DNA of 64,000 bases from an uncultured Collinsella sp. (GTDB lineage: Bacteria > Actinomycetota > Coriobacteriia > Coriobacteriales > Coriobacteriaceae). Position 1 is the stretch's first letter. Every line of letters starts with the position of its first letter. The position numbers and the translations under genes are program-made. This document shows, piece after piece, positions 1 through 64,000 of the stretch. Location: the NCBI GenBank assembly GCA_934630375.1, contig CAKTVQ010000001.1, positions 1 through 64,000 of the forward strand. The letters are read 5' to 3'. The notes below the pieces were generated by a model. It had not been told where the DNA came from, did no database searches, and saw nothing but the letters and a program-made list of their open reading frames with translations.

Positions 1-204
1 ACAAGCATGCTGTTCATTGATACCGATTTTAAGCAAGTGCGAATGCGCTTGTACTGCCGCTATTTTGTTTAAACAGATATGACTTGACTCTTTTCGTGGC
101 TTATGTTCTAGCGCAAGTAGTCATTGGGGACGTTCTTAAACGGCTAGTCGTTGGGGACGTTCTTGCATGACTAGTCCAACACGAAAGTCCCCAACGACTA
201 GGGG
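1..204. other. Intergenic end region with REP-like hairpin
   Basis: No gene is visible in this stretch, which lies downstream of hypA. Positions 121-201 carry copies of the GGGGACGTTCTT repeat seen elsewhere in the window. Positions 144-158 and 187-201 form a perfect 15-bp inverted repeat (CTAGTCGTTGGGGAC and its complement). It may end hypA transcription, but there is no clear T-run. Confidence 0.6.
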
Positions 205-633
205 CTAGACGATGTGGAGAGGGTTGGCGGCGTCGACGGCATCGGGGGTGTCGGAGAGGCCGTCGGGGGCAGCGTCTGCCGGGTCCTCGTCGGGGGTCTC
301 GATCTGCTTGATCATGACCTCCTGGCCCTGCAGCAGGTATGTCTCGCCGCTGCCGCAATAAGGGCAGGTCTTGCCGTGCTCGACCGTCGCGTAGTCGCGG
401 CCGCACGCCTCGCAATGTGTCACGGCCTCAACGGGCTCCACGATAAGCTCCGAGCCCTCGGTGATAGGCTTTTTATCTGCTGCCCAGCGCCAAGCGTCGA
501 GCAGCAAGTCGGGAACGACGCCCGAGACCTCGCCCAGCAGCAACGTCACGCTCGAAACGCGACGCACGCCATTGACGCGCGCCACGTTCTCAACATCGCG
601 AATGATGTGATACACGATTCCGAGCTCGTGCAC
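205..633 (-). CDS. hypA: HypA, hydrogenase nickel incorporation protein
   Basis: HypA hands nickel to the [NiFe]-hydrogenase large subunit together with HypB. The 142-residue product begins VHELG, the family's invariant MHEL start read from a GTG codon, so the nickel-binding His is residue 2. A GGAAGGAA ribosome site lies just upstream and supports this start rather than the longer frame reaching position 873. The structural zinc site is visible as CEAC and CPYC pairs around residues 73-95. An acidic tail of about 30 residues follows the usual end (DEDPADAAPDG...), making it somewhat longer than typical HypA. It lies 35 nt downstream of a large oxidoreductase gene and is probably co-transcribed with it. 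The other hyp genes of this window lie 34 kb away, and no hypB is seen. Confidence 0.93.
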   Translation of the reverse strand: MHELGIVYHIIRDVENVARVNGVRRVSSVTLLLGEVSGVVPDLLLDAWRWAADKKPITEGSELIVEPVEAVTHCEACGRDYATVEHGKTCPYCGSGETYLLQGQEVMIKQIETPDEDPADAAPDGLSDTPDAVDAANPLHIV

Positions 634-668
634 TTTTATATTCCTTCCGCCGTTCCCGTTATGACTAC

Positions 669-3446
669 TTACTTGCGACCGAATTTGATCTTGATGGCAC
701 GCTTGAGTGCGTACTTGCCCAGGCTGGGGAGCTTTTGCTCGTATTTGACCATCGTGGAGCACTCGGGGCGGTCGCGATCCAGATGGATGGCGTCGAACGC
801 GCACTTGGTGGTGCACAGGCCGCAGCCGATGCACTTGTTGGGGTCGACGATCGAGGCACCGCAACCCAGGCAACGGGCGGTCTCGGCGCGCACCTGCTCT
901 TCAGTAAAGGTCTCGACGTACTCGCTAAACGGCGCGGCCTTCTCGCGCTCGCGGTCCACGTGGGCAACCTCGCGGCTCGCGTTGTCGTAGCTCTCGATCA
1001 CGACATCGTCGCGGTCGAGCGCGGTGTAGCGGCGCTGGTTGCGGCCGATGGTGAGCGTGGACCCCGGCTGCACAAAGCGATGGATGGACACGGCGGCCTC
1101 GTGGCCGGCGGCGATGGCATCGATGGCAAAACTCGGACCGGTGTAGACGTCGCCGCCAACAAAAATGTCTGGCTCGGCGGTCTGGTAGGTCTGGGGATCG
1201 GCAAGGGCACCCTGACCGCGGCCAAGCTCCACCTTGGAGCCAGCCAGCAGGTCGCCCCACACGATGGACTGACCGATCGACATGACCACACGGTCGGCGT
1301 CGACACGACGCAGGTCGTTCTCGTCGTACTCGGGCGCAAAACGTCCCTCGTCATCGTAGACGCGCGTGCAGCGCTTGAAGGTGATGCCGCACACACGGCC
1401 GGCCTCGTCCAGATGGACCTCCTTGGGGCCCCAACCGCAGCTGATGTGCACACCGTCCTCGATGGCCTCGCGACGCTCTTCCTCGCTGGCGGGCATCTGC
1501 GCCTCGCTCTCCAGGCAGAACATCTCAACGTGCTCGGAGCCCAGGCGGCAGGCGTTGCGGGCCACGTCGATGGCCACGTTGCCGCCGCCCACCACGATGG
1601 TGCGACCGGGCAGCGCATCAATCTTGCCGCTGTTAACCTCGCGAAGGAAGTCGACGGCCACGGTCACGTCCTCGGCATCCTCGCCCGGAATACCGGCAAG
1701 GCGGCCGCCCTGGCAGCCAATGGCAACGTAGAAGGCCTTAAAGCCCTGCGCGCGCAGCTCGTCGAGCGTCACGTCGCGACCAACTTCCACGCCATAGCGG
1801 AACTCGGCACCCATCAGGCGAATAACCTCGACCTCGGCCTCGATAACATCCTTCTGCAGCTTAAAGCTGGGAATGCCGTAGGTGAGCATGCCGCCCGGAC
1901 GCTCGTTCTTCTCGAACACGACGGGCTTGTAGCCCTTCTCGGCAAGATAGAAAGCACAGGACAGGCCAGCCGGACCGGCACCGATGATGGCGACCTTCTG
2001 GTCGAAGCCGCCGGCACGCGTCGGGGTCACCACAGGTGGGACATAGCGGGTCGCGGCATCCAGATCGCGCTGGGCGATAAACTTCTTGACCTCGTCGATA
2101 GCCACGGCGGCATCCACGCGGCCACGGGTGCAGGCGTCCTCGCAGCGGCGGTTGCACACGCGGCCGCAGATAGCGGGCAGCGGGTTCTCGCGCTTGATGA
2201 GTGCCAGCGCCTCGTCGTAGCGGCCCTGCGCCGCAAGCTTCAGATAGCCCTGAACGGCAACGTGCGCGGGGCAGGCCGTCTTGCAGGGAGCGGTGCCGGA
2301 CTCATGCGTCTCGATGCGGTTGTCGTTGCGGTAGTTGGGCGACCACTTGGTGTGGTCCCACTTGGTGGCATCGGGCAACTCCTGGCGCGGATACTCGGGC
2401 ACCTGTCCGCCGGCCTTTTTGCTGCAGAGCTTCTGACCGAGCTTGGCAGCGCCGGCCGGACACACCTCAACGCAGCGACCGCAGGCCACGCACTTGTCCT
2501 TCTCGACCTTGGCGACATAGGCCGAGCGCGACAGGTTGGGCGTGTTGAACAGCTGCGAGGTGCGCAGGGCGTAGCACACGTTGACGTTGCAGTTACAGAT
2601 GGCGAAGATCTTGTTCTCGCCGTCAATGTTGGTGATCTGGTGCACAAAGCCGTTGTCCTCGGCCTGGCGCAAGATGTCGTAAACCTCGTCGCGGGTCACG
2701 TAATGGCCACGATCGGTCTCGACCACGTAGTCGGCCATATCGCCCACGGCGATGCACCAATCGGCCGGGTCGTCGGCGCAGCCCTCACCCATCACGCGAC
2801 GGCTCGCACGGCAGCTGCAGGTGCTGGCGGCATACTTGCCCTCGTATTTGTCGAGCCAGTGCTCGATATGCTCAATAGGCACCGAGGTGCTCGCGGCGTC
2901 GATGGCCTTCTCGACCGGAATGACGTGCATGCCGATGCCCGCGCCTCCGGGCGGCACCATCGGCGTGGCCTTGGACAGCGGGCCCTTGGATGCCTGCTCA
3001 AAGAACTTGGCATAGACCGGGTGCTCCTCGAGCTGGCTCACGCGCATGTTGAGGAACTCGGCAGAACCCGGCACCAGCATGGGCAGCACCCACTGCTTGG
3101 CGCGCTCGGGGTTTTCCCAGTTGTACTCGAGCAAGCCCGTGTAGCTCATGTCGTCGAGCATCTTCTCGATATCGGCCTCGGGCATACCGGTGAGCTTGAC
3201 CATCTCGGGCAGCGTGTAGGGACGGCGCATCTTCATCTTGCAGAGCACTTCGGCCTGCTCGTCGGTCGCGGCCTCGGCAAACGACCAGTACTCGTAGCCC
3301 AGCAGCTCATCGCGGTGAAGCAGACGGTTGGTGCAGTGTTCGCACAGCTTGACGATGGCCTCGCGCGGATGCTCCGGCAGCGGCGGCACAAACTCCGCGC
3401 CGATGTCGGGCTCGGTATAGCTAATCCCCGGTCCGTTGAGAATCAT
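669..3446 (-). CDS. Large Fe-S/FAD oxidoreductase with GltD-like module
   Basis: A 925-residue soluble redox protein. The start is the ATG with AAGGGA upstream rather than the frame opening at 3485. In order: an N-terminal Cys-rich part with a helix-turn-helix-like stretch and motifs CSCR, GEGC and CNCNVNVC; a ferredoxin motif CVACGRCVEVCP near residue 325; a GltD-type Cys-rich linker (CKTACP, CGRVCNRRCEDAC); an FAD Rossmann fold (IIGAGPAGLS); an NAD(P) fold (VVGGGNVAIDVA); and a C-terminal cluster CLGCG...CIGCGLCTTKC. This combination resembles NADPH:ferredoxin or glutamate synthase small-chain-like subunits that feed electrons to partner enzymes. Neighbouring hypA hints at hydrogen metabolism, but the substrate is unknown. 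It is transcribed divergently from a TetR gene, with two palindromic operators between them. Confidence 0.85.
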   Translation of the reverse strand: MILNGPGISYTEPDIGAEFVPPLPEHPREAIVKLCEHCTNRLLHRDELLGYEYWSFAEAATDEQAEVLCKMKMRRPYTLPEMVKLTGMPEADIEKMLDDMSYTGLLEYNWENPERAKQWVLPMLVPGSAEFLNMRVSQLEEHPVYAKFFEQASKGPLSKATPMVPPGGAGIGMHVIPVEKAIDAASTSVPIEHIEHWLDKYEGKYAASTCSCRASRRVMGEGCADDPADWCIAVGDMADYVVETDRGHYVTRDEVYDILRQAEDNGFVHQITNIDGENKIFAICNCNVNVCYALRTSQLFNTPNLSRSAYVAKVEKDKCVACGRCVEVCPAGAAKLGQKLCSKKAGGQVPEYPRQELPDATKWDHTKWSPNYRNDNRIETHESGTAPCKTACPAHVAVQGYLKLAAQGRYDEALALIKRENPLPAICGRVCNRRCEDACTRGRVDAAVAIDEVKKFIAQRDLDAATRYVPPVVTPTRAGGFDQKVAIIGAGPAGLSCAFYLAEKGYKPVVFEKNERPGGMLTYGIPSFKLQKDVIEAEVEVIRLMGAEFRYGVEVGRDVTLDELRAQGFKAFYVAIGCQGGRLAGIPGEDAEDVTVAVDFLREVNSGKIDALPGRTIVVGGGNVAIDVARNACRLGSEHVEMFCLESEAQMPASEEERREAIEDGVHISCGWGPKEVHLDEAGRVCGITFKRCTRVYDDEGRFAPEYDENDLRRVDADRVVMSIGQSIVWGDLLAGSKVELGRGQGALADPQTYQTAEPDIFVGGDVYTGPSFAIDAIAAGHEAAVSIHRFVQPGSTLTIGRNQRRYTALDRDDVVIESYDNASREVAHVDREREKAAPFSEYVETFTEEQVRAETARCLGCGASIVDPNKCIGCGLCTTKCAFDAIHLDRDRPECSTMVKYEQKLPSLGKYALKRAIKIKFGRK

Positions 3447-3537
3447 GGTTGTCCCTTCTCTTGCCGCAGCCCGACGAGACCGCAACGCCCCTCTTTTTGC
3501 AGGCCGGGCATGCCCCCATGCCGTTCACCCGCCATTG

Positions 3538-3575
3538 TTGACATTGTGTCAAAAATAGTATTGACGAACCGTCAA
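3538..3575. promoter_or_regulatory. Paired palindromic operators (probable TetR sites)
   Basis: Two 15-bp sites share one design: TTGACA-TTG-TGTCAA at 3538-3552 and TTGACG-AAC-CGTCAA at 3561-3575. Both arms are perfect, and the centres are 23 bp apart, about two helical turns. They lie in the 187-bp gap between the divergent oxidoreductase and TetR genes, so the TetR protein probably binds here to control itself and perhaps both directions. Confidence 0.7.
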
Positions 3576-3633
3576 CAATATTCAAGACTGTTAGGCGAAC
3601 GGTTAGGCAAAAGAGGATGAAAGGCGGCAAAAC

Positions 3634-4314
3634 ATGAGCAACAACACGGCAGACACCTCCGTGGTCGATGCTGTCCCCGCCGTCGATGCCGCCGCAACAA
3701 CCGACAGCGCGGCAAAGCGCCTGACGGGCGATGAACGCCGCCGCGAAATCCTCGATGCCGTGCGCACCGTAAGCTCCGAGCTGGGCGTGTCCCACCTTTC
3801 GGTATCGGCCGTGACCAAACGGGCCGGCTGCACGCGCTCGCTGTTCTACCACTACTTTGCCGATATGGACGCCGCCGTCACCGCCGTTATGGACGAGGCG
3901 ATCGACGGCTTTATCTCCGAGCTCGAGCAGTGGAATGCCAGCCGCACCGTCGGCGATATCGAGGGCGCGCTCGACACCGTCGCCCCGCTCTTTAAGCGTC
4001 TGGTCGCCAGCGGCCACGAACTGCCGAGTACGCTCACCTCAAGCAGTGGCGCGCTCTACGGCGGCTTTTTGCACAACGTGGTCCAGCGTGTGGCGCAGTA
4101 TATCTGCGACACCACCGTGGTGGATTTTGTCGCCCATCATGAGCTACGCATCGACCATGTCTACGAGACGTTCTACACCCTCATCATGGGGTTGTTGATG
4201 TATATCCGCACGCACCCCGATGTGCCCGACGAGACGGTCAAGGAAATCATCGCCTCGACACTCCACATCGAGGGCTACACCGCCAAGTATCCCGAGCGCA
4301 GGCCCGGGAACTGA
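3634..4314 (+). CDS. TetR/AcrR family regulator
   Basis: A 226-residue one-component repressor. After a low-complexity Ala/Asp/Thr-rich N-terminus of about 30 residues comes the TetR DNA-binding domain: RRREILDAVRTVSSELGVSH, then the helix-turn-helix VSAVTKRAGCTRSLFYHYF. The rest is the variable helical ligand domain, with no recognised effector pocket. The gene starts 58 bp after the second of two matched palindromes and 187 bp from the divergent oxidoreductase. It is followed after 63 bp by a membrane-protein gene on the same strand, which is its most likely partner and target. The ligand cannot be told from sequence. Confidence 0.88.
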   Translation: MSNNTADTSVVDAVPAVDAAATTDSAAKRLTGDERRREILDAVRTVSSELGVSHLSVSAVTKRAGCTRSLFYHYFADMDAAVTAVMDEAIDGFISELEQWNASRTVGDIEGALDTVAPLFKRLVASGHELPSTLTSSSGALYGGFLHNVVQRVAQYICDTTVVDFVAHHELRIDHVYETFYTLIMGLLMYIRTHPDVPDETVKEIIASTLHIEGYTAKYPERRPGN

Positions 4315-4377
4315 CGACATTTGGCCAAACTGCCCGCGATCAGAAGAGGGGCCGCGGGCGTGTGAAAGGAGAGCAGC

Positions 4378-5385
4378 ATGCTGTTCGATGTTTGGGGTAG
4401 CGATACCCTTATCCACTGGGCTGGCTGGGCCATGGTCTTTGTTGGCCTGATCGTGCTCAACGAGGTCGGCCGCCGCACCAAGCTCGGCGCGGCCATCATC
4501 TTTGGCGTGGCCCCACTGGCCATGACCATCTACTGCGTCGCCATCGCCGTCGGCGTTTCGCAGGGCGCCGAGTGGGCGCTCACCAACCCCACCCATGTGT
4601 ACCAGAACAGCTGGTTCCACTACGCCAAGGTCTACGCGGCGTTGGCCGGTTGCTGGGGCTTCATCGCCATTAAGTATCAGTGGGGCAAGATCGGCAAGGC
4701 GCACTGGTTCCGCGCGTGGCCGTTTGTGATCGTCGCCATCAACATCATGATCGCCGTCGTGTCCGACTTCGAGAGCGCCTATCACTTCTTTGTCCTGGGC
4801 CAGTCCACCTGGGTCACCTCCGAGGGCGCCACGCAGCTGGCCGGCTGGAACAACGTGTTCAACGGCATCGCCGGTATCATCAACATCTTCTGCATGACCG
4901 GTTGGTGGAGCGTCTACGCCTCCGAGGACAAGACCGACATGCTGTGGCCCGACATGACCTGGGTCTACATCATCGCCTACGATATCTGGAACTTCTGCTA
5001 CACCTACAACTGCCTGCCCACCCACTCCTGGTTCTGCGGCTTTGCGCTGCTGCTGGCGCCCACCGTCGCCGCCTTTATCTGGAACAAGGGCGGCTGGATC
5101 CAGAACCGCGCCTTTACGCTGGCCATTTGGTGCATGTTTGCCCAGGTGTTCCCCTACTTCCAGGAGGAGTCCATCTTTGTGACCCACTCCACGCTCGACC
5201 CCGCCGCCGCCACCGCGGTCTCCATCGCCGCGCTGGTCGCCAACATCGCCGCGATCATCTATGTCGCCTACCGCGCCAAGAAGCTCGGCCGCAACCCCTA
5301 CAAGCAGGATGTCTTTGAGGGCACCAGCGACTGGGAGAAGGCTACCGCCCGCCGCGCCAAGGTGGATTACGCTCACGCCGAGTAA
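4378..5385 (+). CDS. Multi-pass membrane protein, DUF5692-like
   Basis: A 335-residue integral membrane protein with roughly nine or ten hydrophobic segments spread over its length, many rich in Trp, Tyr and Phe (for example AGWAMVFVGLIVL near the start and WVYIIAYDIWNFCYTYNC near residue 205). It ends in a basic and then acidic cytosolic tail. From memory it resembles the uncharacterised DUF5692 family of gut bacteria; that link is unverified. An AAAGGAGAGC ribosome site precedes the ATG. It follows the TetR gene and ends at a strong terminator, so the two probably form a small regulator-plus-membrane-protein unit. Transport, sensing or catalysis cannot be told apart from the sequence. Confidence 0.75.
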   Translation: MLFDVWGSDTLIHWAGWAMVFVGLIVLNEVGRRTKLGAAIIFGVAPLAMTIYCVAIAVGVSQGAEWALTNPTHVYQNSWFHYAKVYAALAGCWGFIAIKYQWGKIGKAHWFRAWPFVIVAINIMIAVVSDFESAYHFFVLGQSTWVTSEGATQLAGWNNVFNGIAGIINIFCMTGWWSVYASEDKTDMLWPDMTWVYIIAYDIWNFCYTYNCLPTHSWFCGFALLLAPTVAAFIWNKGGWIQNRAFTLAIWCMFAQVFPYFQEESIFVTHSTLDPAAATAVSIAALVANIAAIIYVAYRAKKLGRNPYKQDVFEGTSDWEKATARRAKVDYAHAE

Positions 5386-5452
5386 CGTGCTGGTCGCTAT
5401 TGGCACTTGAGCATAGGCCCGCCTGCCAGATTTTCAATCGGTTGTCTCGCAG

Positions 5453-5494
5453 AGCCCCCGAAAAGCGTTTCGCTCGCTTTTCGGGGGCTTTTGT
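5453..5494 (+). terminator. Rho-independent terminator after the membrane protein gene
   Basis: A perfect 15-bp stem (arms 5453-5467 and 5475-5489, 7-nt loop) is followed by TTTTG. It lies 68 nt past the stop codon of the membrane protein. Confidence 0.9.
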
Positions 5495-5620
5495 CGTTGC
5501 GTCTTATTCATCTATTCAAAAACATGCGCATATATAAAATCGGATTTCAAATCATGCGGCGGCTCTATGGGGCCCCGTTTTTGGGTACATTGTTGTCCCG
5601 ATATCGAGCTTGGGGGATAT

Positions 5621-7117
5621 ATGAAAGATGAGACGACGGGCCAAGAGGATGCGGCCCAAGATACAGAAGCGCGTGCCGAGGCCCTGGAGAGCCTAGACCA
5701 GATCGCGCTGGCCGAGATTGCGTTTGACGATTCGAGCGTTGATGTGCAGGATGAGCCGGAAGCCGGGGGGCAGTCCGATGGTAAGGATGCAGGTGACGTT
5801 GAGCCTACCGAAGATGAGGTGGATCACGAAGACACCGAAAGCGAGGCCGGCAACCAGCCCGAATCCGACACGGGCGAGGAAACCGTTTTGCTCGACAGCT
5901 TGCCGGCCGAAGATTCGCTGACCCGCGAGCTTCCTGGCCTGGGTTCCGCACCAGCCGTGGACGAGACCATCGCCATGGGCGATATTCCCCTACCGTCCGT
6001 TCCCTCAGCACGCGAGGCCGAGGTTCGCCATCGCAAGATGTCGCCCAAGCGCCGCAATCTGATGGTGGCCGGCGTTGTGGCCGTCGCGCTTGTCGCCGGC
6101 GGCGCAGGCTACGCCGCATGGACCGGATACCAACAGGAACAGGCTGCCGTTGCCGCTGCCAATGCGCACACGATGATGTCGGTGCAGATTGGCGTACATG
6201 CCGCAGGCCTCGACTGCTCAACTGGCTCCAGGATTCCCGTGCAGGTGAATGGCCAGGATTCCGACGGTTCGTCCGTGAGCGAGACGCTCTACGTTGATGA
6301 GCACGGTCGCGGCATTAAGCTGCTACCCGGCGACTATACGCTCTCCATCGCTGCCTCCCCCATCGCGGCAGACGGCACCATCTACACCGTCCCGACCACC
6401 AAGGCGCAGATCACGGTGAAAGTCGACGGCCAGGATTTGCGCGGTGAGGCCATCTTTAAGCTCAAGGTGCCTTCGGCTGACACGGTGACTGACGACCAGA
6501 TCGATGCCGCCGCCAAGTATGCCGAGGAGGGCGGTGCGAGCTCCGCTGCTGCCGCCAAGATACTTCAGCAGGCCGCAATTACGCGCCGCGATGCCGCCGC
6601 CAACGCCGTAAGCGCAAGCGAGGCACAGTCCGCCCGCGATGCCGACGCTCGACACAAGGCGACGAATCTGTATCAGCTCGATATTCCGGTTGAGTGGTAC
6701 GACAAGGTCGCAACCTGGCAAAACGGCAGCACGCTGTGCATTTATCTGGACGGTGACACCAACACGCCGCTCGTGACGCTCGTCGCCGTGCGCGACGGCG
6801 AGACTTTTACGCCCGATGACGGCGATACGGTTTTGGGCACGGTCAGCCTGGGCAACGGCTACACCGTCTACGCCAGCGGGCCCGTCTATCCGTATGTGGT
6901 GGCCCAGACCATCAATGGGCGCACGCAGGATCCCGTGTCGACCTACCCCATGGATACGGCGATTGAGCTTGTCGAGCTCACGACCGGCAACCGCTACACG
7001 TACAGCCAGATCAAGAACGACCTGGTCGGCAAAGACGGCAAGGCCGACGCCGCGACCAAACTCGAGACCGACTACCTCGCCCAGATCCTGCTGCCGAGCA
7101 TCAAAGCCCAAGACTAG
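5621..7117 (+). CDS. Membrane-anchored acidic protein of unknown function
   Basis: 498 residues. The start is the ATG behind TTGGGGGATAT; an upstream in-frame start exists but has no ribosome site. Residues 1-138 are strongly acidic and low in complexity, with no recognisable fold. A basic stretch (KMSPKRR) precedes one membrane helix at about 147-167, so the acidic part should be cytosolic and the last 330 residues outside the cell. The outer part has beta-rich, Ig-like stretches (VSVQIGVHAAGL..., a TYTLSIAASPI segment) and an Ala-rich helical insert near residues 310-350. Topology resembles sensory or anti-sigma-like anchored proteins, but no partner kinase or sigma gene is adjacent. No family recognised. 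Confidence 0.7.
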   Translation: MKDETTGQEDAAQDTEARAEALESLDQIALAEIAFDDSSVDVQDEPEAGGQSDGKDAGDVEPTEDEVDHEDTESEAGNQPESDTGEETVLLDSLPAEDSLTRELPGLGSAPAVDETIAMGDIPLPSVPSAREAEVRHRKMSPKRRNLMVAGVVAVALVAGGAGYAAWTGYQQEQAAVAAANAHTMMSVQIGVHAAGLDCSTGSRIPVQVNGQDSDGSSVSETLYVDEHGRGIKLLPGDYTLSIAASPIAADGTIYTVPTTKAQITVKVDGQDLRGEAIFKLKVPSADTVTDDQIDAAAKYAEEGGASSAAAAKILQQAAITRRDAAANAVSASEAQSARDADARHKATNLYQLDIPVEWYDKVATWQNGSTLCIYLDGDTNTPLVTLVAVRDGETFTPDDGDTVLGTVSLGNGYTVYASGPVYPYVVAQTINGRTQDPVSTYPMDTAIELVELTTGNRYTYSQIKNDLVGKDGKADAATKLETDYLAQILLPSIKAQD

Positions 7118-7159
7118 CCGGCCCGAAGACAGGCGCCCAACACCCACATCCCTAACGCA

Positions 7160-7224
7160 GTTGCGGTGAAATAGGGACTGTTTTTGCTGGTCAAACCGCA
7201 AAACAGTCCCTATTTCACCGCAAC
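7160..7224. repeat. 25-bp perfect inverted repeat, likely bidirectional terminator
   Basis: Arms 7160-7184 and 7200-7224 are perfectly complementary, with a 15-nt loop. The inner ends are TTTT and AAAA rather than trailing T-runs. It sits between convergent genes (plus-strand membrane protein and minus-strand small ORF). The phrase TAGGGACTGTTTT resembles the REP-like hairpins found elsewhere in the window. Confidence 0.8.
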
Positions 7225-7249
7225 TTATTGGTGGCCTTTTGGGTGACAC

Positions 7250-7444
7250 TCAGCGCCAGGGGTCGGCTTCGAACATCGGCTCGCGCTCGGGGCGGCGATC
7301 GCTGTAGGGATCGTAGCCGTCATCGTCCTCGTTCTCGGCGCGGATATAGGGGTCGCGCGGCTTGGGCGCCGATTTAGGCGCAGGCTTAGGTGCGGCGGGC
7401 GCGGCATCGGTCGCCGGCGTGTTCGTCTTGTTCTTGTCTGTCAT
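7250..7444 (-). CDS. Small Pro/Ala/Asp-rich protein of unknown function
   Basis: A 64-residue product. The chosen ATG has AAGGAG 8 nt upstream; another ATG two codons earlier sits too close to the ribosome site. The N-terminal half is a PAPKPAPKSAPK-type linker. The C-terminal half is acidic (ENEDDDGYDPY) and ends EADPWR. No membrane helix, signal peptide or known domain is visible; it looks intrinsically disordered. It lies downstream of clpB on the same strand, but a terminator separates them, so it has its own promoter or depends on read-through. Coding status is supported mainly by the ribosome site and acidic/aromatic C-terminus. Confidence 0.55.
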   Translation of the reverse strand: MTDKNKTNTPATDAAPAAPKPAPKSAPKPRDPYIRAENEDDDGYDPYSDRRPEREPMFEADPWR

Positions 7445-7496
7445 CTGCATAGCTCCTTGCCATGTACTCACGTTCAACACCATCGATTGTCGCACG

Positions 7497-7533
7497 AAAA
7501 AGGGCGGCGGACCCGATTGGATCCGCCGCCCTT
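7497..7533 (-). terminator. Terminator downstream of clpB
   Basis: Arms 7500-7511 and 7522-7533 form a GC-rich 12-bp stem. On the minus strand the stem is followed by a T-run, 43 nt past the clpB stop. Confidence 0.88.
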
Positions 7534-7575
7534 GGCGTTTTGCGATGAGAGGCGGTTTTAAAGCCGGCCCAAAAT

Positions 7576-10203
<2,628 letters not shown>

Positions 10204-10292
10204 GGAATCACCTCTCTTGGGGCGGCCGCCCTACGGGGCGGCTTCACGTTGTTCGAGAAGTATTGTTGCCAGCTTTGCGCGATCTTATACAT

Positions 10293-10319
10293 AAATCTAA
10301 GTCTCTATATATAAGATTT
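10293..10319. promoter_or_regulatory. Candidate HspR (HAIR-like) operator upstream of clpB
   Basis: The sequence reads AAATCTAAGT-N7-TATAAGATTT. Both arms and the 7-bp spacer length are identical to 17822-17848 upstream of dnaK. The spacing matches the actinobacterial HAIR element (CTTGAGT-N7-ACTCAAG), though the bases only partly agree. An overlapping inverted repeat uses ATCTTATA at 10282-10289. Confidence 0.65.
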
Positions 10320-10384
10320 TCTGAGTGATTGAGAGATAGGGAGCAGGCACGCTCGCCAGCTGCGGCCTCGTCCCCTTACTATCC

Positions 10385-10509
10385 CGATCTGTAACATCTA
10401 TCGACCGTTTCTGGCTCCAGATGTTACAGATCGAGACGAACAGAAGACACCCGAATCGAAAATCTAAATCTGTAACACCAGGCCCACTTTTAGCAGCAAA
10501 GATGTTACA
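10385..10509. repeat. Two tandem TGTAACA hairpin units
   Basis: The first unit has perfect 15-bp arms (CGATCTGTAACATCT and its complement) and a 19-nt loop. The second has 7-bp TGTAACA/TGTTACA arms at 10471 and 10503. Both are followed by a TCGAGAC sequence, so the pair looks like a diverged tandem duplication with a period near 80 bp. Confidence 0.65.
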
Positions 10510-10521
10510 CGTCGAGACAAA

Positions 10522-10568
10522 CCGAGAACCGCCACAAAGGTGCCTGTCCCCTTTGTGGCGGTTCTCGG
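10522..10568. repeat. REP-like hairpin (GGTGCCTGTCCCC family)
   Basis: Arms 10522-10540 and 10550-10568 form a perfect 19-bp stem around a TGCCTGTCC loop. The same core occurs at 50591, 53513 and 57235. The outer stem bases differ among copies while the loop and inner stem stay fixed. Confidence 0.8.
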
Positions 10569-10575
10569 CAAAGAA

Positions 10576-10598
10576 GCCGCCCCATTAACAGGGGCGGC
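10576..10598 (-). terminator. Terminator-like stem, minus strand
   Basis: GCCGCCCC at 10576-10583 pairs with 10591-10598. On the minus strand it is followed by TTCTTT. It could end transcripts of the hydratase gene. Confidence 0.6.
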
Positions 10599-10653
10599 AT
10601 CAAGCAAGTCTATTAATTAGCGTCCCTCAAGACCCAACGAGAACGTCGCGGTA

Positions 10654-10725
10654 GCCCCTGCCACACCTTTCCCTCGGGCGACCCTCGCGAAGCGCGTGAG
10701 CACGAGGGAAAGGTGTGGCAGGGGC
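10654..10725. repeat. 23-bp perfect inverted repeat after the hydratase gene
   Basis: Arms 10654-10676 and 10703-10725 are perfectly complementary, around a 26-nt loop with its own CTCGCG..CGCG pairing. It begins 11 bp beyond the stop codon. There is no trailing T-run, so an mRNA 3'-end stabiliser is as likely as a terminator. Confidence 0.75.
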
Positions 10726-10736
10726 GTACGGCAGCG

Positions 10737-13037
10737 TTACTCGGCAGCGGCCTTGAACTTGTTGTAGTTGATCAGGCAGCCGGCCTTGACGATGGCGCGC
10801 TCCTCGGCCGTCATATCGGCAATGTAGAGCTCAATCTGCTCGACCGCACCATCGGCGCGCACCACGTAGGCGGCGATGTTCTTGAGGTCGCCATCGAGCG
10901 CGGCACGGATGCCCGGCACAAAGACGTAGTCGCCCACCTCAAAGTTGGGCTCGGCCTCCATCTGGAAGGGCACCATGCCCCAGTTCATGACGTTTGAGCG
11001 ATAGCGCTTGGTGGCGTACTCGTGGACGATGTTGGCCAGGCCGCCAATTACGCGCTGGCAGCTCGCGGCCTGCTCGCGGGCGGAACCGTCACCGGGCTTC
11101 TTGGCATAGAGCATGGAGCCAAACTCGGTCGCCTTGGCATCGGCCGCGACACCCGCGCCGGCCAGCACCTCAAACACGCCGGCAAGCTCGGCATCGAGCG
11201 CCGTCAGGTCACCCGCGGACTCACCGGCAACACGGCGCTTCTCCACGGCGTCGACCTCCTTGGAGCGGCCCACGTAGGCCGGGTCGCGGCGGCTCAGCGT
11301 AAACTCGGCCAGTCCCAGCGGGTTGGAGCGGAAGGAGCTCGTCTCGCCCGAGGGAATGAGCTCATCGGTCGTAGTGACCGGGTCCATGATCTTGGAGCAC
11401 ACCTTGAGCAGGATATCGTCGCCGAGCGGCTCCATCGCGGGCCACGGCTTGATGTTGGGGCCTTCGACCAGCTCGTCGGCAGGCTCCGCCTTGCCAAAGC
11501 CCCAGTACACGCGCTTTTTGTACGGCGCATCGTCAAAGGTGTACTCGCAGGCCTCGTCCCAGGTGTCCTCGGGCAGGTCGGTCGCCGGCGTCAGGACGCC
11601 GCCGTTGGCAGCCGTCGCCGCGATGGAGCGGGCGTCCATCAGAGCCACGGCGCTCAGCTGGCCATTACCCGGCTTGGAACCCTCGCGGTTGGGGAAATTG
11701 CGCGTGGTGTGGCGGATGGACAGGCCGTTGTTGGCAGGCGTGTCGCCGGCGCCAAAGCACGGGCCGCAGAACGCCGTGCGCACGATCGCGCCGGCCTCCA
11801 TAAGGTCATAGATATAGCCGCGACGTGTAAGCTCGAGTGCCACGGGCTGGCTCGTGGGATAGACCGACAGCGAGAACTCGCCGCAGCCGGTGTTGGCGCC
11901 CTTGAGCACGCGGGCAGCCTGGACCACGGAGTCGTAGTTGCCGCCCGAGCAGCCGGCGATAACGCCCTGCTGCACGTGCAGTTTGCCGTCGACGATCTTG
12001 TCGAGCAGGCTAAAGTGCGTCTTACCCTCGCCGATCTTGGCGGCCTCGAGCTCCACCTCGTGAAGGATGTCCTCGAGATTCTCGTTGAGCTCGTCGATCT
12101 CAAAGCCGTTGGAAGGATGGAACGGCAGGGCAATCATGGGCTTAATGCTCGACAGGTCGACCCCGACGCAGCCGTCGTAGTAGGCGACATCAGCGGGCTT
12201 GAGCTCGCGGTAGTCGTCGCCGCGGCCGTGCATGGTCAGAAATGCGTGTGTGTCCTCGTCGGTGGCCCAGATGCTCGACAGGCAGGTGGTCTCGGTGGTC
12301 ATGACGTCAACGCCGTTGCGGTAATCGGTCGTCATGCTCGCGATGCCGGGGCCCACGAACTCCATGACCTTGTTCTTGACGTAGCCCTTGGCAAAGACAG
12401 CGCGAATGATGGCGAGCGCCACGTCATGCGGACCGACGCCGGGGCGCGGGGCACCCGTGAGGTAGATGGCGACGACGCCGGGATAGGCAACGTCGTAGGT
12501 GTCGCGCAGCAGCTGCTTTGCCAGCTCGCCGCCGCCCTCGCCCACGGCCATGGTGCCCAGGGCGCCGTAGCGGGTGTGCGAGTCGGAGCCCAGGATCATC
12601 TTGCCGCAACCGGCGAAGTTCTCGCGCATAAAGGAGTGGATGACGGCGATGTGCGGCGGAACGAAGATGCCGCCGTACTTCTTGGCAGCCGAGAGGCCAA
12701 AGACGTGGTCGTCCTCGTTGATGGTGCCGCCCACCGCGCACAGCGAGTTATGGCAGTTGGTGAGCACGTAGGGCAGCGGGAACTGTTCCATGCCCGAGGC
12801 ACGCGCCGTCTGGATGATGCCGACAAAGGTGATGTCGTGGCTCGCCATGGCGTCGAAGCGGATCTTGAGCGCCTCGGGGTCGCCGGACGTATTGTGTGCC
12901 TGGAGGATCGAATACGCGATGGTGCCACGCTTGGCATCCTCGGGCGTCTGCGTAATGCCGCGCTCAGCAGCCTCGGCCACAGGCACAACCTCGCTACCGC
13001 CGCGCAGGTAGATGCCGTCCTCGTACAGCTTGACCAT
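10737..13037 (-). CDS. Aconitase-family hydratase (YbhJ-like)
   Basis: A 766-residue [4Fe-4S] hydro-lyase of the aconitase superfamily. Ligand cysteines are visible in [10 protein letters not shown] and FCGPCFGAG. The substrate-binding [12 protein letters not shown] stretch follows, and a C-terminal swivel domain contains [10 protein letters not shown] and [10 protein letters not shown]. The opening ([13 protein letters not shown]) looks more like the YbhJ/putative-hydratase branch than classical AcnA or AcnB, so activity on citrate should not be assumed. The start is the ATG behind GGGAGACAGT. It is a single gene, with a palindrome upstream at 13139-13156 and a long hairpin directly after the stop. 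Coriobacteria usually lack a full TCA cycle, so a role in a partial branch towards glutamate is possible but inferred. Confidence 0.85.
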
Positions 13038-13138
13038 ACTGTCTCCCACTCTGCCCAAAACGATTTGGGCGCATAGCATACATTCGTTCAATATCGTGCC
13101 ATAGAACGGTTGCGAGTGGGTTACGAATCTGCACGTTC

Positions 13139-13156
13139 ACTTTATCTAGGTAAAGT
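13139..13156. promoter_or_regulatory. Palindromic candidate operator for the hydratase gene
   Basis: ACTTTA-TCTAGG-TAAAGT pairs at 8 of 9 positions and lies about 100 bp upstream of the ATG, where a repressor could act on the promoter. No regulator gene is adjacent. Confidence 0.45.
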
Positions 13157-13186
13157 ACAGGACGAACCCCTTGCATCGCTCTCTTG

Positions 13187-13235
13187 ACAAGGAGTGTCCC
13201 AAAGTGCCGGCACAAAAGGAACGTCCCCAAGTGCC
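13187..13235. repeat. REP-like GGAACGTCCCC repeat
   Basis: A 50-bp stretch with CAAGGAGTGTCCC, TGCCGGCA and GAACGTCCCCAAGTGCC. A close copy stands at 41207-41255. In both places it directly precedes a copy of the structured RNA element. Confidence 0.7.
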
Positions 13236-13260
13236 AACCAAAGCAACGCCGCAGGTAGAG

Positions 13261-13412
13261 GACGGACAGCGAGCGGGTCGCATTTGAGACAAGGTGACGT
13301 GAAACGAAAGGGCGCTGACCTTCTGGTCGCGCCCTTGAAGTTGAACGTCAGATTGTCCAAATGCGGCCCGCGCAGCGTCGAACCGTTACGCGGTTTGGTA
13401 AAACCGCGTAAC
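13261..13412 (-). repeat. Structured, covarying RNA element, copy A (after hspR)
   Basis: In the gene-sense (minus) direction, a 12-bp hairpin (13385-13412, loop GGTA/TACC) overlaps the hspR stop codon by one base. A conserved CGACGCTGCGCG block follows, then long stem P1 (13273-13286 with 13358-13371, one G-T pair), P2 (TGACGT with ACGTCA) and P3 (AAGGGCGC with GCGCCCTT, capped by GACC-AGAA-GGTC and one bulged A). Copies B, C and D share this plan. Nearly identical to copy B at 49442-49593. Confidence 0.7.
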
Positions 13413-13828
13413 TATAAGTCTCCGCCTGCGCCCAAAAGTTTGCGCATGACCTGTTCGGGGTTAACCGAGCCATCGCGCGGGGCCAGGGCAGTGATCTTCT
13501 TCTGCATCTTGTACTCGTGCAGCTCATCCTCGAGTTGGCGTACGCGGGCGCGGAGCTTCTCGTTCTCGCGCTCGCGTTCCTCGGCGCGCTCCTTCATATC
13601 GAGGATACGCACCACACCGGCAAGGTTGATGCCCTCGTCGGTCAGTTGATTGATGAGTTCCAGACGCTCGATATCGGCACGCGAATACAGGCGCGTGTTA
13701 CCGCCCGAGCGCTGAGGATTCACCAGGCCCTTGGACTCGTAGACGCGCAGAGTCTGCGGATGCATGCCGGTCAGCTCGGCCGCCACGCTGATCATGTACA
13801 GCGGTTTGTTCCTATTGTCCTCGGCCAT
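13412..13828 (-). CDS. hspR: HspR heat-shock repressor (MerR family)
   Basis: A 138-residue repressor of chaperone genes, last gene of the dnaK-grpE-dnaJ-hspR cluster. Residues 8-75 are a MerR winged helix (YMISVAAELTGMHPQTLRVYESKGLV, then the RSGGNTRLYSRADIERL wing). A coiled coil follows at about 85-115 (RAEERERENEKLRARVRQLEDEL), and then a short tail. HspR works with DnaK as co-repressor and binds inverted HAIR sites; candidates lie upstream of dnaK and clpB. The gene starts 72 bp after dnaJ with AAAGGGGTCAGG upstream. Its stop codon overlaps the hairpin of a structured RNA element, an odd arrangement that recurs at pyrE. Confidence 0.93.
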   Translation of the reverse strand: MAEDNRNKPLYMISVAAELTGMHPQTLRVYESKGLVNPQRSGGNTRLYSRADIERLELINQLTDEGINLAGVVRILDMKERAEERERENEKLRARVRQLEDELHEYKMQKKITALAPRDGSVNPEQVMRKLLGAGGDL

Positions 13829-13900
13829 GCTACCTGACCCCTTTCCGTCTCGTTATCGTCCATCATAAGCCCGCGGGCGCGGGCGTGCGCCACGACCGCC

Positions 13901-14866
13901 CTAGTACGTCGCCTTGTAACGGTTGACCTTCTCGCGATAGTCGCGCGTGTCGGCCTCGCGCAGCTTGGTCATGGCATCGCGCTCGTCATCGGATAGGTTC
14001 GTGGGGACCTGCACCTTGATCTCGACGAGCAGCGCGCCTGTACGGCCACGGTGCTTAACGTCGGGCGCCCCCATTTCCTTAAAGCGGAACTTCTTGCCCG
14101 TCTGGGTACCCGCGGGCACCTTCAGACGAACCGTCGCACCGCCGGGCGTCGGCACGTCCACCGTGCAGCCGAGCGCCGCCTCGTAGACCGAGACCGGTAC
14201 CTCCATGGTCACGTCGGCACCTTTCCGCTTAAACAGCGGGTGCTCCTCCACGTGCGTGGTCACGACCAGGTCGCCGCGCTCGCCACCGGCAACGCCATAC
14301 TCGCCGCGACGCTTGTAGCGCAGCTTGCCGCCGTCGACCGCGCCCGCGGGCACCGAGACCGTAATGGTCTGCTGTTCGCCCGTCGAGGGAATGCGGTAGG
14401 TGACCTTGTGCGTCACGCCGCGAAACGCGTCCTCGGCCGTCACATCGACGGTCAACGACAGGTCGCCGCCCTTGCGAGCACGGCTGCGGCCCGCGCCGGC
14501 ACCGGCATTACCTGCAGCCCCGGCAAAGCCCGAGCCCCAATCGCTGCCCCAGGCGCCGTTGCCGCTAAAGATGCTGTCGAAGATATCGCCCCAGCCGCTG
14601 GCGCCCGCGCCGGTACCGTAGCCGCCGCCATACGCGCCGCCCGCGCCCGGCATGCCGCCAAACATGAGCATCTGGTCGTACTCTTTGCGCTTCTTCTCGT
14701 CCGAAAGCGTTTCGTAGGCCTCGCTGATCTCCTTGAACTTGGCCTCGTCGCCGCCGGCATCGGGGTGATATTTTTGCGCGAGCTTGCGAAACGCGCTCTT
14801 GATCTCTTTGTCGGAGGCGCTCTTGGATACGCCCAGGATGTCATAGAAGGTTTTGCCTGCAGCCAT
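13901..14866 (-). CDS. dnaJ: DnaJ-family co-chaperone lacking the zinc finger (CbpA type)
   Basis: A 321-residue Hsp40 that stimulates DnaK's ATPase. The J domain occupies residues 5-70 with the HPD motif intact (KYHPDAGG). A Gly/Ala-rich linker follows to about 130, and then two substrate-binding beta domains. The four CxxCxGxG zinc repeats of classical DnaJ are absent; only one Cys is present, so this is the type II or CbpA-like form. The start is the ATG behind GGAGAGGAGC, not the frame opening at 14899. It stands 108 bp after grpE, with a strong terminator between them, so dnaJ-hspR probably receives less transcription or has its own promoter. Confidence 0.92.
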
Positions 14867-14934
14867 CGTAGCTCCTCTCCTGTTACGTCCGCCGCCCATG
14901 CAGACGACGGCTCATGCTTTCATATGGCACTAGG

Positions 14935-14969
14935 TCAGAAAGGGCCCCGGGTGTTGCCCCGGGGCCCTT
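14935..14969 (-). terminator. Terminator or attenuator between grpE and dnaJ
   Basis: Arms 14940-14951 and 14958-14969 form a perfect 12-bp GC stem with a 6-nt loop. On the minus strand it is followed by TTTCT. It lies 6 nt past the grpE stop, inside the chaperone cluster. Confidence 0.82.
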
Positions 14970-14974
14970 CTCAA

Positions 14975-15817
14975 TTACTCCTCGGTGCTCTCGGCCGTAT
15001 CGGCCGTAGCATCCTCGGGCGCCGCTTCGGGCTCCGGTGCGGGGCGCTTCTCGCCACCGTAGGTCACCGTCACCATCGCGGAACGCAGGATGCGATCCGC
15101 CATGCGGTAGCCCTTCTGGTACACATCGTTGACGGTCTCGTCGTACTGCGATGCGTCCTCGACGCGACCCACAGCCTGGTGCTCGAGCGGATCGAACGCC
15201 TCGCCCTTGGGGTCGATGGGCTCAACGCCCTCGTGCGCAAACACATCGAGCAGCTTGGCATGAACCGCATCGACGCCGTCGACGAACTGCTTAAAGTCGT
15301 CGGAAAGCTCTTGGCTGCGGGCATGGTCGATCGCGCGCTCGATATCGTCGATCACCGGCAACAGCGCGGTGACAAGCTTCTCGGTCGCGCGCTCGCGCTC
15401 GGCGATGCGCTCGTTGGCGGTGCGGCGACGGAAGTTCTCCCAGTCGGCCTGCAAACGGGCGGTGCGCTCAGTGGCGTCCTTCGCCTTGTCCTCGGCGGCC
15501 TTCTGAGCCTCTGCCGCAGCATTGAGCTCATTGCGCACGTCGGCAAGCTCCTTCTGGGCCTGCTCGAACTTGAGCTTAAAGTCGTTGTCGGCGGCTTCCT
15601 CACCGGCGCGGATAGCGGCTTCCACCATCTCGTCCTCGGTCATCGTCGCCTCCTGGTTGGAATCCTCTACCTGGTTCTCGGCAGCCTCGGCGACCTCGGC
15701 CTCGTTGACCTCGGTATCGTCGACGGCCTCTACGGGAATCTTCACGTCCTTCTCCTCAGAGTCAACGGGGGCGGCGCCAGCGGCGGCCGCCTCCGTGCGA
15801 GCTTTACGGGCGGACAT
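14975..15817 (-). CDS. grpE: GrpE nucleotide exchange factor
   Basis: A 280-residue exchange factor that releases ADP from DnaK. An acidic, disordered N-terminus of about 75 residues precedes a long coiled coil (about 80-150, KLKFEQAQKELADVRNEL). The conserved head follows, with QADWENFRRRTANE, LLPVIDDIERAI and the closing DVYQKGYRMADRILRSAMVTV. A second acidic tail ends the protein. It is longer than E. coli GrpE (about 197 residues) because of both tails. It begins 2 nt after the dnaK stop, so the two are translationally coupled. Confidence 0.96.
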   Translation of the reverse strand: MSARKARTEAAAAGAAPVDSEEKDVKIPVEAVDDTEVNEAEVAEAAENQVEDSNQEATMTEDEMVEAAIRAGEEAADNDFKLKFEQAQKELADVRNELNAAAEAQKAAEDKAKDATERTARLQADWENFRRRTANERIAERERATEKLVTALLPVIDDIERAIDHARSQELSDDFKQFVDGVDAVHAKLLDVFAHEGVEPIDPKGEAFDPLEHQAVGRVEDASQYDETVNDVYQKGYRMADRILRSAMVTVTYGGEKRPAPEPEAAPEDATADTAESTEE

Positions 15818-15819
15818 GA

Positions 15820-17712
<1,893 letters not shown>

Positions 17713-17821
17713 TAGAAATTCCCTCTCTCTTGTGCGTTTGCACCGACTCAGCGGTCTGCCGAGCGGTGCTTCGGCTTGTCTTTCAGGATGTAGTGTATCC
17801 CCTTATGGGCCGGAATATACA

Positions 17822-17848
17822 AAATCTAAGTCAATTCATATAAGATTT
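17822..17848. promoter_or_regulatory. Candidate HspR (HAIR-like) operator upstream of dnaK
   Basis: AAATCTAAGT-N7-TATAAGATTT, identical in both arms and spacer length to the site upstream of clpB. Confidence 0.7.
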
Positions 17849-17973
17849 CTTATTGCTGAGAGTTTAGGTTCTTAAATGCGCAGGTAGATGCGCTGATTGA
17901 GTTCTCGGCAAATCTATCGAAATCTATGTAGAGATGGCTGAGGTTTGCGTCCGGGGGTGCCTGGGGGCCGTTT

Positions 17974-18087
17974 TGCGGAAAGCTCGTCCCGGTTTGAACG
18001 TGGATTCCGAGTCGCAGTTTCCGCTAGCGGGCCCAACCGGAAACTGCGACCCGGTTTTCGGCCAAATAACGGGATGCCCTTTCCGCA
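17974..18087. repeat. Nested inverted-repeat element (shared with 41 kb)
   Basis: Outer arms are TGCGGAAAG at 17974-17982 and CTTTCCGCA at 18079-18087. Inner 13-bp arms are 18011-18023 and 18038-18050. The tail TTCGGCCAAATAACGG also appears, slightly changed, near 41154-41170, so both belong to one repeat family. Confidence 0.65.
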
Positions 18088-18308
18088 GGCGCGCTCAATA
18101 GCTCAATATTTCAAGTCACCTTTAGCTAACATTTGCGCAGCTCAACGGCCCCACCTGCGCGTTTTTTAGTAAACCTTGGCATACTCGGCGAACGGTATGA
18201 AGATGCCGGCCAGAGGGTATTGCAAACGGTCGCTCCCGTGGTATGTTTTTGCCCGAATCAAACCGGCGCGCATCGCCTGTAGCGTCGGTCAACAGAGAGG
18301 AAACTACC

Positions 18309-18494
18309 ATGGCTCATCCCGTAATTGATGCCGACGAGTGCATCGCTTGTGGCGTTTGCGTCGACTCCTGCCCCGCTGGCGTTCTGGAGCTCCAGGACGT
18401 CGCTACCGTCGCCGACGAGGATTCCTGCGTCGCCTGTGGCGCTTGCCAGGACGCTTGCCCCGCCGGCGCGATCACCGAGATCGTCGAGGAGTAA
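18309..18494 (+). CDS. Small 2[4Fe-4S] ferredoxin
   Basis: A 61-residue clostridial-type ferredoxin that carries single electrons between redox enzymes such as pyruvate:ferredoxin oxidoreductase and hydrogenase. Two full cluster motifs are present: CIACGVCVDSCP (about residues 11-22) and CVACGACQDACP (about 39-50). Each supplies three cysteines to one cluster and the fourth to the other. The acidic surface is typical. The ATG has GAGAGGAAAC upstream, and the frame continues upstream only as non-coding sequence. It is monocistronic: a promoter-like sequence lies before it and a 16-bp-stem terminator 39 bp after it. Confidence 0.95.
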   Translation: MAHPVIDADECIACGVCVDSCPAGVLELQDVATVADEDSCVACGACQDACPAGAITEIVEE

Positions 18495-18533
18495 CAACTC
18501 CCCACTTGCACACTCAAAAGTACACCGTACACA

Positions 18534-18575
18534 AAAAGGAGGCCTCCGCATCGCCGCGGAGGCCTCCTTTTGTTT
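18534..18575 (+). terminator. Terminator after ferredoxin gene
   Basis: Perfect 16-bp stem, arms 18534-18549 and 18556-18571, followed by TTTTGTTTG. The symmetrical A-run and T-run could also serve the minus strand (niaR side). Confidence 0.9.
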
Positions 18576-18635
18576 GTGAGGATAACTAATATGGCACCGC
18601 CGCAGATTGCCGCTTAGGGGCGTTTGCAGCGTCGG

Positions 18636-19181
18636 CTACGATAGATCGTCCTCGTAAGGCATTAAATCAGCAAGGTAGCCTTTCTCCTTGAGTATGGCCT
18701 CGATCTCGTCGAGAGTCTGCTCGTCTTCCGCGGCGATGCGATGGAAGTGGTAGCCGCTGGTCACCGTCAGCAGTGGGAAGCTCTTGCCGCTCTCGATATC
18801 GTGCAGGTAGCGCTCGACATCGCGACGATTGCGGATGTCCAGGTCGGCCGTGATCTTACCGTACACGCGGTGATTGACGATCACGTTGAGCACGGCACCA
18901 CCGGCGTCGACGATACTCGTGAGCTCATCGCCTGCCTGCTCCACGCCGTGGCGAACCTTGACCAAGCGCGTGGGCACAGCGGGGCTGCTGGGGGCCTCCT
19001 GCAGCACGTAGCCGCGATTGGTCGCCACGATATCGTGCCCATCGGCGCGCAGCAGGGCGATGTCTTGCACGACAATCTGGCGGCTCACACCCACCTCACG
19101 AGCAAGTGCGCTGCCGGAGACGGGGCCCTTGGCTCGCTCGAGCACGCCCATGATGGCACGGCGACGCTCACGGGCGTCCAT
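18636..19181 (-). CDS. niaR: NiaR, nicotinate-responsive repressor of NAD synthesis
   Basis: A 181-residue regulator with an HTH_11 domain (residues 1-60, SGSALAREVGVSRQIVVQDIALLRADG) and a 3H domain named for three conserved histidines: VRHGVE, VNHRVYG and GYHFH are all visible. In Firmicutes and Thermotoga NiaR (YrxA) represses NAD genes when niacin is plentiful. Its ATG overlaps the nadC stop by one base (TAATG), so it is the last gene of nadA-nadB-nadC-niaR and is translationally coupled to nadC. A strong inverted repeat over the nadA promoter is the probable operator, giving feedback control of the whole operon. Confidence 0.92.
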   Translation of the reverse strand: MDARERRRAIMGVLERAKGPVSGSALAREVGVSRQIVVQDIALLRADGHDIVATNRGYVLQEAPSSPAVPTRLVKVRHGVEQAGDELTSIVDAGGAVLNVIVNHRVYGKITADLDIRNRRDVERYLHDIESGKSFPLLTVTSGYHFHRIAAEDEQTLDEIEAILKEKGYLADLMPYEDDLS

Positions 19182-20041
19182 TATTTACCGTCCAACAGAC
19201 GCAGGTGCTTGAGCGAGAGGTCGAGAATCGGCGCAGAGTGCGTCAACGCCCCCGAGCTAATAAAGTCAACGCCTAGGTCGGCGAGCGCGCGGATATTGTT
19301 AGCGTCCACGTTGCCCGAGCACTCGGTCTTGGCGCGGCCGGCGATAAGCTCAATCGCGGCAGCCATGTCGTCGTGGGTCATGTTGTCGAACATGATAATG
19401 TCGGCACCGGCCTCCACGGCCTCGCGTACCATGTCCAGGTTCTCACACTCGATCTCGACCGTCGTGGTAAACGACGCGTGGGCGCGCGCCATCTCAATCG
19501 CACGCATCACACCACCGGCGGCGTCGATGTGGTTGTCCTTGAGCATGACGGCCGTCGACAGGTTGTAACGGTGGTTGCTGCCGCCGCCGATCTCGACCGC
19601 GGCCTTCTCGAAAACGCGCATGCCCGGCGTGGTCTTGCGCGTATCGACGAGCACGGTCTTGGTGCCCTCGAGCACCGCGGCCATTCTGTGCGTATAGGTA
19701 GCGATACCGCTCATGCGCTGCAGGTAGTTGAGCGCCACGCGCTCGCCCGAAAGCAGCACGCGCGCATCGCCGCGCACCTGGCCCACGTGGTCGCCGGCGT
19801 GAACCTCGTCACCGTCGGCAACATCAAACAGCACCGAGCTCTGCGGATCCAGCAGCTCAAAGGTGCGAGCGAACACGTCCAGGCCCGCGATGATGCCGTC
19901 GGCCTTGGCGATAAGCTCCACCGTGGCGGGGCGCGCCATGGGGCACACGCTCGCCGTGCTCACGTCCTCAAACGTAATGTCCTCGCGCAGGGCCTGCAGA
20001 ATCAGATCATCGACGACGAGCTTCATGGTAATGGGATTCAT
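19181..20041 (-). CDS. nadC: NadC, quinolinate phosphoribosyltransferase
   Basis: 286 residues. It converts quinolinate and PRPP to nicotinate mononucleotide, CO2 and pyrophosphate. Conserved stretches are present: ALREDITFEDVSTAS, LNYLQRMSGIATYT, VDTRKTTPGMRVFEKAAVEIGG, NHRYNLSTAVMLKDNH and VEIECENL, with the closing barrel motif DFISSGALTHSAP. The length is normal. It lies 3 nt downstream of nadB and overlaps niaR by one base, so the three are tightly coupled. Arg, Lys and His residues that bind the two substrates are intact, and there is no sign of decay. Confidence 0.96.
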   Translation of the reverse strand: MNPITMKLVVDDLILQALREDITFEDVSTASVCPMARPATVELIAKADGIIAGLDVFARTFELLDPQSSVLFDVADGDEVHAGDHVGQVRGDARVLLSGERVALNYLQRMSGIATYTHRMAAVLEGTKTVLVDTRKTTPGMRVFEKAAVEIGGGSNHRYNLSTAVMLKDNHIDAAGGVMRAIEMARAHASFTTTVEIECENLDMVREAVEAGADIIMFDNMTHDDMAAAIELIAGRAKTECSGNVDANNIRALADLGVDFISSGALTHSAPILDLSLKHLRLLDGK

Positions 20042-20044
20042 GGT

Positions 20045-21421
20045 CTACTCCTCCACGGCCTGCGTGCCGGCGGCACGGGCCAAATCATCGATTGCCAGGG
20101 AGTCGGCGCTCAGGGCGCGATGACGCCCGTCGAGCGCGGGCTCGCCCGCCTGCTCCACGGCGAGCGACTCGCCGGTGCGCATGCACCAGGCGGCACGGCG
20201 GCCCCAAACCAGGGACTCGAGCAGGCTGTTGGAAGCCAGGCGATTCTTGCCGTGCACGCCGTTGCAGGCCGTCTCGCCGGCGGCGTAGAGCTCGGGCATC
20301 GAGGTGCGGCCGTCCTTGTCGACCCACACGCCGCCCATAAAGTAGTGCTGCGTAGGCGTAACGGGGATGGGCTCGTCCAAGATGTCGCGGCCGTCCTCCA
20401 AGCAGCGTGCGCGAATGTTGGCAAAGTGCCCGGTCACTACATCGCGCTCGACGGGGGCAAAGCTCAGCCACTCGTGCTCGGTACCGTCCTGCTTCATCTG
20501 CTCGCGAATAGCGGCGGCGACCACATCGCGCGGCTGCAACTCGTCGGTAAAGCGCTCACCGGCGGCGTTGAGCAAAATCGCGCCCTCGCCGCGGCAGCTC
20601 TCACTGATCAGGAACGTGCGGCCCGGCTGCGGCGAGAACAGGCCCGTGGGATGAATCTGCACGTAGTCCAGGTGCTCCATCGTAATGCCGTGCTCCTGCG
20701 CGATATAGCAGGCGTCGCCGGTGAGCTGCGGGTAGTTGGTCGAGTGGTCGTACACACCACCGATGCCGCCCGTCGCCCACAGCGTATGGCGCGCGTGAAT
20801 CTTAAACGACTCGCCCGCATGCACGCCCTCGGCAGCATTTGCAAGCTCATCGGCGGGACGGACCGAGTCGTCCTCGTCCACGGGCACGGCAACGATGCCG
20901 GTGCATACCGTGGCGCCGTCGCGCTCGTCGGTCAGGATATCGGTCATGGCCACGTGCTCCAGAATCTGCACGTTGTCCAGCTTGCGGACGGCCTGGAGCA
21001 GCTTGGTCGTAATCTCCTTACCCGTAATATCGGCATGGAAGGCGATGCGGGGGCGGCTGTGCGCGCCCTCGCGGGTAAAGTCGAGGCTGCCGTCGGCCTT
21101 GCGCTCAAAGTCCACGCCCATCGCCAGCAGGTCGTTGATGACCGAGCGGCTCGAGCGGATCATGATGTCGACGCTCTCGCGGCGGTTCTCGTAGTGGCCG
21201 GCGTGCATGGTGTCCTCAAAGAAGGCGTCGTAGTCCGAGCCCTCGGGCAGCACACAGATGCCGCCCTGCGCGAGCATGGAATCGCACTCGTCGACGGCGC
21301 CCTTGGAGAGCATGATCACGCGCGTGCTCGTCGGCAGATTGAGGGCCGCGTACAGGCCCGCTACGCCGCAGCCGGCAATGACGACGTCGCACTCCATGTC
21401 GGGGTATTGCTTGGTTTCCAC
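20045..21421 (-). CDS. nadB: NadB, L-aspartate oxidase
   Basis: 458 residues. This flavoenzyme oxidises L-aspartate to iminoaspartate, the first step of de novo NAD synthesis. The FAD fold is near the N-terminus (DVVIAGCGVAGLYAALNL). Further conserved parts are MLAQGGICV, IHPTGLFSP, SESCRGEGAILLNAAGERF, and the active-site region TPTQHYFMGGVWVD followed by ELYAAGETACNGVHG. The GTG start was chosen because GGGAGAGG lies 6 nt upstream; an ATG nine codons earlier has no ribosome site. It is slightly shorter than E. coli NadB (540), lacking part of the C-terminal helical domain, as is common in anaerobes. There the electron acceptor is likely fumarate or quinone rather than oxygen. Confidence 0.95.
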   Translation of the reverse strand: METKQYPDMECDVVIAGCGVAGLYAALNLPTSTRVIMLSKGAVDECDSMLAQGGICVLPEGSDYDAFFEDTMHAGHYENRRESVDIMIRSSRSVINDLLAMGVDFERKADGSLDFTREGAHSRPRIAFHADITGKEITTKLLQAVRKLDNVQILEHVAMTDILTDERDGATVCTGIVAVPVDEDDSVRPADELANAAEGVHAGESFKIHARHTLWATGGIGGVYDHSTNYPQLTGDACYIAQEHGITMEHLDYVQIHPTGLFSPQPGRTFLISESCRGEGAILLNAAGERFTDELQPRDVVAAAIREQMKQDGTEHEWLSFAPVERDVVTGHFANIRARCLEDGRDILDEPIPVTPTQHYFMGGVWVDKDGRTSMPELYAAGETACNGVHGKNRLASNSLLESLVWGRRAAWCMRTGESLAVEQAGEPALDGRHRALSADSLAIDDLARAAGTQAVEE

Positions 21422-21476
21422 AGGAATCCTCTCCCTTGAATGTGGCATGCGGGACCGTCCCTCATGCCACATTGTT

Positions 21477-22502
21477 TTAGCGCGCTGCGTACTCGAGCAT
21501 GCGGTCGAGCGTGAGCTTGGCCTGGTCGGCGGCCTCGTCCGACACGCCGATCTGCACCTCGCCCTCGCCCGTCTCCAGGCAGCGCACGAGCTTTTCGAGC
21601 GTGATGAGATCCATGTTGACGCAGGTGGGCTGCACCGCGGGGAAGTAGAACTTCTTGCCGGTGCCCTGGCAGCGGCGCTCGAGCTCGTAGAGCACGCCAC
21701 GGACCGTCACGATAATGAACTCGCTCGCGTCGGACTCCTCGGCGTACTTGATGATGCCGGCGGTGGAGCCGATGTAGTCGGCCTCGGCCAAGACGTCGGC
21801 CTTGCACTCAGGATGCGCCAGCACGAGCGCGTCGGGGTGGGCCTCCGTCGCGTCGACGATCTGCTCGACGGTGATGATGTGATGGCGCGGGCAGTAGCCG
21901 TTGTTGAGAATGACGTGCTTTTGCGGCACCTGCTCGGCTACGAAGCGGCCAAGGTTTTGGTCGGGAATGAACAGGATATGCTGCTGCGGCAGCTCGGACA
22001 CGATCTTGACGGCGTTGGAGCTGGTGACGCACACGTCGCTCCAGCTCTTGATCTCGACCGTGGAGTTGACGTAGCAGACCACGGCAAGGTCATCGCCGTA
22101 CTCGGCGCGCGCCGCATCGACTGTCTCGCGCTTGACCATGTGCGCCATGGGGCAGTCCGCGCCCGGCTCGGGCAGCAGCACGGTCTTGGTGGGGTTGAGC
22201 AGCTTGGCGCTCTCGCCCATAAACTCCACGCCGCACAGCACGATGGTATGCTGCGGCAGGCTCTTGGCGAGCTTAGCCAGGTAGAAGCTGTCGCCGACGT
22301 AATCGGCCACGGCCTGGACCTCGGGCGCCACGTAATAGTGCGCCAGGATCACCGCGTCGCGTTGGGTTTTAAGTTGCTGAATGGCCTCGACGAGCTCTGC
22401 GGGCACCAATGCCGCACGCTCCGTTGCCGTCGTTGCCGATGCTAGGCCGGCCGCGATATCGCGTGCAAGCTCCGACGCATCCATGTTCGCGCTCTGTGCC
22501 AT
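21477..22502 (-). CDS. nadA: NadA, quinolinate synthase
   Basis: 341 residues. It condenses iminoaspartate with dihydroxyacetone phosphate to quinolinate at a [4Fe-4S] cluster with a free coordination site. The three ligand cysteines appear in the right order: SDVCVTSSNA, LAHPECKADV and AVQPTCVNM. HYYVAPEVQ, GVEFMGESAKLL and LPEPGADCPMAHM also match the family. The ATG behind AGAGGGG is used; the codon before it is TTG. It is the first gene of the operon and has a promoter inside a large inverted repeat immediately upstream, the likely NiaR target. A 55-bp gap separates it from nadB. Confidence 0.96.
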   Translation of the reverse strand: MAQSANMDASELARDIAAGLASATTATERAALVPAELVEAIQQLKTQRDAVILAHYYVAPEVQAVADYVGDSFYLAKLAKSLPQHTIVLCGVEFMGESAKLLNPTKTVLLPEPGADCPMAHMVKRETVDAARAEYGDDLAVVCYVNSTVEIKSWSDVCVTSSNAVKIVSELPQQHILFIPDQNLGRFVAEQVPQKHVILNNGYCPRHHIITVEQIVDATEAHPDALVLAHPECKADVLAEADYIGSTAGIIKYAEESDASEFIIVTVRGVLYELERRCQGTGKKFYFPAVQPTCVNMDLITLEKLVRCLETGEGEVQIGVSDEAADQAKLTLDRMLEYAAR

Positions 22503-22537
22503 CAAGGCCCCTCTCTTTTGGCGAATCTTGGGGCTTT

Positions 22538-22587
22538 AGTATGACACCTAGGTTTACAGCTGACAAGACAGCTGTAAACCTAGGTGT
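22538..22587 (-). promoter_or_regulatory. nadA promoter overlapped by inverted repeat (probable NiaR operator)
   Basis: Perfect 19-bp arms lie at 22544-22562 and 22569-22587, with a core of TTTACAGCTG / CAGCTGTAAA. On the minus strand TTGTCA (22566-22561) and CATACT (22543-22538) are 17 bp apart. The operator would thus cover the -35 box and spacer. Confidence 0.75.
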
Positions 22588-22709
22588 AAAGTTGTAATAA
22601 AGATTCAATTTCGGGGCGACCCATTTTAGGCTTGGCAAGCTGAAAAGAGCCGAAATGGCCTCTTTCTAATAATTTGACCCCCTGTTTGATGCCCCAGTTT
22701 GAGGGCCGT

Positions 22710-22913
22710 GGGCAAAAAAGGGCAAATATGAGTACTGTTACCAGATTAGTAGCAGCGGTTTTCGATCCGTCAGCCCCATAAATCGCATTTTTGGACTCCG
22801 AATCCAGCGGCAGACATCCCAAAATCACGCTCGCAACGCTCCCCAGACCCGTTTTGAGCCTCATTTCGCTGTTACTAAAATAGTGACAATACTCATTTTT
22901 GGCATTTTTGCCC
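22710..22913. mobile_element. 204-bp MITE-like element with imperfect terminal inverted repeats
   Basis: Ends at 22710-22757 and 22867-22913 are imperfect inverted copies. Each begins GGGCAAAAA and continues with ATGAGTAyTGT and TAGTArCAGCG. The interior has no gene. No target-site duplication is obvious. This suggests a non-autonomous element or a large foldback RNA. Confidence 0.5.
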
Positions 22914-22933
22914 ACCAGGTCCCGCGGCGACAC

Positions 22934-22972
22934 AAAAAAGGGGCCCGGATGGCGAGATCCGGGGCCCCAAGG
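22934..22972 (-). terminator. Terminator of the adhesin gene
   Basis: A GC-rich stem with arms 22940-22950 and 22961-22972 is followed on the minus strand by six T residues, 14 nt past the adhesin stop codon. Confidence 0.88.
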
Positions 22973-22986
22973 GAATAAGGAGGCGA

Positions 22987-25900
22987 CTAGGCGCGGCGCC
23001 TCATGGCGTATGTCAGCAGCAGAACTGCCGCGCCGGCTACAAGTACGCCACCAGCCATGGCGTACGTTCCATCGCCGACCGAAGGCAAGGTGCCCTTGCC
23101 AGTCTTCTTCTTGGACTTAGAAGACGTGGTCGTCGTGGTGGTCGCGGTCTGGCTCGGGCCGGGCGTCGGCGTCGGCTTGGCGGCCTCGGCAATGGTAAAG
23201 GTCGTCTCGGCCGTGCCCGTGGTCGAAACCACGCTCAGCTTGTGCTCACCCACACCAAGCGTCTTCACGAAGCTCGTCTTGAGCGTCACGATTGTAGAGC
23301 CCGAGGTAAGAACGAAGTTATCAGCACCGACTTCCATGTCGTCGACCAGTACCGTCTTGAAGTACTTGATCGGCGCGTTCGAACGGAAGCTCAGGTCCTT
23401 GGCGGTGTCGACCGTAATCGCCTGGCCTGCGCCCTCAATAATCGTGGGGGCCAGGATCGCGATGTCCTCGGTCTTGCCCTTCTCGCCGCAGACAGTGCAC
23501 TCCTGGTGCCTCTCGCCCTTGGCCTCGGTGGTCGCCGGCCTATCGACAACCCACTCAAAGGTGTGCTCAGCCTTGTCCAGGATCTCGCCGCAGCGGCAGA
23601 TGTGCCAGTGAGCCTTGGCGTCGTGCGCCCAGCCGGAGCCGTCGGGCTCGTGCTTGAGGACGCCATCGACCGTCACGTTCACATCGCCCTCGACATCCTT
23701 GAGCTCATAGGTGCCGTCGTCGGAGAGCTTAACGGCCTTGCCGTTGACGTTGACGGCGTAGTCCTTGCCCGTAAAGTACGCGCTATCGATGCTGATGGCG
23801 AGCTTTGCGGATCCGTGCCAGTCGAGCTCGGTCGCAGTCGAGGTGAGCGTGTAGCCTACCTGGTTGCCCGGCAGCGTCACGACGAGCTTGCGGCCCGCCT
23901 TCACGGTGACCTCGGTGGCAGCAGAGGCATCGTAGTTGGTCTTGACCTGATAGCGCAACTCGTACACACCGGCGGCGAGGTCCTTGAGCTCGGTCACGTC
24001 CTTGCCCACGGCCTGATACTCAGCAGCACCCTGGGCACGCCACTCCATGGTGGCATCGATACCCGTGATCTTACCGTCCTTCTTGCCGCTCACGGTCTCG
24101 GCCACAGCCTGGACCTTCGGCGCGTCCTGTGCGGCGTTCTTGATGGAGAACTCGCAGGTCAGGCCCTCGGCGGGCAGCACGTAGTTGCCCGCAGCCTTGC
24201 CCGTCAGCTCGGCGAGGGTCGCCGTATAGGTGCCGACCTCGGTCTGGGAACCGTCAACGAATGCACCAAGGTCATCCTTGCCGATAACATTGCCGAGCGT
24301 GGCCACAGGGCAGTGCTCCTTGCCGTCGTAGACGAACTCGGTGGTGCCCCACGTCACGGTGAGCAGGCGCTGGTTAATGGTGAACGTGCCGTCGACGAAC
24401 GTAATGATGTAGTTGGGGTTGGCACCCTCGGGCTGCGTCAGCTGCAGAGCATAGCCGCCCTCGCGTACGTCGTCGCTATCCTCGCGCTCGATCTCGAGCT
24501 CAAGTGTCTCGTCTTTGACGAGCTCGCCACCGGTGACCGACCACTCAAAGACGGGGTCTTTCTCGCCGTAGGTCTTGGAGGCGTTCTGAGCAGCGACCGT
24601 GATCGCACGCGGCTTGACCTCGAGCGTCACCTGGCCCTCGACCGTCGCACCGCCGATCATCACCTTATAGGCAACGTCCAGCGTGCCGGCGTCCTTGATC
24701 TCGGGGGCAGCGGTAGACCAGGTCTTGCCGTCGTCGGTGCTGTACTCGGCCGTCGCGCCCTCGGGCAGCGCCGAAGCATTGACCGTGTGATACGCGCCGT
24801 CGTACTCGTCGGAGTAACCAGAAATGGCAGCAGCCGGGATCTCCTCACCGGGGAGCTCGTATCCGCAGACGACACACTGCTTGTGACCAAAGCCCTTCTC
24901 GGTCGCCGTGGGAGGCGTGTCAACAACCCACGTAAAGGTGTGCGCGGCCTCGTCGACCTTGCCGCCGCAGGTGCACTCGTGCCAGTGCGTGTTGCCATCG
25001 GAGAGCCACGTGTCCTTCACGGCCTCGTGCTTGCGCACGCCCTCGACCGTCACCTTCACGTCACCCTCGACGTCCTGGACGGTAAACTCGCCGTGGTCGT
25101 TGAGCGCCACGGCGTCTTCGTTGACCTTAACAACGTAGGCAGAGGGGTCGGCGAAGTAGCCGTCCTCGATGCTGATAGCAAGAGTAGCGGAGCCATGCCA
25201 GTCGAGCTCGGTCGCGTCAGCCGTGAGCTTGTAGCCGACCTGTTCGGCGGGCAGCGTCACGGCGAGCTTACGGCCTGCGGCAACCGTGACCTTAGTCGCG
25301 GTAGAAGCTTCGTGGTTGTCATCGGCGCGGTAGCGCACTTCGTACGTGCCCGCGGCAAGGCCGCTGAGCTCGGCCACGCCTTCGGGCACAGCCTGATACT
25401 CGCCCGAGTCCTTGGCGCGCCACTCCATGGTGGCGTCGACAGCCGTGATCTTGCCGTCAGCCTTGGCGCTGACGGTCTCGGCCACACCCTGAACCACCGG
25501 TGCGCCCTTGGGCGCCTTCTTGATAGAGAACTCGCACGTCAGGCCCGTTGCCGGCAGCTTGTAGTTGCCCTTGTCGACGCCCGTCAGCTCGGTGATGGTC
25601 GCCGTATGTTTGCCGGCCTTGACCGCGCCGCCGTCGACGTACGCACCGAGCTTATCGTCACCGACGACGTTGCCGAGGTCCGCCTGGGGGCAGTGCTCCT
25701 CGCCGTCGTAGGTGAACTCAGTGGTGGCGTCCCATTTCACGGTGAGCTCGCGCTTATCGATAGTGAACGTGCCGGGCTTGAACGTAATCTCGTAGTTGGG
25801 GTTGGCGCCCTCGGTCTGCGAAGCCGTCACGGCGTAGCCGCCCTTGCTCACGGTCTCGCCGCCCTCGCGGGAGACGGTGATGTCCTGGAGGGACTCGCCC

Positions 25901-28900
25901 TCGACGAGCTCGCCCTTGGTGACCTTCCAGCCCAGTCCGGGATCAACGTCGCCGTACGTCTTGGAAGCATCGGATGCCGTCACGGTGACCTTGCGAGGCG
26001 TCACCACAAGCTCGGCCTCGCCCTCGATAGCAGCTCCGTCGACGGTCGCGCTGTACTTGAACGGCAGGGTGCCGACGTTCTTGATCTCGGGGACCGTGGC
26101 AGACCAATTGACGCCACCGTCGATGCTGTACTGGACCGCCGTGCCCTCGGGCAGGGCCGAGACATCGGCAGTGTGGACCTTGCCGTCATACTCGCCGGAG
26201 TAGCCAGCAACAGAGGCTGCCGGGATTACAACCTTCTCGGAGGAGTTGTAGTCACAGACAGTGCAGTGCAAATGCTTGGATCCAGGCTTCTCGACCGTAG
26301 GCTTCTCGTCGATTATCCACTCGAAGGCATGCTCGGCAACGTCAATCCGCTCACCGCACGTGCAAACATGCCAGTGAGAAGAGCCGTCGCTCTTCCAGCC
26401 GGTGCCATCGGGCTCGTGCTTGACGATGCCCTCAACAGCAATCTCGGTGTCTTTCTCAACCTTAGAGAGTTGGTAAACGCCCTGCTCGCTAGGCTTGATG
26501 GTCTCGCCGTTTGCCTTAACAGCAAGATCCTTGGTCGCGTAATAACCATCCGCAACCGTAAGCTTAAGCGTAGCGGAGCCATGCCAGTCGAGTTCGGTCG
26601 CGTCAGCCGTGAGCGTGTAGCCCGTCTGCTCAGCCGGCAGCGTCACCTTGAGCTTTGACCCAGCGGCGATCGTAACGGTAACGGTCTCGGAGGCTTCGTA
26701 ATTCGTCGTCTTCCCGTAGCACAGGCGATAGGAACCGGGCGCCAGATTCTCAAGCTTGTCACCATCGACCAGATCGCTTGTCTTGATGAACATCATCTGT
26801 TTGCCAGGCTTGCCCAGCATCATCGACGTATCGACGCCCTCAATCTTGCCGTCATGTTTGCCACTCACGGTCTCCGCCGTCACCTTTGCATTGGGGGCGC
26901 TGTCCCGTTTGGCCTGGGCAATAGCGTACGTGCATTCAATGCGCGAAGAGGGCTTCCGATAATTAGCAAGAACTGCGTCCTCACCAATAAGATTGCTCAC
27001 ATACGCCGTATGCGTGCCAGCATTTACCTTTGCGGCGTCAACTACCTTCAGAGACACGTCGTCGCCGTTAACCAAATTAGTTATCTCTGCCGTGGGGCCC
27101 TGTTCTTGGCCGTTGTAAACGTATTGACCAACATTCCACGTCACATCGATAGTACGGCGCGTAATGGTGAACTCGCCCGCCTCAAACGTAATGTCGTAGT
27201 TAGCGTTGGCGCCCTCTTCCTGAGAAGCCGTCACCTTATACGTCTTATAACCGGTCAGAACTTTCTCGCCCTCATCACGCTTGTACGTGATACCGGAGAG
27301 CGTATCGCCCTCCATAAGGGAGCCAGCCGTCACTTCATAGGTAAAGTCGGGATCCGGATCACCATACGTTTTAGAAGCAGTAGTGGGCGCCACCGTAATC
27401 GGGCACGGCGTCACCTCGAGCGTCACCTGCCCCTCGATGTCGGAAGCACCAGGGGTAGTCACCTTATAGCCGACCGTGGTCTTGCCGACGTTTTTGATTG
27501 TGGGGGCATCCGGTTTCCACGTGGTGCCACCGTCGATGCTGAACTGAGCCGTCGCGCCAGCCTTAAGGTCCATGCTCACGGCATGCTCCTTGCCGTCATA
27601 CACGCCGACATAACCGCCGATGCACGCCGGAGGAATCTCCTCCTCGCACAGGACATAGCCGCACGTGGAGCATTGATACCGCTTTAGACCAGGCTTCTCG
27701 CTGGTAGGAGCCGTGACTTCCTCCCAGCAGAACTCATGCTTGCCTTTGTTTATTTTCTCTTTGCAACGGCACACCTGCCAGTGAGTGCCATCTGCGCCCT
27801 TGGTATTTAACCAAGTACCGTCTTTCGACGCGCAAGGACCCTCAGCAATTGTGAAGACGTTGGCCGACGAAGCGTAATGGTTGTTGTCCTCCTTAAAGCG
27901 CACTTCGTACTTCTCGGCGGACAAATGATCGATTGAAGTTTCACCGGCAGGGACGGATTTCCACCTTTTGGCCCCGAATTTTTTCCACTCATAGGTCTCA
28001 TTCAGGTTGGAAAGCGACCCGTCATTGAGGAAATGCGCGCTTTCGTCCTTGACCTTGACACCCGTGCCGGCGCTAGCGATATAACTCCACGGGACAGGCT
28101 GGCTGGCCGGCGTGATCTCGATCTTAACCGACCCGCTCTTTGTCACATAGTCATTCGCGGTGATGCGGTAATTGACCGTTACGGAGCAGACCTCGTCCCC
28201 GTCATCACGCTGAACATCCGTATAACTCGGAGCCTTCGTTGTCCATTTGTCGCTCCCATCAACGTTGTACTCGATCGTCATGTCGGCAGGAGCATTTTCC
28301 ACCGAGATGTTGACGCCATGCGGCTGCCCGTCATAGACGCCCTCGAATCCCTCGGCCGTCACATTTTCGAACTGCGTGCCCGTGATGGTCCAGCGTGCGA
28401 ATGTCGAGCCTGTGTAGTTGCCCATGCCCTTGATATAGACCAAGTAGTACGGGTAATAGGAATTGGAGCTGGGAGGATCGACCGCACTCACCGTGCTATA
28501 CGTCGGGTCACTATCAATCTCGTAGTCACCATCCTTGACGAAATACGACCAGCTTTGAGTGTCGTAGTTGTAGACCTTAACAGAGAAACTCGGCGTAATC
28601 TTCTTACCCGTCCACGGGTACGCACGAACTGTCTCACCATTGATCTTGGTGTCTTCTCCGCCATTATTGAATTCAAACGTGATCCCGCTGACATCGCGCA
28701 AATCAAGCGGCTTAATCTGGAACTCGCGAGTAAGCGTTAGGGCGTCATCCTGGCCATCGACCTTAACTTTGGACTCGATACGGTAAATACCTGCATCTTT
28801 AGGAACACATTCCAGTGCCTCGCCCTCGCCGTCGCCCCACTTCGTAAGCTTGTAATACCTGGATTCGAAGATATGAACGCTTCCTGTCGAGACGATATCG

Positions 28901-30606
28901 TCTCGAGCATAGCCGCTCTTATTCGACATCGTCAGTGTTGGAGTGACCTCACCGCCGCTGTACGGAATGCCGAGCTTTCCTTCGCTCACCGTCGCTCCAT
29001 CGATGCCAAGCTCGACGGCATAACCATTTTTGTAGTTGCAATCGCTCGGGCGCATCTTGCCGGAGCAGGTGACCTTCAGTTGATATGAGCCATTGCCAGC
29101 CTTTTCCACCGACCACACATGCTCATGCGGCAGGCGCGAGGCGTACACATAGCCATCGCTCGTCTTTCCGATGCCGACGCTTGGGTCGTCCGTAGTAACG
29201 CGAGCGCGCAGGTCGTTCTCTTCGATGCCGCAGGTGCCAAGCTTCCACTGCGCGCCCGTATAAGCGCCCAGTTGATCGTCCTTAAGCGACAGCTGGACCT
29301 TGCCCGTGAAGGATTCTTCAATGTTCAATTTGCTAAGGTAATAAATCCCCGGGGTATCGAATGCGAGGCCTCGGGCGCCCTTATCGCCGTTAGTGGTAAT
29401 GGTCGTGTTGCCGGCAAGCGTCACCGTACCGCGAGCACACACGGTGTTTCGACGCGTGTTCGCATCGGCATGGTAGTACGTTCCCTCGGCATAGGTATCG
29501 GATATCTTTGTATTGTTGAGCGTGCATGAAGAGTCCTTAGCAATCGCGATTGCACTCGTCATGACCATGTCTTGCGTGTAGTTCGCCGCTTCTTGCGTCG
29601 ACGTGATGGTGCAACCGTTCAGCGTAACGTCTGCATTATTGACAACAATGTTGCCAGCATGGGTATGCTCATTTTTATCCTGCACGTCAAGTTCTTTGCA
29701 CCAGATCGATTCTTGATGATTGTTCTTGAAGGTGCAGTTGTCGAATACGACTTTGGGCTTGCACCCACGGCCCACGACACTTAGCGCACCGGCGCAGTCA
29801 TCTCTATTTTCCGTAAATTCACAGTTGCTGAACGTGACATCCAAAATCTTTGCACCACTCGCCGAGCTGAGGATCGTAACCGGCGCCGGAGAGGCTTCAT
29901 ATTTAGTTTTGTCGTTGCCGTATTGGCTGCCGCCACCACCATAAGACGCATAGTTCCTTGTGCACTTCCAGTTGCTGACCTTGACGTTGTCGAAAGTTGC
30001 CGTTTCACCATCGAGCATCGTGCCGTACAGCGCAATTGCCCTCTTAGACTCCCCTGAGGTTACCGTCTTGAGTTCGATGCCAGAAACCTTAAGGTTCAGA
30101 CTACCGGGGACCCTGTTTTTATCGGCACCATCGGCGTAACCGTCTCTTCTGCCGGCATTGTCGGACAAAAAGCTCTTGCCGTTGCAATAGACGGGAGTCC
30201 TGCCATTCCCGTTGGTTCCGATGAACTCGATATAGCCGCCCTCGAGCACAAAGAGCTCATCGTAGCCGCTGTCTCTGTTGTCCTTAATAGAACCATTCCA
30301 GCGTCCTTGACATGCATTCTCGGTGAGATATATGCGCGTCGGATTTTGCTCGGTGCCGCCCTTTACGACGTAATGGTTGATCTCGATTTCTCCACCAACG
30401 ACGTAATCCTTGCCCGCCTCGAGCGTCACCGTATCGGCAACGTAAGGGTTAGTGCTTTTTGTTTTGGCCGGAATCGCGTCGCTCGGGATATCCGCCGTGG
30501 TCGCTGCCCCAGCCACCGCCGGCGACGCCACGAGTGCGCATGCCACGGCGACGATGCCCAGCAGGCGCGTCAGCACGGCGCGCGTCCCCATCTTCTTCTC
30601 CCTCAT
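22987..30606 (-). CDS. Giant cell-wall-anchored adhesin with MBG repeats
   Basis: 2539 residues. The start is the ATG behind AAGGGGAGC. A signal peptide (basic start, then LLGIVAVACALVASPAVAGAA) is followed by a beta-helix-like region to about residue 500 that lists short Asn/Thr-rich turns. Ig-like and MBG-type domains come next (three ASKTYGxxDP copies). Three C-terminal super-repeats of about 460 residues each combine MBG domains, a DWHGSA-type module and a Cys/His motif (HWHxCxCGE...HxFxW...CxxCG); a fourth, more diverged Cys/His unit lies upstream. The end has a Ser/Thr/Lys linker, LPSVGD as a variant sortase motif, a hydrophobic helix and RRRA. It is therefore probably fixed to the wall and exposed, for host or microbe contact. 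A two-component pair stands divergently upstream. Confidence 0.85.
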   Translation of the reverse strand: MREKKMGTRAVLTRLLGIVAVACALVASPAVAGAATTADIPSDAIPAKTKSTNPYVADTVTLEAGKDYVVGGEIEINHYVVKGGTEQNPTRIYLTENACQGRWNGSIKDNRDSGYDELFVLEGGYIEFIGTNGNGRTPVYCNGKSFLSDNAGRRDGYADGADKNRVPGSLNLKVSGIELKTVTSGESKRAIALYGTMLDGETATFDNVKVSNWKCTRNYASYGGGGSQYGNDKTKYEASPAPVTILSSASGAKILDVTFSNCEFTENRDDCAGALSVVGRGCKPKVVFDNCTFKNNHQESIWCKELDVQDKNEHTHAGNIVVNNADVTLNGCTITSTQEAANYTQDMVMTSAIAIAKDSSCTLNNTKISDTYAEGTYYHADANTRRNTVCARGTVTLAGNTTITTNGDKGARGLAFDTPGIYYLSKLNIEESFTGKVQLSLKDDQLGAYTGAQWKLGTCGIEENDLRARVTTDDPSVGIGKTSDGYVYASRLPHEHVWSVEKAGNGSYQLKVTCSGKMRPSDCNYKNGYAVELGIDGATVSEGKLGIPYSGGEVTPTLTMSNKSGYARDDIVSTGSVHIFESRYYKLTKWGDGEGEALECVPKDAGIYRIESKVKVDGQDDALTLTREFQIKPLDLRDVSGITFEFNNGGEDTKINGETVRAYPWTGKKITPSFSVKVYNYDTQSWSYFVKDGDYEIDSDPTYSTVSAVDPPSSNSYYPYYLVYIKGMGNYTGSTFARWTITGTQFENVTAEGFEGVYDGQPHGVNISVENAPADMTIEYNVDGSDKWTTKAPSYTDVQRDDGDEVCSVTVNYRITANDYVTKSGSVKIEITPASQPVPWSYIASAGTGVKVKDESAHFLNDGSLSNLNETYEWKKFGAKRWKSVPAGETSIDHLSAEKYEVRFKEDNNHYASSANVFTIAEGPCASKDGTWLNTKGADGTHWQVCRCKEKINKGKHEFCWEEVTAPTSEKPGLKRYQCSTCGYVLCEEEIPPACIGGYVGVYDGKEHAVSMDLKAGATAQFSIDGGTTWKPDAPTIKNVGKTTVGYKVTTPGASDIEGQVTLEVTPCPITVAPTTASKTYGDPDPDFTYEVTAGSLMEGDTLSGITYKRDEGEKVLTGYKTYKVTASQEEGANANYDITFEAGEFTITRRTIDVTWNVGQYVYNGQEQGPTAEITNLVNGDDVSLKVVDAAKVNAGTHTAYVSNLIGEDAVLANYRKPSSRIECTYAIAQAKRDSAPNAKVTAETVSGKHDGKIEGVDTSMMLGKPGKQMMFIKTSDLVDGDKLENLAPGSYRLCYGKTTNYEASETVTVTIAAGSKLKVTLPAEQTGYTLTADATELDWHGSATLKLTVADGYYATKDLAVKANGETIKPSEQGVYQLSKVEKDTEIAVEGIVKHEPDGTGWKSDGSSHWHVCTCGERIDVAEHAFEWIIDEKPTVEKPGSKHLHCTVCDYNSSEKVVIPAASVAGYSGEYDGKVHTADVSALPEGTAVQYSIDGGVNWSATVPEIKNVGTLPFKYSATVDGAAIEGEAELVVTPRKVTVTASDASKTYGDVDPGLGWKVTKGELVEGESLQDITVSREGGETVSKGGYAVTASQTEGANPNYEITFKPGTFTIDKRELTVKWDATTEFTYDGEEHCPQADLGNVVGDDKLGAYVDGGAVKAGKHTATITELTGVDKGNYKLPATGLTCEFSIKKAPKGAPVVQGVAETVSAKADGKITAVDATMEWRAKDSGEYQAVPEGVAELSGLAAGTYEVRYRADDNHEASTATKVTVAAGRKLAVTLPAEQVGYKLTADATELDWHGSATLAISIEDGYFADPSAYVVKVNEDAVALNDHGEFTVQDVEGDVKVTVEGVRKHEAVKDTWLSDGNTHWHECTCGGKVDEAAHTFTWVVDTPPTATEKGFGHKQCVVCGYELPGEEIPAAAISGYSDEYDGAYHTVNASALPEGATAEYSTDDGKTWSTAAPEIKDAGTLDVAYKVMIGGATVEGQVTLEVKPRAITVAAQNASKTYGEKDPVFEWSVTGGELVKDETLELEIEREDSDDVREGGYALQLTQPEGANPNYIITFVDGTFTINQRLLTVTWGTTEFVYDGKEHCPVATLGNVIGKDDLGAFVDGSQTEVGTYTATLAELTGKAAGNYVLPAEGLTCEFSIKNAAQDAPKVQAVAETVSGKKDGKITGIDATMEWRAQGAAEYQAVGKDVTELKDLAAGVYELRYQVKTNYDASAATEVTVKAGRKLVVTLPGNQVGYTLTSTATELDWHGSAKLAISIDSAYFTGKDYAVNVNGKAVKLSDDGTYELKDVEGDVNVTVDGVLKHEPDGSGWAHDAKAHWHICRCGEILDKAEHTFEWVVDRPATTEAKGERHQECTVCGEKGKTEDIAILAPTIIEGAGQAITVDTAKDLSFRSNAPIKYFKTVLVDDMEVGADNFVLTSGSTIVTLKTSFVKTLGVGEHKLSVVSTTGTAETTFTIAEAAKPTPTPGPSQTATTTTTTSSKSKKKTGKGTLPSVGDGTYAMAGGVLVAGAAVLLLTYAMRRRA

Positions 30607-30849
30607 CGTGCAGCTCCCCTTATCCCTATTCTTCGCGATGCCTGGCATCGCTTGGCGCTGGCGGCTGGCATAATCCCCGGCCAGCCGCCAGCATCTGTTG
30701 ACATGTTTATCCACGGATTATTTTGCGGCGGTACTTTCTAACACCCTGCCGCTCGGCGCGAGTTGCACGCCGTGGGGCGCAAATGGGATGCGCCTCCGCG
30801 AGCGGTACGCGCCCGATGTGGCAAAATCGAACTACTAAGGGGGCTCAGA

Positions 30850-31572
30850 ATGCTCAAGATTATTGCCTGCGACGACGACGTCGCTTTTCTAGATAGACTG
30901 CACCGGATGATCGACCGTTGGTCGAGCGAGACGGGCACGGCGGTCGACCTTGCGCTCGTCACGCGTGGCGAGGACCTGCTGGCCCGCCATGTCGCATCGC
31001 GCGCCGACATCATCCTGCTCGATATGATCATGCCGCTCGTCAACGGCATGGACACCGCGCGCGAGCTGCGCCAGGCCGATACCGCCGTGCGCCTGGTGTT
31101 CCTCACCTCGTCGCCCGAGTTTGCGCTGGAGTCCTACGAGGTCCGCGCCTTCGACTACCTGCTCAAGCCCGTGGCATACGAACGCCTGGCGCAGCTGCTC
31201 GACGAGCTTTCGAGCATGCGCCCATCGGCGACCGACGAGCTCGTCATCAAAACGTCCTTTGGCTACCATGCCCTGCGCCTGTCCGACATCGAATATGCCG
31301 AGGCGCGCAACAAGCACGTGGTCTTCCATCTGCGCGACGGACGCGATATCGAGGCGCTCGAGTCGTTCCGCAGCGTAGAGGACCGCTTGGCGCAAAACGC
31401 GGTCTTCTTTAAATGCCATCGCAGCTACCAGGTCAACCTGCGCAACATTGATCATTTCGATCGGACGGAGATCGTCATGCGCTCGGGTGCGAGCATTCCG
31501 CTTTCGCGCAGCAGCAAGCAGGGATTCCAGGACGCCTACTTTGCGGTGCGCTTTGAGGGCGGGAGGCGCTGA
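30850..31572 (+). CDS. LytTR-family response regulator
   Basis: 240 residues. The receiver domain (1-115) shows the acidic pocket CDDD, the phospho-acceptor aspartate in IILLDMIMP, the Thr of LVFLTSSPE and the Lys of YLLKPV. A LytTR DNA-binding domain follows (about 130-235: HALRLSDIEYAEARNKHVVFHLRDG, FFKCHRSYQVNLRNI), which binds DNA through beta strands. The ATG is preceded by AAGGGGG. Its stop overlaps the kinase start (TGATG), giving a coupled AgrA/AgrC-like pair. It lies 243 bp from the divergent adhesin gene, a plausible but unproven target. Confidence 0.93.
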   Translation: MLKIIACDDDVAFLDRLHRMIDRWSSETGTAVDLALVTRGEDLLARHVASRADIILLDMIMPLVNGMDTARELRQADTAVRLVFLTSSPEFALESYEVRAFDYLLKPVAYERLAQLLDELSSMRPSATDELVIKTSFGYHALRLSDIEYAEARNKHVVFHLRDGRDIEALESFRSVEDRLAQNAVFFKCHRSYQVNLRNIDHFDRTEIVMRSGASIPLSRSSKQGFQDAYFAVRFEGGRR

Positions 31573-32849
31573 TGCCTGCATCGGTCGAAATGGTTCTTTG
31601 GGCGATTCACCACGCCACGACGCTGCTCTTTGGCGTTTTTGCCTCGGCGGCGCTCTGCGGTGTCGAAATCAATCGACGCCATGCGCTCGAATTGCTGGGG
31701 ATCGGTGCCGCAACCGGCGCCGCCTTCTCGATCGCCAACGCCGTTGGCGGTGAGCTGTTTGCGCGGCAGGCTTACCCGCTCGTCGTGCACCTGCCGCTTA
31801 TCGTCTACCTATGCGGGCGCTACCGCTTAAGTCCACTGCTCGCGGCATTGGGCGTCACCAGCGCCTACCTGAGCTGCCAGTTTAGCAACTGGATGGGTAT
31901 CGCCGCATTCGCAGTCACCGACTCGCAGGTTGCATACTACCTTGCGCGCATTGCGACCACGCTCGGCGTCTTTGCCGTCCTCCTGCACTGGGCCGGCGAT
32001 ATCGGCCCGCGCCTGGCGATTAAAAGCCCCACCGAGCTGGGCATTCTTTTAATTCTGCCGCTCGTCTACTACATCTTTGACTACGCTACCAACGTCTACA
32101 CCACGCTGTTCCACTCGGGTTCGGTGGTGACCGTTGAGTTTTTGGCCTTTGCCCTTTGCGCCTTCTACCTTATGTTTCTCGCCGTCTATCTGCGCGAATA
32201 CGAGGCAAAGGAAGTCGCCGAGCGTGAGCGCTGGATGCTCGAAACACGCGACAGCGCGGCCATCAAAGAGCTCGAGGCCTGGCGCCAGTCCGGACGCGAG
32301 CTGTCGATTCTTCGCCACGACATGCGGCACTTTTTGCGCGGTTTGGCCGTTTTAATTGAAGAGGGCCACACCGACGAGGCGCTCGATCGCATCGATGAGC
32401 TCTGCGAGACCAACGACCGCACCGCCGTGCGCCGCTACTGCGCCAACGAGACCGTCAACATCGTGCTTTCGTCATTTAGCTCGGACATCAACAAACACGG
32501 TATCACCGCTGACCTGCGCGCCGCCGTGCCCGAAACCGTTCGCGTGAGCGATGCCGACCTGTTCAGCGTGCTTTCGAATGCTTTGGAAAATGCCATCATC
32601 GCCGCAAGCGCCGCCCCCGAAGGCAAACGCTTTGTCGACCTTGACCTGCGGCTTGAGGACGGCCAGTTGCTGCTTTTGGTTTCCAACACGTTTGGACGCG
32701 CGCCGCGCATGGTCGACGGCATGCCCGTGAACCAACATGCCGGTCACGGTTTTGGCACCAAGAGCATTAAGCTTGCCGTTGAGCGCATGAACGGCAACTG
32801 CCAGTTCCGCATCAACGGCGACCGATTTGAGCTGCGCGCTGTGATGTAG
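31572..32849 (+). CDS. AgrC-like GHKL sensor histidine kinase
   Basis: 425 residues. About six membrane helices fill residues 1-205 (for example HHATTLLFGVFASAALCGV and ELGILLILPLVYYIFDYA). A coiled linker leads to the H-box LSILRHDMRHFLRGL, where the first His is the likely phosphorylation site. An ATPase domain of GHKL type follows, with N-box FSVLSNALENAIIAA and a late G-box GHGFGTKSIKL. This layout fits peptide- or small-molecule-sensing kinases that pair with LytTR regulators, and the partner is the overlapping upstream gene. No adjacent pheromone precursor gene was found. Confidence 0.9.
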   Translation: MPASVEMVLWAIHHATTLLFGVFASAALCGVEINRRHALELLGIGAATGAAFSIANAVGGELFARQAYPLVVHLPLIVYLCGRYRLSPLLAALGVTSAYLSCQFSNWMGIAAFAVTDSQVAYYLARIATTLGVFAVLLHWAGDIGPRLAIKSPTELGILLILPLVYYIFDYATNVYTTLFHSGSVVTVEFLAFALCAFYLMFLAVYLREYEAKEVAERERWMLETRDSAAIKELEAWRQSGRELSILRHDMRHFLRGLAVLIEEGHTDEALDRIDELCETNDRTAVRRYCANETVNIVLSSFSSDINKHGITADLRAAVPETVRVSDADLFSVLSNALENAIIAASAAPEGKRFVDLDLRLEDGQLLLLVSNTFGRAPRMVDGMPVNQHAGHGFGTKSIKLAVERMNGNCQFRINGDRFELRAVM

Positions 32850-32912
32850 GGGCGCGATGCGCGGCTTATGGCGCGACTCAACCGCCCTGGTCGCCTTGCC
32901 GGTGCAGGCCTG

Positions 32913-33488
32913 CTACAGCGGCGCGGCCGCCGGGGTCAGCTGCTTAATGTAGGCCCACATGCGCTGCTTGGCCACCTTGTCGGTGAGCGCCGCCTCAAAG
33001 CCATCGAGCGCGAGTACGCGGCGGCCCTGCACGTGGGCGACCAGGCCGGGCTTGAGCATGGCGGTGTCGAAGTCATCGATTGCCACGAGCATGTCGGCAT
33101 AGGTCTCGCGCATGACATCGGCCGCGCTGTTGTCAAGCAGCAGCACCGCTTCGGGGTCCAGGGCCTCCAGCGCCTCGCGGAACAGCTCACACGGCAGGGC
33201 CTCGCCCACCGCGACCGTCCCGTCGCCCGCGCCGGCAACGCTTGCCAGCGCGCAGAAATCCTCGGGCGCATAACCGATGGCCCCGAGCGCCTTGCGCAGC
33301 GCGGCACCATCCGCGCCGGCGGCAAGCTCGCCACCCGAGCGCTCGGCCTCATCCAAATCGCCTTTGACCAGCACGATCGGCGAGCACGCATTGCCCGCGA
33401 TGCGCACGCCACGCGCCGCAAGCGACGCGAGCTCCTGCTCGGTGGCCTGGGCGATGGCTTCTTTTTTCTGGCTTTGTGACGTGGGCAT
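32913..33488 (-). CDS. Diverged uracil-DNA-glycosylase-like protein
   Basis: 191 residues. The start is the ATG behind GGAGAG; a TATAAT box lies 29 bp upstream on the same strand. The order of motifs recalls family 4 uracil-DNA glycosylases: a strand and loop (SPIVLVKGDLDEAERSGGEL), a GADGAALRKALGAIGY stretch like the family's GxAGxLLxxxLxxIG, a central LDPEAVLLLDNSAADVM like PxVIVALGxxAA, and a closing AKQRMWAYIKQL. The usual catalytic GExPG and HPS/HPA motifs and the four cluster cysteines are missing (only two scattered Cys), so it is unlikely to act as a normal glycosylase. The resemblance is by eye only. Confidence 0.5.
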   Translation of the reverse strand: MPTSQSQKKEAIAQATEQELASLAARGVRIAGNACSPIVLVKGDLDEAERSGGELAAGADGAALRKALGAIGYAPEDFCALASVAGAGDGTVAVGEALPCELFREALEALDPEAVLLLDNSAADVMRETYADMLVAIDDFDTAMLKPGLVAHVQGRRVLALDGFEAALTDKVAKQRMWAYIKQLTPAAAPL

Positions 33489-33624
33489 GCGCTCTCCAAT
33501 CGTTTGCGTGCCCACCATTATATAAAAGAGCCGCCCGCGAGTGGTTGCTTTGCGGGCCGCTGGGTATAAGCACGGTCGTACTGAGTTTTACGCGGCCGAG
33601 CCGCGTCGCATTATGGAGGTCACC

Positions 33625-33945
33625 ATGGCTGACATTAAGCAGATTACCCCCGAGAACTTCGATTCCATCGTTAACGACAGCCTGCCCGTGCTGGTTGATT
33701 TTTGGGCCCCGTGGTGCGGCCCCTGCCGCTCTCTCTCGCCCATCGTAGACGAGGTTGCCGACGAGCTGGCCGGCAAGCTGGCTGTGGCCAAGTGCAACGT
33801 CGACGACAACCAGGACCTGGCCATGAAGTTTGGCGTCATGAGCATCCCCACGTTGATCGTCTTTAAGAACGGCGAGGAGATTGACCGCTCGGTTGGCGCT
33901 CTGCCCAAGGCGAGGCTGCAGGCGCTGCTGGAGAAGCATCTGTAA
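33625..33945 (+). CDS. trxA: Thioredoxin
   Basis: 106 residues. A cytosolic dithiol reductant for ribonucleotide reductase, peroxiredoxins and repair enzymes. The active site WAPWCGPCR is intact, the cis-proline is in MSIPTLIVF, and the buried Asp is in LVDFWAP. The length is typical. The ATG follows GGAGGTCACC; the frame continues upstream to 33541 without a ribosome site. It is probably monocistronic and ends at the terminator at 34057-34094. A further thioredoxin reductase gene is not visible in the window. Confidence 0.97.
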   Translation: MADIKQITPENFDSIVNDSLPVLVDFWAPWCGPCRSLSPIVDEVADELAGKLAVAKCNVDDNQDLAMKFGVMSIPTLIVFKNGEEIDRSVGALPKARLQALLEKHL

Positions 33946-34056
33946 TACGCTTGTTACTTGCCCGCCGTCCATGAGCGGTTTTGCACCGCTCGCCGGACTG
34001 CCGGGTGCGGCGCGTGCGACCACGGATAGTATGGTAGCTACAAACAGCCCCCAGTG

Positions 34057-34094
34057 AACGGGTGCGAGTCGCACAGACTCGCACCCGTTTTCTT
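34057..34094 (+). terminator. Terminator after trxA
   Basis: Perfect 14-bp stem, arms 34057-34070 and 34076-34089, 5-nt loop, followed by TTCTT. Confidence 0.9.
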
Positions 34095-34166
34095 ATGCAG
34101 CGGCGCGCAGAGCGGGCGTAGTAAAATCTGAACCACTGGATTACCGTCCACACAAGGAGATTTCCC

Positions 34167-34415
34167 ATGCATGATGTTGGAATGAACATGAGCCAGCTTG
34201 CCATGAGCGTCAAGCAGGTCGACGACACCATCGAGCTCGCTCACGAGTGGAGCCATCAGTTGCTGCATGCGACCGAGAATTTTGACATGGAGCGCATCGG
34301 CGCCAAGCTCGAGGCAGCCATGGCCGCGCTGCACGAGGCCCACGACGCACTCGAGGGCTACGAAGAGGCCATCGAGGCCGACCACAACTCCGTCGGCTCC
34401 GTGAAGCTGGTGTAA
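34167..34415 (+). CDS. Small helical protein upstream of nikR
   Basis: An 82-residue, largely helical, acidic protein of unknown function with heptad-like stretches (MSQLAMSVKQVDDTIELAHEW, KLEAAMAALHEAHDALEGY). It contains several His and Met residues (MHDVGMNMSQ, HEWSHQLLH) that might bind metal. AAGGAGATTTCCC precedes the ATG. The nikR GTG begins one base after its stop, so the two are translated together, pointing to a role in nickel handling or in modulating NikR. No family is recognised, and a DNA-binding motif is not seen. Confidence 0.7.
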   Translation: MHDVGMNMSQLAMSVKQVDDTIELAHEWSHQLLHATENFDMERIGAKLEAAMAALHEAHDALEGYEEAIEADHNSVGSVKLV

Positions 34416-34416
34416 C

Positions 34417-34929
34417 GTGGCCGAACACGAGCACGGCTGCGGGTACGAGCACGAGCATCCGCACGGGGCGGACGGTGACGCAGGCTGCCACTGTAGTGGC
34501 TCCAGCTCCGAGCTGGTCCGCTTTTCGGTCACCGCGCCCGATGACCTGCTTCGTCGCTTTGACGAGCAGATCGCACGCCGCGGTGACGTGGCCAACCGCT
34601 CCGAGGCCGTGCGCGACCTGATTCGCGCCTCGATCGCCAAGGAGCAGATGCGCACGCCCGATGAGCATGTTATCGGGTCGCTCACCATGATCTACGACCA
34701 CCATACCGGCGACCTGACGCGCCGTCTGGACGAAGTGCAGCACGACTACACCGACGAGATCGTATCGACCATGCACGTGCATCTGGATCACCACAACTGC
34801 TTGGAGATTCTGGCGCTCAAGGGTCGCGGCGAGCGCGTCTACGAACTAGCCGACCGCCTGCTGGGCCTGCGCGGCGTTAAGCACGGCGAGCTCACGTGCG
34901 CCGCCACCAAGCAGAGCCTGGGGCTGTAG
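34417..34929 (+). CDS. nikR: NikR-type nickel-responsive regulator with metal-rich extension
   Basis: 170 residues. A ribbon-helix-helix DNA-binding domain (RFSVTAPDDLLRRFDEQIARRG, then RSEAVRDLIR) is followed by the ACT-like nickel-sensing domain, with ligands in HVHLDHHNCLE and the partner His in YDHHTGDL. Typical NikR has about 135-140 residues. Here about 30 extra N-terminal residues are packed with His and Cys (HEHGCGYEHEHPHG, GCHC), a likely additional metal-binding tail. The GTG start is one base after the preceding stop and lacks a strong ribosome site, so coupling is expected. It sits directly before hypF, linking nickel level to hydrogenase maturation. Confidence 0.93.
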   Translation: MAEHEHGCGYEHEHPHGADGDAGCHCSGSSSELVRFSVTAPDDLLRRFDEQIARRGDVANRSEAVRDLIRASIAKEQMRTPDEHVIGSLTMIYDHHTGDLTRRLDEVQHDYTDEIVSTMHVHLDHHNCLEILALKGRGERVYELADRLLGLRGVKHGELTCAATKQSLGL

Positions 34930-34971
34930 CGCACCTGTCCCTATTTGGTCGGTTTTGATGAGGGGTGTCGC

Positions 34972-37443
34972 ATGCGACATGTGCATATTCATGTGACGGG
35001 CATTGTGCAGGGCGTTGGCATGCGGCCGTTTGTGTATCGCGAGGCCATGGCGCATGGCATTTGCGGATGGGTGCTCAACGCGGGCGACGGCGTGCATATC
35101 GAGGCGCACGCTCCGGCCGATGCGCTCGATGCTTTTGTTGCCGCGCTTTCTGCGCATGCGCCTGCGGCAGCCCGCGTTGAGCGAGTCGATATTGCGGATT
35201 TGGAGCCTGGCGGCTGGAGCGCTGCCGATGAGCAGGGCTTTCGCATTGTGGCATCGCAGGACCAGACCGCGCACACGACGCTCGTCTCGCCCGATATCGC
35301 CACCTGCGATGATTGTCTGCGCGAGTTGTTCGATCCCGCCGACCGACGCTATCACTACCCCTTTATCAACTGCACTAACTGCGGACCGCGCTTTACCATC
35401 ATCCGGTCGCTGCCTTATGACCGAGCGGCCACGTCGATGAATTGTTTTCCCATGTGTCCTGAGTGTGCCGCGGAGTATGCCGACCCACTCGACCGGCGTT
35501 TTCACGCGCAGCCCGATGCCTGCTTTGATTGCGGGCCGCATATTACTTGGCGCGAGGCTGTGAACGGCGATGCGTGCGGGAATTCGTCCGCGACACCGGC
35601 CGTCGGCACCACACGCGAGGCCAGCGACGCTATCATCGAGCGCTGCGTCGAGCTGCTGGCCAGCGGCGGCATCGTCGCCATCAAGGGTCTGGGCGGATTT
35701 CACTTGGCATGCGACGCCTCCAACGAGCAGGCGGTAGCCGAGCTGCGCCGTCGCAAACGCCGCAGCAACAAGCCGCTTGCCGTTATGGTACGCGACCTTG
35801 CCGACGTTGAACGCCTGTGCCATGTCAACGACGTTGAGCGCGGCTTGCTGGCCGGCAGCATTCGCCCCATTGTGCTGCTGCGCCGGCGTGCTGTTTGCGG
35901 GAGCGACGGCGATTCTCCCGACGCCCTCGTACTCGCACCGTCCGTCGCGCACGACCTGCCCGAGCTTGGCGTTATGCTCCCCTACACCCCGCTTCAGCAT
36001 CTGCTGCTTGCCGTGGCAGAAGCCCGCGGTATGCACGCGCTCGTCATGACCAGCGGAAACCTGAGCGAAGAGCCCATCGAGACCGATGACGATCTTGCCT
36101 GGGAGCGCCTCGTTGCCGCCGGCATTGCTGATGCGCTACTCGGCAACGACCGCGCGATCCTCTCGCGCTACGACGACTCCGTGGTGCGCGTGGTCAACGG
36201 CGCCATTATGCCCGTGCGCCGTGCCCGCGGATATGCACCCCAGCCGCTGCCGTTGCCGGCGCTCGACGGCGCTCCGTCCTGCGTGCTCGCCTGCGGGCCA
36301 CAACAAAAGGCCACGATTGCGCTCACGCGCGAAGGGACGAACGGCGAGGCAACCTGTTTTGTGTCGCAGCATATCGGCGATGTTGAAAACGGCGGGACCT
36401 TCGATGCCTGGAACGCCGCGCGCACGCGCTTGGAAGATCTCTTTGACTTGGCGCCCGCCGCCTTGGCCTGCGATTTACACCCCAGCTATCTATCGGACCA
36501 GTGGGCGCGCGAGCAGGCGCGAAAATGCAATCTGCCGCTCGTCGAAGTGCAGCACCATCATGCGCATATCGCGAGCGTAATGGCCGAGGCCATCGCCGCG
36601 GGCCAGCTTACAACCGACACGCGTGTCCTTGGCATCGCCTTCGACGGCACCGGCGCCGGCACCGATGGGACCATTTGGGGCGGCGAGTTTCTTGTTGCCA
36701 GCCTTGACGGCTTTGAGCGCACCGCGCATTTGCTCACCTGGGCGCTCCCCGGCGGGGCGGCCTCCGTACGCGACGCTCGACGCAACGCCTTTGCCCTGCT
36801 CAGCGAACTCGGCCTACTCGAGCACCCAGGCGCCGCTCAGCTTTTGGACAGCCTCGACGAGCAAACGCGTAGCGTGACAGCCACCATGATCGAGCGCGGC
36901 ATCAACAGCCCGCGTACCAGCAGCATGGGACGTCTCTTTGATGCCGCGGCAGCAATTCTGGGCATCTGCGACAAGGCAACCTACGAGGGCGAACCCGCCA
37001 TAGAACTCGAAGCCGCCGCCTGGCGCGCGTTCAGCAGTGAAAGTGCCTGCCCCACCGGCAATATGGTCAGCTTTTCCGTAACCGAATCATCCCGTCCGGA
37101 CGACTGCCATGTTCTGAACTCCAGACCGCTTTTTGAGGCGCTTTTGGAGGGAATCAGGACCGGCGTGCCCGCCGGCAAGCTCGCGCTCGACTTCCACGTC
37201 ACCATCGCGCGCTCCTCGGCACGAATCGCACGCGAAATCTGCGCCCGTGAAGGCCTCGACACCGTCGCGCTCTCGGGCGGCGTGTTCATGAACCGACTTT
37301 TGCTTCAGCTCCTCACCCGCGAGCTCAAAAGCATGGGTCTCACTGTCTTGATTCCCCGCTCCGTGCCCGTCAACGACGGCTGTATCGCCTACGGTCAGGC
37401 CGTCATCGCTCGCGCTCGCCTCGCGCAGACAGCATCGCGATAG
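34972..37443 (+). CDS. hypF: HypF carbamoyltransferase
   Basis: 823 residues. HypF makes thiocarboxamide on HypE's C-terminal cysteine from carbamoyl phosphate, the source of the cyanide ligands of [NiFe] hydrogenase. Domains in order: acylphosphatase (VTGIVQGVGMRPFVYREA), two zinc fingers (CDDCLRELF..CTNCG and CPECAAEY..CFDCG), a YrdC-like adenylating domain (KGLGGFHLACDA, KRRSNKPLAVM) and a Kae1-like domain (VQHHHAHIASVMAE, AFDGTGAGTDGTIWGGEF, LSGGVFMNRLL). The ATG at 34972 follows GAGGGG. It starts 42 bp after nikR and is followed by hypC, so a nikR-hypF-hypC-hypD-hypE transcript is likely. Confidence 0.97.
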   Translation: MRHVHIHVTGIVQGVGMRPFVYREAMAHGICGWVLNAGDGVHIEAHAPADALDAFVAALSAHAPAAARVERVDIADLEPGGWSAADEQGFRIVASQDQTAHTTLVSPDIATCDDCLRELFDPADRRYHYPFINCTNCGPRFTIIRSLPYDRAATSMNCFPMCPECAAEYADPLDRRFHAQPDACFDCGPHITWREAVNGDACGNSSATPAVGTTREASDAIIERCVELLASGGIVAIKGLGGFHLACDASNEQAVAELRRRKRRSNKPLAVMVRDLADVERLCHVNDVERGLLAGSIRPIVLLRRRAVCGSDGDSPDALVLAPSVAHDLPELGVMLPYTPLQHLLLAVAEARGMHALVMTSGNLSEEPIETDDDLAWERLVAAGIADALLGNDRAILSRYDDSVVRVVNGAIMPVRRARGYAPQPLPLPALDGAPSCVLACGPQQKATIALTREGTNGEATCFVSQHIGDVENGGTFDAWNAARTRLEDLFDLAPAALACDLHPSYLSDQWAREQARKCNLPLVEVQHHHAHIASVMAEAIAAGQLTTDTRVLGIAFDGTGAGTDGTIWGGEFLVASLDGFERTAHLLTWALPGGAASVRDARRNAFALLSELGLLEHPGAAQLLDSLDEQTRSVTATMIERGINSPRTSSMGRLFDAAAAILGICDKATYEGEPAIELEAAAWRAFSSESACPTGNMVSFSVTESSRPDDCHVLNSRPLFEALLEGIRTGVPAGKLALDFHVTIARSSARIAREICAREGLDTVALSGGVFMNRLLLQLLTRELKSMGLTVLIPRSVPVNDGCIAYGQAVIARARLAQTASR

Positions 37444-37574
37444 GCTGTTTTGCCAGCCTGCGCGCCGCCGTCTCACAGGTGTAACGCGTTTGCTCGTGAC
37501 TCCCGCGAGCGCTACCATCAACTGATGGGTAATTAGGCGCCTATCCAGCGCAAAACGTATAAAAGGGGAACATT

Positions 37575-37835
37575 ATGTGCCTTGCCGTTCCCGGTAAAGT
37601 GGTCAAACGCGACGACGACCTTAAGGCGACCGTCGACATGATGGGCATCGAGCGCCCCGTTTCGCTGCGCCTCGTGCCGACGGCACAGGTAGGCGACTAT
37701 ATTCTCGTGCACGCCGGCTTTGGTATTCAGATTGTCGACGAGCAGGAGGCGCAGGAGACGCTCGACCTGGTCAACACCATGACCGAACTGGTCGAAGAAG
37801 ACCAGCTGGCCACCAACCCGGCCGAGGCTTACTAG
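37575..37835 (+). CDS. hypC: HypC hydrogenase maturation chaperone
   Basis: 86 residues. HypC binds HypD and carries the Fe(CN)2CO unit to the hydrogenase large subunit through its N-terminal cysteine after Met removal: MCLAVPGKV is the family signature, and the conserved GDYILVHAGFGIQ follows. AAAAGGGGAAC precedes the ATG. The stop overlaps the hypD GTG by one base (TAGTG), so the two partners are made together. It has a slightly extended acidic tail. Confidence 0.96.
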   Translation: MCLAVPGKVVKRDDDLKATVDMMGIERPVSLRLVPTAQVGDYILVHAGFGIQIVDEQEAQETLDLVNTMTELVEEDQLATNPAEAY

Positions 37836-38950
37836 TGGCGGCCGGACAGCCGGCTCGCTCCGGTATCGACTTCTCGGCATTCCGCGATCCCAAGCTGGCT
37901 CGCGAGCTCATCGAGCGCATCCGTGAACTCGTCGGCGACCGCACCATCAACCTTATGGAAGTCTGCGGCACGCACACCGTGAGCATCGGTCGCTATGGCT
38001 TTCGCTCCATTATGCCTGCCGGGCTCAAACTGCTGAGCGGTCCGGGTTGCCCCGTCTGTGTTACCGCCAACCGCGATATCGACCATGCAATCGCGCTCGC
38101 CAAGATGGACGGCGCCATCATCACCACCTTTGGCGACATGATGCGCGTGCCCGGGTCGTCTACCTCGCTCGCCGCGCAAAAGGCGGCGGGGCGCGATATT
38201 CGCATTGTGTACTCCCCGCTCGATGCACTCGATATCGCCGAACACAACCCCGATCGCCCGGTCATCTTTATGGGCGTCGGCTTTGAGACCACGACGCCCA
38301 CCATCGCCGCCGCCATTTTGGAGGCCGATGCACGCGGACTCCAGAACTTCTCGGTCTATTGCGCCCACAAGACCACGCCGCCGGCGCTGCGCGCCATCGC
38401 CAACGATCCCGAGACCACTATCGACGGCTTTATCCTTCCGGGACACGTCGCCACCATCACGGGCTTAGCCCCCTTTGACTTTTTGGTCGATGAGTTCGAG
38501 ACCCCAGGCGTAGTCACCGGATTTGAGCCGGTCGATATTCTGCAGGGCATCTGCATGCTGGTCCAGATGGTTGTTGAGGGGCAGCCCGCAATCGACAACG
38601 CCTACCGCCGTGGCGTCAACGCAGACGGCAACCCCGTGGCGCGCCAGCTGGTCGAGCAGGTGTTTGAGCCATGCGACACCACGTGGCGCGGGCTGGGGCC
38701 GATTGCCAACTCGGGCCTTTCCATCCGCCCCGAGTTCTCGCGCTTTGATGCCCGCACTCGCTTTGACGTGCCCGTTGAGACGACGGTCGAGCCGCGTGGG
38801 TGCCGCTGCGGCGACGTGCTGCGCGGGGCCATTACGCCGAGCGACTGCCCTCTGTTCGGCCGCGCTTGTACACCCGAGCATCCCATCGGCCCCTGCATGG
38901 TGAGTTCCGAGGGCAGCTGTGCAGCATATTTCCGCTACCGAGGCTGTTAG
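37835..38950 (+). CDS. hypD: HypD iron-sulfur scaffold for Fe(CN)2CO assembly
   Basis: 371 residues. HypD holds the iron atom with HypC while cyanide and CO are added. Signature motifs are present: MEVCGTHTVSIGRYG, LLSGPGCPVCV, FTTFGDM-like ITTFGDMMRVPG, and PGHVATITG. The C-terminal [4Fe-4S] cysteines lie in RGCRCGDVLRG, DCPLFGRACTPEHPIGPC and SSEGSCAAY. The GTG start overlaps the hypC stop. The stop is followed immediately by structured RNA element copy D, which separates it from hypE by 213 bp. Confidence 0.97.
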   Translation: MAAGQPARSGIDFSAFRDPKLARELIERIRELVGDRTINLMEVCGTHTVSIGRYGFRSIMPAGLKLLSGPGCPVCVTANRDIDHAIALAKMDGAIITTFGDMMRVPGSSTSLAAQKAAGRDIRIVYSPLDALDIAEHNPDRPVIFMGVGFETTTPTIAAAILEADARGLQNFSVYCAHKTTPPALRAIANDPETTIDGFILPGHVATITGLAPFDFLVDEFETPGVVTGFEPVDILQGICMLVQMVVEGQPAIDNAYRRGVNADGNPVARQLVEQVFEPCDTTWRGLGPIANSGLSIRPEFSRFDARTRFDVPVETTVEPRGCRCGDVLRGAITPSDCPLFGRACTPEHPIGPCMVSSEGSCAAYFRYRGC

Positions 38951-39097
38951 GTTCCGCCGTTCTAACGAACGGCGGACCGGTCGACGCTGCGCGCCATTCA
39001 GGCGAGCGATTTGCCTTTCAATCGTCGGCTGCGGGCAAAAGCCCAGCAGCCTCCTCTTTCAAGGCAACTCACTTCGCCTGAATGGCGCTCGCTGACT
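38951..39097 (+). repeat. Structured, covarying RNA element, copy D (between hypD and hypE)
   Basis: It begins at the base after the hypD stop. Hairpin CCGCCGTTC-TAAC-GAACGGCGG (38954-38975) leads to the conserved CGACGCTGCGCG block. P1 is 38991-39005 with 39074-39088 (15 bp, no mismatch). P2 is TTGCCTT with AAGGCAA. P3 is GGCTGC/GCAGCC at 39027-39051, capped GGGC-AAAA-GCCC, with the bulged A. It has the same plan as copies A-C, but P1 and P3 bases are different and still paired. Confidence 0.7.
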
Positions 39098-39163
39098 TTT
39101 ACTTAACATCGATTCTGCCACACTCAGCTATTGCCGACCCCCCCCACGATTGGAGTTTTCGAT

Positions 39164-40198
39164 ATGTCCCGTACTGCCACCGATAGCACTGTCCTGTTGG
39201 GCCACGGCTCTGGCGGTCAGATGATGAAACGCATCATCGATGAGGTCTTTTTGGATGCCTTTGGGTCGCCCGAGCTGCTCGAGGGCAACGATGCCGGCGT
39301 CGCCGCGCTGCCCACGAGCGGGCGCATCGCCATGTCGACCGACAGCTTTGTAGTCTCGCCGCAGTTCTTCCCCGGGGGCAACATCGGCCGCCTCGCTGTA
39401 TGCGGAACCGTCAACGACGTCGCGACCTCGGGCGCCAACGTACGCTACCTATCGTGCGGCTTTATCCTCGAAGAGGGCTATCCCATGGATAAGCTCCGCC
39501 AGATTGTGCAAACGATGGCCGAGACGGCGCACGAGGCGGGCGTGGCGATCATCACCGGCGACACCAAAGTGGTCGAGCGCGGCGGGGCCGACGGCGTCTA
39601 CATCAATACCGCCGGCGTGGGCGAAGTGCCCGTGGGCGTAGCGCTCAGCGGCGCCAACTGCCAGCCCGGCGATGTCATTCTGGTATCGGGTACGCTGGGC
39701 GACCACGGTATCGCCATCATGAGCCAACGCGAGGGCTTGGCGTTTTCGAGCACCATCGAAAGCGATGCCGCGCCGCTCAACCACCTGATTGCCGATGTGC
39801 TTGCCGCAGCACCCGAAACACGCTGCTTCCGCGACCCCACGCGCGGCGGCCTGGCGTCCACGCTCAATGAGTTTGCCCAGGCCAGCGGCGTTGCCATGGA
39901 GGTCGACGAGGATGCCGTGCCTGTGCGCCCCGACGTGCAGGCAGCCTGCGAGATGCTCGGCTATGACGTGCTGCAGGTAGCAAACGAGGGCAAGATGGTT
40001 GCCGTGGTGCCGGCCGAGCAGGCCGATGCCGCGCTGGCAGCCATGCGCGCCGCGCGCTACGGCGAGAATGCCGCTATTATCGGTCGCGTGCTGCCGCTTG
40101 CCGAGGACGCCCGCCCCGCCGTGCGCGTGCGCACCGGCTGGGGCTCGACCCGCATCCTCGACATGCTCGTAGGAGAGCAGCTGCCGAGGATTTGCTAA
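39164..40198 (+). CDS. hypE: HypE, carbamoyl dehydratase
   Basis: 344 residues. HypE dehydrates the carbamoyl group placed on its last residue, giving the thiocyanate that donates CN to HypD-bound iron. The invariant PRIC C-terminus is present. The PurM-like ATP fold shows LGHGSGGQMMKRII, STDSFVVSPQFFPGGNIG, LAVCGTVNDVATSGA and RDPTRGGLASTLNE. The ATG behind TTGGAG was chosen; an upstream frame from 39131 covers the promoter-side C-run. It follows hypD after the structured RNA element and is the last hyp gene here. No hypB is present in the window. Confidence 0.97.
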   Translation: MSRTATDSTVLLGHGSGGQMMKRIIDEVFLDAFGSPELLEGNDAGVAALPTSGRIAMSTDSFVVSPQFFPGGNIGRLAVCGTVNDVATSGANVRYLSCGFILEEGYPMDKLRQIVQTMAETAHEAGVAIITGDTKVVERGGADGVYINTAGVGEVPVGVALSGANCQPGDVILVSGTLGDHGIAIMSQREGLAFSSTIESDAAPLNHLIADVLAAAPETRCFRDPTRGGLASTLNEFAQASGVAMEVDEDAVPVRPDVQAACEMLGYDVLQVANEGKMVAVVPAEQADAALAAMRAARYGENAAIIGRVLPLAEDARPAVRVRTGWGSTRILDMLVGEQLPRIC

Positions 40199-40303
40199 CG
40201 ACAAAGGCTCAGGGCTATTAAAGATATTCAGATTCCAAACATGCCCGGCACGCATGCCAAGTATCATGGGGTGCGTTTTACAACTCAAGCGGCAGGAGCA
40301 CCC

Positions 40304-40972
40304 ATGGCAGCAGCTTTTTCCCATGTGATCTTTGATCTGGATGGCACCATCCTCAACACGCTCGAGGACCTGGCGGCCGCCGGCAACCATACCTGCGAGA
40401 CGCACGGCTGGCCCACGTTTGCCGTAGACGAGTACCGCTACAAGGTGGGAAACGGCATGCTCAAGCTGGTCGAGCGCTTTATGCCCGCCGAGTATGCGGG
40501 CGACGGCCGTATGTTTGAGCAGACGCTTGCCGAGTTTAGGGCTTACTACGGCGAGCACAAGGAAGACCACACTGCACCGTACGCCGGCACGATCGAGCTG
40601 CTCGACTGCCTGCGCGCCGCGGGTGTGCAGCTTGCCGTGCTCACTAACAAGGACCACGTCTCGGCGGTTCCGCTTATCGAGAAATACTTTGGTTCCGAGC
40701 GCTTTGCGCTGGTGCAGGGCCGCGTCGATGCGTTTCCTCCCAAGCCCGAGGCGCCTGTTACGCTGCATGTGATGAAAGAGCTAGGCGCCGACCCGGCAAC
40801 CACACTCTATGTGGGCGATTCCAATGTCGATGTTTTGACCGGCCACAACGCTGGCCTTAAGAGTGCGGGCGTCAGCTGGGGCTTCCGCGGCCGCGCAGAG
40901 CTGGAAGCTGCCGGCGCCGACTACGTGGTGGACACCCAGGAAGAGCTCGCGTCGCTGATTCTGGGCGAGTAG
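40304..40972 (+). CDS. HAD-family phosphatase (phosphoglycolate phosphatase-like)
   Basis: 222 residues. A HAD phosphatase with the nucleophile motif IFDLDGTILNTLEDL, a helical cap (type C1), motif II LAVLTNKD, the Lys in PPKPEAPVTLH and the acidic motif IV LYVGDSNVDVLTGHNAG. The length and order fit phosphoglycolate phosphatase (Gph) or related PpaX/YhhW-type enzymes; the substrate cannot be fixed from sequence. AGGAGCACCC precedes the chosen ATG. It lies 105 bp after hypE on the same strand, perhaps with its own promoter, and is followed by a repeat-filled gap. Confidence 0.88.
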   Translation: MAAAFSHVIFDLDGTILNTLEDLAAAGNHTCETHGWPTFAVDEYRYKVGNGMLKLVERFMPAEYAGDGRMFEQTLAEFRAYYGEHKEDHTAPYAGTIELLDCLRAAGVQLAVLTNKDHVSAVPLIEKYFGSERFALVQGRVDAFPPKPEAPVTLHVMKELGADPATTLYVGDSNVDVLTGHNAGLKSAGVSWGFRGRAELEAAGADYVVDTQEELASLILGE

Positions 40973-41013
40973 CGGGGCTGTCGCTCAACACGGCTGCATA
41001 GATTCTGTCGCGC

Positions 41014-41186
41014 GGAAAGCGCATCCCGTTTTGCCGCCTCAGAATGGGATGCGCTTTCCGGTTGAGCCTTGTCGGGGAAACGGCATCCCGTTTCAGAGCA
41101 ATATTCCGGGTCGCACTTTCCGCAACCCAACCCATCCGGAAACCGCGACCCGCTATTCGGCCAAATACCGGCTCGTCTTTTCCCGA
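41014..41186. repeat. Nested inverted-repeat element (shared with 18 kb)
   Basis: 14-bp arms 41014-41027 and 41046-41059 form a hairpin. A second, imperfect one pairs GTCGCACTTTCCG with CGGAAACCGCGAC. The tail resembles that at 18051-18073. Confidence 0.65.
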
Positions 41187-41206
41187 GCATTCGATGCAAC
41201 GCTGGC

Positions 41207-41255
41207 GCAAGGAGCGTCCCCAACTGCCGGCAGAAAATGAACGTCCCCAAGTGCC
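41207..41255. repeat. REP-like GAACGTCCCC repeat
   Basis: Close to the copy at 13187-13235: CAAGGAGCGTCCCC, TGCCGGCA and GAACGTCCCCAAGTGCC occur in the same order and at the same spacing. Confidence 0.65.
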
Positions 41256-41290
41256 GCCTCAATGACTACCATGGCAACGCCGCAGGTAGA

Positions 41291-41444
41291 GGACGGACAG
41301 CGAGCGGGCACCAGAGCGAACAAATTGGCATGAAAAGAGGACGGCATAGACCTTCTGGTCATGCCGTCCTCTTTGAATGACAAGTTGTCGCTCTGGTGCC
41401 CGCGCAGCGTCGAGCAGTTGCGGCGTTTGGTAAAACGCCGCAAC
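41291..41444 (-). repeat. Structured, covarying RNA element, copy C (after lipoprotein gene)
   Basis: Hairpin 41417-41444 ends 3 bp from the stop of the minus-strand lipoprotein gene. P1 is 41304-41318 with 41389-41403 (15 bp, perfect). P3 is 14 bp (41334-41347 with 41361-41374), with a GACC-GGTC cap and a one-base bulge. P1 and P3 sequences differ from copies A and B throughout, while the flanking GACGGACAGCGAGCGGG and CGCAGCGTCGAGCAG blocks are kept. Confidence 0.7.
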
Positions 41445-41447
41445 AAA

Positions 41448-42005
41448 CTAGCTCAGCATTGCATCCATCATCTCGGAGTTGACGGAGTCGTCGGCAGACC
41501 ACTCGCCGTCGTCGTTGCAGGTGTACTTGAAGATAACCGTGGTCTTCCTGGGCTCGGTGGCCTTGGTCACATCGACCATAACCTGACCGGCCATCTTGTA
41601 CAGCTCGTCATCGGAAGGAACCGTGTCAAGCGCAGCGACCTTCTCCTGATACTGGGTGGAGAAGTCCTCGACGATCTTGTTCATAGACTTGCATGTGATA
41701 GAGACCTCGGCGGTCGCGACACCCTTGTCCTCGTCGACCGTCACGTCGCCGATCTTGTAGTCAAAGCCCTCGAGATAGGTCTTGGCATACTCCTTGGGAT
41801 CGATACCCAGCTGCTCGAACTCGTCGCCCGAAGCCTCCTCCAGACCAGAGAGGAAGTCGTCGCCACCGTTTTTGACCTCGTCAAACTGCGTCGTAAGATC
41901 CTCGGTGATGAGCTCCTCAACCGAAGGACCTCCACAGCCGGAAAGCACGACCACGCATGCAACCAAGACGGCCATGAGGGGCGCAAGCAGCAGCTTCTTT
42001 TTCAT
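41448..42005 (-). CDS. Lipoprotein of unknown function (DUF5105-like size)
   Basis: 185 residues. A type II signal peptide (MKKKLLLAPLMAVLVACVVV, lipobox LSGC) means a lipid-anchored extracellular protein. The rest is acidic and alpha/beta, with a helix (VEELITEDLTTQFDEVKNG) followed by strands (YKIGDVTVDEDKGVATAEVSITC) and a second pair of Cys (CKSM, YTCNDDGE). From memory this layout recalls the small uncharacterised lipoproteins of gut Actinobacteria and Firmicutes. GGGAGGAACAAC precedes the ATG, and longer upstream frames lack a ribosome site. It is a single gene with a structured RNA element directly after it. Confidence 0.75.
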   Translation of the reverse strand: MKKKLLLAPLMAVLVACVVVLSGCGGPSVEELITEDLTTQFDEVKNGGDDFLSGLEEASGDEFEQLGIDPKEYAKTYLEGFDYKIGDVTVDEDKGVATAEVSITCKSMNKIVEDFSTQYQEKVAALDTVPSDDELYKMAGQVMVDVTKATEPRKTTVIFKYTCNDDGEWSADDSVNSEMMDAMLS

Positions 42006-42184
42006 GTTGTTCCTCCCAATGAGCGGCACCGCGCTTCCCGGACGCGGCGCACGTTGTAATAAGTAAGCCCATACTATCCACTTATGAACGCCCTCGACGG
42101 CACGAAGGCGCGGTCGGTTCGTTTTAGCGTCCGAACGGTTTGCAAGCCCGCCCAACGTGCAATAAAACGCTTCCCCGCGGTGCA

Positions 42185-42219
42185 ATAAAAAAGGTGGCCG
42201 GAAAACCCGACCACCCTTG
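42185..42219 (-). terminator. Terminator of the PTS EIIA gene
   Basis: A GGTGGCCGG/CCGACCACC stem (one G-T pair) around 42193-42216 is followed on the minus strand by a run of six T residues, about 25 nt beyond the stop codon. Confidence 0.82.
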
Positions 42220-42241
42220 CACATCCTTTGGATGCCGCAGT

Positions 42242-42778
42242 TTACTTGCGGACGACCTTAACGATGGCGTCACCGGCGGCGACAGCGGAGTCGGCCTCGA
42301 CGGCGAGTTCGACATCGGCAAACTCGGCGGTGTTGGACACAGCAACGACGACGCAGTCCTTGTAGCCGGCAGCGGCGATCTTGGCGCGGTCGATCTTGAG
42401 CATGGGCTGGCCAGCCTTTACGACGTCGTCGGCCTTGACGAAGCCCTCGAAGCCATCGCCGTTCATGTTGACGGTATCGACGCCAACATGCACCAGAACC
42501 TCGATGCCGCTATCGGACTGCAGACCCACGGCGTGGCCCATGGTGACGGTCACCTTGCCGTCGCAGGGAGCGTAGACCAGATCGTCCTCGGGCCACACGG
42601 CGCAGCCCTTGCCCAGGACCTCGCCGCCAAAGACGGGATCGGGCACGTCGGCCATCTTGATGACCTTGCCCTTGACGGGCGAGCACAGCACGTCGGCGCC
42701 GGCAGAAGCAGAGATGGAGGACGGAGCAGCGGCAGTCGCGGGCTCAGCCTTCTTCTTGAACATGTCAAACAGACCCAT
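42242..42778 (-). CDS. crr: PTS glucose-type EIIA component
   Basis: 178 residues. A soluble phosphocarrier passing phosphate from HPr to a sugar-specific EIIB. The phospho-histidine lies in GIEVLVHVGVDTV and the second catalytic His in VTMGHAVGL. The fold signature VCSPVKGKVIKMADVPDPVFGG is changed only slightly (LCSPVKG...). A short Lys/Ala/Ser-rich N-terminus precedes it. AGGAGAAAACG precedes the ATG. It is monocistronic, with its own terminator. It probably serves EIIBC proteins that lack a IIA domain, such as the one at 62059-63486. Confidence 0.93.
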   Translation of the reverse strand: MGLFDMFKKKAEPATAAAPSSISASAGADVLCSPVKGKVIKMADVPDPVFGGEVLGKGCAVWPEDDLVYAPCDGKVTVTMGHAVGLQSDSGIEVLVHVGVDTVNMNGDGFEGFVKADDVVKAGQPMLKIDRAKIAAAGYKDCVVVAVSNTAEFADVELAVEADSAVAAGDAIVKVVRK

Positions 42779-42918
42779 ACGTTTTCTCCTCTTGATTAAG
42801 CGCAACGTTGTGCGCATGCCTATGGTGATTATAGTGCCAAATGGTTCAAATGCTAAGGTGGGGACTCGAATCGCGAGCCCATCCCAACGCTTTTCCCCGG
42901 TGGCACTCATATTGTCGA

Positions 42919-45521
<2,603 letters not shown>

Positions 45522-45635
45522 GGCTTGCCAATCGTTGATTTAGTCATAGTTCGTCGTGATTCAGATATTAGCAGAACGCGCCGACGCGTCCATAATCTGT
45601 GCTATGCAGCAGATCGATCGAGCCAAGGAGGATCC

Positions 45636-48227
45636 ATGACCGCGTACTATCAGCAGGTGCTCGAGGGCACATACGACAACCACGTGCTTCCGTTTTTGTG
45701 GATGAAGGGCGAGTGCCATAAGACCATTGCCGAGTATCTGGAAAAGATCGCCGGCGCCGACATCCACGAGGTCTGTCTCGAAAGCCGCCCACACCCCGAT
45801 TTTTGCGGCGAGGGCTGGTGGCGCGACTTGCGCTTTGTCATTGACAAGTGCAAGCAGCTGGGCCTTAAGCTCTGGATCTTGGACGACGCACACTTCCCCA
45901 CGGGCTTTGCCAACGGCGCCGTCAAGGAGGCCGTGCCCGAGCTCCGCAAGATCGTGCTCACGCACCGCACGTTCGACATCGTGGGCCCCACGTCCGCCGC
46001 GAGCATCGCGCTCGCCAACATGCTCGACAAAACGGAGCGCTTCTACGGCGTGACATTTATGCAGGACGGCAGCCCCGTCGACGTCGCTTACCGAGTAATC
46101 GACGATGCAGACGGCAACCCCAGCCGCCTGGTCTTCGATGCACCCGCGGGCCTCACGCAGGCATGCGTGATGTTCACGAGCGGCAAGACCTCCTACAACG
46201 AGGACTACATCAATATGGTCGACCGCGCCTCGGTGGCGCAGCTCATCGATGCTGTCTACGAGCCGCATTTTGAGCATCTGGGCGATGAGTTTGGCAAGAC
46301 GATCCTGGGCTTTTTCTCCGATGAGCCCGGATTTGCCAACGAGAAGGGCACCACGGGCCCCGATGGCATCTCGGACACGCTCATCGGCAAGGCCACCGCG
46401 CCCCTACCCTGGTCGGCCGAGCTTGAGCGTCGCCTACGCGCGGCACTGGGCGAGCGCTACCTGGCCGAGCTCCCGCACCTGTGGGACCGCGAGCCGGCCG
46501 GCGCGCACGTACGCCACGTCTATATGGACATCGCGAGCACCCTCTATAAGGAGTGCTTCTGCGACCAGCTCGGCGACTGGTGCCGCGCGCACGGCGTGCA
46601 ATACATCGGCCACGTTATCGAGGATAAGGACTGCCACGCGCGCCTGGGCGTGGGCGCCGGGCACTACTTCCGCGCCGTGGACGGTCAGGACATGGCGGGC
46701 GTCGACATCGTGATCAACCAGCTGGTACCCGGCATGGACCGCGGCCTTCACAGCTACGGACGCGGCGTGTGGGACCTCGAGTTCTATAACTACGTGCTGC
46801 CCAAGCTGGGCTCCTCGGCAGCACACCTCGACCCCAAAAAGCAGGGGCGCTGCATGGCCGAGGTCTTTGGCGCATTTGGATGGCACGAAGGCCTACGCGA
46901 GATGAAGTGGATCGCCGATCATTTTTTGGTGCGCGGCGTCAATTGGTTTGTGCCGCATGCCTTTAGCATGGCCGCCTTCCCCGACTGGGACTGCCCGCCG
47001 CATTTCTATGCGCATGGCCAAAACCCCCAGTTTGCACACTTTGGGCAGCTCATGAGCTACATGAACCGTACGGCAAGCCTGCTGAGCGGCGGGTGCGCAA
47101 CGACCCCGGTGGCGCTTCTCTACCATGCGGACGCCGAGTGGGCAGGCGAGGCAAACTTTATGCAGCATGCCGCCTCCGAGCTTATGCGCGCGCAGGTCGA
47201 CTTTGACATTGTGCCGGCAGAGGCATTTGAAGACGCAGGGCGCTATGCCGTTGAAATTGCCGCAGACGGTAGCGGCTTTAGCGTGAACGGCCAGGCATAC
47301 CGCTGCCTGGTGATGCCCGGAGCCGAGTTTGTCGGCGGAGCCGTGCTCGACTTTGCCGCGCGCGCCGCAGCCGCAGGTGTTGCCGTGTACGCGCTGGATG
47401 AGTTGCCGAACAAGCGCTACGACGGTGACACTGCAGGCCGCAAGGGCTTTGCCTCCCTGGATGCAACCGCGCTCGCCAGCATCAAACTCCTGGCGACCAC
47501 CGAGCTCGCAGGAACACTTGCCAATACCGGCATGCAGACCGTGGTTTGCGCCGAGCCCCAGCCCTGGCTGCGCGCACTGCGCTACGAGCGGGCGGGCGAG
47601 AGCTATCTGATGCTCGTCAACGAGCATCCCAAGCAGGGCATCTCCACTCAGGTTGCGCTTGCCGACGGCACGCCCGTCGCAGGCGCGCGCCTCGATCTGC
47701 TCAACGGCACCGAGCCCGCCGCCTTTGACGGCACGCTCGAGCTGGCTCCCTACGAGAGCTGCATCGTGGTCCTTGGGGCTACAGGTTCCGTTGCTGTGGC
47801 AACCGCCGAAGACGAAGCCACATGCGTCGACGGGCCCTGGGCGGTTGCCTTCTCTGCCCCTGGCACCGATGCCTTTGGCGAGCCTGTTGAGCTTGCAGAC
47901 CTGCACGACCTTTCCTCGGCCGAGTTCCCCGGCAAGGCCGGCACATTCCGCTACCAGGCCTCCTTTGTCCTGGGCGAAGCGGCCACCCGCACCGTCATCG
48001 ACCTTGGCGAGGTCTTTGAGACCGCAACCGTCACCCTCGACGGCAAATCCCTCGGCACGCGCATCTGTCCGCCTTACCGCTTTGAGGCCGGCGCGCTTTT
48101 GGCCGGTGAGCACGCGCTTGCGATCGATATCATCAACACCCTCGACCATGCCGTCCCCGACGTGTTCGGCATGACCGAGCCCTCCGAGCCCAGCGGCCTC
48201 TTGGGCCCCGTACGCGTGCTCGGGTAA
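45636..48227 (+). CDS. GH106-like glycosidase (putative alpha-L-rhamnosidase)
   Basis: 863 residues with no signal peptide, so probably intracellular. Conserved stretches of the GH106 and related uncharacterised families are visible: LKLWILDDAHFPTGFANG, GFFSDEPGFANE, YIGHVIEDKDCHARLG, GRCMAEVFGAFGWHEGL and VRGVNWFVPHAFSMAAFPDW. A C-terminal jelly-roll (FRYQASFVLGEAATRTVIDL, then VTLDGKSLGTRICPPYRFEA) resembles a GH2-type carbohydrate-binding domain. Candidate acids are in SDEPG and AEVFGA. AAGGAGGATCC precedes the ATG. It is divergent from an AraC gene and followed by an RpiR gene. The exact substrate (rhamnoside or other deoxysugar) is inferred. Confidence 0.8.
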   Translation: MTAYYQQVLEGTYDNHVLPFLWMKGECHKTIAEYLEKIAGADIHEVCLESRPHPDFCGEGWWRDLRFVIDKCKQLGLKLWILDDAHFPTGFANGAVKEAVPELRKIVLTHRTFDIVGPTSAASIALANMLDKTERFYGVTFMQDGSPVDVAYRVIDDADGNPSRLVFDAPAGLTQACVMFTSGKTSYNEDYINMVDRASVAQLIDAVYEPHFEHLGDEFGKTILGFFSDEPGFANEKGTTGPDGISDTLIGKATAPLPWSAELERRLRAALGERYLAELPHLWDREPAGAHVRHVYMDIASTLYKECFCDQLGDWCRAHGVQYIGHVIEDKDCHARLGVGAGHYFRAVDGQDMAGVDIVINQLVPGMDRGLHSYGRGVWDLEFYNYVLPKLGSSAAHLDPKKQGRCMAEVFGAFGWHEGLREMKWIADHFLVRGVNWFVPHAFSMAAFPDWDCPPHFYAHGQNPQFAHFGQLMSYMNRTASLLSGGCATTPVALLYHADAEWAGEANFMQHAASELMRAQVDFDIVPAEAFEDAGRYAVEIAADGSGFSVNGQAYRCLVMPGAEFVGGAVLDFAARAAAAGVAVYALDELPNKRYDGDTAGRKGFASLDATALASIKLLATTELAGTLANTGMQTVVCAEPQPWLRALRYERAGESYLMLVNEHPKQGISTQVALADGTPVAGARLDLLNGTEPAAFDGTLELAPYESCIVVLGATGSVAVATAEDEATCVDGPWAVAFSAPGTDAFGEPVELADLHDLSSAEFPGKAGTFRYQASFVLGEAATRTVIDLGEVFETATVTLDGKSLGTRICPPYRFEAGALLAGEHALAIDIINTLDHAVPDVFGMTEPSEPSGLLGPVRVLG

Positions 48228-48253
48228 CGCCCCGGGCGCAAACGGCCCAACAA

Positions 48254-48318
48254 GGACAGCGCCCCTATGTTGAGCCCGCACAGCGTCGAGCGGTCCGTCG
48301 TTCATAGACCGGCGGACC
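48254..48318. repeat. Truncated remnant of the structured RNA element (copy E)
   Basis: GGACAGCG, CCCGCACAGCGTCGAGC and the terminal hairpin (GGTCCGTCG at 48292 with CGGCGGACC ending 48318) are kept. The middle (most of P1, all of P2 and P3) is gone. It is oriented like copies A-C but has no minus-strand gene behind it. Confidence 0.6.
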
Positions 48319-48393
48319 AAAACTCCCAGCCAAGCCGAACGTTTTATTTATCGCTATGATTGGTTTATCGCGACGCAAACGCATAGGAGCCAT

Positions 48394-49248
48394 ATGGATA
48401 TCAGGCGAAAGATCACGCAGGGCAAAAGCCTCACCCCCACCGAGCAACAACTTGGGCGAACGGCCCTCGCCATGGGCGAGGATGTGCGCGGGCTTTCCAT
48501 TAAGGAATTTGCCGCGTGCGCCAACGTTTCGGTCGCGAGCGTGCACCGCTTTTGCAAAAAGCTCGGCCTCGAGGGATTCAAAGACCTCAAGGTCGAGCTC
48601 ATCCGCCAGGCGACCGAGGCGGGCAACCGGCGCGACGTGGACATCAACTTTCCCTTCGATGCCACCTCCGCCCCTGCGCAGGTGATGGAGCGCATGGAGG
48701 GGCTCTACCAGACCACCTTGGCCGAAACGCAGGAGCTGCTCGACCCTGCACAGCTCGACCACGCCGCCAAGCTCATCATGCGCGCCGGCACCGTGGACAT
48801 CTACACGGGCTCGCATAACCTGTATCCAGCGGGAATGTTCCGCGATCGCCTGCTTTCCGCCGGCAAAAGCGCGACGTGCCACGACAGCGTCGAGGCGCAG
48901 GTGCGCACGGCGCTCGCCTCGAGTCCCGACCATGTGGCAATCGTCATCTCCTACAGCGGCCTTGCCCCCAACCTCAAGGAGATCTTGCCGATCCTCAGCA
49001 GTCGACATGTCCCGGTCATCGTCATCGGCACGCCGTACTGTGCCCGCATTCACCCCGGCTTTGCCGCCTATCTCACGGTAAGCGACCACGAGAGTATGAC
49101 GCACCGCATCACGCAGTTCGCCAGCCATATCGCCGTGCAATACGTACTCGATTCGCTCTACAGCAGCTACTTTGCCAAAGATTACGCCCGCTGCTCCGAG
49201 TTCTTAGAGCGCTCGTTCCCCTACACCCGCCTCCCCGGGCTCAAGTAA
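48394..49248 (+). CDS. RpiR-family transcriptional regulator
   Basis: 284 residues. An N-terminal HTH_6 domain (residues 1-75: LSIKEFAACANVSVASVHRFCKKLGLEGFKDLKVEL) is joined to a SIS sugar-phosphate-binding domain (about 105-235: VDIYTGSHNLYPAGMFRDRLL, VAIVISYSGLAPNLKEIL, VPVIVIGT). Proteins of this type sense a phosphosugar and control nearby sugar-use genes. AGGAGCCAT precedes the ATG. It follows the rhamnosidase-like gene after 166 bp containing a repeat remnant, and may regulate it or the PTS/GH1 genes. Confidence 0.92.
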   Translation: MDIRRKITQGKSLTPTEQQLGRTALAMGEDVRGLSIKEFAACANVSVASVHRFCKKLGLEGFKDLKVELIRQATEAGNRRDVDINFPFDATSAPAQVMERMEGLYQTTLAETQELLDPAQLDHAAKLIMRAGTVDIYTGSHNLYPAGMFRDRLLSAGKSATCHDSVEAQVRTALASSPDHVAIVISYSGLAPNLKEILPILSSRHVPVIVIGTPYCARIHPGFAAYLTVSDHESMTHRITQFASHIAVQYVLDSLYSSYFAKDYARCSEFLERSFPYTRLPGLK

Positions 49249-49281
49249 CAACGAGCGTGGAGTTTCGGACACTAACCTAAC

Positions 49282-49345
49282 GAGCGTGGATAATCTCCCA
49301 CTTTGAGACCGTCACCGAGCCAAAAACGGGAGATTATCCACGCTC
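49282..49345. repeat. Hairpin with arms GAGCGTGGATAATCTCCC
   Basis: Perfect 18-bp arms (49282-49299 and 49328-49345) surround a loop containing TTTGAG and CCAAAAAC. A degenerate copy is at 59077-59136. Confidence 0.8.
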
Positions 49346-49360
49346 ATTTCAGACTGATCA

Positions 49361-49404
49361 TTGGGGACGTTCTTAAACGACTAGTCAAACAGGAACGTCC
49401 CCAA
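49361..49404. repeat. REP-like GGGGACGTTC hairpin
   Basis: 12-bp arms TTGGGGACGTTC and GAACGTCCCCAA enclose a 20-nt loop with ACGACTAGTC. The same loop is found in the hairpin at 59150-59199. Confidence 0.8.
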
Positions 49405-49441
49405 GTGCCGCATTTGGAGCAAGATGACGCCGCAGGCAGAG

Positions 49442-49593
49442 GACGGACAGCGAGCGGGTCGCATTTGAGACAAGGTGACGCGAAACGAAAGGGCGCTGAC
49501 CTCCTGGTCGCGCCCTTGAAGTTGAACGTCAGATTGTCCAAATGCGGCCCGCGCAGCGTCGAGCAGTTACGGCGTTTGGTAAAACGCCGTAAC
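49442..49593 (-). repeat. Structured, covarying RNA element, copy B (after pyrE)
   Basis: The hairpin (49566-49593) overlaps the pyrE stop codon by one base, exactly as copy A does with hspR. P1 is 49454-49467 with 49539-49552. It is nearly identical to copy A across the element, so one is probably a recent duplicate. The terminal hairpin bases differ but still pair. Confidence 0.7.
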
Positions 49594-50273
49594 TAACGGA
49601 CTCCGTACTGCTCGTAGTAGGCATCGATGGCGGCCTTGAGCTCGTCGTCGATGACGACTTTGCCGTCGATCTCGTGGTTGTAGAGGGTCTCGACGACCTC
49701 GGCCATGGAAACGATGCTCGCAACGGGGAAACCATACTTGGCCTCGATCTCCTTCTGCGCGGTGGTCACGCCACCCTTGCCGACTTCCATGCGGTTGAGA
49801 GACACGATGAGGCCCTTGATCTCGACATCAGCAGCAGCCTTGACCTTGGGATAGGTCTCGTCGATGGACTTACCGCTGGTGGTGACGTCCTCGACCATGA
49901 CTACGCGGTCGCCGTCCTGGGGCTCGTAGCCCAGCAGGTTGCCCTTGTCGGCGCCGTGGTCCTTGGCCTCCTTGCGATCGCAGCAGTACTTGACCTCCTT
50001 GCCGTACAGCTCGTGGTAGGCAATTGCGGTCACGACGGCCAGCGGAATACCCTTGTAGGCCGGTCCAAACAGCACGTCAAAGTCGTCGCCAAAGTTATCG
50101 TGGATTGCCTGGGCGTAATACTCGCCCAGCTTCTTGAGCTGGTAGCCCGTCACGTAAGCGCCGGCGTTCATAAAGAACGGGGACTGACGGCCGCTCTTGA
50201 GCGTAAAGCTGCCGAACTTAAGAACGTCGGACTCAACCATGAACTTGATGAACTCTTGCTTGTAAGCCTCCAT
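49593..50273 (-). CDS. pyrE: PyrE, orotate phosphoribosyltransferase
   Basis: 226 residues. It transfers orotate to PRPP, giving OMP in pyrimidine synthesis. The PRPP-binding motif VVMVEDVTTSGKSI is intact, and the flexible loop with Lys residues (KYCCDRKEAKDHGADKGNLLG) and FGPAYKGIPLAV are also present. GAGAGGAGCCC precedes the ATG. It is a single gene, away from other pyr genes. Its stop codon shares one base with the hairpin of structured RNA element copy B, and no conventional T-rich terminator follows. Confidence 0.96.
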   Translation of the reverse strand: MEAYKQEFIKFMVESDVLKFGSFTLKSGRQSPFFMNAGAYVTGYQLKKLGEYYAQAIHDNFGDDFDVLFGPAYKGIPLAVVTAIAYHELYGKEVKYCCDRKEAKDHGADKGNLLGYEPQDGDRVVMVEDVTTSGKSIDETYPKVKAAADVEIKGLIVSLNRMEVGKGGVTTAQKEIEAKYGFPVASIVSMAEVVETLYNHEIDGKVVIDDELKAAIDAYYEQYGVR

Positions 50274-50402
50274 GTGGGCTCCTCTCGTAATTGCGTACGT
50301 GCCTTCCAGTTTAGCGCAGGCAGGGCGCGTTGCGGGCGCGCTTTGAAGCCACGGCATTCTGTAAAGGCTTTGTCAGAGGCGATGGTTTTCCGAACAATGG
50401 GG

Positions 50403-50431
50403 TTGACACGACAAACCCCCTCATCAAGAAT
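50403..50431 (+). promoter_or_regulatory. Promoter for the leader and Mg-ATPase gene
   Basis: TTGACA at 50403-50408 is followed after 17 bp by AAGAAT at 50426-50431. Transcription would start near 50438, about 270 nt before the ATPase ATG. Confidence 0.6.
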
Positions 50432-50497
50432 ACGGGCGGATTGTAACGGGTACGAGATACCTGAAGCGCATCGCGCCCGGCCTTAAGGAGGTGTGCC

Positions 50498-50569
50498 ATG
50501 GAAGGCAGTCATAGTCGAAAAACCTGCATGTCGCCCTCGGCACGCCGCGAGGATTCCGCACACGCATAA
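50498..50569 (+). CDS. 23-residue leader peptide upstream of the Mg-ATPase
   Basis: A short frame with a near-perfect ribosome site (AAGGAGGTG, 5 nt from ATG), better than that of most genes here. The peptide is rich in Ser, Arg and His (begins MEGSHSRKTC) and has no membrane helix. It ends 140 nt before the ATPase start, with a stable hairpin between. In enterobacteria mgtA and mgtCBR leaders use short ORFs to sense magnesium or proline through ribosome stalling. A similar attenuating role is inferred here from position only; the peptide has no proline run, and no sequence similarity to those leaders was seen. Confidence 0.55.
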   Translation: MEGSHSRKTCMSPSARREDSAHA

Positions 50570-50590
50570 GCGCCAGTAACCGATCGTCAA

Positions 50591-50627
50591 AACCACCACA
50601 AAGGTGCCTGTCCCCTTTGTGGTGGTT
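50591..50627. repeat. REP-like hairpin (GGTGCCTGTCCCC family) in the ATPase leader
   Basis: 14-bp arms 50591-50604 and 50614-50627 with the family's TGCCTGTCC loop. It lies between leader ORF and ATPase gene, so it could influence transcription or translation there. Confidence 0.75.
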
Positions 50628-50709
50628 CGTGAGCTTGACGTGAGCGACATCTAGGTTTTTTGAAGCAAATACGACACGTACGCTAACTCCCTTCAACAAG
50701 GAGGACCCT

Positions 50710-53478
50710 ATGCTGATGCTCAAAACCGCCACGGTACTCGAAGCCATCTCCAAGCGCCGCCGCACGGCGCGCCCCGCCGCTCATACCGGCATGTCCAAGA
50801 ACACCATATTCGCCGCCACCCATAGCGCCGAGGATGCCCTCGTGCTGCTCGACGCCACAGCCGACGGCCTCACCGCCGAGCACGCCGCCGAGCGCCTGAG
50901 CGCCGTCGGCCCCAACACCATCGAAGCGCCGACCAAGACGCTCGCCCGCCGCATCGCCGACGCGTTCGTCGATCCCTTCGCCGGCATCCTCGCCGCCCTC
51001 GCACTGGTCTCGCTCTACATCGACGTGCTCGCCGTGCCCGAGCTGCAGCGTGACCCCTCCACGGTCATCGTCATCGGCATCATGCTGCTGGTATCGGGCG
51101 GCATGAAGTTTATCCAGGAAGCCCGCAGCGGCAATGCGGCCGAGGCCCTTAAGGACCTGGTCTCCAACACCTGCTGTGCCCTGCGCGACGGCGAGCGCAT
51201 CGAAATCCCCTTCGATGAGCTCGTCCCCGGCGATGTGATCCGCCTCTCTGCCGGCGACATGGTGCCGGCCGATGCCCGCATCATCACCGCGCGCGACCTG
51301 TTTGTGATCGAGTCCGCACTCACCGGCGAGAGCGAGGCCGTCGAGAAGAGCGCTGCCATCACCGTCGTCGAGGGTGCCGACGGCTCCGCACTGCCACTCT
51401 CCGCCTGCAAGAACATCGTCTTTACCGGCACCTCCGTGCAAAACGGCACCGCCATGGCGCTTGTCGTTGCCACCGGCTCGGACACCTACCTGGGCGGCAT
51501 CGCCAAGATGCTCAACGGGCGCGGCGAGAAGAGCGCGTTTGACCGCGGCGTCTCGAGCGTCTCCATGTTGCTCGTACGCCTCATGCTCGTTATGACGCCG
51601 GCCGTCTTTGCCATCAACGCCGCCACCAAGGGCAACGTCATCGACGCGTTGCTGTTCGCCACGAGCGTGGCCGTGGGCATCACGCCGCAGATGCTTCCCG
51701 TCATCGTGACCACGAGCCTGTCACAGGGCGCCAAGGACCTCGCCCGTCGTCAGGTTATCGTCAAGGAACTGCCGGCGATCCAAAACCTCGGCGCGATGGA
51801 CGTCCTGTGCTGTGACAAGACCGGCACCCTCACCGAGGACCGCATCGTGCTCGAGCGCTACCTCAACACCGACGGCAACGAGGATGCACGCGTGCTGCGC
51901 CATGCGTTTTTGAACAGCTTCTTCCAGACCGGCCTCAAAAACCTTATCGACCTGGCCGTCATCGACCGTGCCGACGTGACGCCCTCGGCCACAGCGCCCG
52001 ATTCCATGCTGGGCCAGAGCCTGCGCGACCGCTATACCAAGGTCGACGAGGTGCCCTTCGATTTCTCGCGCCGTCGCCTGAGCGTAGTTGTCGCCGATGC
52101 CCAGGGTAAAACCCAGATGGTCACCAAGGGAGCTGCCGAGGAAATGCTCGAGATCTGCTCCTTTGTCGAGGTCGATGGCGCCGCCCAGCCGCTTACCGAA
52201 GATAAGCTCGCCCAGATTCGCAAGCAGGTCGCTGGGCTTAACGCCGAGGGCCTGCGCGTGATTGCTGTGGCGCAGAAGACCAATCCGCGCTGCGTGGGCG
52301 AGTTTGGCATCGCCGATGAGTGCGACATGGTGCTGATGGGCTTTTTGGCCTTCCTCGATCCGCCCAAAGCAAGTGCCGCAGGCGCCGTCGCTACCCTCGA
52401 GGCCAAGGGCGTAGCCGTTAAGGTCCTGACCGGCGACAACGACCGTGTCGCCGCCACCGTCTGCGAGCAGATCGGCATCGACGCGAGCAACGTCTTGCTA
52501 GGCTCCGAGATCGATGCGCTCGACGACGCCGAGCTTGCCGAGCGCGCCGAGAACACCTACCTCTTCGCCAAGCTCTCGCCGCTGCAGAAGGCGCGCCTGG
52601 TGCGCGTCATGCGCGAGCTGCTCGGCCACACCGTGGGCTTTATGGGCGACGGCATCAACGACGCCGCCGCCATGCGCGCGAGCGACTGCGGCATCTCGGT
52701 CGATTCGGCCGTCGACATCGCCAAGGAATCTGCCGATATCATCTTGCTCCAGAAGGACCTGGGCGTGCTCGAGCGCGGCATCATCGAAGGCCGCCGCACC
52801 TACGGCAACCTGCTCAAGTACCTCAAGACCACGGTGAGCTCCAACTTTGGCAACGTGCTATCCGTGACCGTCGCGAGCCTGTTCTTGCCATTCTTGCCCA
52901 TGAGCGCTCTGCAGCTGGTGCTGCTGTCGCTGGTCTACGAGATCGTGTGCATCGCGCTGCCGTGGGACACCGTCGATGACGCCTGGACTGCCCGTCCGCG
53001 CGCCTGGGATGCCGCGTCCATTAAGGGCTTTATGCTCGAGCTGGGCCCCGTGAGCTCGCTGTTTGACATCGTGACCTTCGCCGCGCTCTTCTTTGTGGTG
53101 TGCCCCGCCACCGTGGGCGCGAGCTGGGCAGAGCTTGCCGCCGCGGGCAACGTCGCGGGCATGACGACCTTCGCCGCAATCTTCCAGAGCGGCTGGTTTG
53201 TCGAGTCCATGTGGTCGCAGACGCTCGTGATCCACATGCTGCGCTCCCCGCGCCTGCCGAGTCTGCGCGACCACGCCGCGCCGGCACTGTGCGCTCTCAC
53301 CGTGCTGGGTCTGGTACTCGTCACCTGGCTGCCGGCAAGCCCCATCGCCGATGCGCTAGACCTCATGCCGCTGCCGCCGAGCTTCTTCGCGCTGCTCGTC
53401 AGCATCGTCGCCGCCTACATCGCACTCACCCAGCTGGCCAAGCGCCGCTACATCGCCCGCCACGGCGAGCTGCTTTAG
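50710..53478 (+). CDS. mgtA: MgtA/MgtB-type magnesium P-type ATPase
   Basis: 922 residues. A P3B ATPase that imports Mg2+ using ATP. Visible motifs are the phosphatase loop LTGESEAVE, the phosphorylation site CCDKTGTLTEDR, the nucleotide-binding KGAAEEML, LTGDND and the hinge MGDGINDAAAMRASDCG, followed by SVDSAVDIAKESADIILL. Ten membrane helices are expected, and the C-terminal set is clear. It is close to the usual length (about 900). AAGGAGGACCC precedes the ATG. A 270-nt leader with a small ORF upstream suggests control of elongation or translation by magnesium or charged-tRNA level. Monocistronic; a hairpin follows 35 bp after the stop. Confidence 0.95.
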   Translation: MLMLKTATVLEAISKRRRTARPAAHTGMSKNTIFAATHSAEDALVLLDATADGLTAEHAAERLSAVGPNTIEAPTKTLARRIADAFVDPFAGILAALALVSLYIDVLAVPELQRDPSTVIVIGIMLLVSGGMKFIQEARSGNAAEALKDLVSNTCCALRDGERIEIPFDELVPGDVIRLSAGDMVPADARIITARDLFVIESALTGESEAVEKSAAITVVEGADGSALPLSACKNIVFTGTSVQNGTAMALVVATGSDTYLGGIAKMLNGRGEKSAFDRGVSSVSMLLVRLMLVMTPAVFAINAATKGNVIDALLFATSVAVGITPQMLPVIVTTSLSQGAKDLARRQVIVKELPAIQNLGAMDVLCCDKTGTLTEDRIVLERYLNTDGNEDARVLRHAFLNSFFQTGLKNLIDLAVIDRADVTPSATAPDSMLGQSLRDRYTKVDEVPFDFSRRRLSVVVADAQGKTQMVTKGAAEEMLEICSFVEVDGAAQPLTEDKLAQIRKQVAGLNAEGLRVIAVAQKTNPRCVGEFGIADECDMVLMGFLAFLDPPKASAAGAVATLEAKGVAVKVLTGDNDRVAATVCEQIGIDASNVLLGSEIDALDDAELAERAENTYLFAKLSPLQKARLVRVMRELLGHTVGFMGDGINDAAAMRASDCGISVDSAVDIAKESADIILLQKDLGVLERGIIEGRRTYGNLLKYLKTTVSSNFGNVLSVTVASLFLPFLPMSALQLVLLSLVYEIVCIALPWDTVDDAWTARPRAWDAASIKGFMLELGPVSSLFDIVTFAALFFVVCPATVGASWAELAAAGNVAGMTTFAAIFQSGWFVESMWSQTLVIHMLRSPRLPSLRDHAAPALCALTVLGLVLVTWLPASPIADALDLMPLPPSFFALLVSIVAAYIALTQLAKRRYIARHGELL

Positions 53479-53512
53479 CACGGTGAGCCGCCACAGTAGA
53501 CAGCCCAAGGGC

Positions 53513-53553
53513 AAAACCACCACAAAGGTGCCTGTCCCCTTTGTGGTGGTTTT
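53513..53553. repeat. REP-like hairpin (GGTGCCTGTCCCC family), between convergent genes
   Basis: 16-bp arms 53513-53528 and 53538-53553, beginning AAAA and ending TTTT. It may therefore terminate transcription from both the ATPase gene and the facing lipoprotein gene, whose stop is 7 bp away. Confidence 0.8.
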
Positions 53554-53559
53554 GGTGCG

Positions 53560-54243
53560 CTACGAGGCGTTGGTCAGGCGGCTCCAGAGTTCGTCAATAT
53601 CGATTTGGTCGCCGCCGCTCAGATAACCGGTGTGAATAAAAGACTCACTATAGATATAGATGTCATGCGCGCTGTCGCCATCATCTTCGGTGTCGTAGGC
53701 CGAAATCACGTAACGGCTGCCGTCGAGCGCCTTGACCAGCCAATACACGGAATCGTCGATTGTGCACTTCTCCTGCACTATCGACGCATCGCCGATTGCG
53801 CCGGTGAGCGCACGATTGCCCGTCGTATAGCCGCCCACCGAGAGCAAAATCGCCACGCTATCGTCTCCGCCGCCCGGCTCAAGCTCCTCGTACTCGGACT
53901 CCGAAAGCGGTATCGCGCTGTTCGCAAGTTCGTCCACGTCATCCGAAATCTTAGAAAAGGTAAAAGCGAAAAGTCCCGCGTCATCGGCGGCACCGTAGCC
54001 CACGCTCTCGCCTTGCCACTCATAGTTTTGATGCTTGAGCAGGCGCACCAGGTCGGCGCCGTCCAAGTTGATCGCAGCATAGACCGTCACGTTGGCGTTG
54101 TCGTCTACACAGGCGGCGTCCGCCGTGGTCGCCTTCTTGGCACCGCCCGCGCCGCCCAATCCGCCCGAGCAGCCAGCCAGCGCACAAGCCAGCGCACCCG
54201 CGCCTGCCACAAAGGCCGCACGGTTCATCGTCACTTCATTCAT
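53560..54243 (-). CDS. Lipoprotein with C-terminal DELW motif (1)
   Basis: 227 residues, unknown function. A short basic start leads to a lipoprotein signal with lipobox ALAGC and then a Gly-rich linker. The mature part has a strand-rich domain (VTVYAAINLDGADLVRLLKHQNYEWQGES...) and ends DELWSRLTNAS. The first part, ALLxLKGWQLQ / LVRLLKHQNYEWQ, and the ending resemble the next gene upstream on this strand (54282), so the two are probably diverged paralogues. The second ATG of an ATGATG pair is taken, because GAGG then stands at good distance. It faces the ATPase gene across a hairpin. Confidence 0.75.
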   Translation of the reverse strand: MNEVTMNRAAFVAGAGALACALAGCSGGLGGAGGAKKATTADAACVDDNANVTVYAAINLDGADLVRLLKHQNYEWQGESVGYGAADDAGLFAFTFSKISDDVDELANSAIPLSESEYEELEPGGGDDSVAILLSVGGYTTGNRALTGAIGDASIVQEKCTIDDSVYWLVKALDGSRYVISAYDTEDDGDSAHDIYIYSESFIHTGYLSGGDQIDIDELWSRLTNAS

Positions 54244-54281
54244 CATGTTCGTTCCTCGCTATGGTATTGGCCACGTCGCAC

Positions 54282-55019
54282 CTAGCCGAGCGCGCGTCCA
54301 GTCTTTTCCTGCCAAAATTCGTCTATCGTCGGAGCACCGCCGCCCTGGGTAAACCTACCGGTCTTGATAGCCTCCTCGGTAATGAGATCCAAGCGGTAGT
54401 CACCGTTTTCCATCGGGCTCGCCATGGCAACGTGCCGCGCCATGTTGGAACCGTATACGCACGCGATCCATGAGCCCGAAGTAATCTGCGCCCGGTCCTC
54501 GACCGGCACGGAAAAGCCCGCGATAACATCCTCGCAGCTCGAATAGCCCGAAAGTTGCAGCGTGAACATCACGGTGCTTCCGGTGCCGCCCTTGTCGAGC
54601 TTTCCGATTTCGTCCTCGCCGAGCCATTCGGTCGCGCCGTCCTTGCTGATATTGCAGACGCTGAGCACGTGTCCCGCCTCGTCCTCGTACATCTCGAGCG
54701 CGTCTTGCCAGGTATAGCCCTGCTGCGAGGCAAACTCCTGCAACTGCCAGCCCTTAAGCTCGAGGAGCGCCGCGATGCTGATGTTGCGGTGCGCATCCCA
54801 GCAATCATCCGACCACGTATCGAACGCATCCGCCGAGCCGCTGTCCGCATCGCCGGAATCGCCCGACGTCGCACCCGCGTCCATCTTGTCCTTTACCGGG
54901 CGGTCGTCGTTAAAACCCGTCGCATCCTGCGTCCGCTGTCCGCCGCACCCCACAAGCGTCAGCAGCGCCGTTCCCGCCGCCGCGACAAATGCCGTGCGCG
55001 AAAGTACCGTCTCCCTCAT
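54282..55019 (-). CDS. Lipoprotein with C-terminal DEFW motif (2)
   Basis: 245 residues, unknown function. Signal peptide AFVAAAGTALLTLVGC with lipobox; then a disordered Asp/Ser/Gly linker, and a folded part beginning ISIAALLELKGWQLQEFASQQGYTWQ and ending APTIDEFWQEKTG. The overall order (opening helix, acidic middle, regulated-looking SGSWIACVYGSNMA strand, closing DExW) parallels the 53560 protein, indicating duplication. The ATG with AAAGGA at proper distance was chosen from an ATGATG pair. It is 38 bp upstream of the first lipoprotein gene and 76 bp downstream of the zinc-ribbon gene, so they are likely co-transcribed. Confidence 0.75.
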   Translation of the reverse strand: MRETVLSRTAFVAAAGTALLTLVGCGGQRTQDATGFNDDRPVKDKMDAGATSGDSGDADSGSADAFDTWSDDCWDAHRNISIAALLELKGWQLQEFASQQGYTWQDALEMYEDEAGHVLSVCNISKDGATEWLGEDEIGKLDKGGTGSTVMFTLQLSGYSSCEDVIAGFSVPVEDRAQITSGSWIACVYGSNMARHVAMASPMENGDYRLDLITEEAIKTGRFTQGGGAPTIDEFWQEKTGRALG

Positions 55020-55095
55020 CATTGTTCCTTTCCCGTTCTTTAGCACAATGCCGAGAAACACACCCGGCATCGATTCACACATAAGCCACCCCACG

Positions 55096-56658
55096 CTATT
55101 GACGAGGCAGTTCCGTCCAGCCAAAACCGGGTTCAAAACCATCGCGTGTACCGATCACATCGCCCGAACCGTTGACCCAGGCCTGGTCGGCCATCACCGA
55201 GACCTCGACATCGGTGCCGTCGGGTCTGGCGTAATGGTTGACCCCGCGAATGGCATCGGAATACGAGGCGGTGCCCGTCCCCACGCCCGCGCTGGAAAAA
55301 TTGGCGGCGCTGGCAGCCATATTCGCGGCGTGCTGACGGTCGCTGCGATCGAACCACGCCTGCTGGTAGCTGTCGAACGCCGCCTGTTGCGAGGCATGCA
55401 TCTGTTGCCAGGCTGCAAACTGCTGTTGCTGCTGGGCAATGTTCATCTGCGTGCGTTGGCGCTGCTCAAGCACCATCTGCTGCTTTTGAGCTGACGCTTC
55501 GCGTGCAATCGCCGGATTGAGCCGCAGAGTCGACGCCATTGATGCAAGCGCCGTGGAGGCCGCCTCGTCCAGGCGACCTTCTGGCGCAACCAAACAGAGG
55601 CTGTCCCTGATACGCCACTGCAGCAGGTCGGCCGCGCCCAGCTCGAACGACACTCCGTCCGGGCAACCGCCTCGACCCGTGGGCTGTTCTTGCGCGACGC
55701 CCTGTCCCGCCGCTGCCGCCGCCTGGCGCTCGCGCAGGCGCTTGCCCAAAACACCGCCGATCAGTCCACTCGAAAGGCCCACGCCCAGCAGCGCCTCGGC
55801 CCCAGCGGCAACACCTTTGCCCATAGAACCCGCGACGCCGCCGATTGAAAACATATAGCCCTCGACTTTGGCCGCCACCGCGAGCTCGGTGGGCACCGGA
55901 GCGCCCGTGAGCCGATATCGACGCATGCGGCACTCATAGACCACATCACTCGGCTCCATCGAAAAGCCCTGGATCGCAAAGTCGTTTGCCGCCTCGCGCT
56001 TTACACGGGCACGCTCGCGCTCGATATCGACCGCCGCGCTCGATGGGTACGGTTGCTCGGCAACAACCTCTGCCCGCGCGCCCAGCCGTGCTGCACAGGC
56101 CTGAGCCAGCTCGTCGCAAGCTGCCTCCACGTGCACAAACACCTTGCGTTCGGTTTGCGTGGGGATACGCTTGGCAACGGCGCCCGCATCCACGTAGCAG
56201 AGCTCGGAGCGGTACACAATCCGCTCACCCATCGGACCCGCCGCCGTCACGCCAACCGAAATCGGGCAGTCGAAACTGCCGCTGCGCTCAAGATGCGCCT
56301 CTTCGATATGCCAGCCCCGCGGCAGCGCCACCTGCGCGAGTGCCTGGCCGCCGGAGGTATCGCATGCGGCATGAAGCTCAAGGTCACCGATGTGAGGCAT
56401 ATCCGTCGTGGCCGCGTCACGAGACGACGACGCGACGCCGGCAGTCTCCACTGGCGCATCGGCCGGCGCGTCCACACTCGGGTCGCCGCCTTCGTCCGCA
56501 TCGTCATCGGCAGTCGCCCCATCTGTAGCCCCCACGGCGCCCGAGCAGCCCACAACGCCCTCAAGTCGGACGCCGCATCCCGGGCAAAATCGCACCGGCA
56601 CGCCGGCGACCCGTGGCAGCTGCGCCCCACACGCTGGGCAGAATCTCAAGTCACTCAT
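55096..56658 (-). CDS. Zinc-ribbon protein with Gln-rich tail, unknown function
   Basis: 520 residues. A double-Cys zinc ribbon opens the protein (FCPACGAQLP at 5-14 and FCPGCGVRLEG). An acidic low-complexity linker follows (residues 40-90), then a beta-rich region (ELHAACDTSGGQALAQVALPRGWHIEEAHL) and a helix bundle with a Gly/Ala-rich, weakly hydrophobic segment (FSIGGVAGSMGKGVAAGAEALLGVGL). A strongly Gln-rich helical tail (QKQQMVLEQRQRTQMNIAQ) precedes a C-terminal beta part. It may be a cytosolic scaffold attached to membranes. The ATG at 56658 follows AGGGATGTACGGG. It begins 20 bp after the anchored protein gene upstream. Confidence 0.72.
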   Translation of the reverse strand: MSDLRFCPACGAQLPRVAGVPVRFCPGCGVRLEGVVGCSGAVGATDGATADDDADEGGDPSVDAPADAPVETAGVASSSRDAATTDMPHIGDLELHAACDTSGGQALAQVALPRGWHIEEAHLERSGSFDCPISVGVTAAGPMGERIVYRSELCYVDAGAVAKRIPTQTERKVFVHVEAACDELAQACAARLGARAEVVAEQPYPSSAAVDIERERARVKREAANDFAIQGFSMEPSDVVYECRMRRYRLTGAPVPTELAVAAKVEGYMFSIGGVAGSMGKGVAAGAEALLGVGLSSGLIGGVLGKRLRERQAAAAAGQGVAQEQPTGRGGCPDGVSFELGAADLLQWRIRDSLCLVAPEGRLDEAASTALASMASTLRLNPAIAREASAQKQQMVLEQRQRTQMNIAQQQQQFAAWQQMHASQQAAFDSYQQAWFDRSDRQHAANMAASAANFSSAGVGTGTASYSDAIRGVNHYARPDGTDVEVSVMADQAWVNGSGDVIGTRDGFEPGFGWTELPRQ

Positions 56659-56678
56659 CCCGTACATCCCTAATTTCG

Positions 56679-57128
56679 TTAGCTGTTTTTGATCGCGGCA
56701 AGCTGCTGCCATAACTCATCGGCACCGTTAAGTCGGTACGCCGTCTTATCGAGCACGATGTTTTTGCCCTCAAGTTCCACCGATTGCTCCGAGCCATCCG
56801 TATAGACAAAGACGAGCGTTCGGCCGGCATCGCTCGTCCGCTCATCCACCGCATCCCCCACGGTGCAGCCATCGAGCACAGCAAAAGTCGATGCGACCAG
56901 TTCGGCATCGTCGGTCTCATAGACCGTCCGCGCCTCCCCGTCCTCGATAAGCTTGACCGCCACCGGAACGGCAGCGCAATCGTTGAGCGACACTTGCGCG
57001 GCAGTCTTTCCCTGAGCGCCATGGTCGCCGGCAACGTAAACTCGCAAGAGTGTCACCGCCGCGGCAAAGACCACCACGGCGATAAGCGCGCTCGCAATTT
57101 TATTAGACGCGCAATCCCGAGACGCCAT
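56679..57128 (-). CDS. Small membrane-anchored protein with C-terminal DELW motif (3)
   Basis: 149 residues. One membrane helix (IASALIAVVVFAAAVTLL) near the N-terminus fixes a strand-rich outer domain that ends NGADELWQQLAAIKNS. That ending is like those of the two lipoproteins downstream, although the anchor here is a helix, not a lipid. GGAGGGGGTGC precedes the ATG. It is the first gene of the row 57128 to 53560, all on the minus strand and closely packed, which suggests one operon for a surface complex of unknown role. Confidence 0.75.
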   Translation of the reverse strand: MASRDCASNKIASALIAVVVFAAAVTLLRVYVAGDHGAQGKTAAQVSLNDCAAVPVAVKLIEDGEARTVYETDDAELVASTFAVLDGCTVGDAVDERTSDAGRTLVFVYTDGSEQSVELEGKNIVLDKTAYRLNGADELWQQLAAIKNS

Positions 57129-57234
57129 AGATGCACCCCCTCCGTTCTGCCCTGCTCAGCATCACATTCATATGCCTTTGAGCACCAAAACGGCAGGTGA
57201 CAAATGTCTCATATTCATATTTTTGCAGGTAAAA

Positions 57235-57271
57235 AACCACCACAAAGGTGCCTGCCCCCTTTGTGGTGGTT
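57235..57271. repeat. REP-like hairpin (GGTGCCTGCCCCC family)
   Basis: 14-bp arms 57235-57248 and 57258-57271. One loop base differs from the other copies. It lies 2 bp from the stop codon of the LuxR-type gene and may end its transcript. Confidence 0.78.
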
Positions 57272-57273
57272 AG

Positions 57274-58818
57274 CTAGTCTTGGGGTGTCCAGGACCAGAA
57301 GAAGTTGATGAGGGCTACGCGCGAGGAGGCACCGGTCTTTTTGTTGATCGAAGCGACGTGGCGATAGAGTGTGGAGCGCGAAAGGAAGAGTGCCGCCGCC
57401 ACGTCCTGCACGCTGTCGTCCGAAACGACCAGCGCCTCCAGAACATCGCGCTCGCGCTTGGTGAGCCCAAAGGCGGCAACGAAGCCATCGAGCCGATCGT
57501 CAAACGAAAGCTCCGGCGCCTCCAAGGGCACCGTGTCGGCCTGGCCGGGCTCACAGCTCACGCCAAGATCGTCGGTGGCAAGCGCCAGCCCGCCGTGCGT
57601 CGCCTCGCCCTCACCGTCTTGTCCAAACTGTCCCAACAGCGAAATCGCGATGCCGACAAACAGCACGAGCACGACGCTCACTGCCGCCAGCACGTTTTGG
57701 CTCGAGATAATCGCCACCGCCGGAGCCGTCACGAGCATCGAGCAAACGTTGTTGATAACACGGCCCATGCACGGCCACAGATACGCCCAGCGGGCATACA
57801 TCGAAATCGCGGCGAACTTCGTGGTGAAGAACACCACGAAAAAGCCCGTGCCAAGGTAAAAGATAATCGTGGCGGCAAGCGTGTTGCCACCGTTGCCATC
57901 GGTGATAAGCACAAAGAACGAGAGCGTGGACAGCATGGCGGCGCACGTCATGATGATATTCATATACGAACGCCCACGCAGGTCATACAGGACGCCGGCG
58001 GCAAGGGCGCTCACAACCAGCAGCAAGCGCGGCCAGTCGCCCAGGTCGATAGCGCCAGCGGCATGCGAGGTCGTAAGGCCGGCATTGAGGGCCGCGAACA
58101 CGCCGGTGAGGCAAGCGGTCGCCACCGTCAGACGCACCACGGCGCCCTGAAAGGCCGCCTTTGCCTCGGGGTCATCGTGCCACCTGGCGCCACGCTCCGA
58201 CGCATCGACCGATAGCTCGGCAATCTCGACCTCGAACTCGGGCGCAGGCTCATCACGCAATTTAGCGCGGCGGACACCGTGAAGCAGCCCCACCAGCGCA
58301 ATCGCACAGGCAATGAGAACAGACTGCTGGGGAATGCCCGCAGGCATCACCATATGGTTGAGCACCTGCACCAAAATGCCCACAGCATAGGAAACCGCCA
58401 CGGCGCGCGCCAGGCAGGGCGTCTGCGCAAAACGCCGCGCAAGATTGGCATGGGCGGTCGATCCGCAATAGCCCAGGGCGCAGCACGCCACCAGGCCGCC
58501 GGCAATTACTACCTCAAACCGCACTGCCATAATCATCAGCAGCAACGCCGATACCAACAGCACGCCCGTAATATCGCTCGTCGCATCGATCGTCTGGGGA
58601 CAGCGATAGTACAGAAATGGGCGCACGAAAAAGCCAATCACGCTCGCGCCGACAACGATGCTCTCGTAGATGACGACCTCACTCGATGGCACGAACTCGA
58701 CCATGCGCGCATCAAAGAGATACTCGCACGCCAAAAACGTGAAGAAGAACAGCGCTAGGCACAGAATCTCCCGCATGCCCCGGCGCAAATATGCGGTTGT
58801 GTCTCCCAGGTCCCTCAT
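57274..58818 (-). CDS. Membrane-bound LuxR-type regulator
   Basis: 514 residues. About twelve hydrophobic segments fill residues 1-410 in two halves around an acidic cytosolic loop (about 200-225), like a major-facilitator transporter. The C-terminus is a LuxR helix-turn-helix (AFGLTKRERDVLEALVVSDDSVQDVAAALFLSRSTLYRHVASINKKTG). Such fused sensors are frequent in Coriobacteriia, often next to the metabolic genes they control. GGGGGTTACC precedes the ATG. No enzyme gene adjoins it on its strand; the operon at 53560-57128 is the nearest candidate target. Confidence 0.9.
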   Translation of the reverse strand: MRDLGDTTAYLRRGMREILCLALFFFTFLACEYLFDARMVEFVPSSEVVIYESIVVGASVIGFFVRPFLYYRCPQTIDATSDITGVLLVSALLLMIMAVRFEVVIAGGLVACCALGYCGSTAHANLARRFAQTPCLARAVAVSYAVGILVQVLNHMVMPAGIPQQSVLIACAIALVGLLHGVRRAKLRDEPAPEFEVEIAELSVDASERGARWHDDPEAKAAFQGAVVRLTVATACLTGVFAALNAGLTTSHAAGAIDLGDWPRLLLVVSALAAGVLYDLRGRSYMNIIMTCAAMLSTLSFFVLITDGNGGNTLAATIIFYLGTGFFVVFFTTKFAAISMYARWAYLWPCMGRVINNVCSMLVTAPAVAIISSQNVLAAVSVVLVLFVGIAISLLGQFGQDGEGEATHGGLALATDDLGVSCEPGQADTVPLEAPELSFDDRLDGFVAAFGLTKRERDVLEALVVSDDSVQDVAAALFLSRSTLYRHVASINKKTGASSRVALINFFWSWTPQD

Positions 58819-58986
58819 GGTAACCCCCACCCGCTTGTTGTCCGGAACACCATTTTAATAAAGAACTAATCTCAATATCGAAGCCGAGCTCGAAATACTG
58901 TAAATTCGACCCCAGCCGTCCGCATGACGCCGCGATTTTGAGCCGCATGACCCAGAAGGGGCGCGCGGTCTCTAGCTCGACAAAGA

Positions 58987-59065
58987 GTGTCCCCAACTGC
59001 CACTCATTTAAGTACGTCCCCAATGAGTGATTTCGTCCCCAATGAGTGCAAGTGCCGCAAGTGCC
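58987..59065. repeat. Tandem GTCCCCAATGAG repeats
   Basis: CACTCATTTAAG-TACGTCCCCAATGAG at 59001-59027 also occurs at 60404-60430. Further GTCCCCAATGAGTG copies follow. Confidence 0.7.
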
Positions 59066-59149
59066 AATCAAATGACGAGAGTGGACTCCCACTTTGAGCC
59101 CGCATGCAGGCCAAAAACGGGAGATTATCCACTCTCATTCTGTGGGTAG

Positions 59150-59199
59150 TCATTGGGGACGTTCTTAAACGACTAGTCAAACAAGAACGTCCCCAATGA
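59150..59199. repeat. REP-like GGGGACGTTC hairpin
   Basis: 17-bp arms TCATTGGGGACGTTCTT and complement, with the loop AAACGACTAGTCAAAC shared with 49361-49404. Confidence 0.8.
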
Positions 59200-59213
59200 T
59201 TATGTCCAATGCG

Positions 59214-60125
59214 CTACACCAGGCGTATGGCCTCCTGGACGGCACCGTAAAGGTTGGCGTCGTTGCCGAGCTCGGCCGCCTTTATCTGCGGCACAGGAAT
59301 GCCGGCAAGGGCCCCTTCGTAACTCGCGAGGGCCAGCGGCATCTGCGCACGCAGGGCATCAACGAGCTCGGGATGGCACGAGATACCGCCTGCAATCACA
59401 AAGACCTCGGGGTCGAGCACGGCCTGCAGGTTGATAAGCTGTCCGTCAAAGGCGCGAGCGTAGCGGTCGAGTGCGCGCTGTGCCGCCATGTCACCACTCG
59501 CGATCCACTCAAAGACGCGGCGGCCGTCCACCGGAGAACCCGCAGGCAGGCCCTTCTCGGCAACGGCAGCATCGCGGAGCGCACGCCAACCGCCCGAATC
59601 GGCAAAGGAGTTTCCCATGTTCGCGGCAGTCGTGACATCGTTGCGCAAGAAGCTGAACTCGCCTGCAAAGCAGTGCGCGCCGCGCAGGACCTTGCCGTCG
59701 ATGACGATACCGCCGCCGATGCCCGTGCCGATAGCGAGCACCACGCCAAAACGCGTCCCGTGCAGAGCGCCAGCCGCATACTCACCGAGTGCACAGCACT
59801 TACCGTCGTTATTGACGGCAATCGGCACCCCCAGTGCCTCGCGCATGAGCTTTCCGAGCGGACAGCCATCCATAAACGTGAGCGCACCACCGCGATGGAT
59901 CGTTCCTGTGACATCTCCCTCGTAGATGCCGCCGGGCGCACTCACGCCCACGGCGCTCACGCGCTCGCGATACGGCTCGACGAGCGAGATCAGCGCCGCG
60001 ACCGTCTCCTCAGCCGTGGTAAAGCCCGTCGGCAGGCTTCCGCGCTCGCGGATGGAAAAATCCTCGCCCAGCACAGCCCATTTAACGGCCGTACCGCCCA
60101 CATCGATTCCAAAAAACTCCTGCAT
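59214..60125 (-). CDS. ROK-family sugar kinase without the zinc motif
   Basis: 303 residues. Phosphorylates a sugar with ATP. The ATP loop FFGIDVGGTAVKWAVL and second phosphate motif VLAIGTGIGGGIVIDG are intact, the catalytic Asp is in VNNDGKCCALGE, and the His of the family signature is probably in RGAHCFAGEF. The Cys cluster (GxxGCxxGxxGC) that binds zinc in most ROK kinases is missing, as in some beta-glucoside kinases. The ATG with AAGGAGTGAAC was chosen over an upstream GTG. It sits near PTS and glycosidase genes on the same strand, so it likely handles a sugar released in the cell. Confidence 0.9.
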   Translation of the reverse strand: MQEFFGIDVGGTAVKWAVLGEDFSIRERGSLPTGFTTAEETVAALISLVEPYRERVSAVGVSAPGGIYEGDVTGTIHRGGALTFMDGCPLGKLMREALGVPIAVNNDGKCCALGEYAAGALHGTRFGVVLAIGTGIGGGIVIDGKVLRGAHCFAGEFSFLRNDVTTAANMGNSFADSGGWRALRDAAVAEKGLPAGSPVDGRRVFEWIASGDMAAQRALDRYARAFDGQLINLQAVLDPEVFVIAGGISCHPELVDALRAQMPLALASYEGALAGIPVPQIKAAELGNDANLYGAVQEAIRLV

Positions 60126-60164
60126 GTTCACTCCTTACAAGCGTAGCCCCGGACGCGCATCGCC

Positions 60165-60201
60165 GCGACCATCACAGGGGCTACTCCCCCTGCGATGGTC
60201 G
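60165..60201. repeat. Near-perfect hairpin upstream of the kinase gene
   Basis: CGACCATC and CAGGGG arms pair with CCCCTG and GATGGTCG with one mismatch; loop 5 nt. It lies 40 bp upstream of the kinase ATG, where a regulator or attenuator could act. Confidence 0.55.
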
Positions 60202-60237
60202 TGCAGCAAGTCACGCCCGGAGCCGATTATCTCTGTT

Positions 60238-60403
60238 TTACGCCTCTAATTTGGTCAGGCGAAGCATCATATACTGCTTACTTGGGAGATCGATGCGGAA
60301 CTTGCCCTCAAAGGTTCCGGGAAGCTCCTCCTCCGTCATGCCCCATGTGTCCACGACACTCACCTTGTATCGAGCGCCCGACTCGCCCTCAAACTCACGA
60401 GAC
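60238..60403 (-). pseudogene. 3' fragment of a glycosidase C-terminal domain (DUF5605-like)
   Basis: About 55 residues (SREFEGESGARYKVSVVDTW..., ending LPSKQYMMLRLTKLEA) look like the end of a glycosidase with a small C-terminal beta domain. Nothing upstream encodes the catalytic barrel. The frame is cut at 60404, where a 27-bp GTCCCCAATGAG repeat begins, itself present at 59001. Recombination or insertion at the repeat probably removed the rest. The family suggestion is from memory. Confidence 0.55.
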
Positions 60404-60430
60404 CACTCATTTAAGTACGTCCCCAATGAG
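60404..60430. repeat. REP-like GTCCCCAATGAG repeat at the break of the pseudogene
   Basis: Identical over 27 bp to 59001-59027, and placed exactly where the glycosidase fragment loses its reading context. Confidence 0.75.
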
Positions 60431-60533
60431 CGTGGCGGAATGGCTCCCCTTGGCAGCTTAAAGCCGTCATGCAGGAACCATTCCGTCGCAGCCTAATGAA
60501 AGGGACTGGGTTGTAAATGTTGGAGAAGAGCCG

Positions 60534-61847
60534 TTAGCGCCCGGGGGCCAGAATCACCAGGGCGTCGTGCTCAAAGGGATGCTGAGCTACGCGCACGGTG
60601 CCGTCGCCGTTGTCGCGAACGGGCAGCTTGGCAATGCGCTTGGCCTCCATGTCGAGGGCCGTCGCCGACCAGCCGCGCGCACTATCGAGCTTAAATGCAA
60701 GCGCCGTGGTGCGCGGCAGATAGGTGACGACACGCTCGCCAATACGCGCCACGCGGATGGCCTCGCGCGCATCGTCGAGCAGCTCCTGCGCGGGAACCAC
60801 GGCAAGGGCGTCATCGCACGCCGTGGCACCCAGGCCGGCAAGCACATGCTCGATGGCGGCAAAGTCCCACACACCCGCAAACTGCAGGCACTCCTGCCAG
60901 CGGAACGGCATATCGAAGCCCTCGCCCAGCACCGAGCCCTGGCTCTTGCTGGTCTGCCAGTTCCAAACGCCGTGGGCGCCGTAGGTCACGCCCGCGCTGG
61001 CACCGGCAAGGATCGACGACCACACGCTCGCGCGGCAGTCCTGCGCGGTAAAGCGCCAGTACACGTTGCGCGAAGCACCCATCTGCTCGTAGCAGGGCTC
61101 GGAGTTGACCATCGGCTTTTTGGGGTAGCTGGCGATAAAGTCCTGCGGCAGGCGCCAGGCCTCGGGCTGGCCCTCGTAGTTGTGGCCGGGCTGGAACATG
61201 TAGAAGTCCAGGCGGTCCAGATACTGCGCGGGAATCGTGCGGTTTCCGCGGTTGATGTGCATGGTACGCAGAGCCTCGGGCGCGCGCTTTGCAACCTCGT
61301 CGAGCGCATCCTCGTAATAGGCAATCGCCTCGTCGCCGGCAAAATCGGTGTCGCCCGTCACCACATAGACGGGATCGAACTCGCCCAGGTTCTCGACGAC
61401 GCGGGCAACATGGGCACGGACCTCCTCGCGCGGCATGACCTCGGCACCGCAACGCTCGGCAATCTTGGCACCCCAGGTACCGGGCACGTAGTTGCACCAC
61501 ATGAGCACGAGCGCCGGGCGAATGCCGTGCTCGACGGCAGCGCGGCACATGGCAGCGGCGCGGTCCCAGTATGCCTGGTTGGGACGGGACCAATCAAAGT
61601 GCACGCCATCCTCGCTGGCATAAGGCCAAATACCCAGATCGGGGCAGCAGCGATCCCACTGCGGCAGCGTGTTGATCTGCAGCACGTTCATGCCCTGCTC
61701 GGCGCGTCGGGTCAGATAGTAGTCCCAATCGGCCTCGGGAATGCTGGTAAATGCGCTCCAGCACGTGTCGGCAAACCAAAAGAACGGCTTGCCCTCGCAC
61801 AAAAAACCGTCCTGACGACCGTTGACGGTCAGCTTTCCCAAACTCAT
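60534..61847 (-). CDS. DUF4038-type glycoside hydrolase (GH140-like)
   Basis: 437 residues without a signal peptide. The start (GKPFFWFADTCWSAFTSIPEADWDYYLTRRAEQGMNVLQINTLPQW) is typical of DUF4038/apiosidase-like TIM barrels. Conserved acids lie in VYVVTGDTDFAG and KPMVNSEPCYEQMG; the latter Glu may be the nucleophile or acid. SILAGASAGVTYGAHGVWNW follows. The C-terminus is a beta domain (VARIGERVVTYLPRTTALAFKL). The second ATG of two was chosen because AAAGG then stands 8 nt away. It is downstream of the PTS gene on the same strand, with a terminator between. Confidence 0.8.
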   Translation of the reverse strand: MSLGKLTVNGRQDGFLCEGKPFFWFADTCWSAFTSIPEADWDYYLTRRAEQGMNVLQINTLPQWDRCCPDLGIWPYASEDGVHFDWSRPNQAYWDRAAAMCRAAVEHGIRPALVLMWCNYVPGTWGAKIAERCGAEVMPREEVRAHVARVVENLGEFDPVYVVTGDTDFAGDEAIAYYEDALDEVAKRAPEALRTMHINRGNRTIPAQYLDRLDFYMFQPGHNYEGQPEAWRLPQDFIASYPKKPMVNSEPCYEQMGASRNVYWRFTAQDCRASVWSSILAGASAGVTYGAHGVWNWQTSKSQGSVLGEGFDMPFRWQECLQFAGVWDFAAIEHVLAGLGATACDDALAVVPAQELLDDAREAIRVARIGERVVTYLPRTTALAFKLDSARGWSATALDMEAKRIAKLPVRDNGDGTVRVAQHPFEHDALVILAPGR

Positions 61848-61980
61848 CTGCATGTCCTTTCGCTCGATAAAGGAATTGCGAACCGGCAGAAGCTTTCGCG
61901 GAAACCCCTGGTGCAAAAGCCCCTGTCGCTTAGCAAGCCCTTGTGGGCGGGCATCTCCCGTCCCAATCAGTCTACCTTGC

Positions 61981-62018
61981 AAGAAGGGCCCCGCCGGGCT
62001 TGCGCCTGACGGGGCCCT
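61981..62018 (-). terminator. Terminator after the PTS EIIBC gene
   Basis: AGGGCCCCG at 61985-61993 pairs with 62010-62018. On the minus strand it is followed by TCTT. It lies 40 nt past the PTS stop codon. Confidence 0.8.
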
Positions 62019-62058
62019 GTCGTGTAGGTAAGGTCGTATGCGACCGAATGGCTTGGCC

Positions 62059-63486
62059 TTAGGCCTCCATCTCGGCGAGCTCCTCCTTGGAGAAGCCGGT
62101 GAAGTAGACCACCACAGCAGCCACGACGCAGGCGACAACCATGCCGATGATGGCGCAGATGGTGTTCTCCATGCCGCCCTGGAGATAACCCAGGAAGACC
62201 AGGAAGTTCGTCGCCATGGCGCCAACGTAGAGGGTAACGTGGAGCAGCGAGGAGACGAGGGCACCAGCGGCACCGCCGATGATCATGCCGATCATGGTGC
62301 GACGGAAGCGCAGGATGGTACCGAAGAGCGCGGGCTCGGTAACGCCACCGAGGAGTGCGGACACCACGTAGCCGGCGCAGAGGCCCTTCTCCTCCTTATT
62401 GCGGATGCGGAGGAAGGCACCGATAGCGCAGCCCCAGACAGCGGTCATAGCGCAGTTGGTAGCAACGAAGAGGAACGGGTCGCTGCCGACCTGGAGGATC
62501 TGCACCTGGGCGAGCATGATGACGGGCATGTGCATGCCGGCGACCACGAAGAGCTGCCAGAAGGCGCCGAGGATCATCATAGCGAGCGTGGTGAAGATGC
62601 CGCCCATGTTCTGCAGGCCAAAGAGGAGTGCGGCGATGCCCTGACCAAGGAGGTTACCAACGGGGGCAAGAGCGATGAACATGATGGGGACAACGACGAT
62701 CATCGTGAAGAACGGAGCAAACAGCGTGGAGAGGACGTCGGGGACGTGCTTCTTCATGAACTTCTCGACAACTGCCAGAACCGGAATCGTCAGCATGATG
62801 GGAAGAACGGTCTGGGAATAGTTGGTCGCGGTCATCTGATAACCGTAGACGCTGATGGCGCCACCTTCAGCAGCAGCGGAGATGATGCTGGGCGCAATGA
62901 GGATAGCGCCGCTCAGCATGCCGAGCATGGGGCTGGCGCCGAGCTTCTTTGCGGCGGCGTAGCCCAGGAAGATCGGCAGGAAGTAGAAACCGGCCTCGTA
63001 GAGCGTCGTGTTAAAGAACGTGTACGTCGGGTCGGTGTCGCTCAGCAGACCAAAGACCTGGGGGCCGAGGACAACTGCAAAGGTGCGGAACAGACCGGCG
63101 GCCATGATCAGCGGAATGAGCTGAGTCATCGTGCCGGAGAGATAGTCGAGAACTGCGTTCCAGACGCCCTTAGGGGTCAACTTCTCCTTGGGCTTGTCGG
63201 CATCGAGGTTCTCCTCGACGGCCGCACCCCTCGTAACACCGGAGATGGCGACGAACTCGTCGAGCACCTTGGGCACGTTCTGGCCGATGATGACCTGGAG
63301 CTGGCTACCGGAGAACTGACAACCCAGAACACCCTTAACCTTCTTGATCTTCTCCACGTCGGCCTTGCTGTTATCCTTGAGCGTCAGACGCAGGCGCGTC
63401 ATGCAGTTGGTGGCGATGGTGACGTTTTCCGCACCACCCACGAGCTCGAGGACATCGGTGGCAATCTGCTTGTTATCTACTGCCAT
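62059..63486 (-). CDS. PTS EIIBC permease, beta-glucoside type
   Basis: 475 residues. EIIB comes first (residues 1-85; phospho-cysteine in IATNCMTRLRLTLKD), then EIIC with about ten membrane helices (YLSGTMTQLIPLIMAAGLFR, and GGVTEPALFG, the family's GITEPxxFG-like signature). There is no EIIA domain at the C-terminus, so phosphate must come from a separate protein, possibly the EIIA at 42242-42778. The ATG behind GAGGGGTCCC was chosen. Nearby glycosidases and a ROK kinase fit uptake of a beta-linked disaccharide or aryl glucoside. Its promoter region contains many GTTTAC repeats. Confidence 0.93.
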   Translation of the reverse strand: MAVDNKQIATDVLELVGGAENVTIATNCMTRLRLTLKDNSKADVEKIKKVKGVLGCQFSGSQLQVIIGQNVPKVLDEFVAISGVTRGAAVEENLDADKPKEKLTPKGVWNAVLDYLSGTMTQLIPLIMAAGLFRTFAVVLGPQVFGLLSDTDPTYTFFNTTLYEAGFYFLPIFLGYAAAKKLGASPMLGMLSGAILIAPSIISAAAEGGAISVYGYQMTATNYSQTVLPIMLTIPVLAVVEKFMKKHVPDVLSTLFAPFFTMIVVVPIMFIALAPVGNLLGQGIAALLFGLQNMGGIFTTLAMMILGAFWQLFVVAGMHMPVIMLAQVQILQVGSDPFLFVATNCAMTAVWGCAIGAFLRIRNKEEKGLCAGYVVSALLGGVTEPALFGTILRFRRTMIGMIIGGAAGALVSSLLHVTLYVGAMATNFLVFLGYLQGGMENTICAIIGMVVACVVAAVVVYFTGFSKEELAEMEA

Positions 63487-63976
63487 GGGACCCCTCCCCA
63501 TATCTTCGTGTGCCCGATTACCTAGATGCGGGCACGCCTTTGGCTCGGCGACTATAACCCCTTACGGTTGCCGAACCCTTGGACACGCTGTCGTAAACAA
63601 GGTGTTTACTGAACGTTTACGGGCTTTAGTTTACACGGAACGCCTAATTTGTGGCAATTTTGCCGTCTATAGTCCGGTGAACGGTAGGAAATCGGGGGTG
63701 AACGTATCTAAATGGATGAGGACCGTCTCTTTGCCAACGTTTAGCTATATGGCTGTTTACGTGGGTTTTTCCTTTAACTAGAACCTCATAGCCTTGTTGA
63801 TGTCTTAACAAAAGCCCTGATAGACGGTAGTAAACATACGTTTAGTAGTTCATTGGGTGTTCAATTCGACCGTTTACCGAGTTCATCTGCACGTTCTGCA
63901 ATTCTGTATTAAACTAAACATGTTTAGATTGTATTGCCGCAGATGTTTACCGCTCGCGGCGCAAAGGAGGCAGCTC
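63487..63976. other. 490-bp divergent intergenic region
   Basis: AT-richer than the rest of the window. Apart from the GTTTAC array and a TAAACATGTTTA palindrome (63915-63926), no gene or hairpin stands out. It must hold promoters for both the PTS gene and the divergent gene starting at 63977. Confidence 0.7.
63593..63950. promoter_or_regulatory. Array of GTTTAC/GTAAAC operator half-sites
   Basis: Exact copies stand at 63593 (GTAAAC), 63604, 63615, 63629, 63755, 63830 (GTAAAC), 63872 and 63945. The first three are spaced 11 bp apart, one helical turn. GTAAAC-N5-GTTTAC at 63593-63609 and TAAACATGTTTA at 63915-63926 are palindromes. This suggests cooperative binding of a sugar-responsive regulator. 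Confidence 0.65.
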
Positions 63977-64000
63977 ATGGAACTCAAATCGTGCACCTAT
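63977..64000 (+). CDS. Start of a divergent gene, cut by the window end
   Basis: Eight codons (MELKSCTY) follow a strong ribosome site, AAAGGAGGCAGCTC. The product cannot be identified. Its position opposite the PTS gene, with a shared operator array, suggests a regulator or another gene of the same sugar pathway. Confidence 0.6.

Follow-up and report, generated by a model that had tools for sequence, protein, structure and literature searches.

Palindromic two-hairpin repeats behind stop codons in Coriobacteriales, probably a family of small mobile DNA elements

Introduction

The stretch of 64,000 nucleotides analysed here (the window) contains four copies of a long hairpin element that end up behind four different genes and differ in the letters of their stems. 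A preliminary description, made from the sequence alone, interpreted them as a structured RNA element fixed to gene 3' ends. The question raised by this locus is what keeps the arms of such hairpins complementary, and whether the molecule that folds is RNA or DNA.

Results

Anatomy of the copies in the window

All four alike copies are present where they had been described, and a covariance model, itself built from them, scores them at 147–167 bits (Table 1); the gene labels of the copies, hspR (A), lipoprotein (B), pyrE (C) and hypD (D), are the names used in the preliminary description. Strand 1 denotes the sense of the gene whose stop codon a copy touches and strand 2 the antisense. In gene sense, the order is a TAG stop, a first hairpin (H1), 4–5 variable bases, the linker CGACGCTGC, a long hairpin (LH), CGCTG and a tail; the whole element, consisting of H1, the linker, LH with its fixed mismatches, CGCTG and the tail, comprises about 190 bp. 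H1 possesses a loop of 4 nt and a stem of 12 bp in copies A, B and C, and of 10 contiguous bp with a closing pair in copy D. The terminal hairpin reported at the stop codon corresponds to H1, which touches or follows the TAG stop in 4/4 window copies. The span from GACGCTGC to CGCTG measures 112–114 nt in the window and 112–116 nt in the full copies of the nearest compared genome (G001, which shares 31% of words with the window), with differing stem letters, and the interruptions of LH sit at constant places. Read on strand 2, these interruptions are mostly purine-purine (GG/GA, GA/GA, GAA/GAA, or, in a third class, single A-G pairs); the second internal loop of LH is TC/TC on strand 1 in 21/22 copies.

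Some details of the preliminary description require revision. Its grouping of the stems into A/B, C and D does not hold, since the LHs of the copies at 13261 (A) and 49442 (C) are nearly identical and those at 41291 and 38951 are each different, and the window therefore contains three LH types. The P1 stem, for which a pairing of 14–15 bp had been given, is perfect over 15–16 bp in the copies at 38951 and 41291, but the other two copies have a strand 1 mismatch. The end of the element had been set too short, as a further tail of about 25 nt, with a consensus taken from 49/51 copies of a wider set, extends beyond the flank given there.

Table 1. Coordinates of the four window copies and of their parts
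Feature	Position	Strand	Remark
Copy A	13261..13412	-	
Copy A, H1, 12 bp	13385..13412	-	overlaps TAG stop 13412-13414
Copy A, GACGCTGC + LH + CGCTG, 113 nt	13267..13379	-	
Copy A, tail, end approximate	13243..13266	-	
Copy D	38951..39097	+	
Copy D, H1	38951..38978	+	directly behind TAG stop 38948-38950 of upstream open frame
Copy D, GACGCTGC + LH + CGCTG, 112 nt	38983..39094	+	missing, or present with no LH, in four relatives
Copy D, tail, end approximate	39095..39119	+	
Copy B	41291..41444	-	
Copy B, H1, 12 bp	41417..41444	-	TAG stop 41448-41450, 3 nt away
Copy B, GACGCTGC + LH + CGCTG, 114 nt	41298..41411	-	
Copy C	49442..49593	-	
Copy C, H1, 12 bp	49566..49593	-	overlaps TAG stop 49593-49595
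Copy C, GACGCTGC + LH + CGCTG, 113 nt	49448..49560	-	LH nearly identical to copy A

Other repeat families adjoin the copies (49361-49404, 13175-13245 and 41205-41262), namely inverted repeats of TTGGGGACGTTC, which read GTAGTCATTGGGGACGTTC in relatives, and GGCACTTGGGGACGTTCC...TGCCGGCA. Beyond copy C, on its downstream side at 49300-49345 and further, there is a hairpin repeat GTGGATAATCTCCCGTTTTTGGC...GGGAGATTATCCAC, found at the same place in relatives. The minus strand of the window also contains a very large open reading frame (22987-30714, 2575 aa); the alignment with four compared genomes stops at about 22650 and restarts at about 30750, so this frame appears to be absent there.

Fold strength and paired change

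Folding in gene sense gave -83.7 to -99.8 kcal/mol for the four copies (z -9.4 to -13.9), and 0/200 shuffles folded as well for each of them. In an alignment of 22 copies (four from the window and 18 from G001), 95.4% of cells pair and 35/54 pairs are changed on both sides, which bears out the compensatory changes noticed earlier by eye. When the partner was slid by 1–3 columns, only 9–17 pairs were altered in both arms, and covariation scored 0.058–0.101 vs 0.477 for the real partners. On four of five measures, none of the shuffles, which ignore kinship, equalled the alignment; on the fifth, the number of pair types, 6/500 did. The covariance model constructed from these copies (R1) found full-length matches with different stems in another family of the same order, and an H1-like pattern gave 27 and 21 matches in two genomes, the reversed pattern giving 0.

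Distribution and copy number

G001 contains 28 copies at E below 1e-13, the reverse-strand hit of a palindrome being left out. In the genus, 39/43 genomes match at E<=0.001, with 33–52 matches in 21 genomes, 11–23 in 4 genomes and 0–10 in 18 genomes (counts that include some reverse-strand hits). In a draw from the class, at least 99/296 genomes match at E<=1e-6 (scoring was limited to 10 candidates per genome, which makes this a minimum), and 12 chosen carriers contain 2 to 39 matches each; in a draw from the phylum, 8/246 genomes match, all within the order. Among control loci with a pattern gap of 80–92 (typically about 93–99), 4/72 (63 from a GTDB scan and 9 from a viral scan) match the model, namely those of Gordonibacter sp. 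An230, Rubneribacter badeniensis and two Eggerthellaceae MAGs, and these named loci indicate that the second carrier family is probably the Eggerthellaceae. The model matches 0/120 viral loci among the pattern matches listed. The spread of the family is order-wide in the Coriobacteriales, with a clade-limited expansion. Copies from a single genome have unlike stems in other genera, and recent movement is accordingly less evident there.

A search among openly licensed PMC papers found no paper on this repeat. In PMC8040213, human microbiomes are reported to yield 250 palindromic candidates, and the Coriobacteriales repeat may be among them; the consulted passages of PMC8632094 do not name these bacteria.

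Position behind stop codons

Attachment to gene 3' ends had been described as fixed; it is confirmed for most copies of the wider family and is not absolute. A set of 51 copies was taken from G001, from the window and, with the best copy in each case, from the remaining members of the genus, after removal of hits on the reverse strand, of copies truncated by a contig end and of repeated pyrE loci. In this set, H1 starts 0–8 nt past the first base of the stop codon of a long open frame in 43 cases (35 TAG, 7 TAA and 1 TGA). By chance, 3.0% of candidate oriented positions would be near a stop, and the corresponding P values are too small, because some of the 51 copies are mutual orthologues. In G001 alone, 22/28 copies are at a stop codon. 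The orientation is always the same relative to the gene ending at the copy. Only 16.6% of the available TAGs are stop codons, and the observed preference is far above the yield of a TAG target. TAG is nevertheless over-used, ending 17/22 copy-bearing genes in G001 vs 119/245 genes (P=0.006), and at one apparently orthologous site (L073, L075, L076) the stop varies between TAG, TGA and TAA. In other genera, 18/29 copies lie near a stop when a wider window of -12 to +5 is used, one of them (L224) falsely. G001 also possesses LHs of this type that lack both H1 and the conserved linker, located right behind stops (L187-L192); these start 1–10 nt past the first base of the stop in six examined cases, one of them uncertain, and perhaps represent an older form.

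Presence, absence and replacement at orthologous sites

Comparison of orthologous sites indicates that the element comes, goes and changes its long hairpin. Copy D sits between two open frames of the same strand (the hypD site). The element is full at this site in the window, consists of H1 and the linker without LH in G001 and G007, and in G024 and G002 the place is occupied by about 30 nt of other sequence, with neither H1 and linker nor LH. At the pyrE site, compared using loci from 30 of 41 matching genomes, the element is present in 20/21 loci of the close clade (two of them cut by contig ends), with three LH classes in 12, 5 and 3 loci, and a remnant only in G024; it was found at that place in 0/9 more distant loci. 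The hspR site contains four different LHs in four genomes, and in G007 the end of an older LH persists behind the new one. Tandem copies occur, with H1 in tandem at some loci. The flanks of the presence/absence sites differ too much for a target duplication to be read. The comparison yielded no clean insertion boundary, no terminal inverted repeats accompanied by such a duplication and no autonomous parent element of the kind that MITEs possess.

The element is also inserted in frame and read through in carA (G274, G107, G194), rsmA (G107) and leuS (G274, in reverse orientation), these identities being supported by Pfam for one protein each. The rsmA insertion lies in a linker that measures 10–63 aa across 30 loci (60 aa in G107, 18 aa in a relative of the same genus), and only the linker of G107 matches the model; because seven other loci have linkers of 41–63 aa without a model match, this loop is tolerant anyway. 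The sequence CGCTCATATGACCCAATCCGCTGTCAAG... follows a long hairpin in L095, L098 and L168, twice at a contig end; it could represent a further repeat or have arisen in the assembly.

DNA or RNA

The conserved fold and the compensatory changes of the proposed structured RNA were thus recovered, but its RNA nature is not well supported, considering the mismatches, the stabler antisense strand, the orientation and the mobility. On strand 1, the LHs contain 77 G-U and 82 A-C oppositions, each about 2% of 4076 cells counted after the removal of identical rows (A3, 76 to 68), and an A-C on strand 1 is a G-U on strand 2. The tRNAs of the same loci, used as a control, show 30 G-U and 2 A-C (18 tRNAs, 2/20 distinct predictions being skipped as likely spurious; ARAGORN itself favours pairs), and LH and tRNA differ in this respect (P=9e-7). 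LH consequently lacks the tolerance of G-U together with avoidance of A-C that a functional RNA strand would display. H1 has 18 G-U and 4 A-C on strand 1, in copies that are not independent, several being of one H1 subtype, and an RNA role for H1 is therefore possible.

With RNA folding parameters, the antisense strand gives the stabler fold in 91/93 copies (63/64 + 28/29), and strand 2 is stabler in 6/6 LH-only copies of G001. Copies are oriented with the leading strand, as deduced from the GC skew of the samples, in 64/69 cases (P=1.7e-9), that is, in 20/20 copies of G125 (20 of 33 matches sampled), 19/21 of G107 (21 of 39) and 25/28 of G001 (28 loci), vs gene biases of 62, 53 and 66%, respectively. 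Orientation follows replication beyond the gene bias, although another possible source of this strand bias is that a palindrome is tolerated better if its weaker fold is the one on the lagging-strand template. The symmetry of G-U and A-C, the antisense stability and the leading-strand orientation speak for DNA over RNA.

Comparison with known RNA classes and repeat families

In agreement with the statement that no known RNA class is recognisable, Rfam 15 gave 0 gathering matches in the window; the suggested comparison with the Collinsella-1 motif (RF01700) did not reach the cut-off. At the gathering score, 20 related loci yielded only a tRNA, and a permissive search of 38900-49700 (copies B, C and D) yielded only weak, unrelated hits.

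Integron attC sites and IS200/IS605 elements are recognised as folded single-strand substrates. They resemble the present family in having conserved base and unpaired positions and variable stem letters, and such recognition would explain the pattern of conservation; unlike in IS200/IS605, the Y1 transposase is missing from several carriers of the present element.

As the consulted part of PMC10969869 describes them, Rickettsia palindromic elements are palindromic repeats of about 150 bp, present in many copies, in frame in unrelated metabolic genes and elsewhere, and the present family likewise enters unrelated protein genes in frame (carA in three genomes, rsmA in one and leuS in one). Compared by description, it differs from them in belonging to another bacterial order, in its two hairpins with a conserved linker and in its strong preference for stop codons. 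The GTAG and CGTC REPs, according to passages of PMC3733652, are also palindromic, dispersed and mostly downstream of coding regions, with some intragenic copies, and for CGTC REPs, too, no transposase is known. At the same time, REPs are put at 20–40 bp in these passages, and their stem and tag geometry differs from that of the present element: GTAG occurs beside H1 in 10/51 copies (any NTAG in 39/51, in the 14 nt surrounding the start of H1), and instead of the stem of 8–9 bp with an end tag of CGTC REPs, H1 has 12 bp, with the CGTC of the antisense linker 4–5 nt from the stem. MRSC-65-2, in the portion of PMC11109978 devoted to it, resembles the family in its long stem, strong covariation and dozens of copies per genome, and its authors also consider DNA structure and mobility there; going by that description, MRSC-65-2 spans diverse phyla and has a UYCCGG repeat, whereas the present family was found in one order only, and its conserved letters are different. 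ERIC and MITE sequences, as touched upon in PMC10969869 (the structure of ERIC being general background), share the short palindromic non-coding form, the lack of an own transposase and the lineage-specific expansion, but the stem letters of the present family vary far more than its fold. By behaviour, the nearest analogues would be the Rickettsia palindromic elements and the REPs.

Discussion

We consider it probable that the window copies are members of a new family of small, mobile and palindromic DNA repeats in the Coriobacteriales, which stay able to fold because the folded single strand is recognised. This reading builds on what was observed of the anatomy, the paired change and the distribution, on the gain, loss and exchange of LH at orthologous sites, and on in-frame insertion, stop adjacency and leading-strand orientation. 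A trans-acting enzyme would recognise the folded single DNA strand, and this recognition would keep the arms complementary; the strand concerned would most likely be the antisense of the upstream gene, on which the LH mismatches are purine-purine, and the linker and CGCTG may serve as end marks of LH. If recognition is under selection, both the pairing and the mismatches would be maintained, while the stems drift and recombine between copies, and copies would persist behind stops, and sometimes as in-frame linkers, as the places of least cost to the host. The G-U lean of H1 to the sense strand, the scarcity of strong element matches near Y1 genes (1/30 Y1 loci), the lack of a Y1 match in 5/12 carriers and a stop-codon preference well beyond that of a TAG target weigh against this proposal.

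An element of the upstream gene's mRNA, in which H1 slows or secures termination or protects the 3' end and LH serves as a nuclease block or protein site, is a less likely explanation. In E. coli, translation is influenced by REPs close to stop codons, and the adjacency of 43/51 copies to stops vs 3.0% expected, the constant orientation to the upstream gene, the 18 G-U vs 4 A-C of H1 and the strong paired change all agree with such a role. It is difficult to reconcile, however, with the symmetric G-U and A-C of LH, with the antisense being the stabler fold, with the loss or replacement of the element at orthologous genes and with its occurrence within open frames, once reversed. That the hairpins are simply transcription terminators of the upstream genes is scarcely credible: they do sit just behind stop codons, and several distant element-free species have a T-tailed hairpin behind pyrE (by eye), but no T run, as expected of an intrinsic terminator, follows H1 or LH in the four window copies, copy D is placed between two open frames of the same strand, L181 has a separate T-tailed hairpin after the element, and the element also lies within open frames.

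The pairing might also be kept by mutation alone, the arms of a passive repeat being copied by template switching or hairpin correction. In L011/L046 (1501-1659), LH forms a perfect palindrome that lacks the usual mismatches and looks like the product of one arm copied over its partner, which shows that arm copying also occurs, and changes on both sides make up 40% of changed pairs even among near-identical copies. As a general explanation it is improbable, since arm copying would erase mismatches, yet these persist, the second loop being TC/TC in 21/22 copies, and mismatches appear again in other genera; moreover, the share of changed pairs that are one-sided and broken is half among near-identical copies vs 11–12% among distant copies, which suggests purging. 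Mobilisation as a REP-type repeat by the IS200/IS605-like Y1 transposases (RAYT) of the carrier genomes appears very unlikely. The element is palindromic, multi-copy and partly intragenic, and in the genus the presence of Y1 tracks copy number, a Y1 gene being found in 31/31 genomes with at least four element matches vs 6/12 others (Fisher P=1.5e-4, uncorrected for kinship). However, a RAYT flanked by the repeat was not encountered as a rule: a strong element match lies near the Y1 gene at 1/30 Y1 loci (L121), a Y1 match is missing in 5/12 carrier genomes of other genera, one of which has 39 element matches, and of four RAYT loci inspected, one has other GTAG repeats on its flanks. The RAYT-type Y1 locus L138 has its own GTAG...AATTTGGGACGG inverted repeats (1331-1363, 2261-2296, 2348-2383), which belong to a different family.

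Within the reading as a mobile DNA repeat, one may speculate, as a rather doubtful extension, that H1-LH, folded as single-stranded DNA, is the substrate of some enzyme that inserts it immediately after the stops of leading-strand genes. Insertion would then perhaps be coupled to transcription and translation, or to leading-strand replication, and, if true, the family would owe its specificity for gene ends to something other than a short DNA target, which would be remarkable for a mobile element.

Covariation is commonly read as proof of RNA structure, and in the present hairpin family covariation is strong, yet the signs point to DNA; because of its mismatch symmetry, strand stability and replication orientation, the family is useful for telling DNA from RNA covariation. 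In its relatives, the element adds peptides to essential enzymes. Common gut bacteria carry an order-wide, countable mobile repeat with precise preferences for the stop codon and the leading strand.
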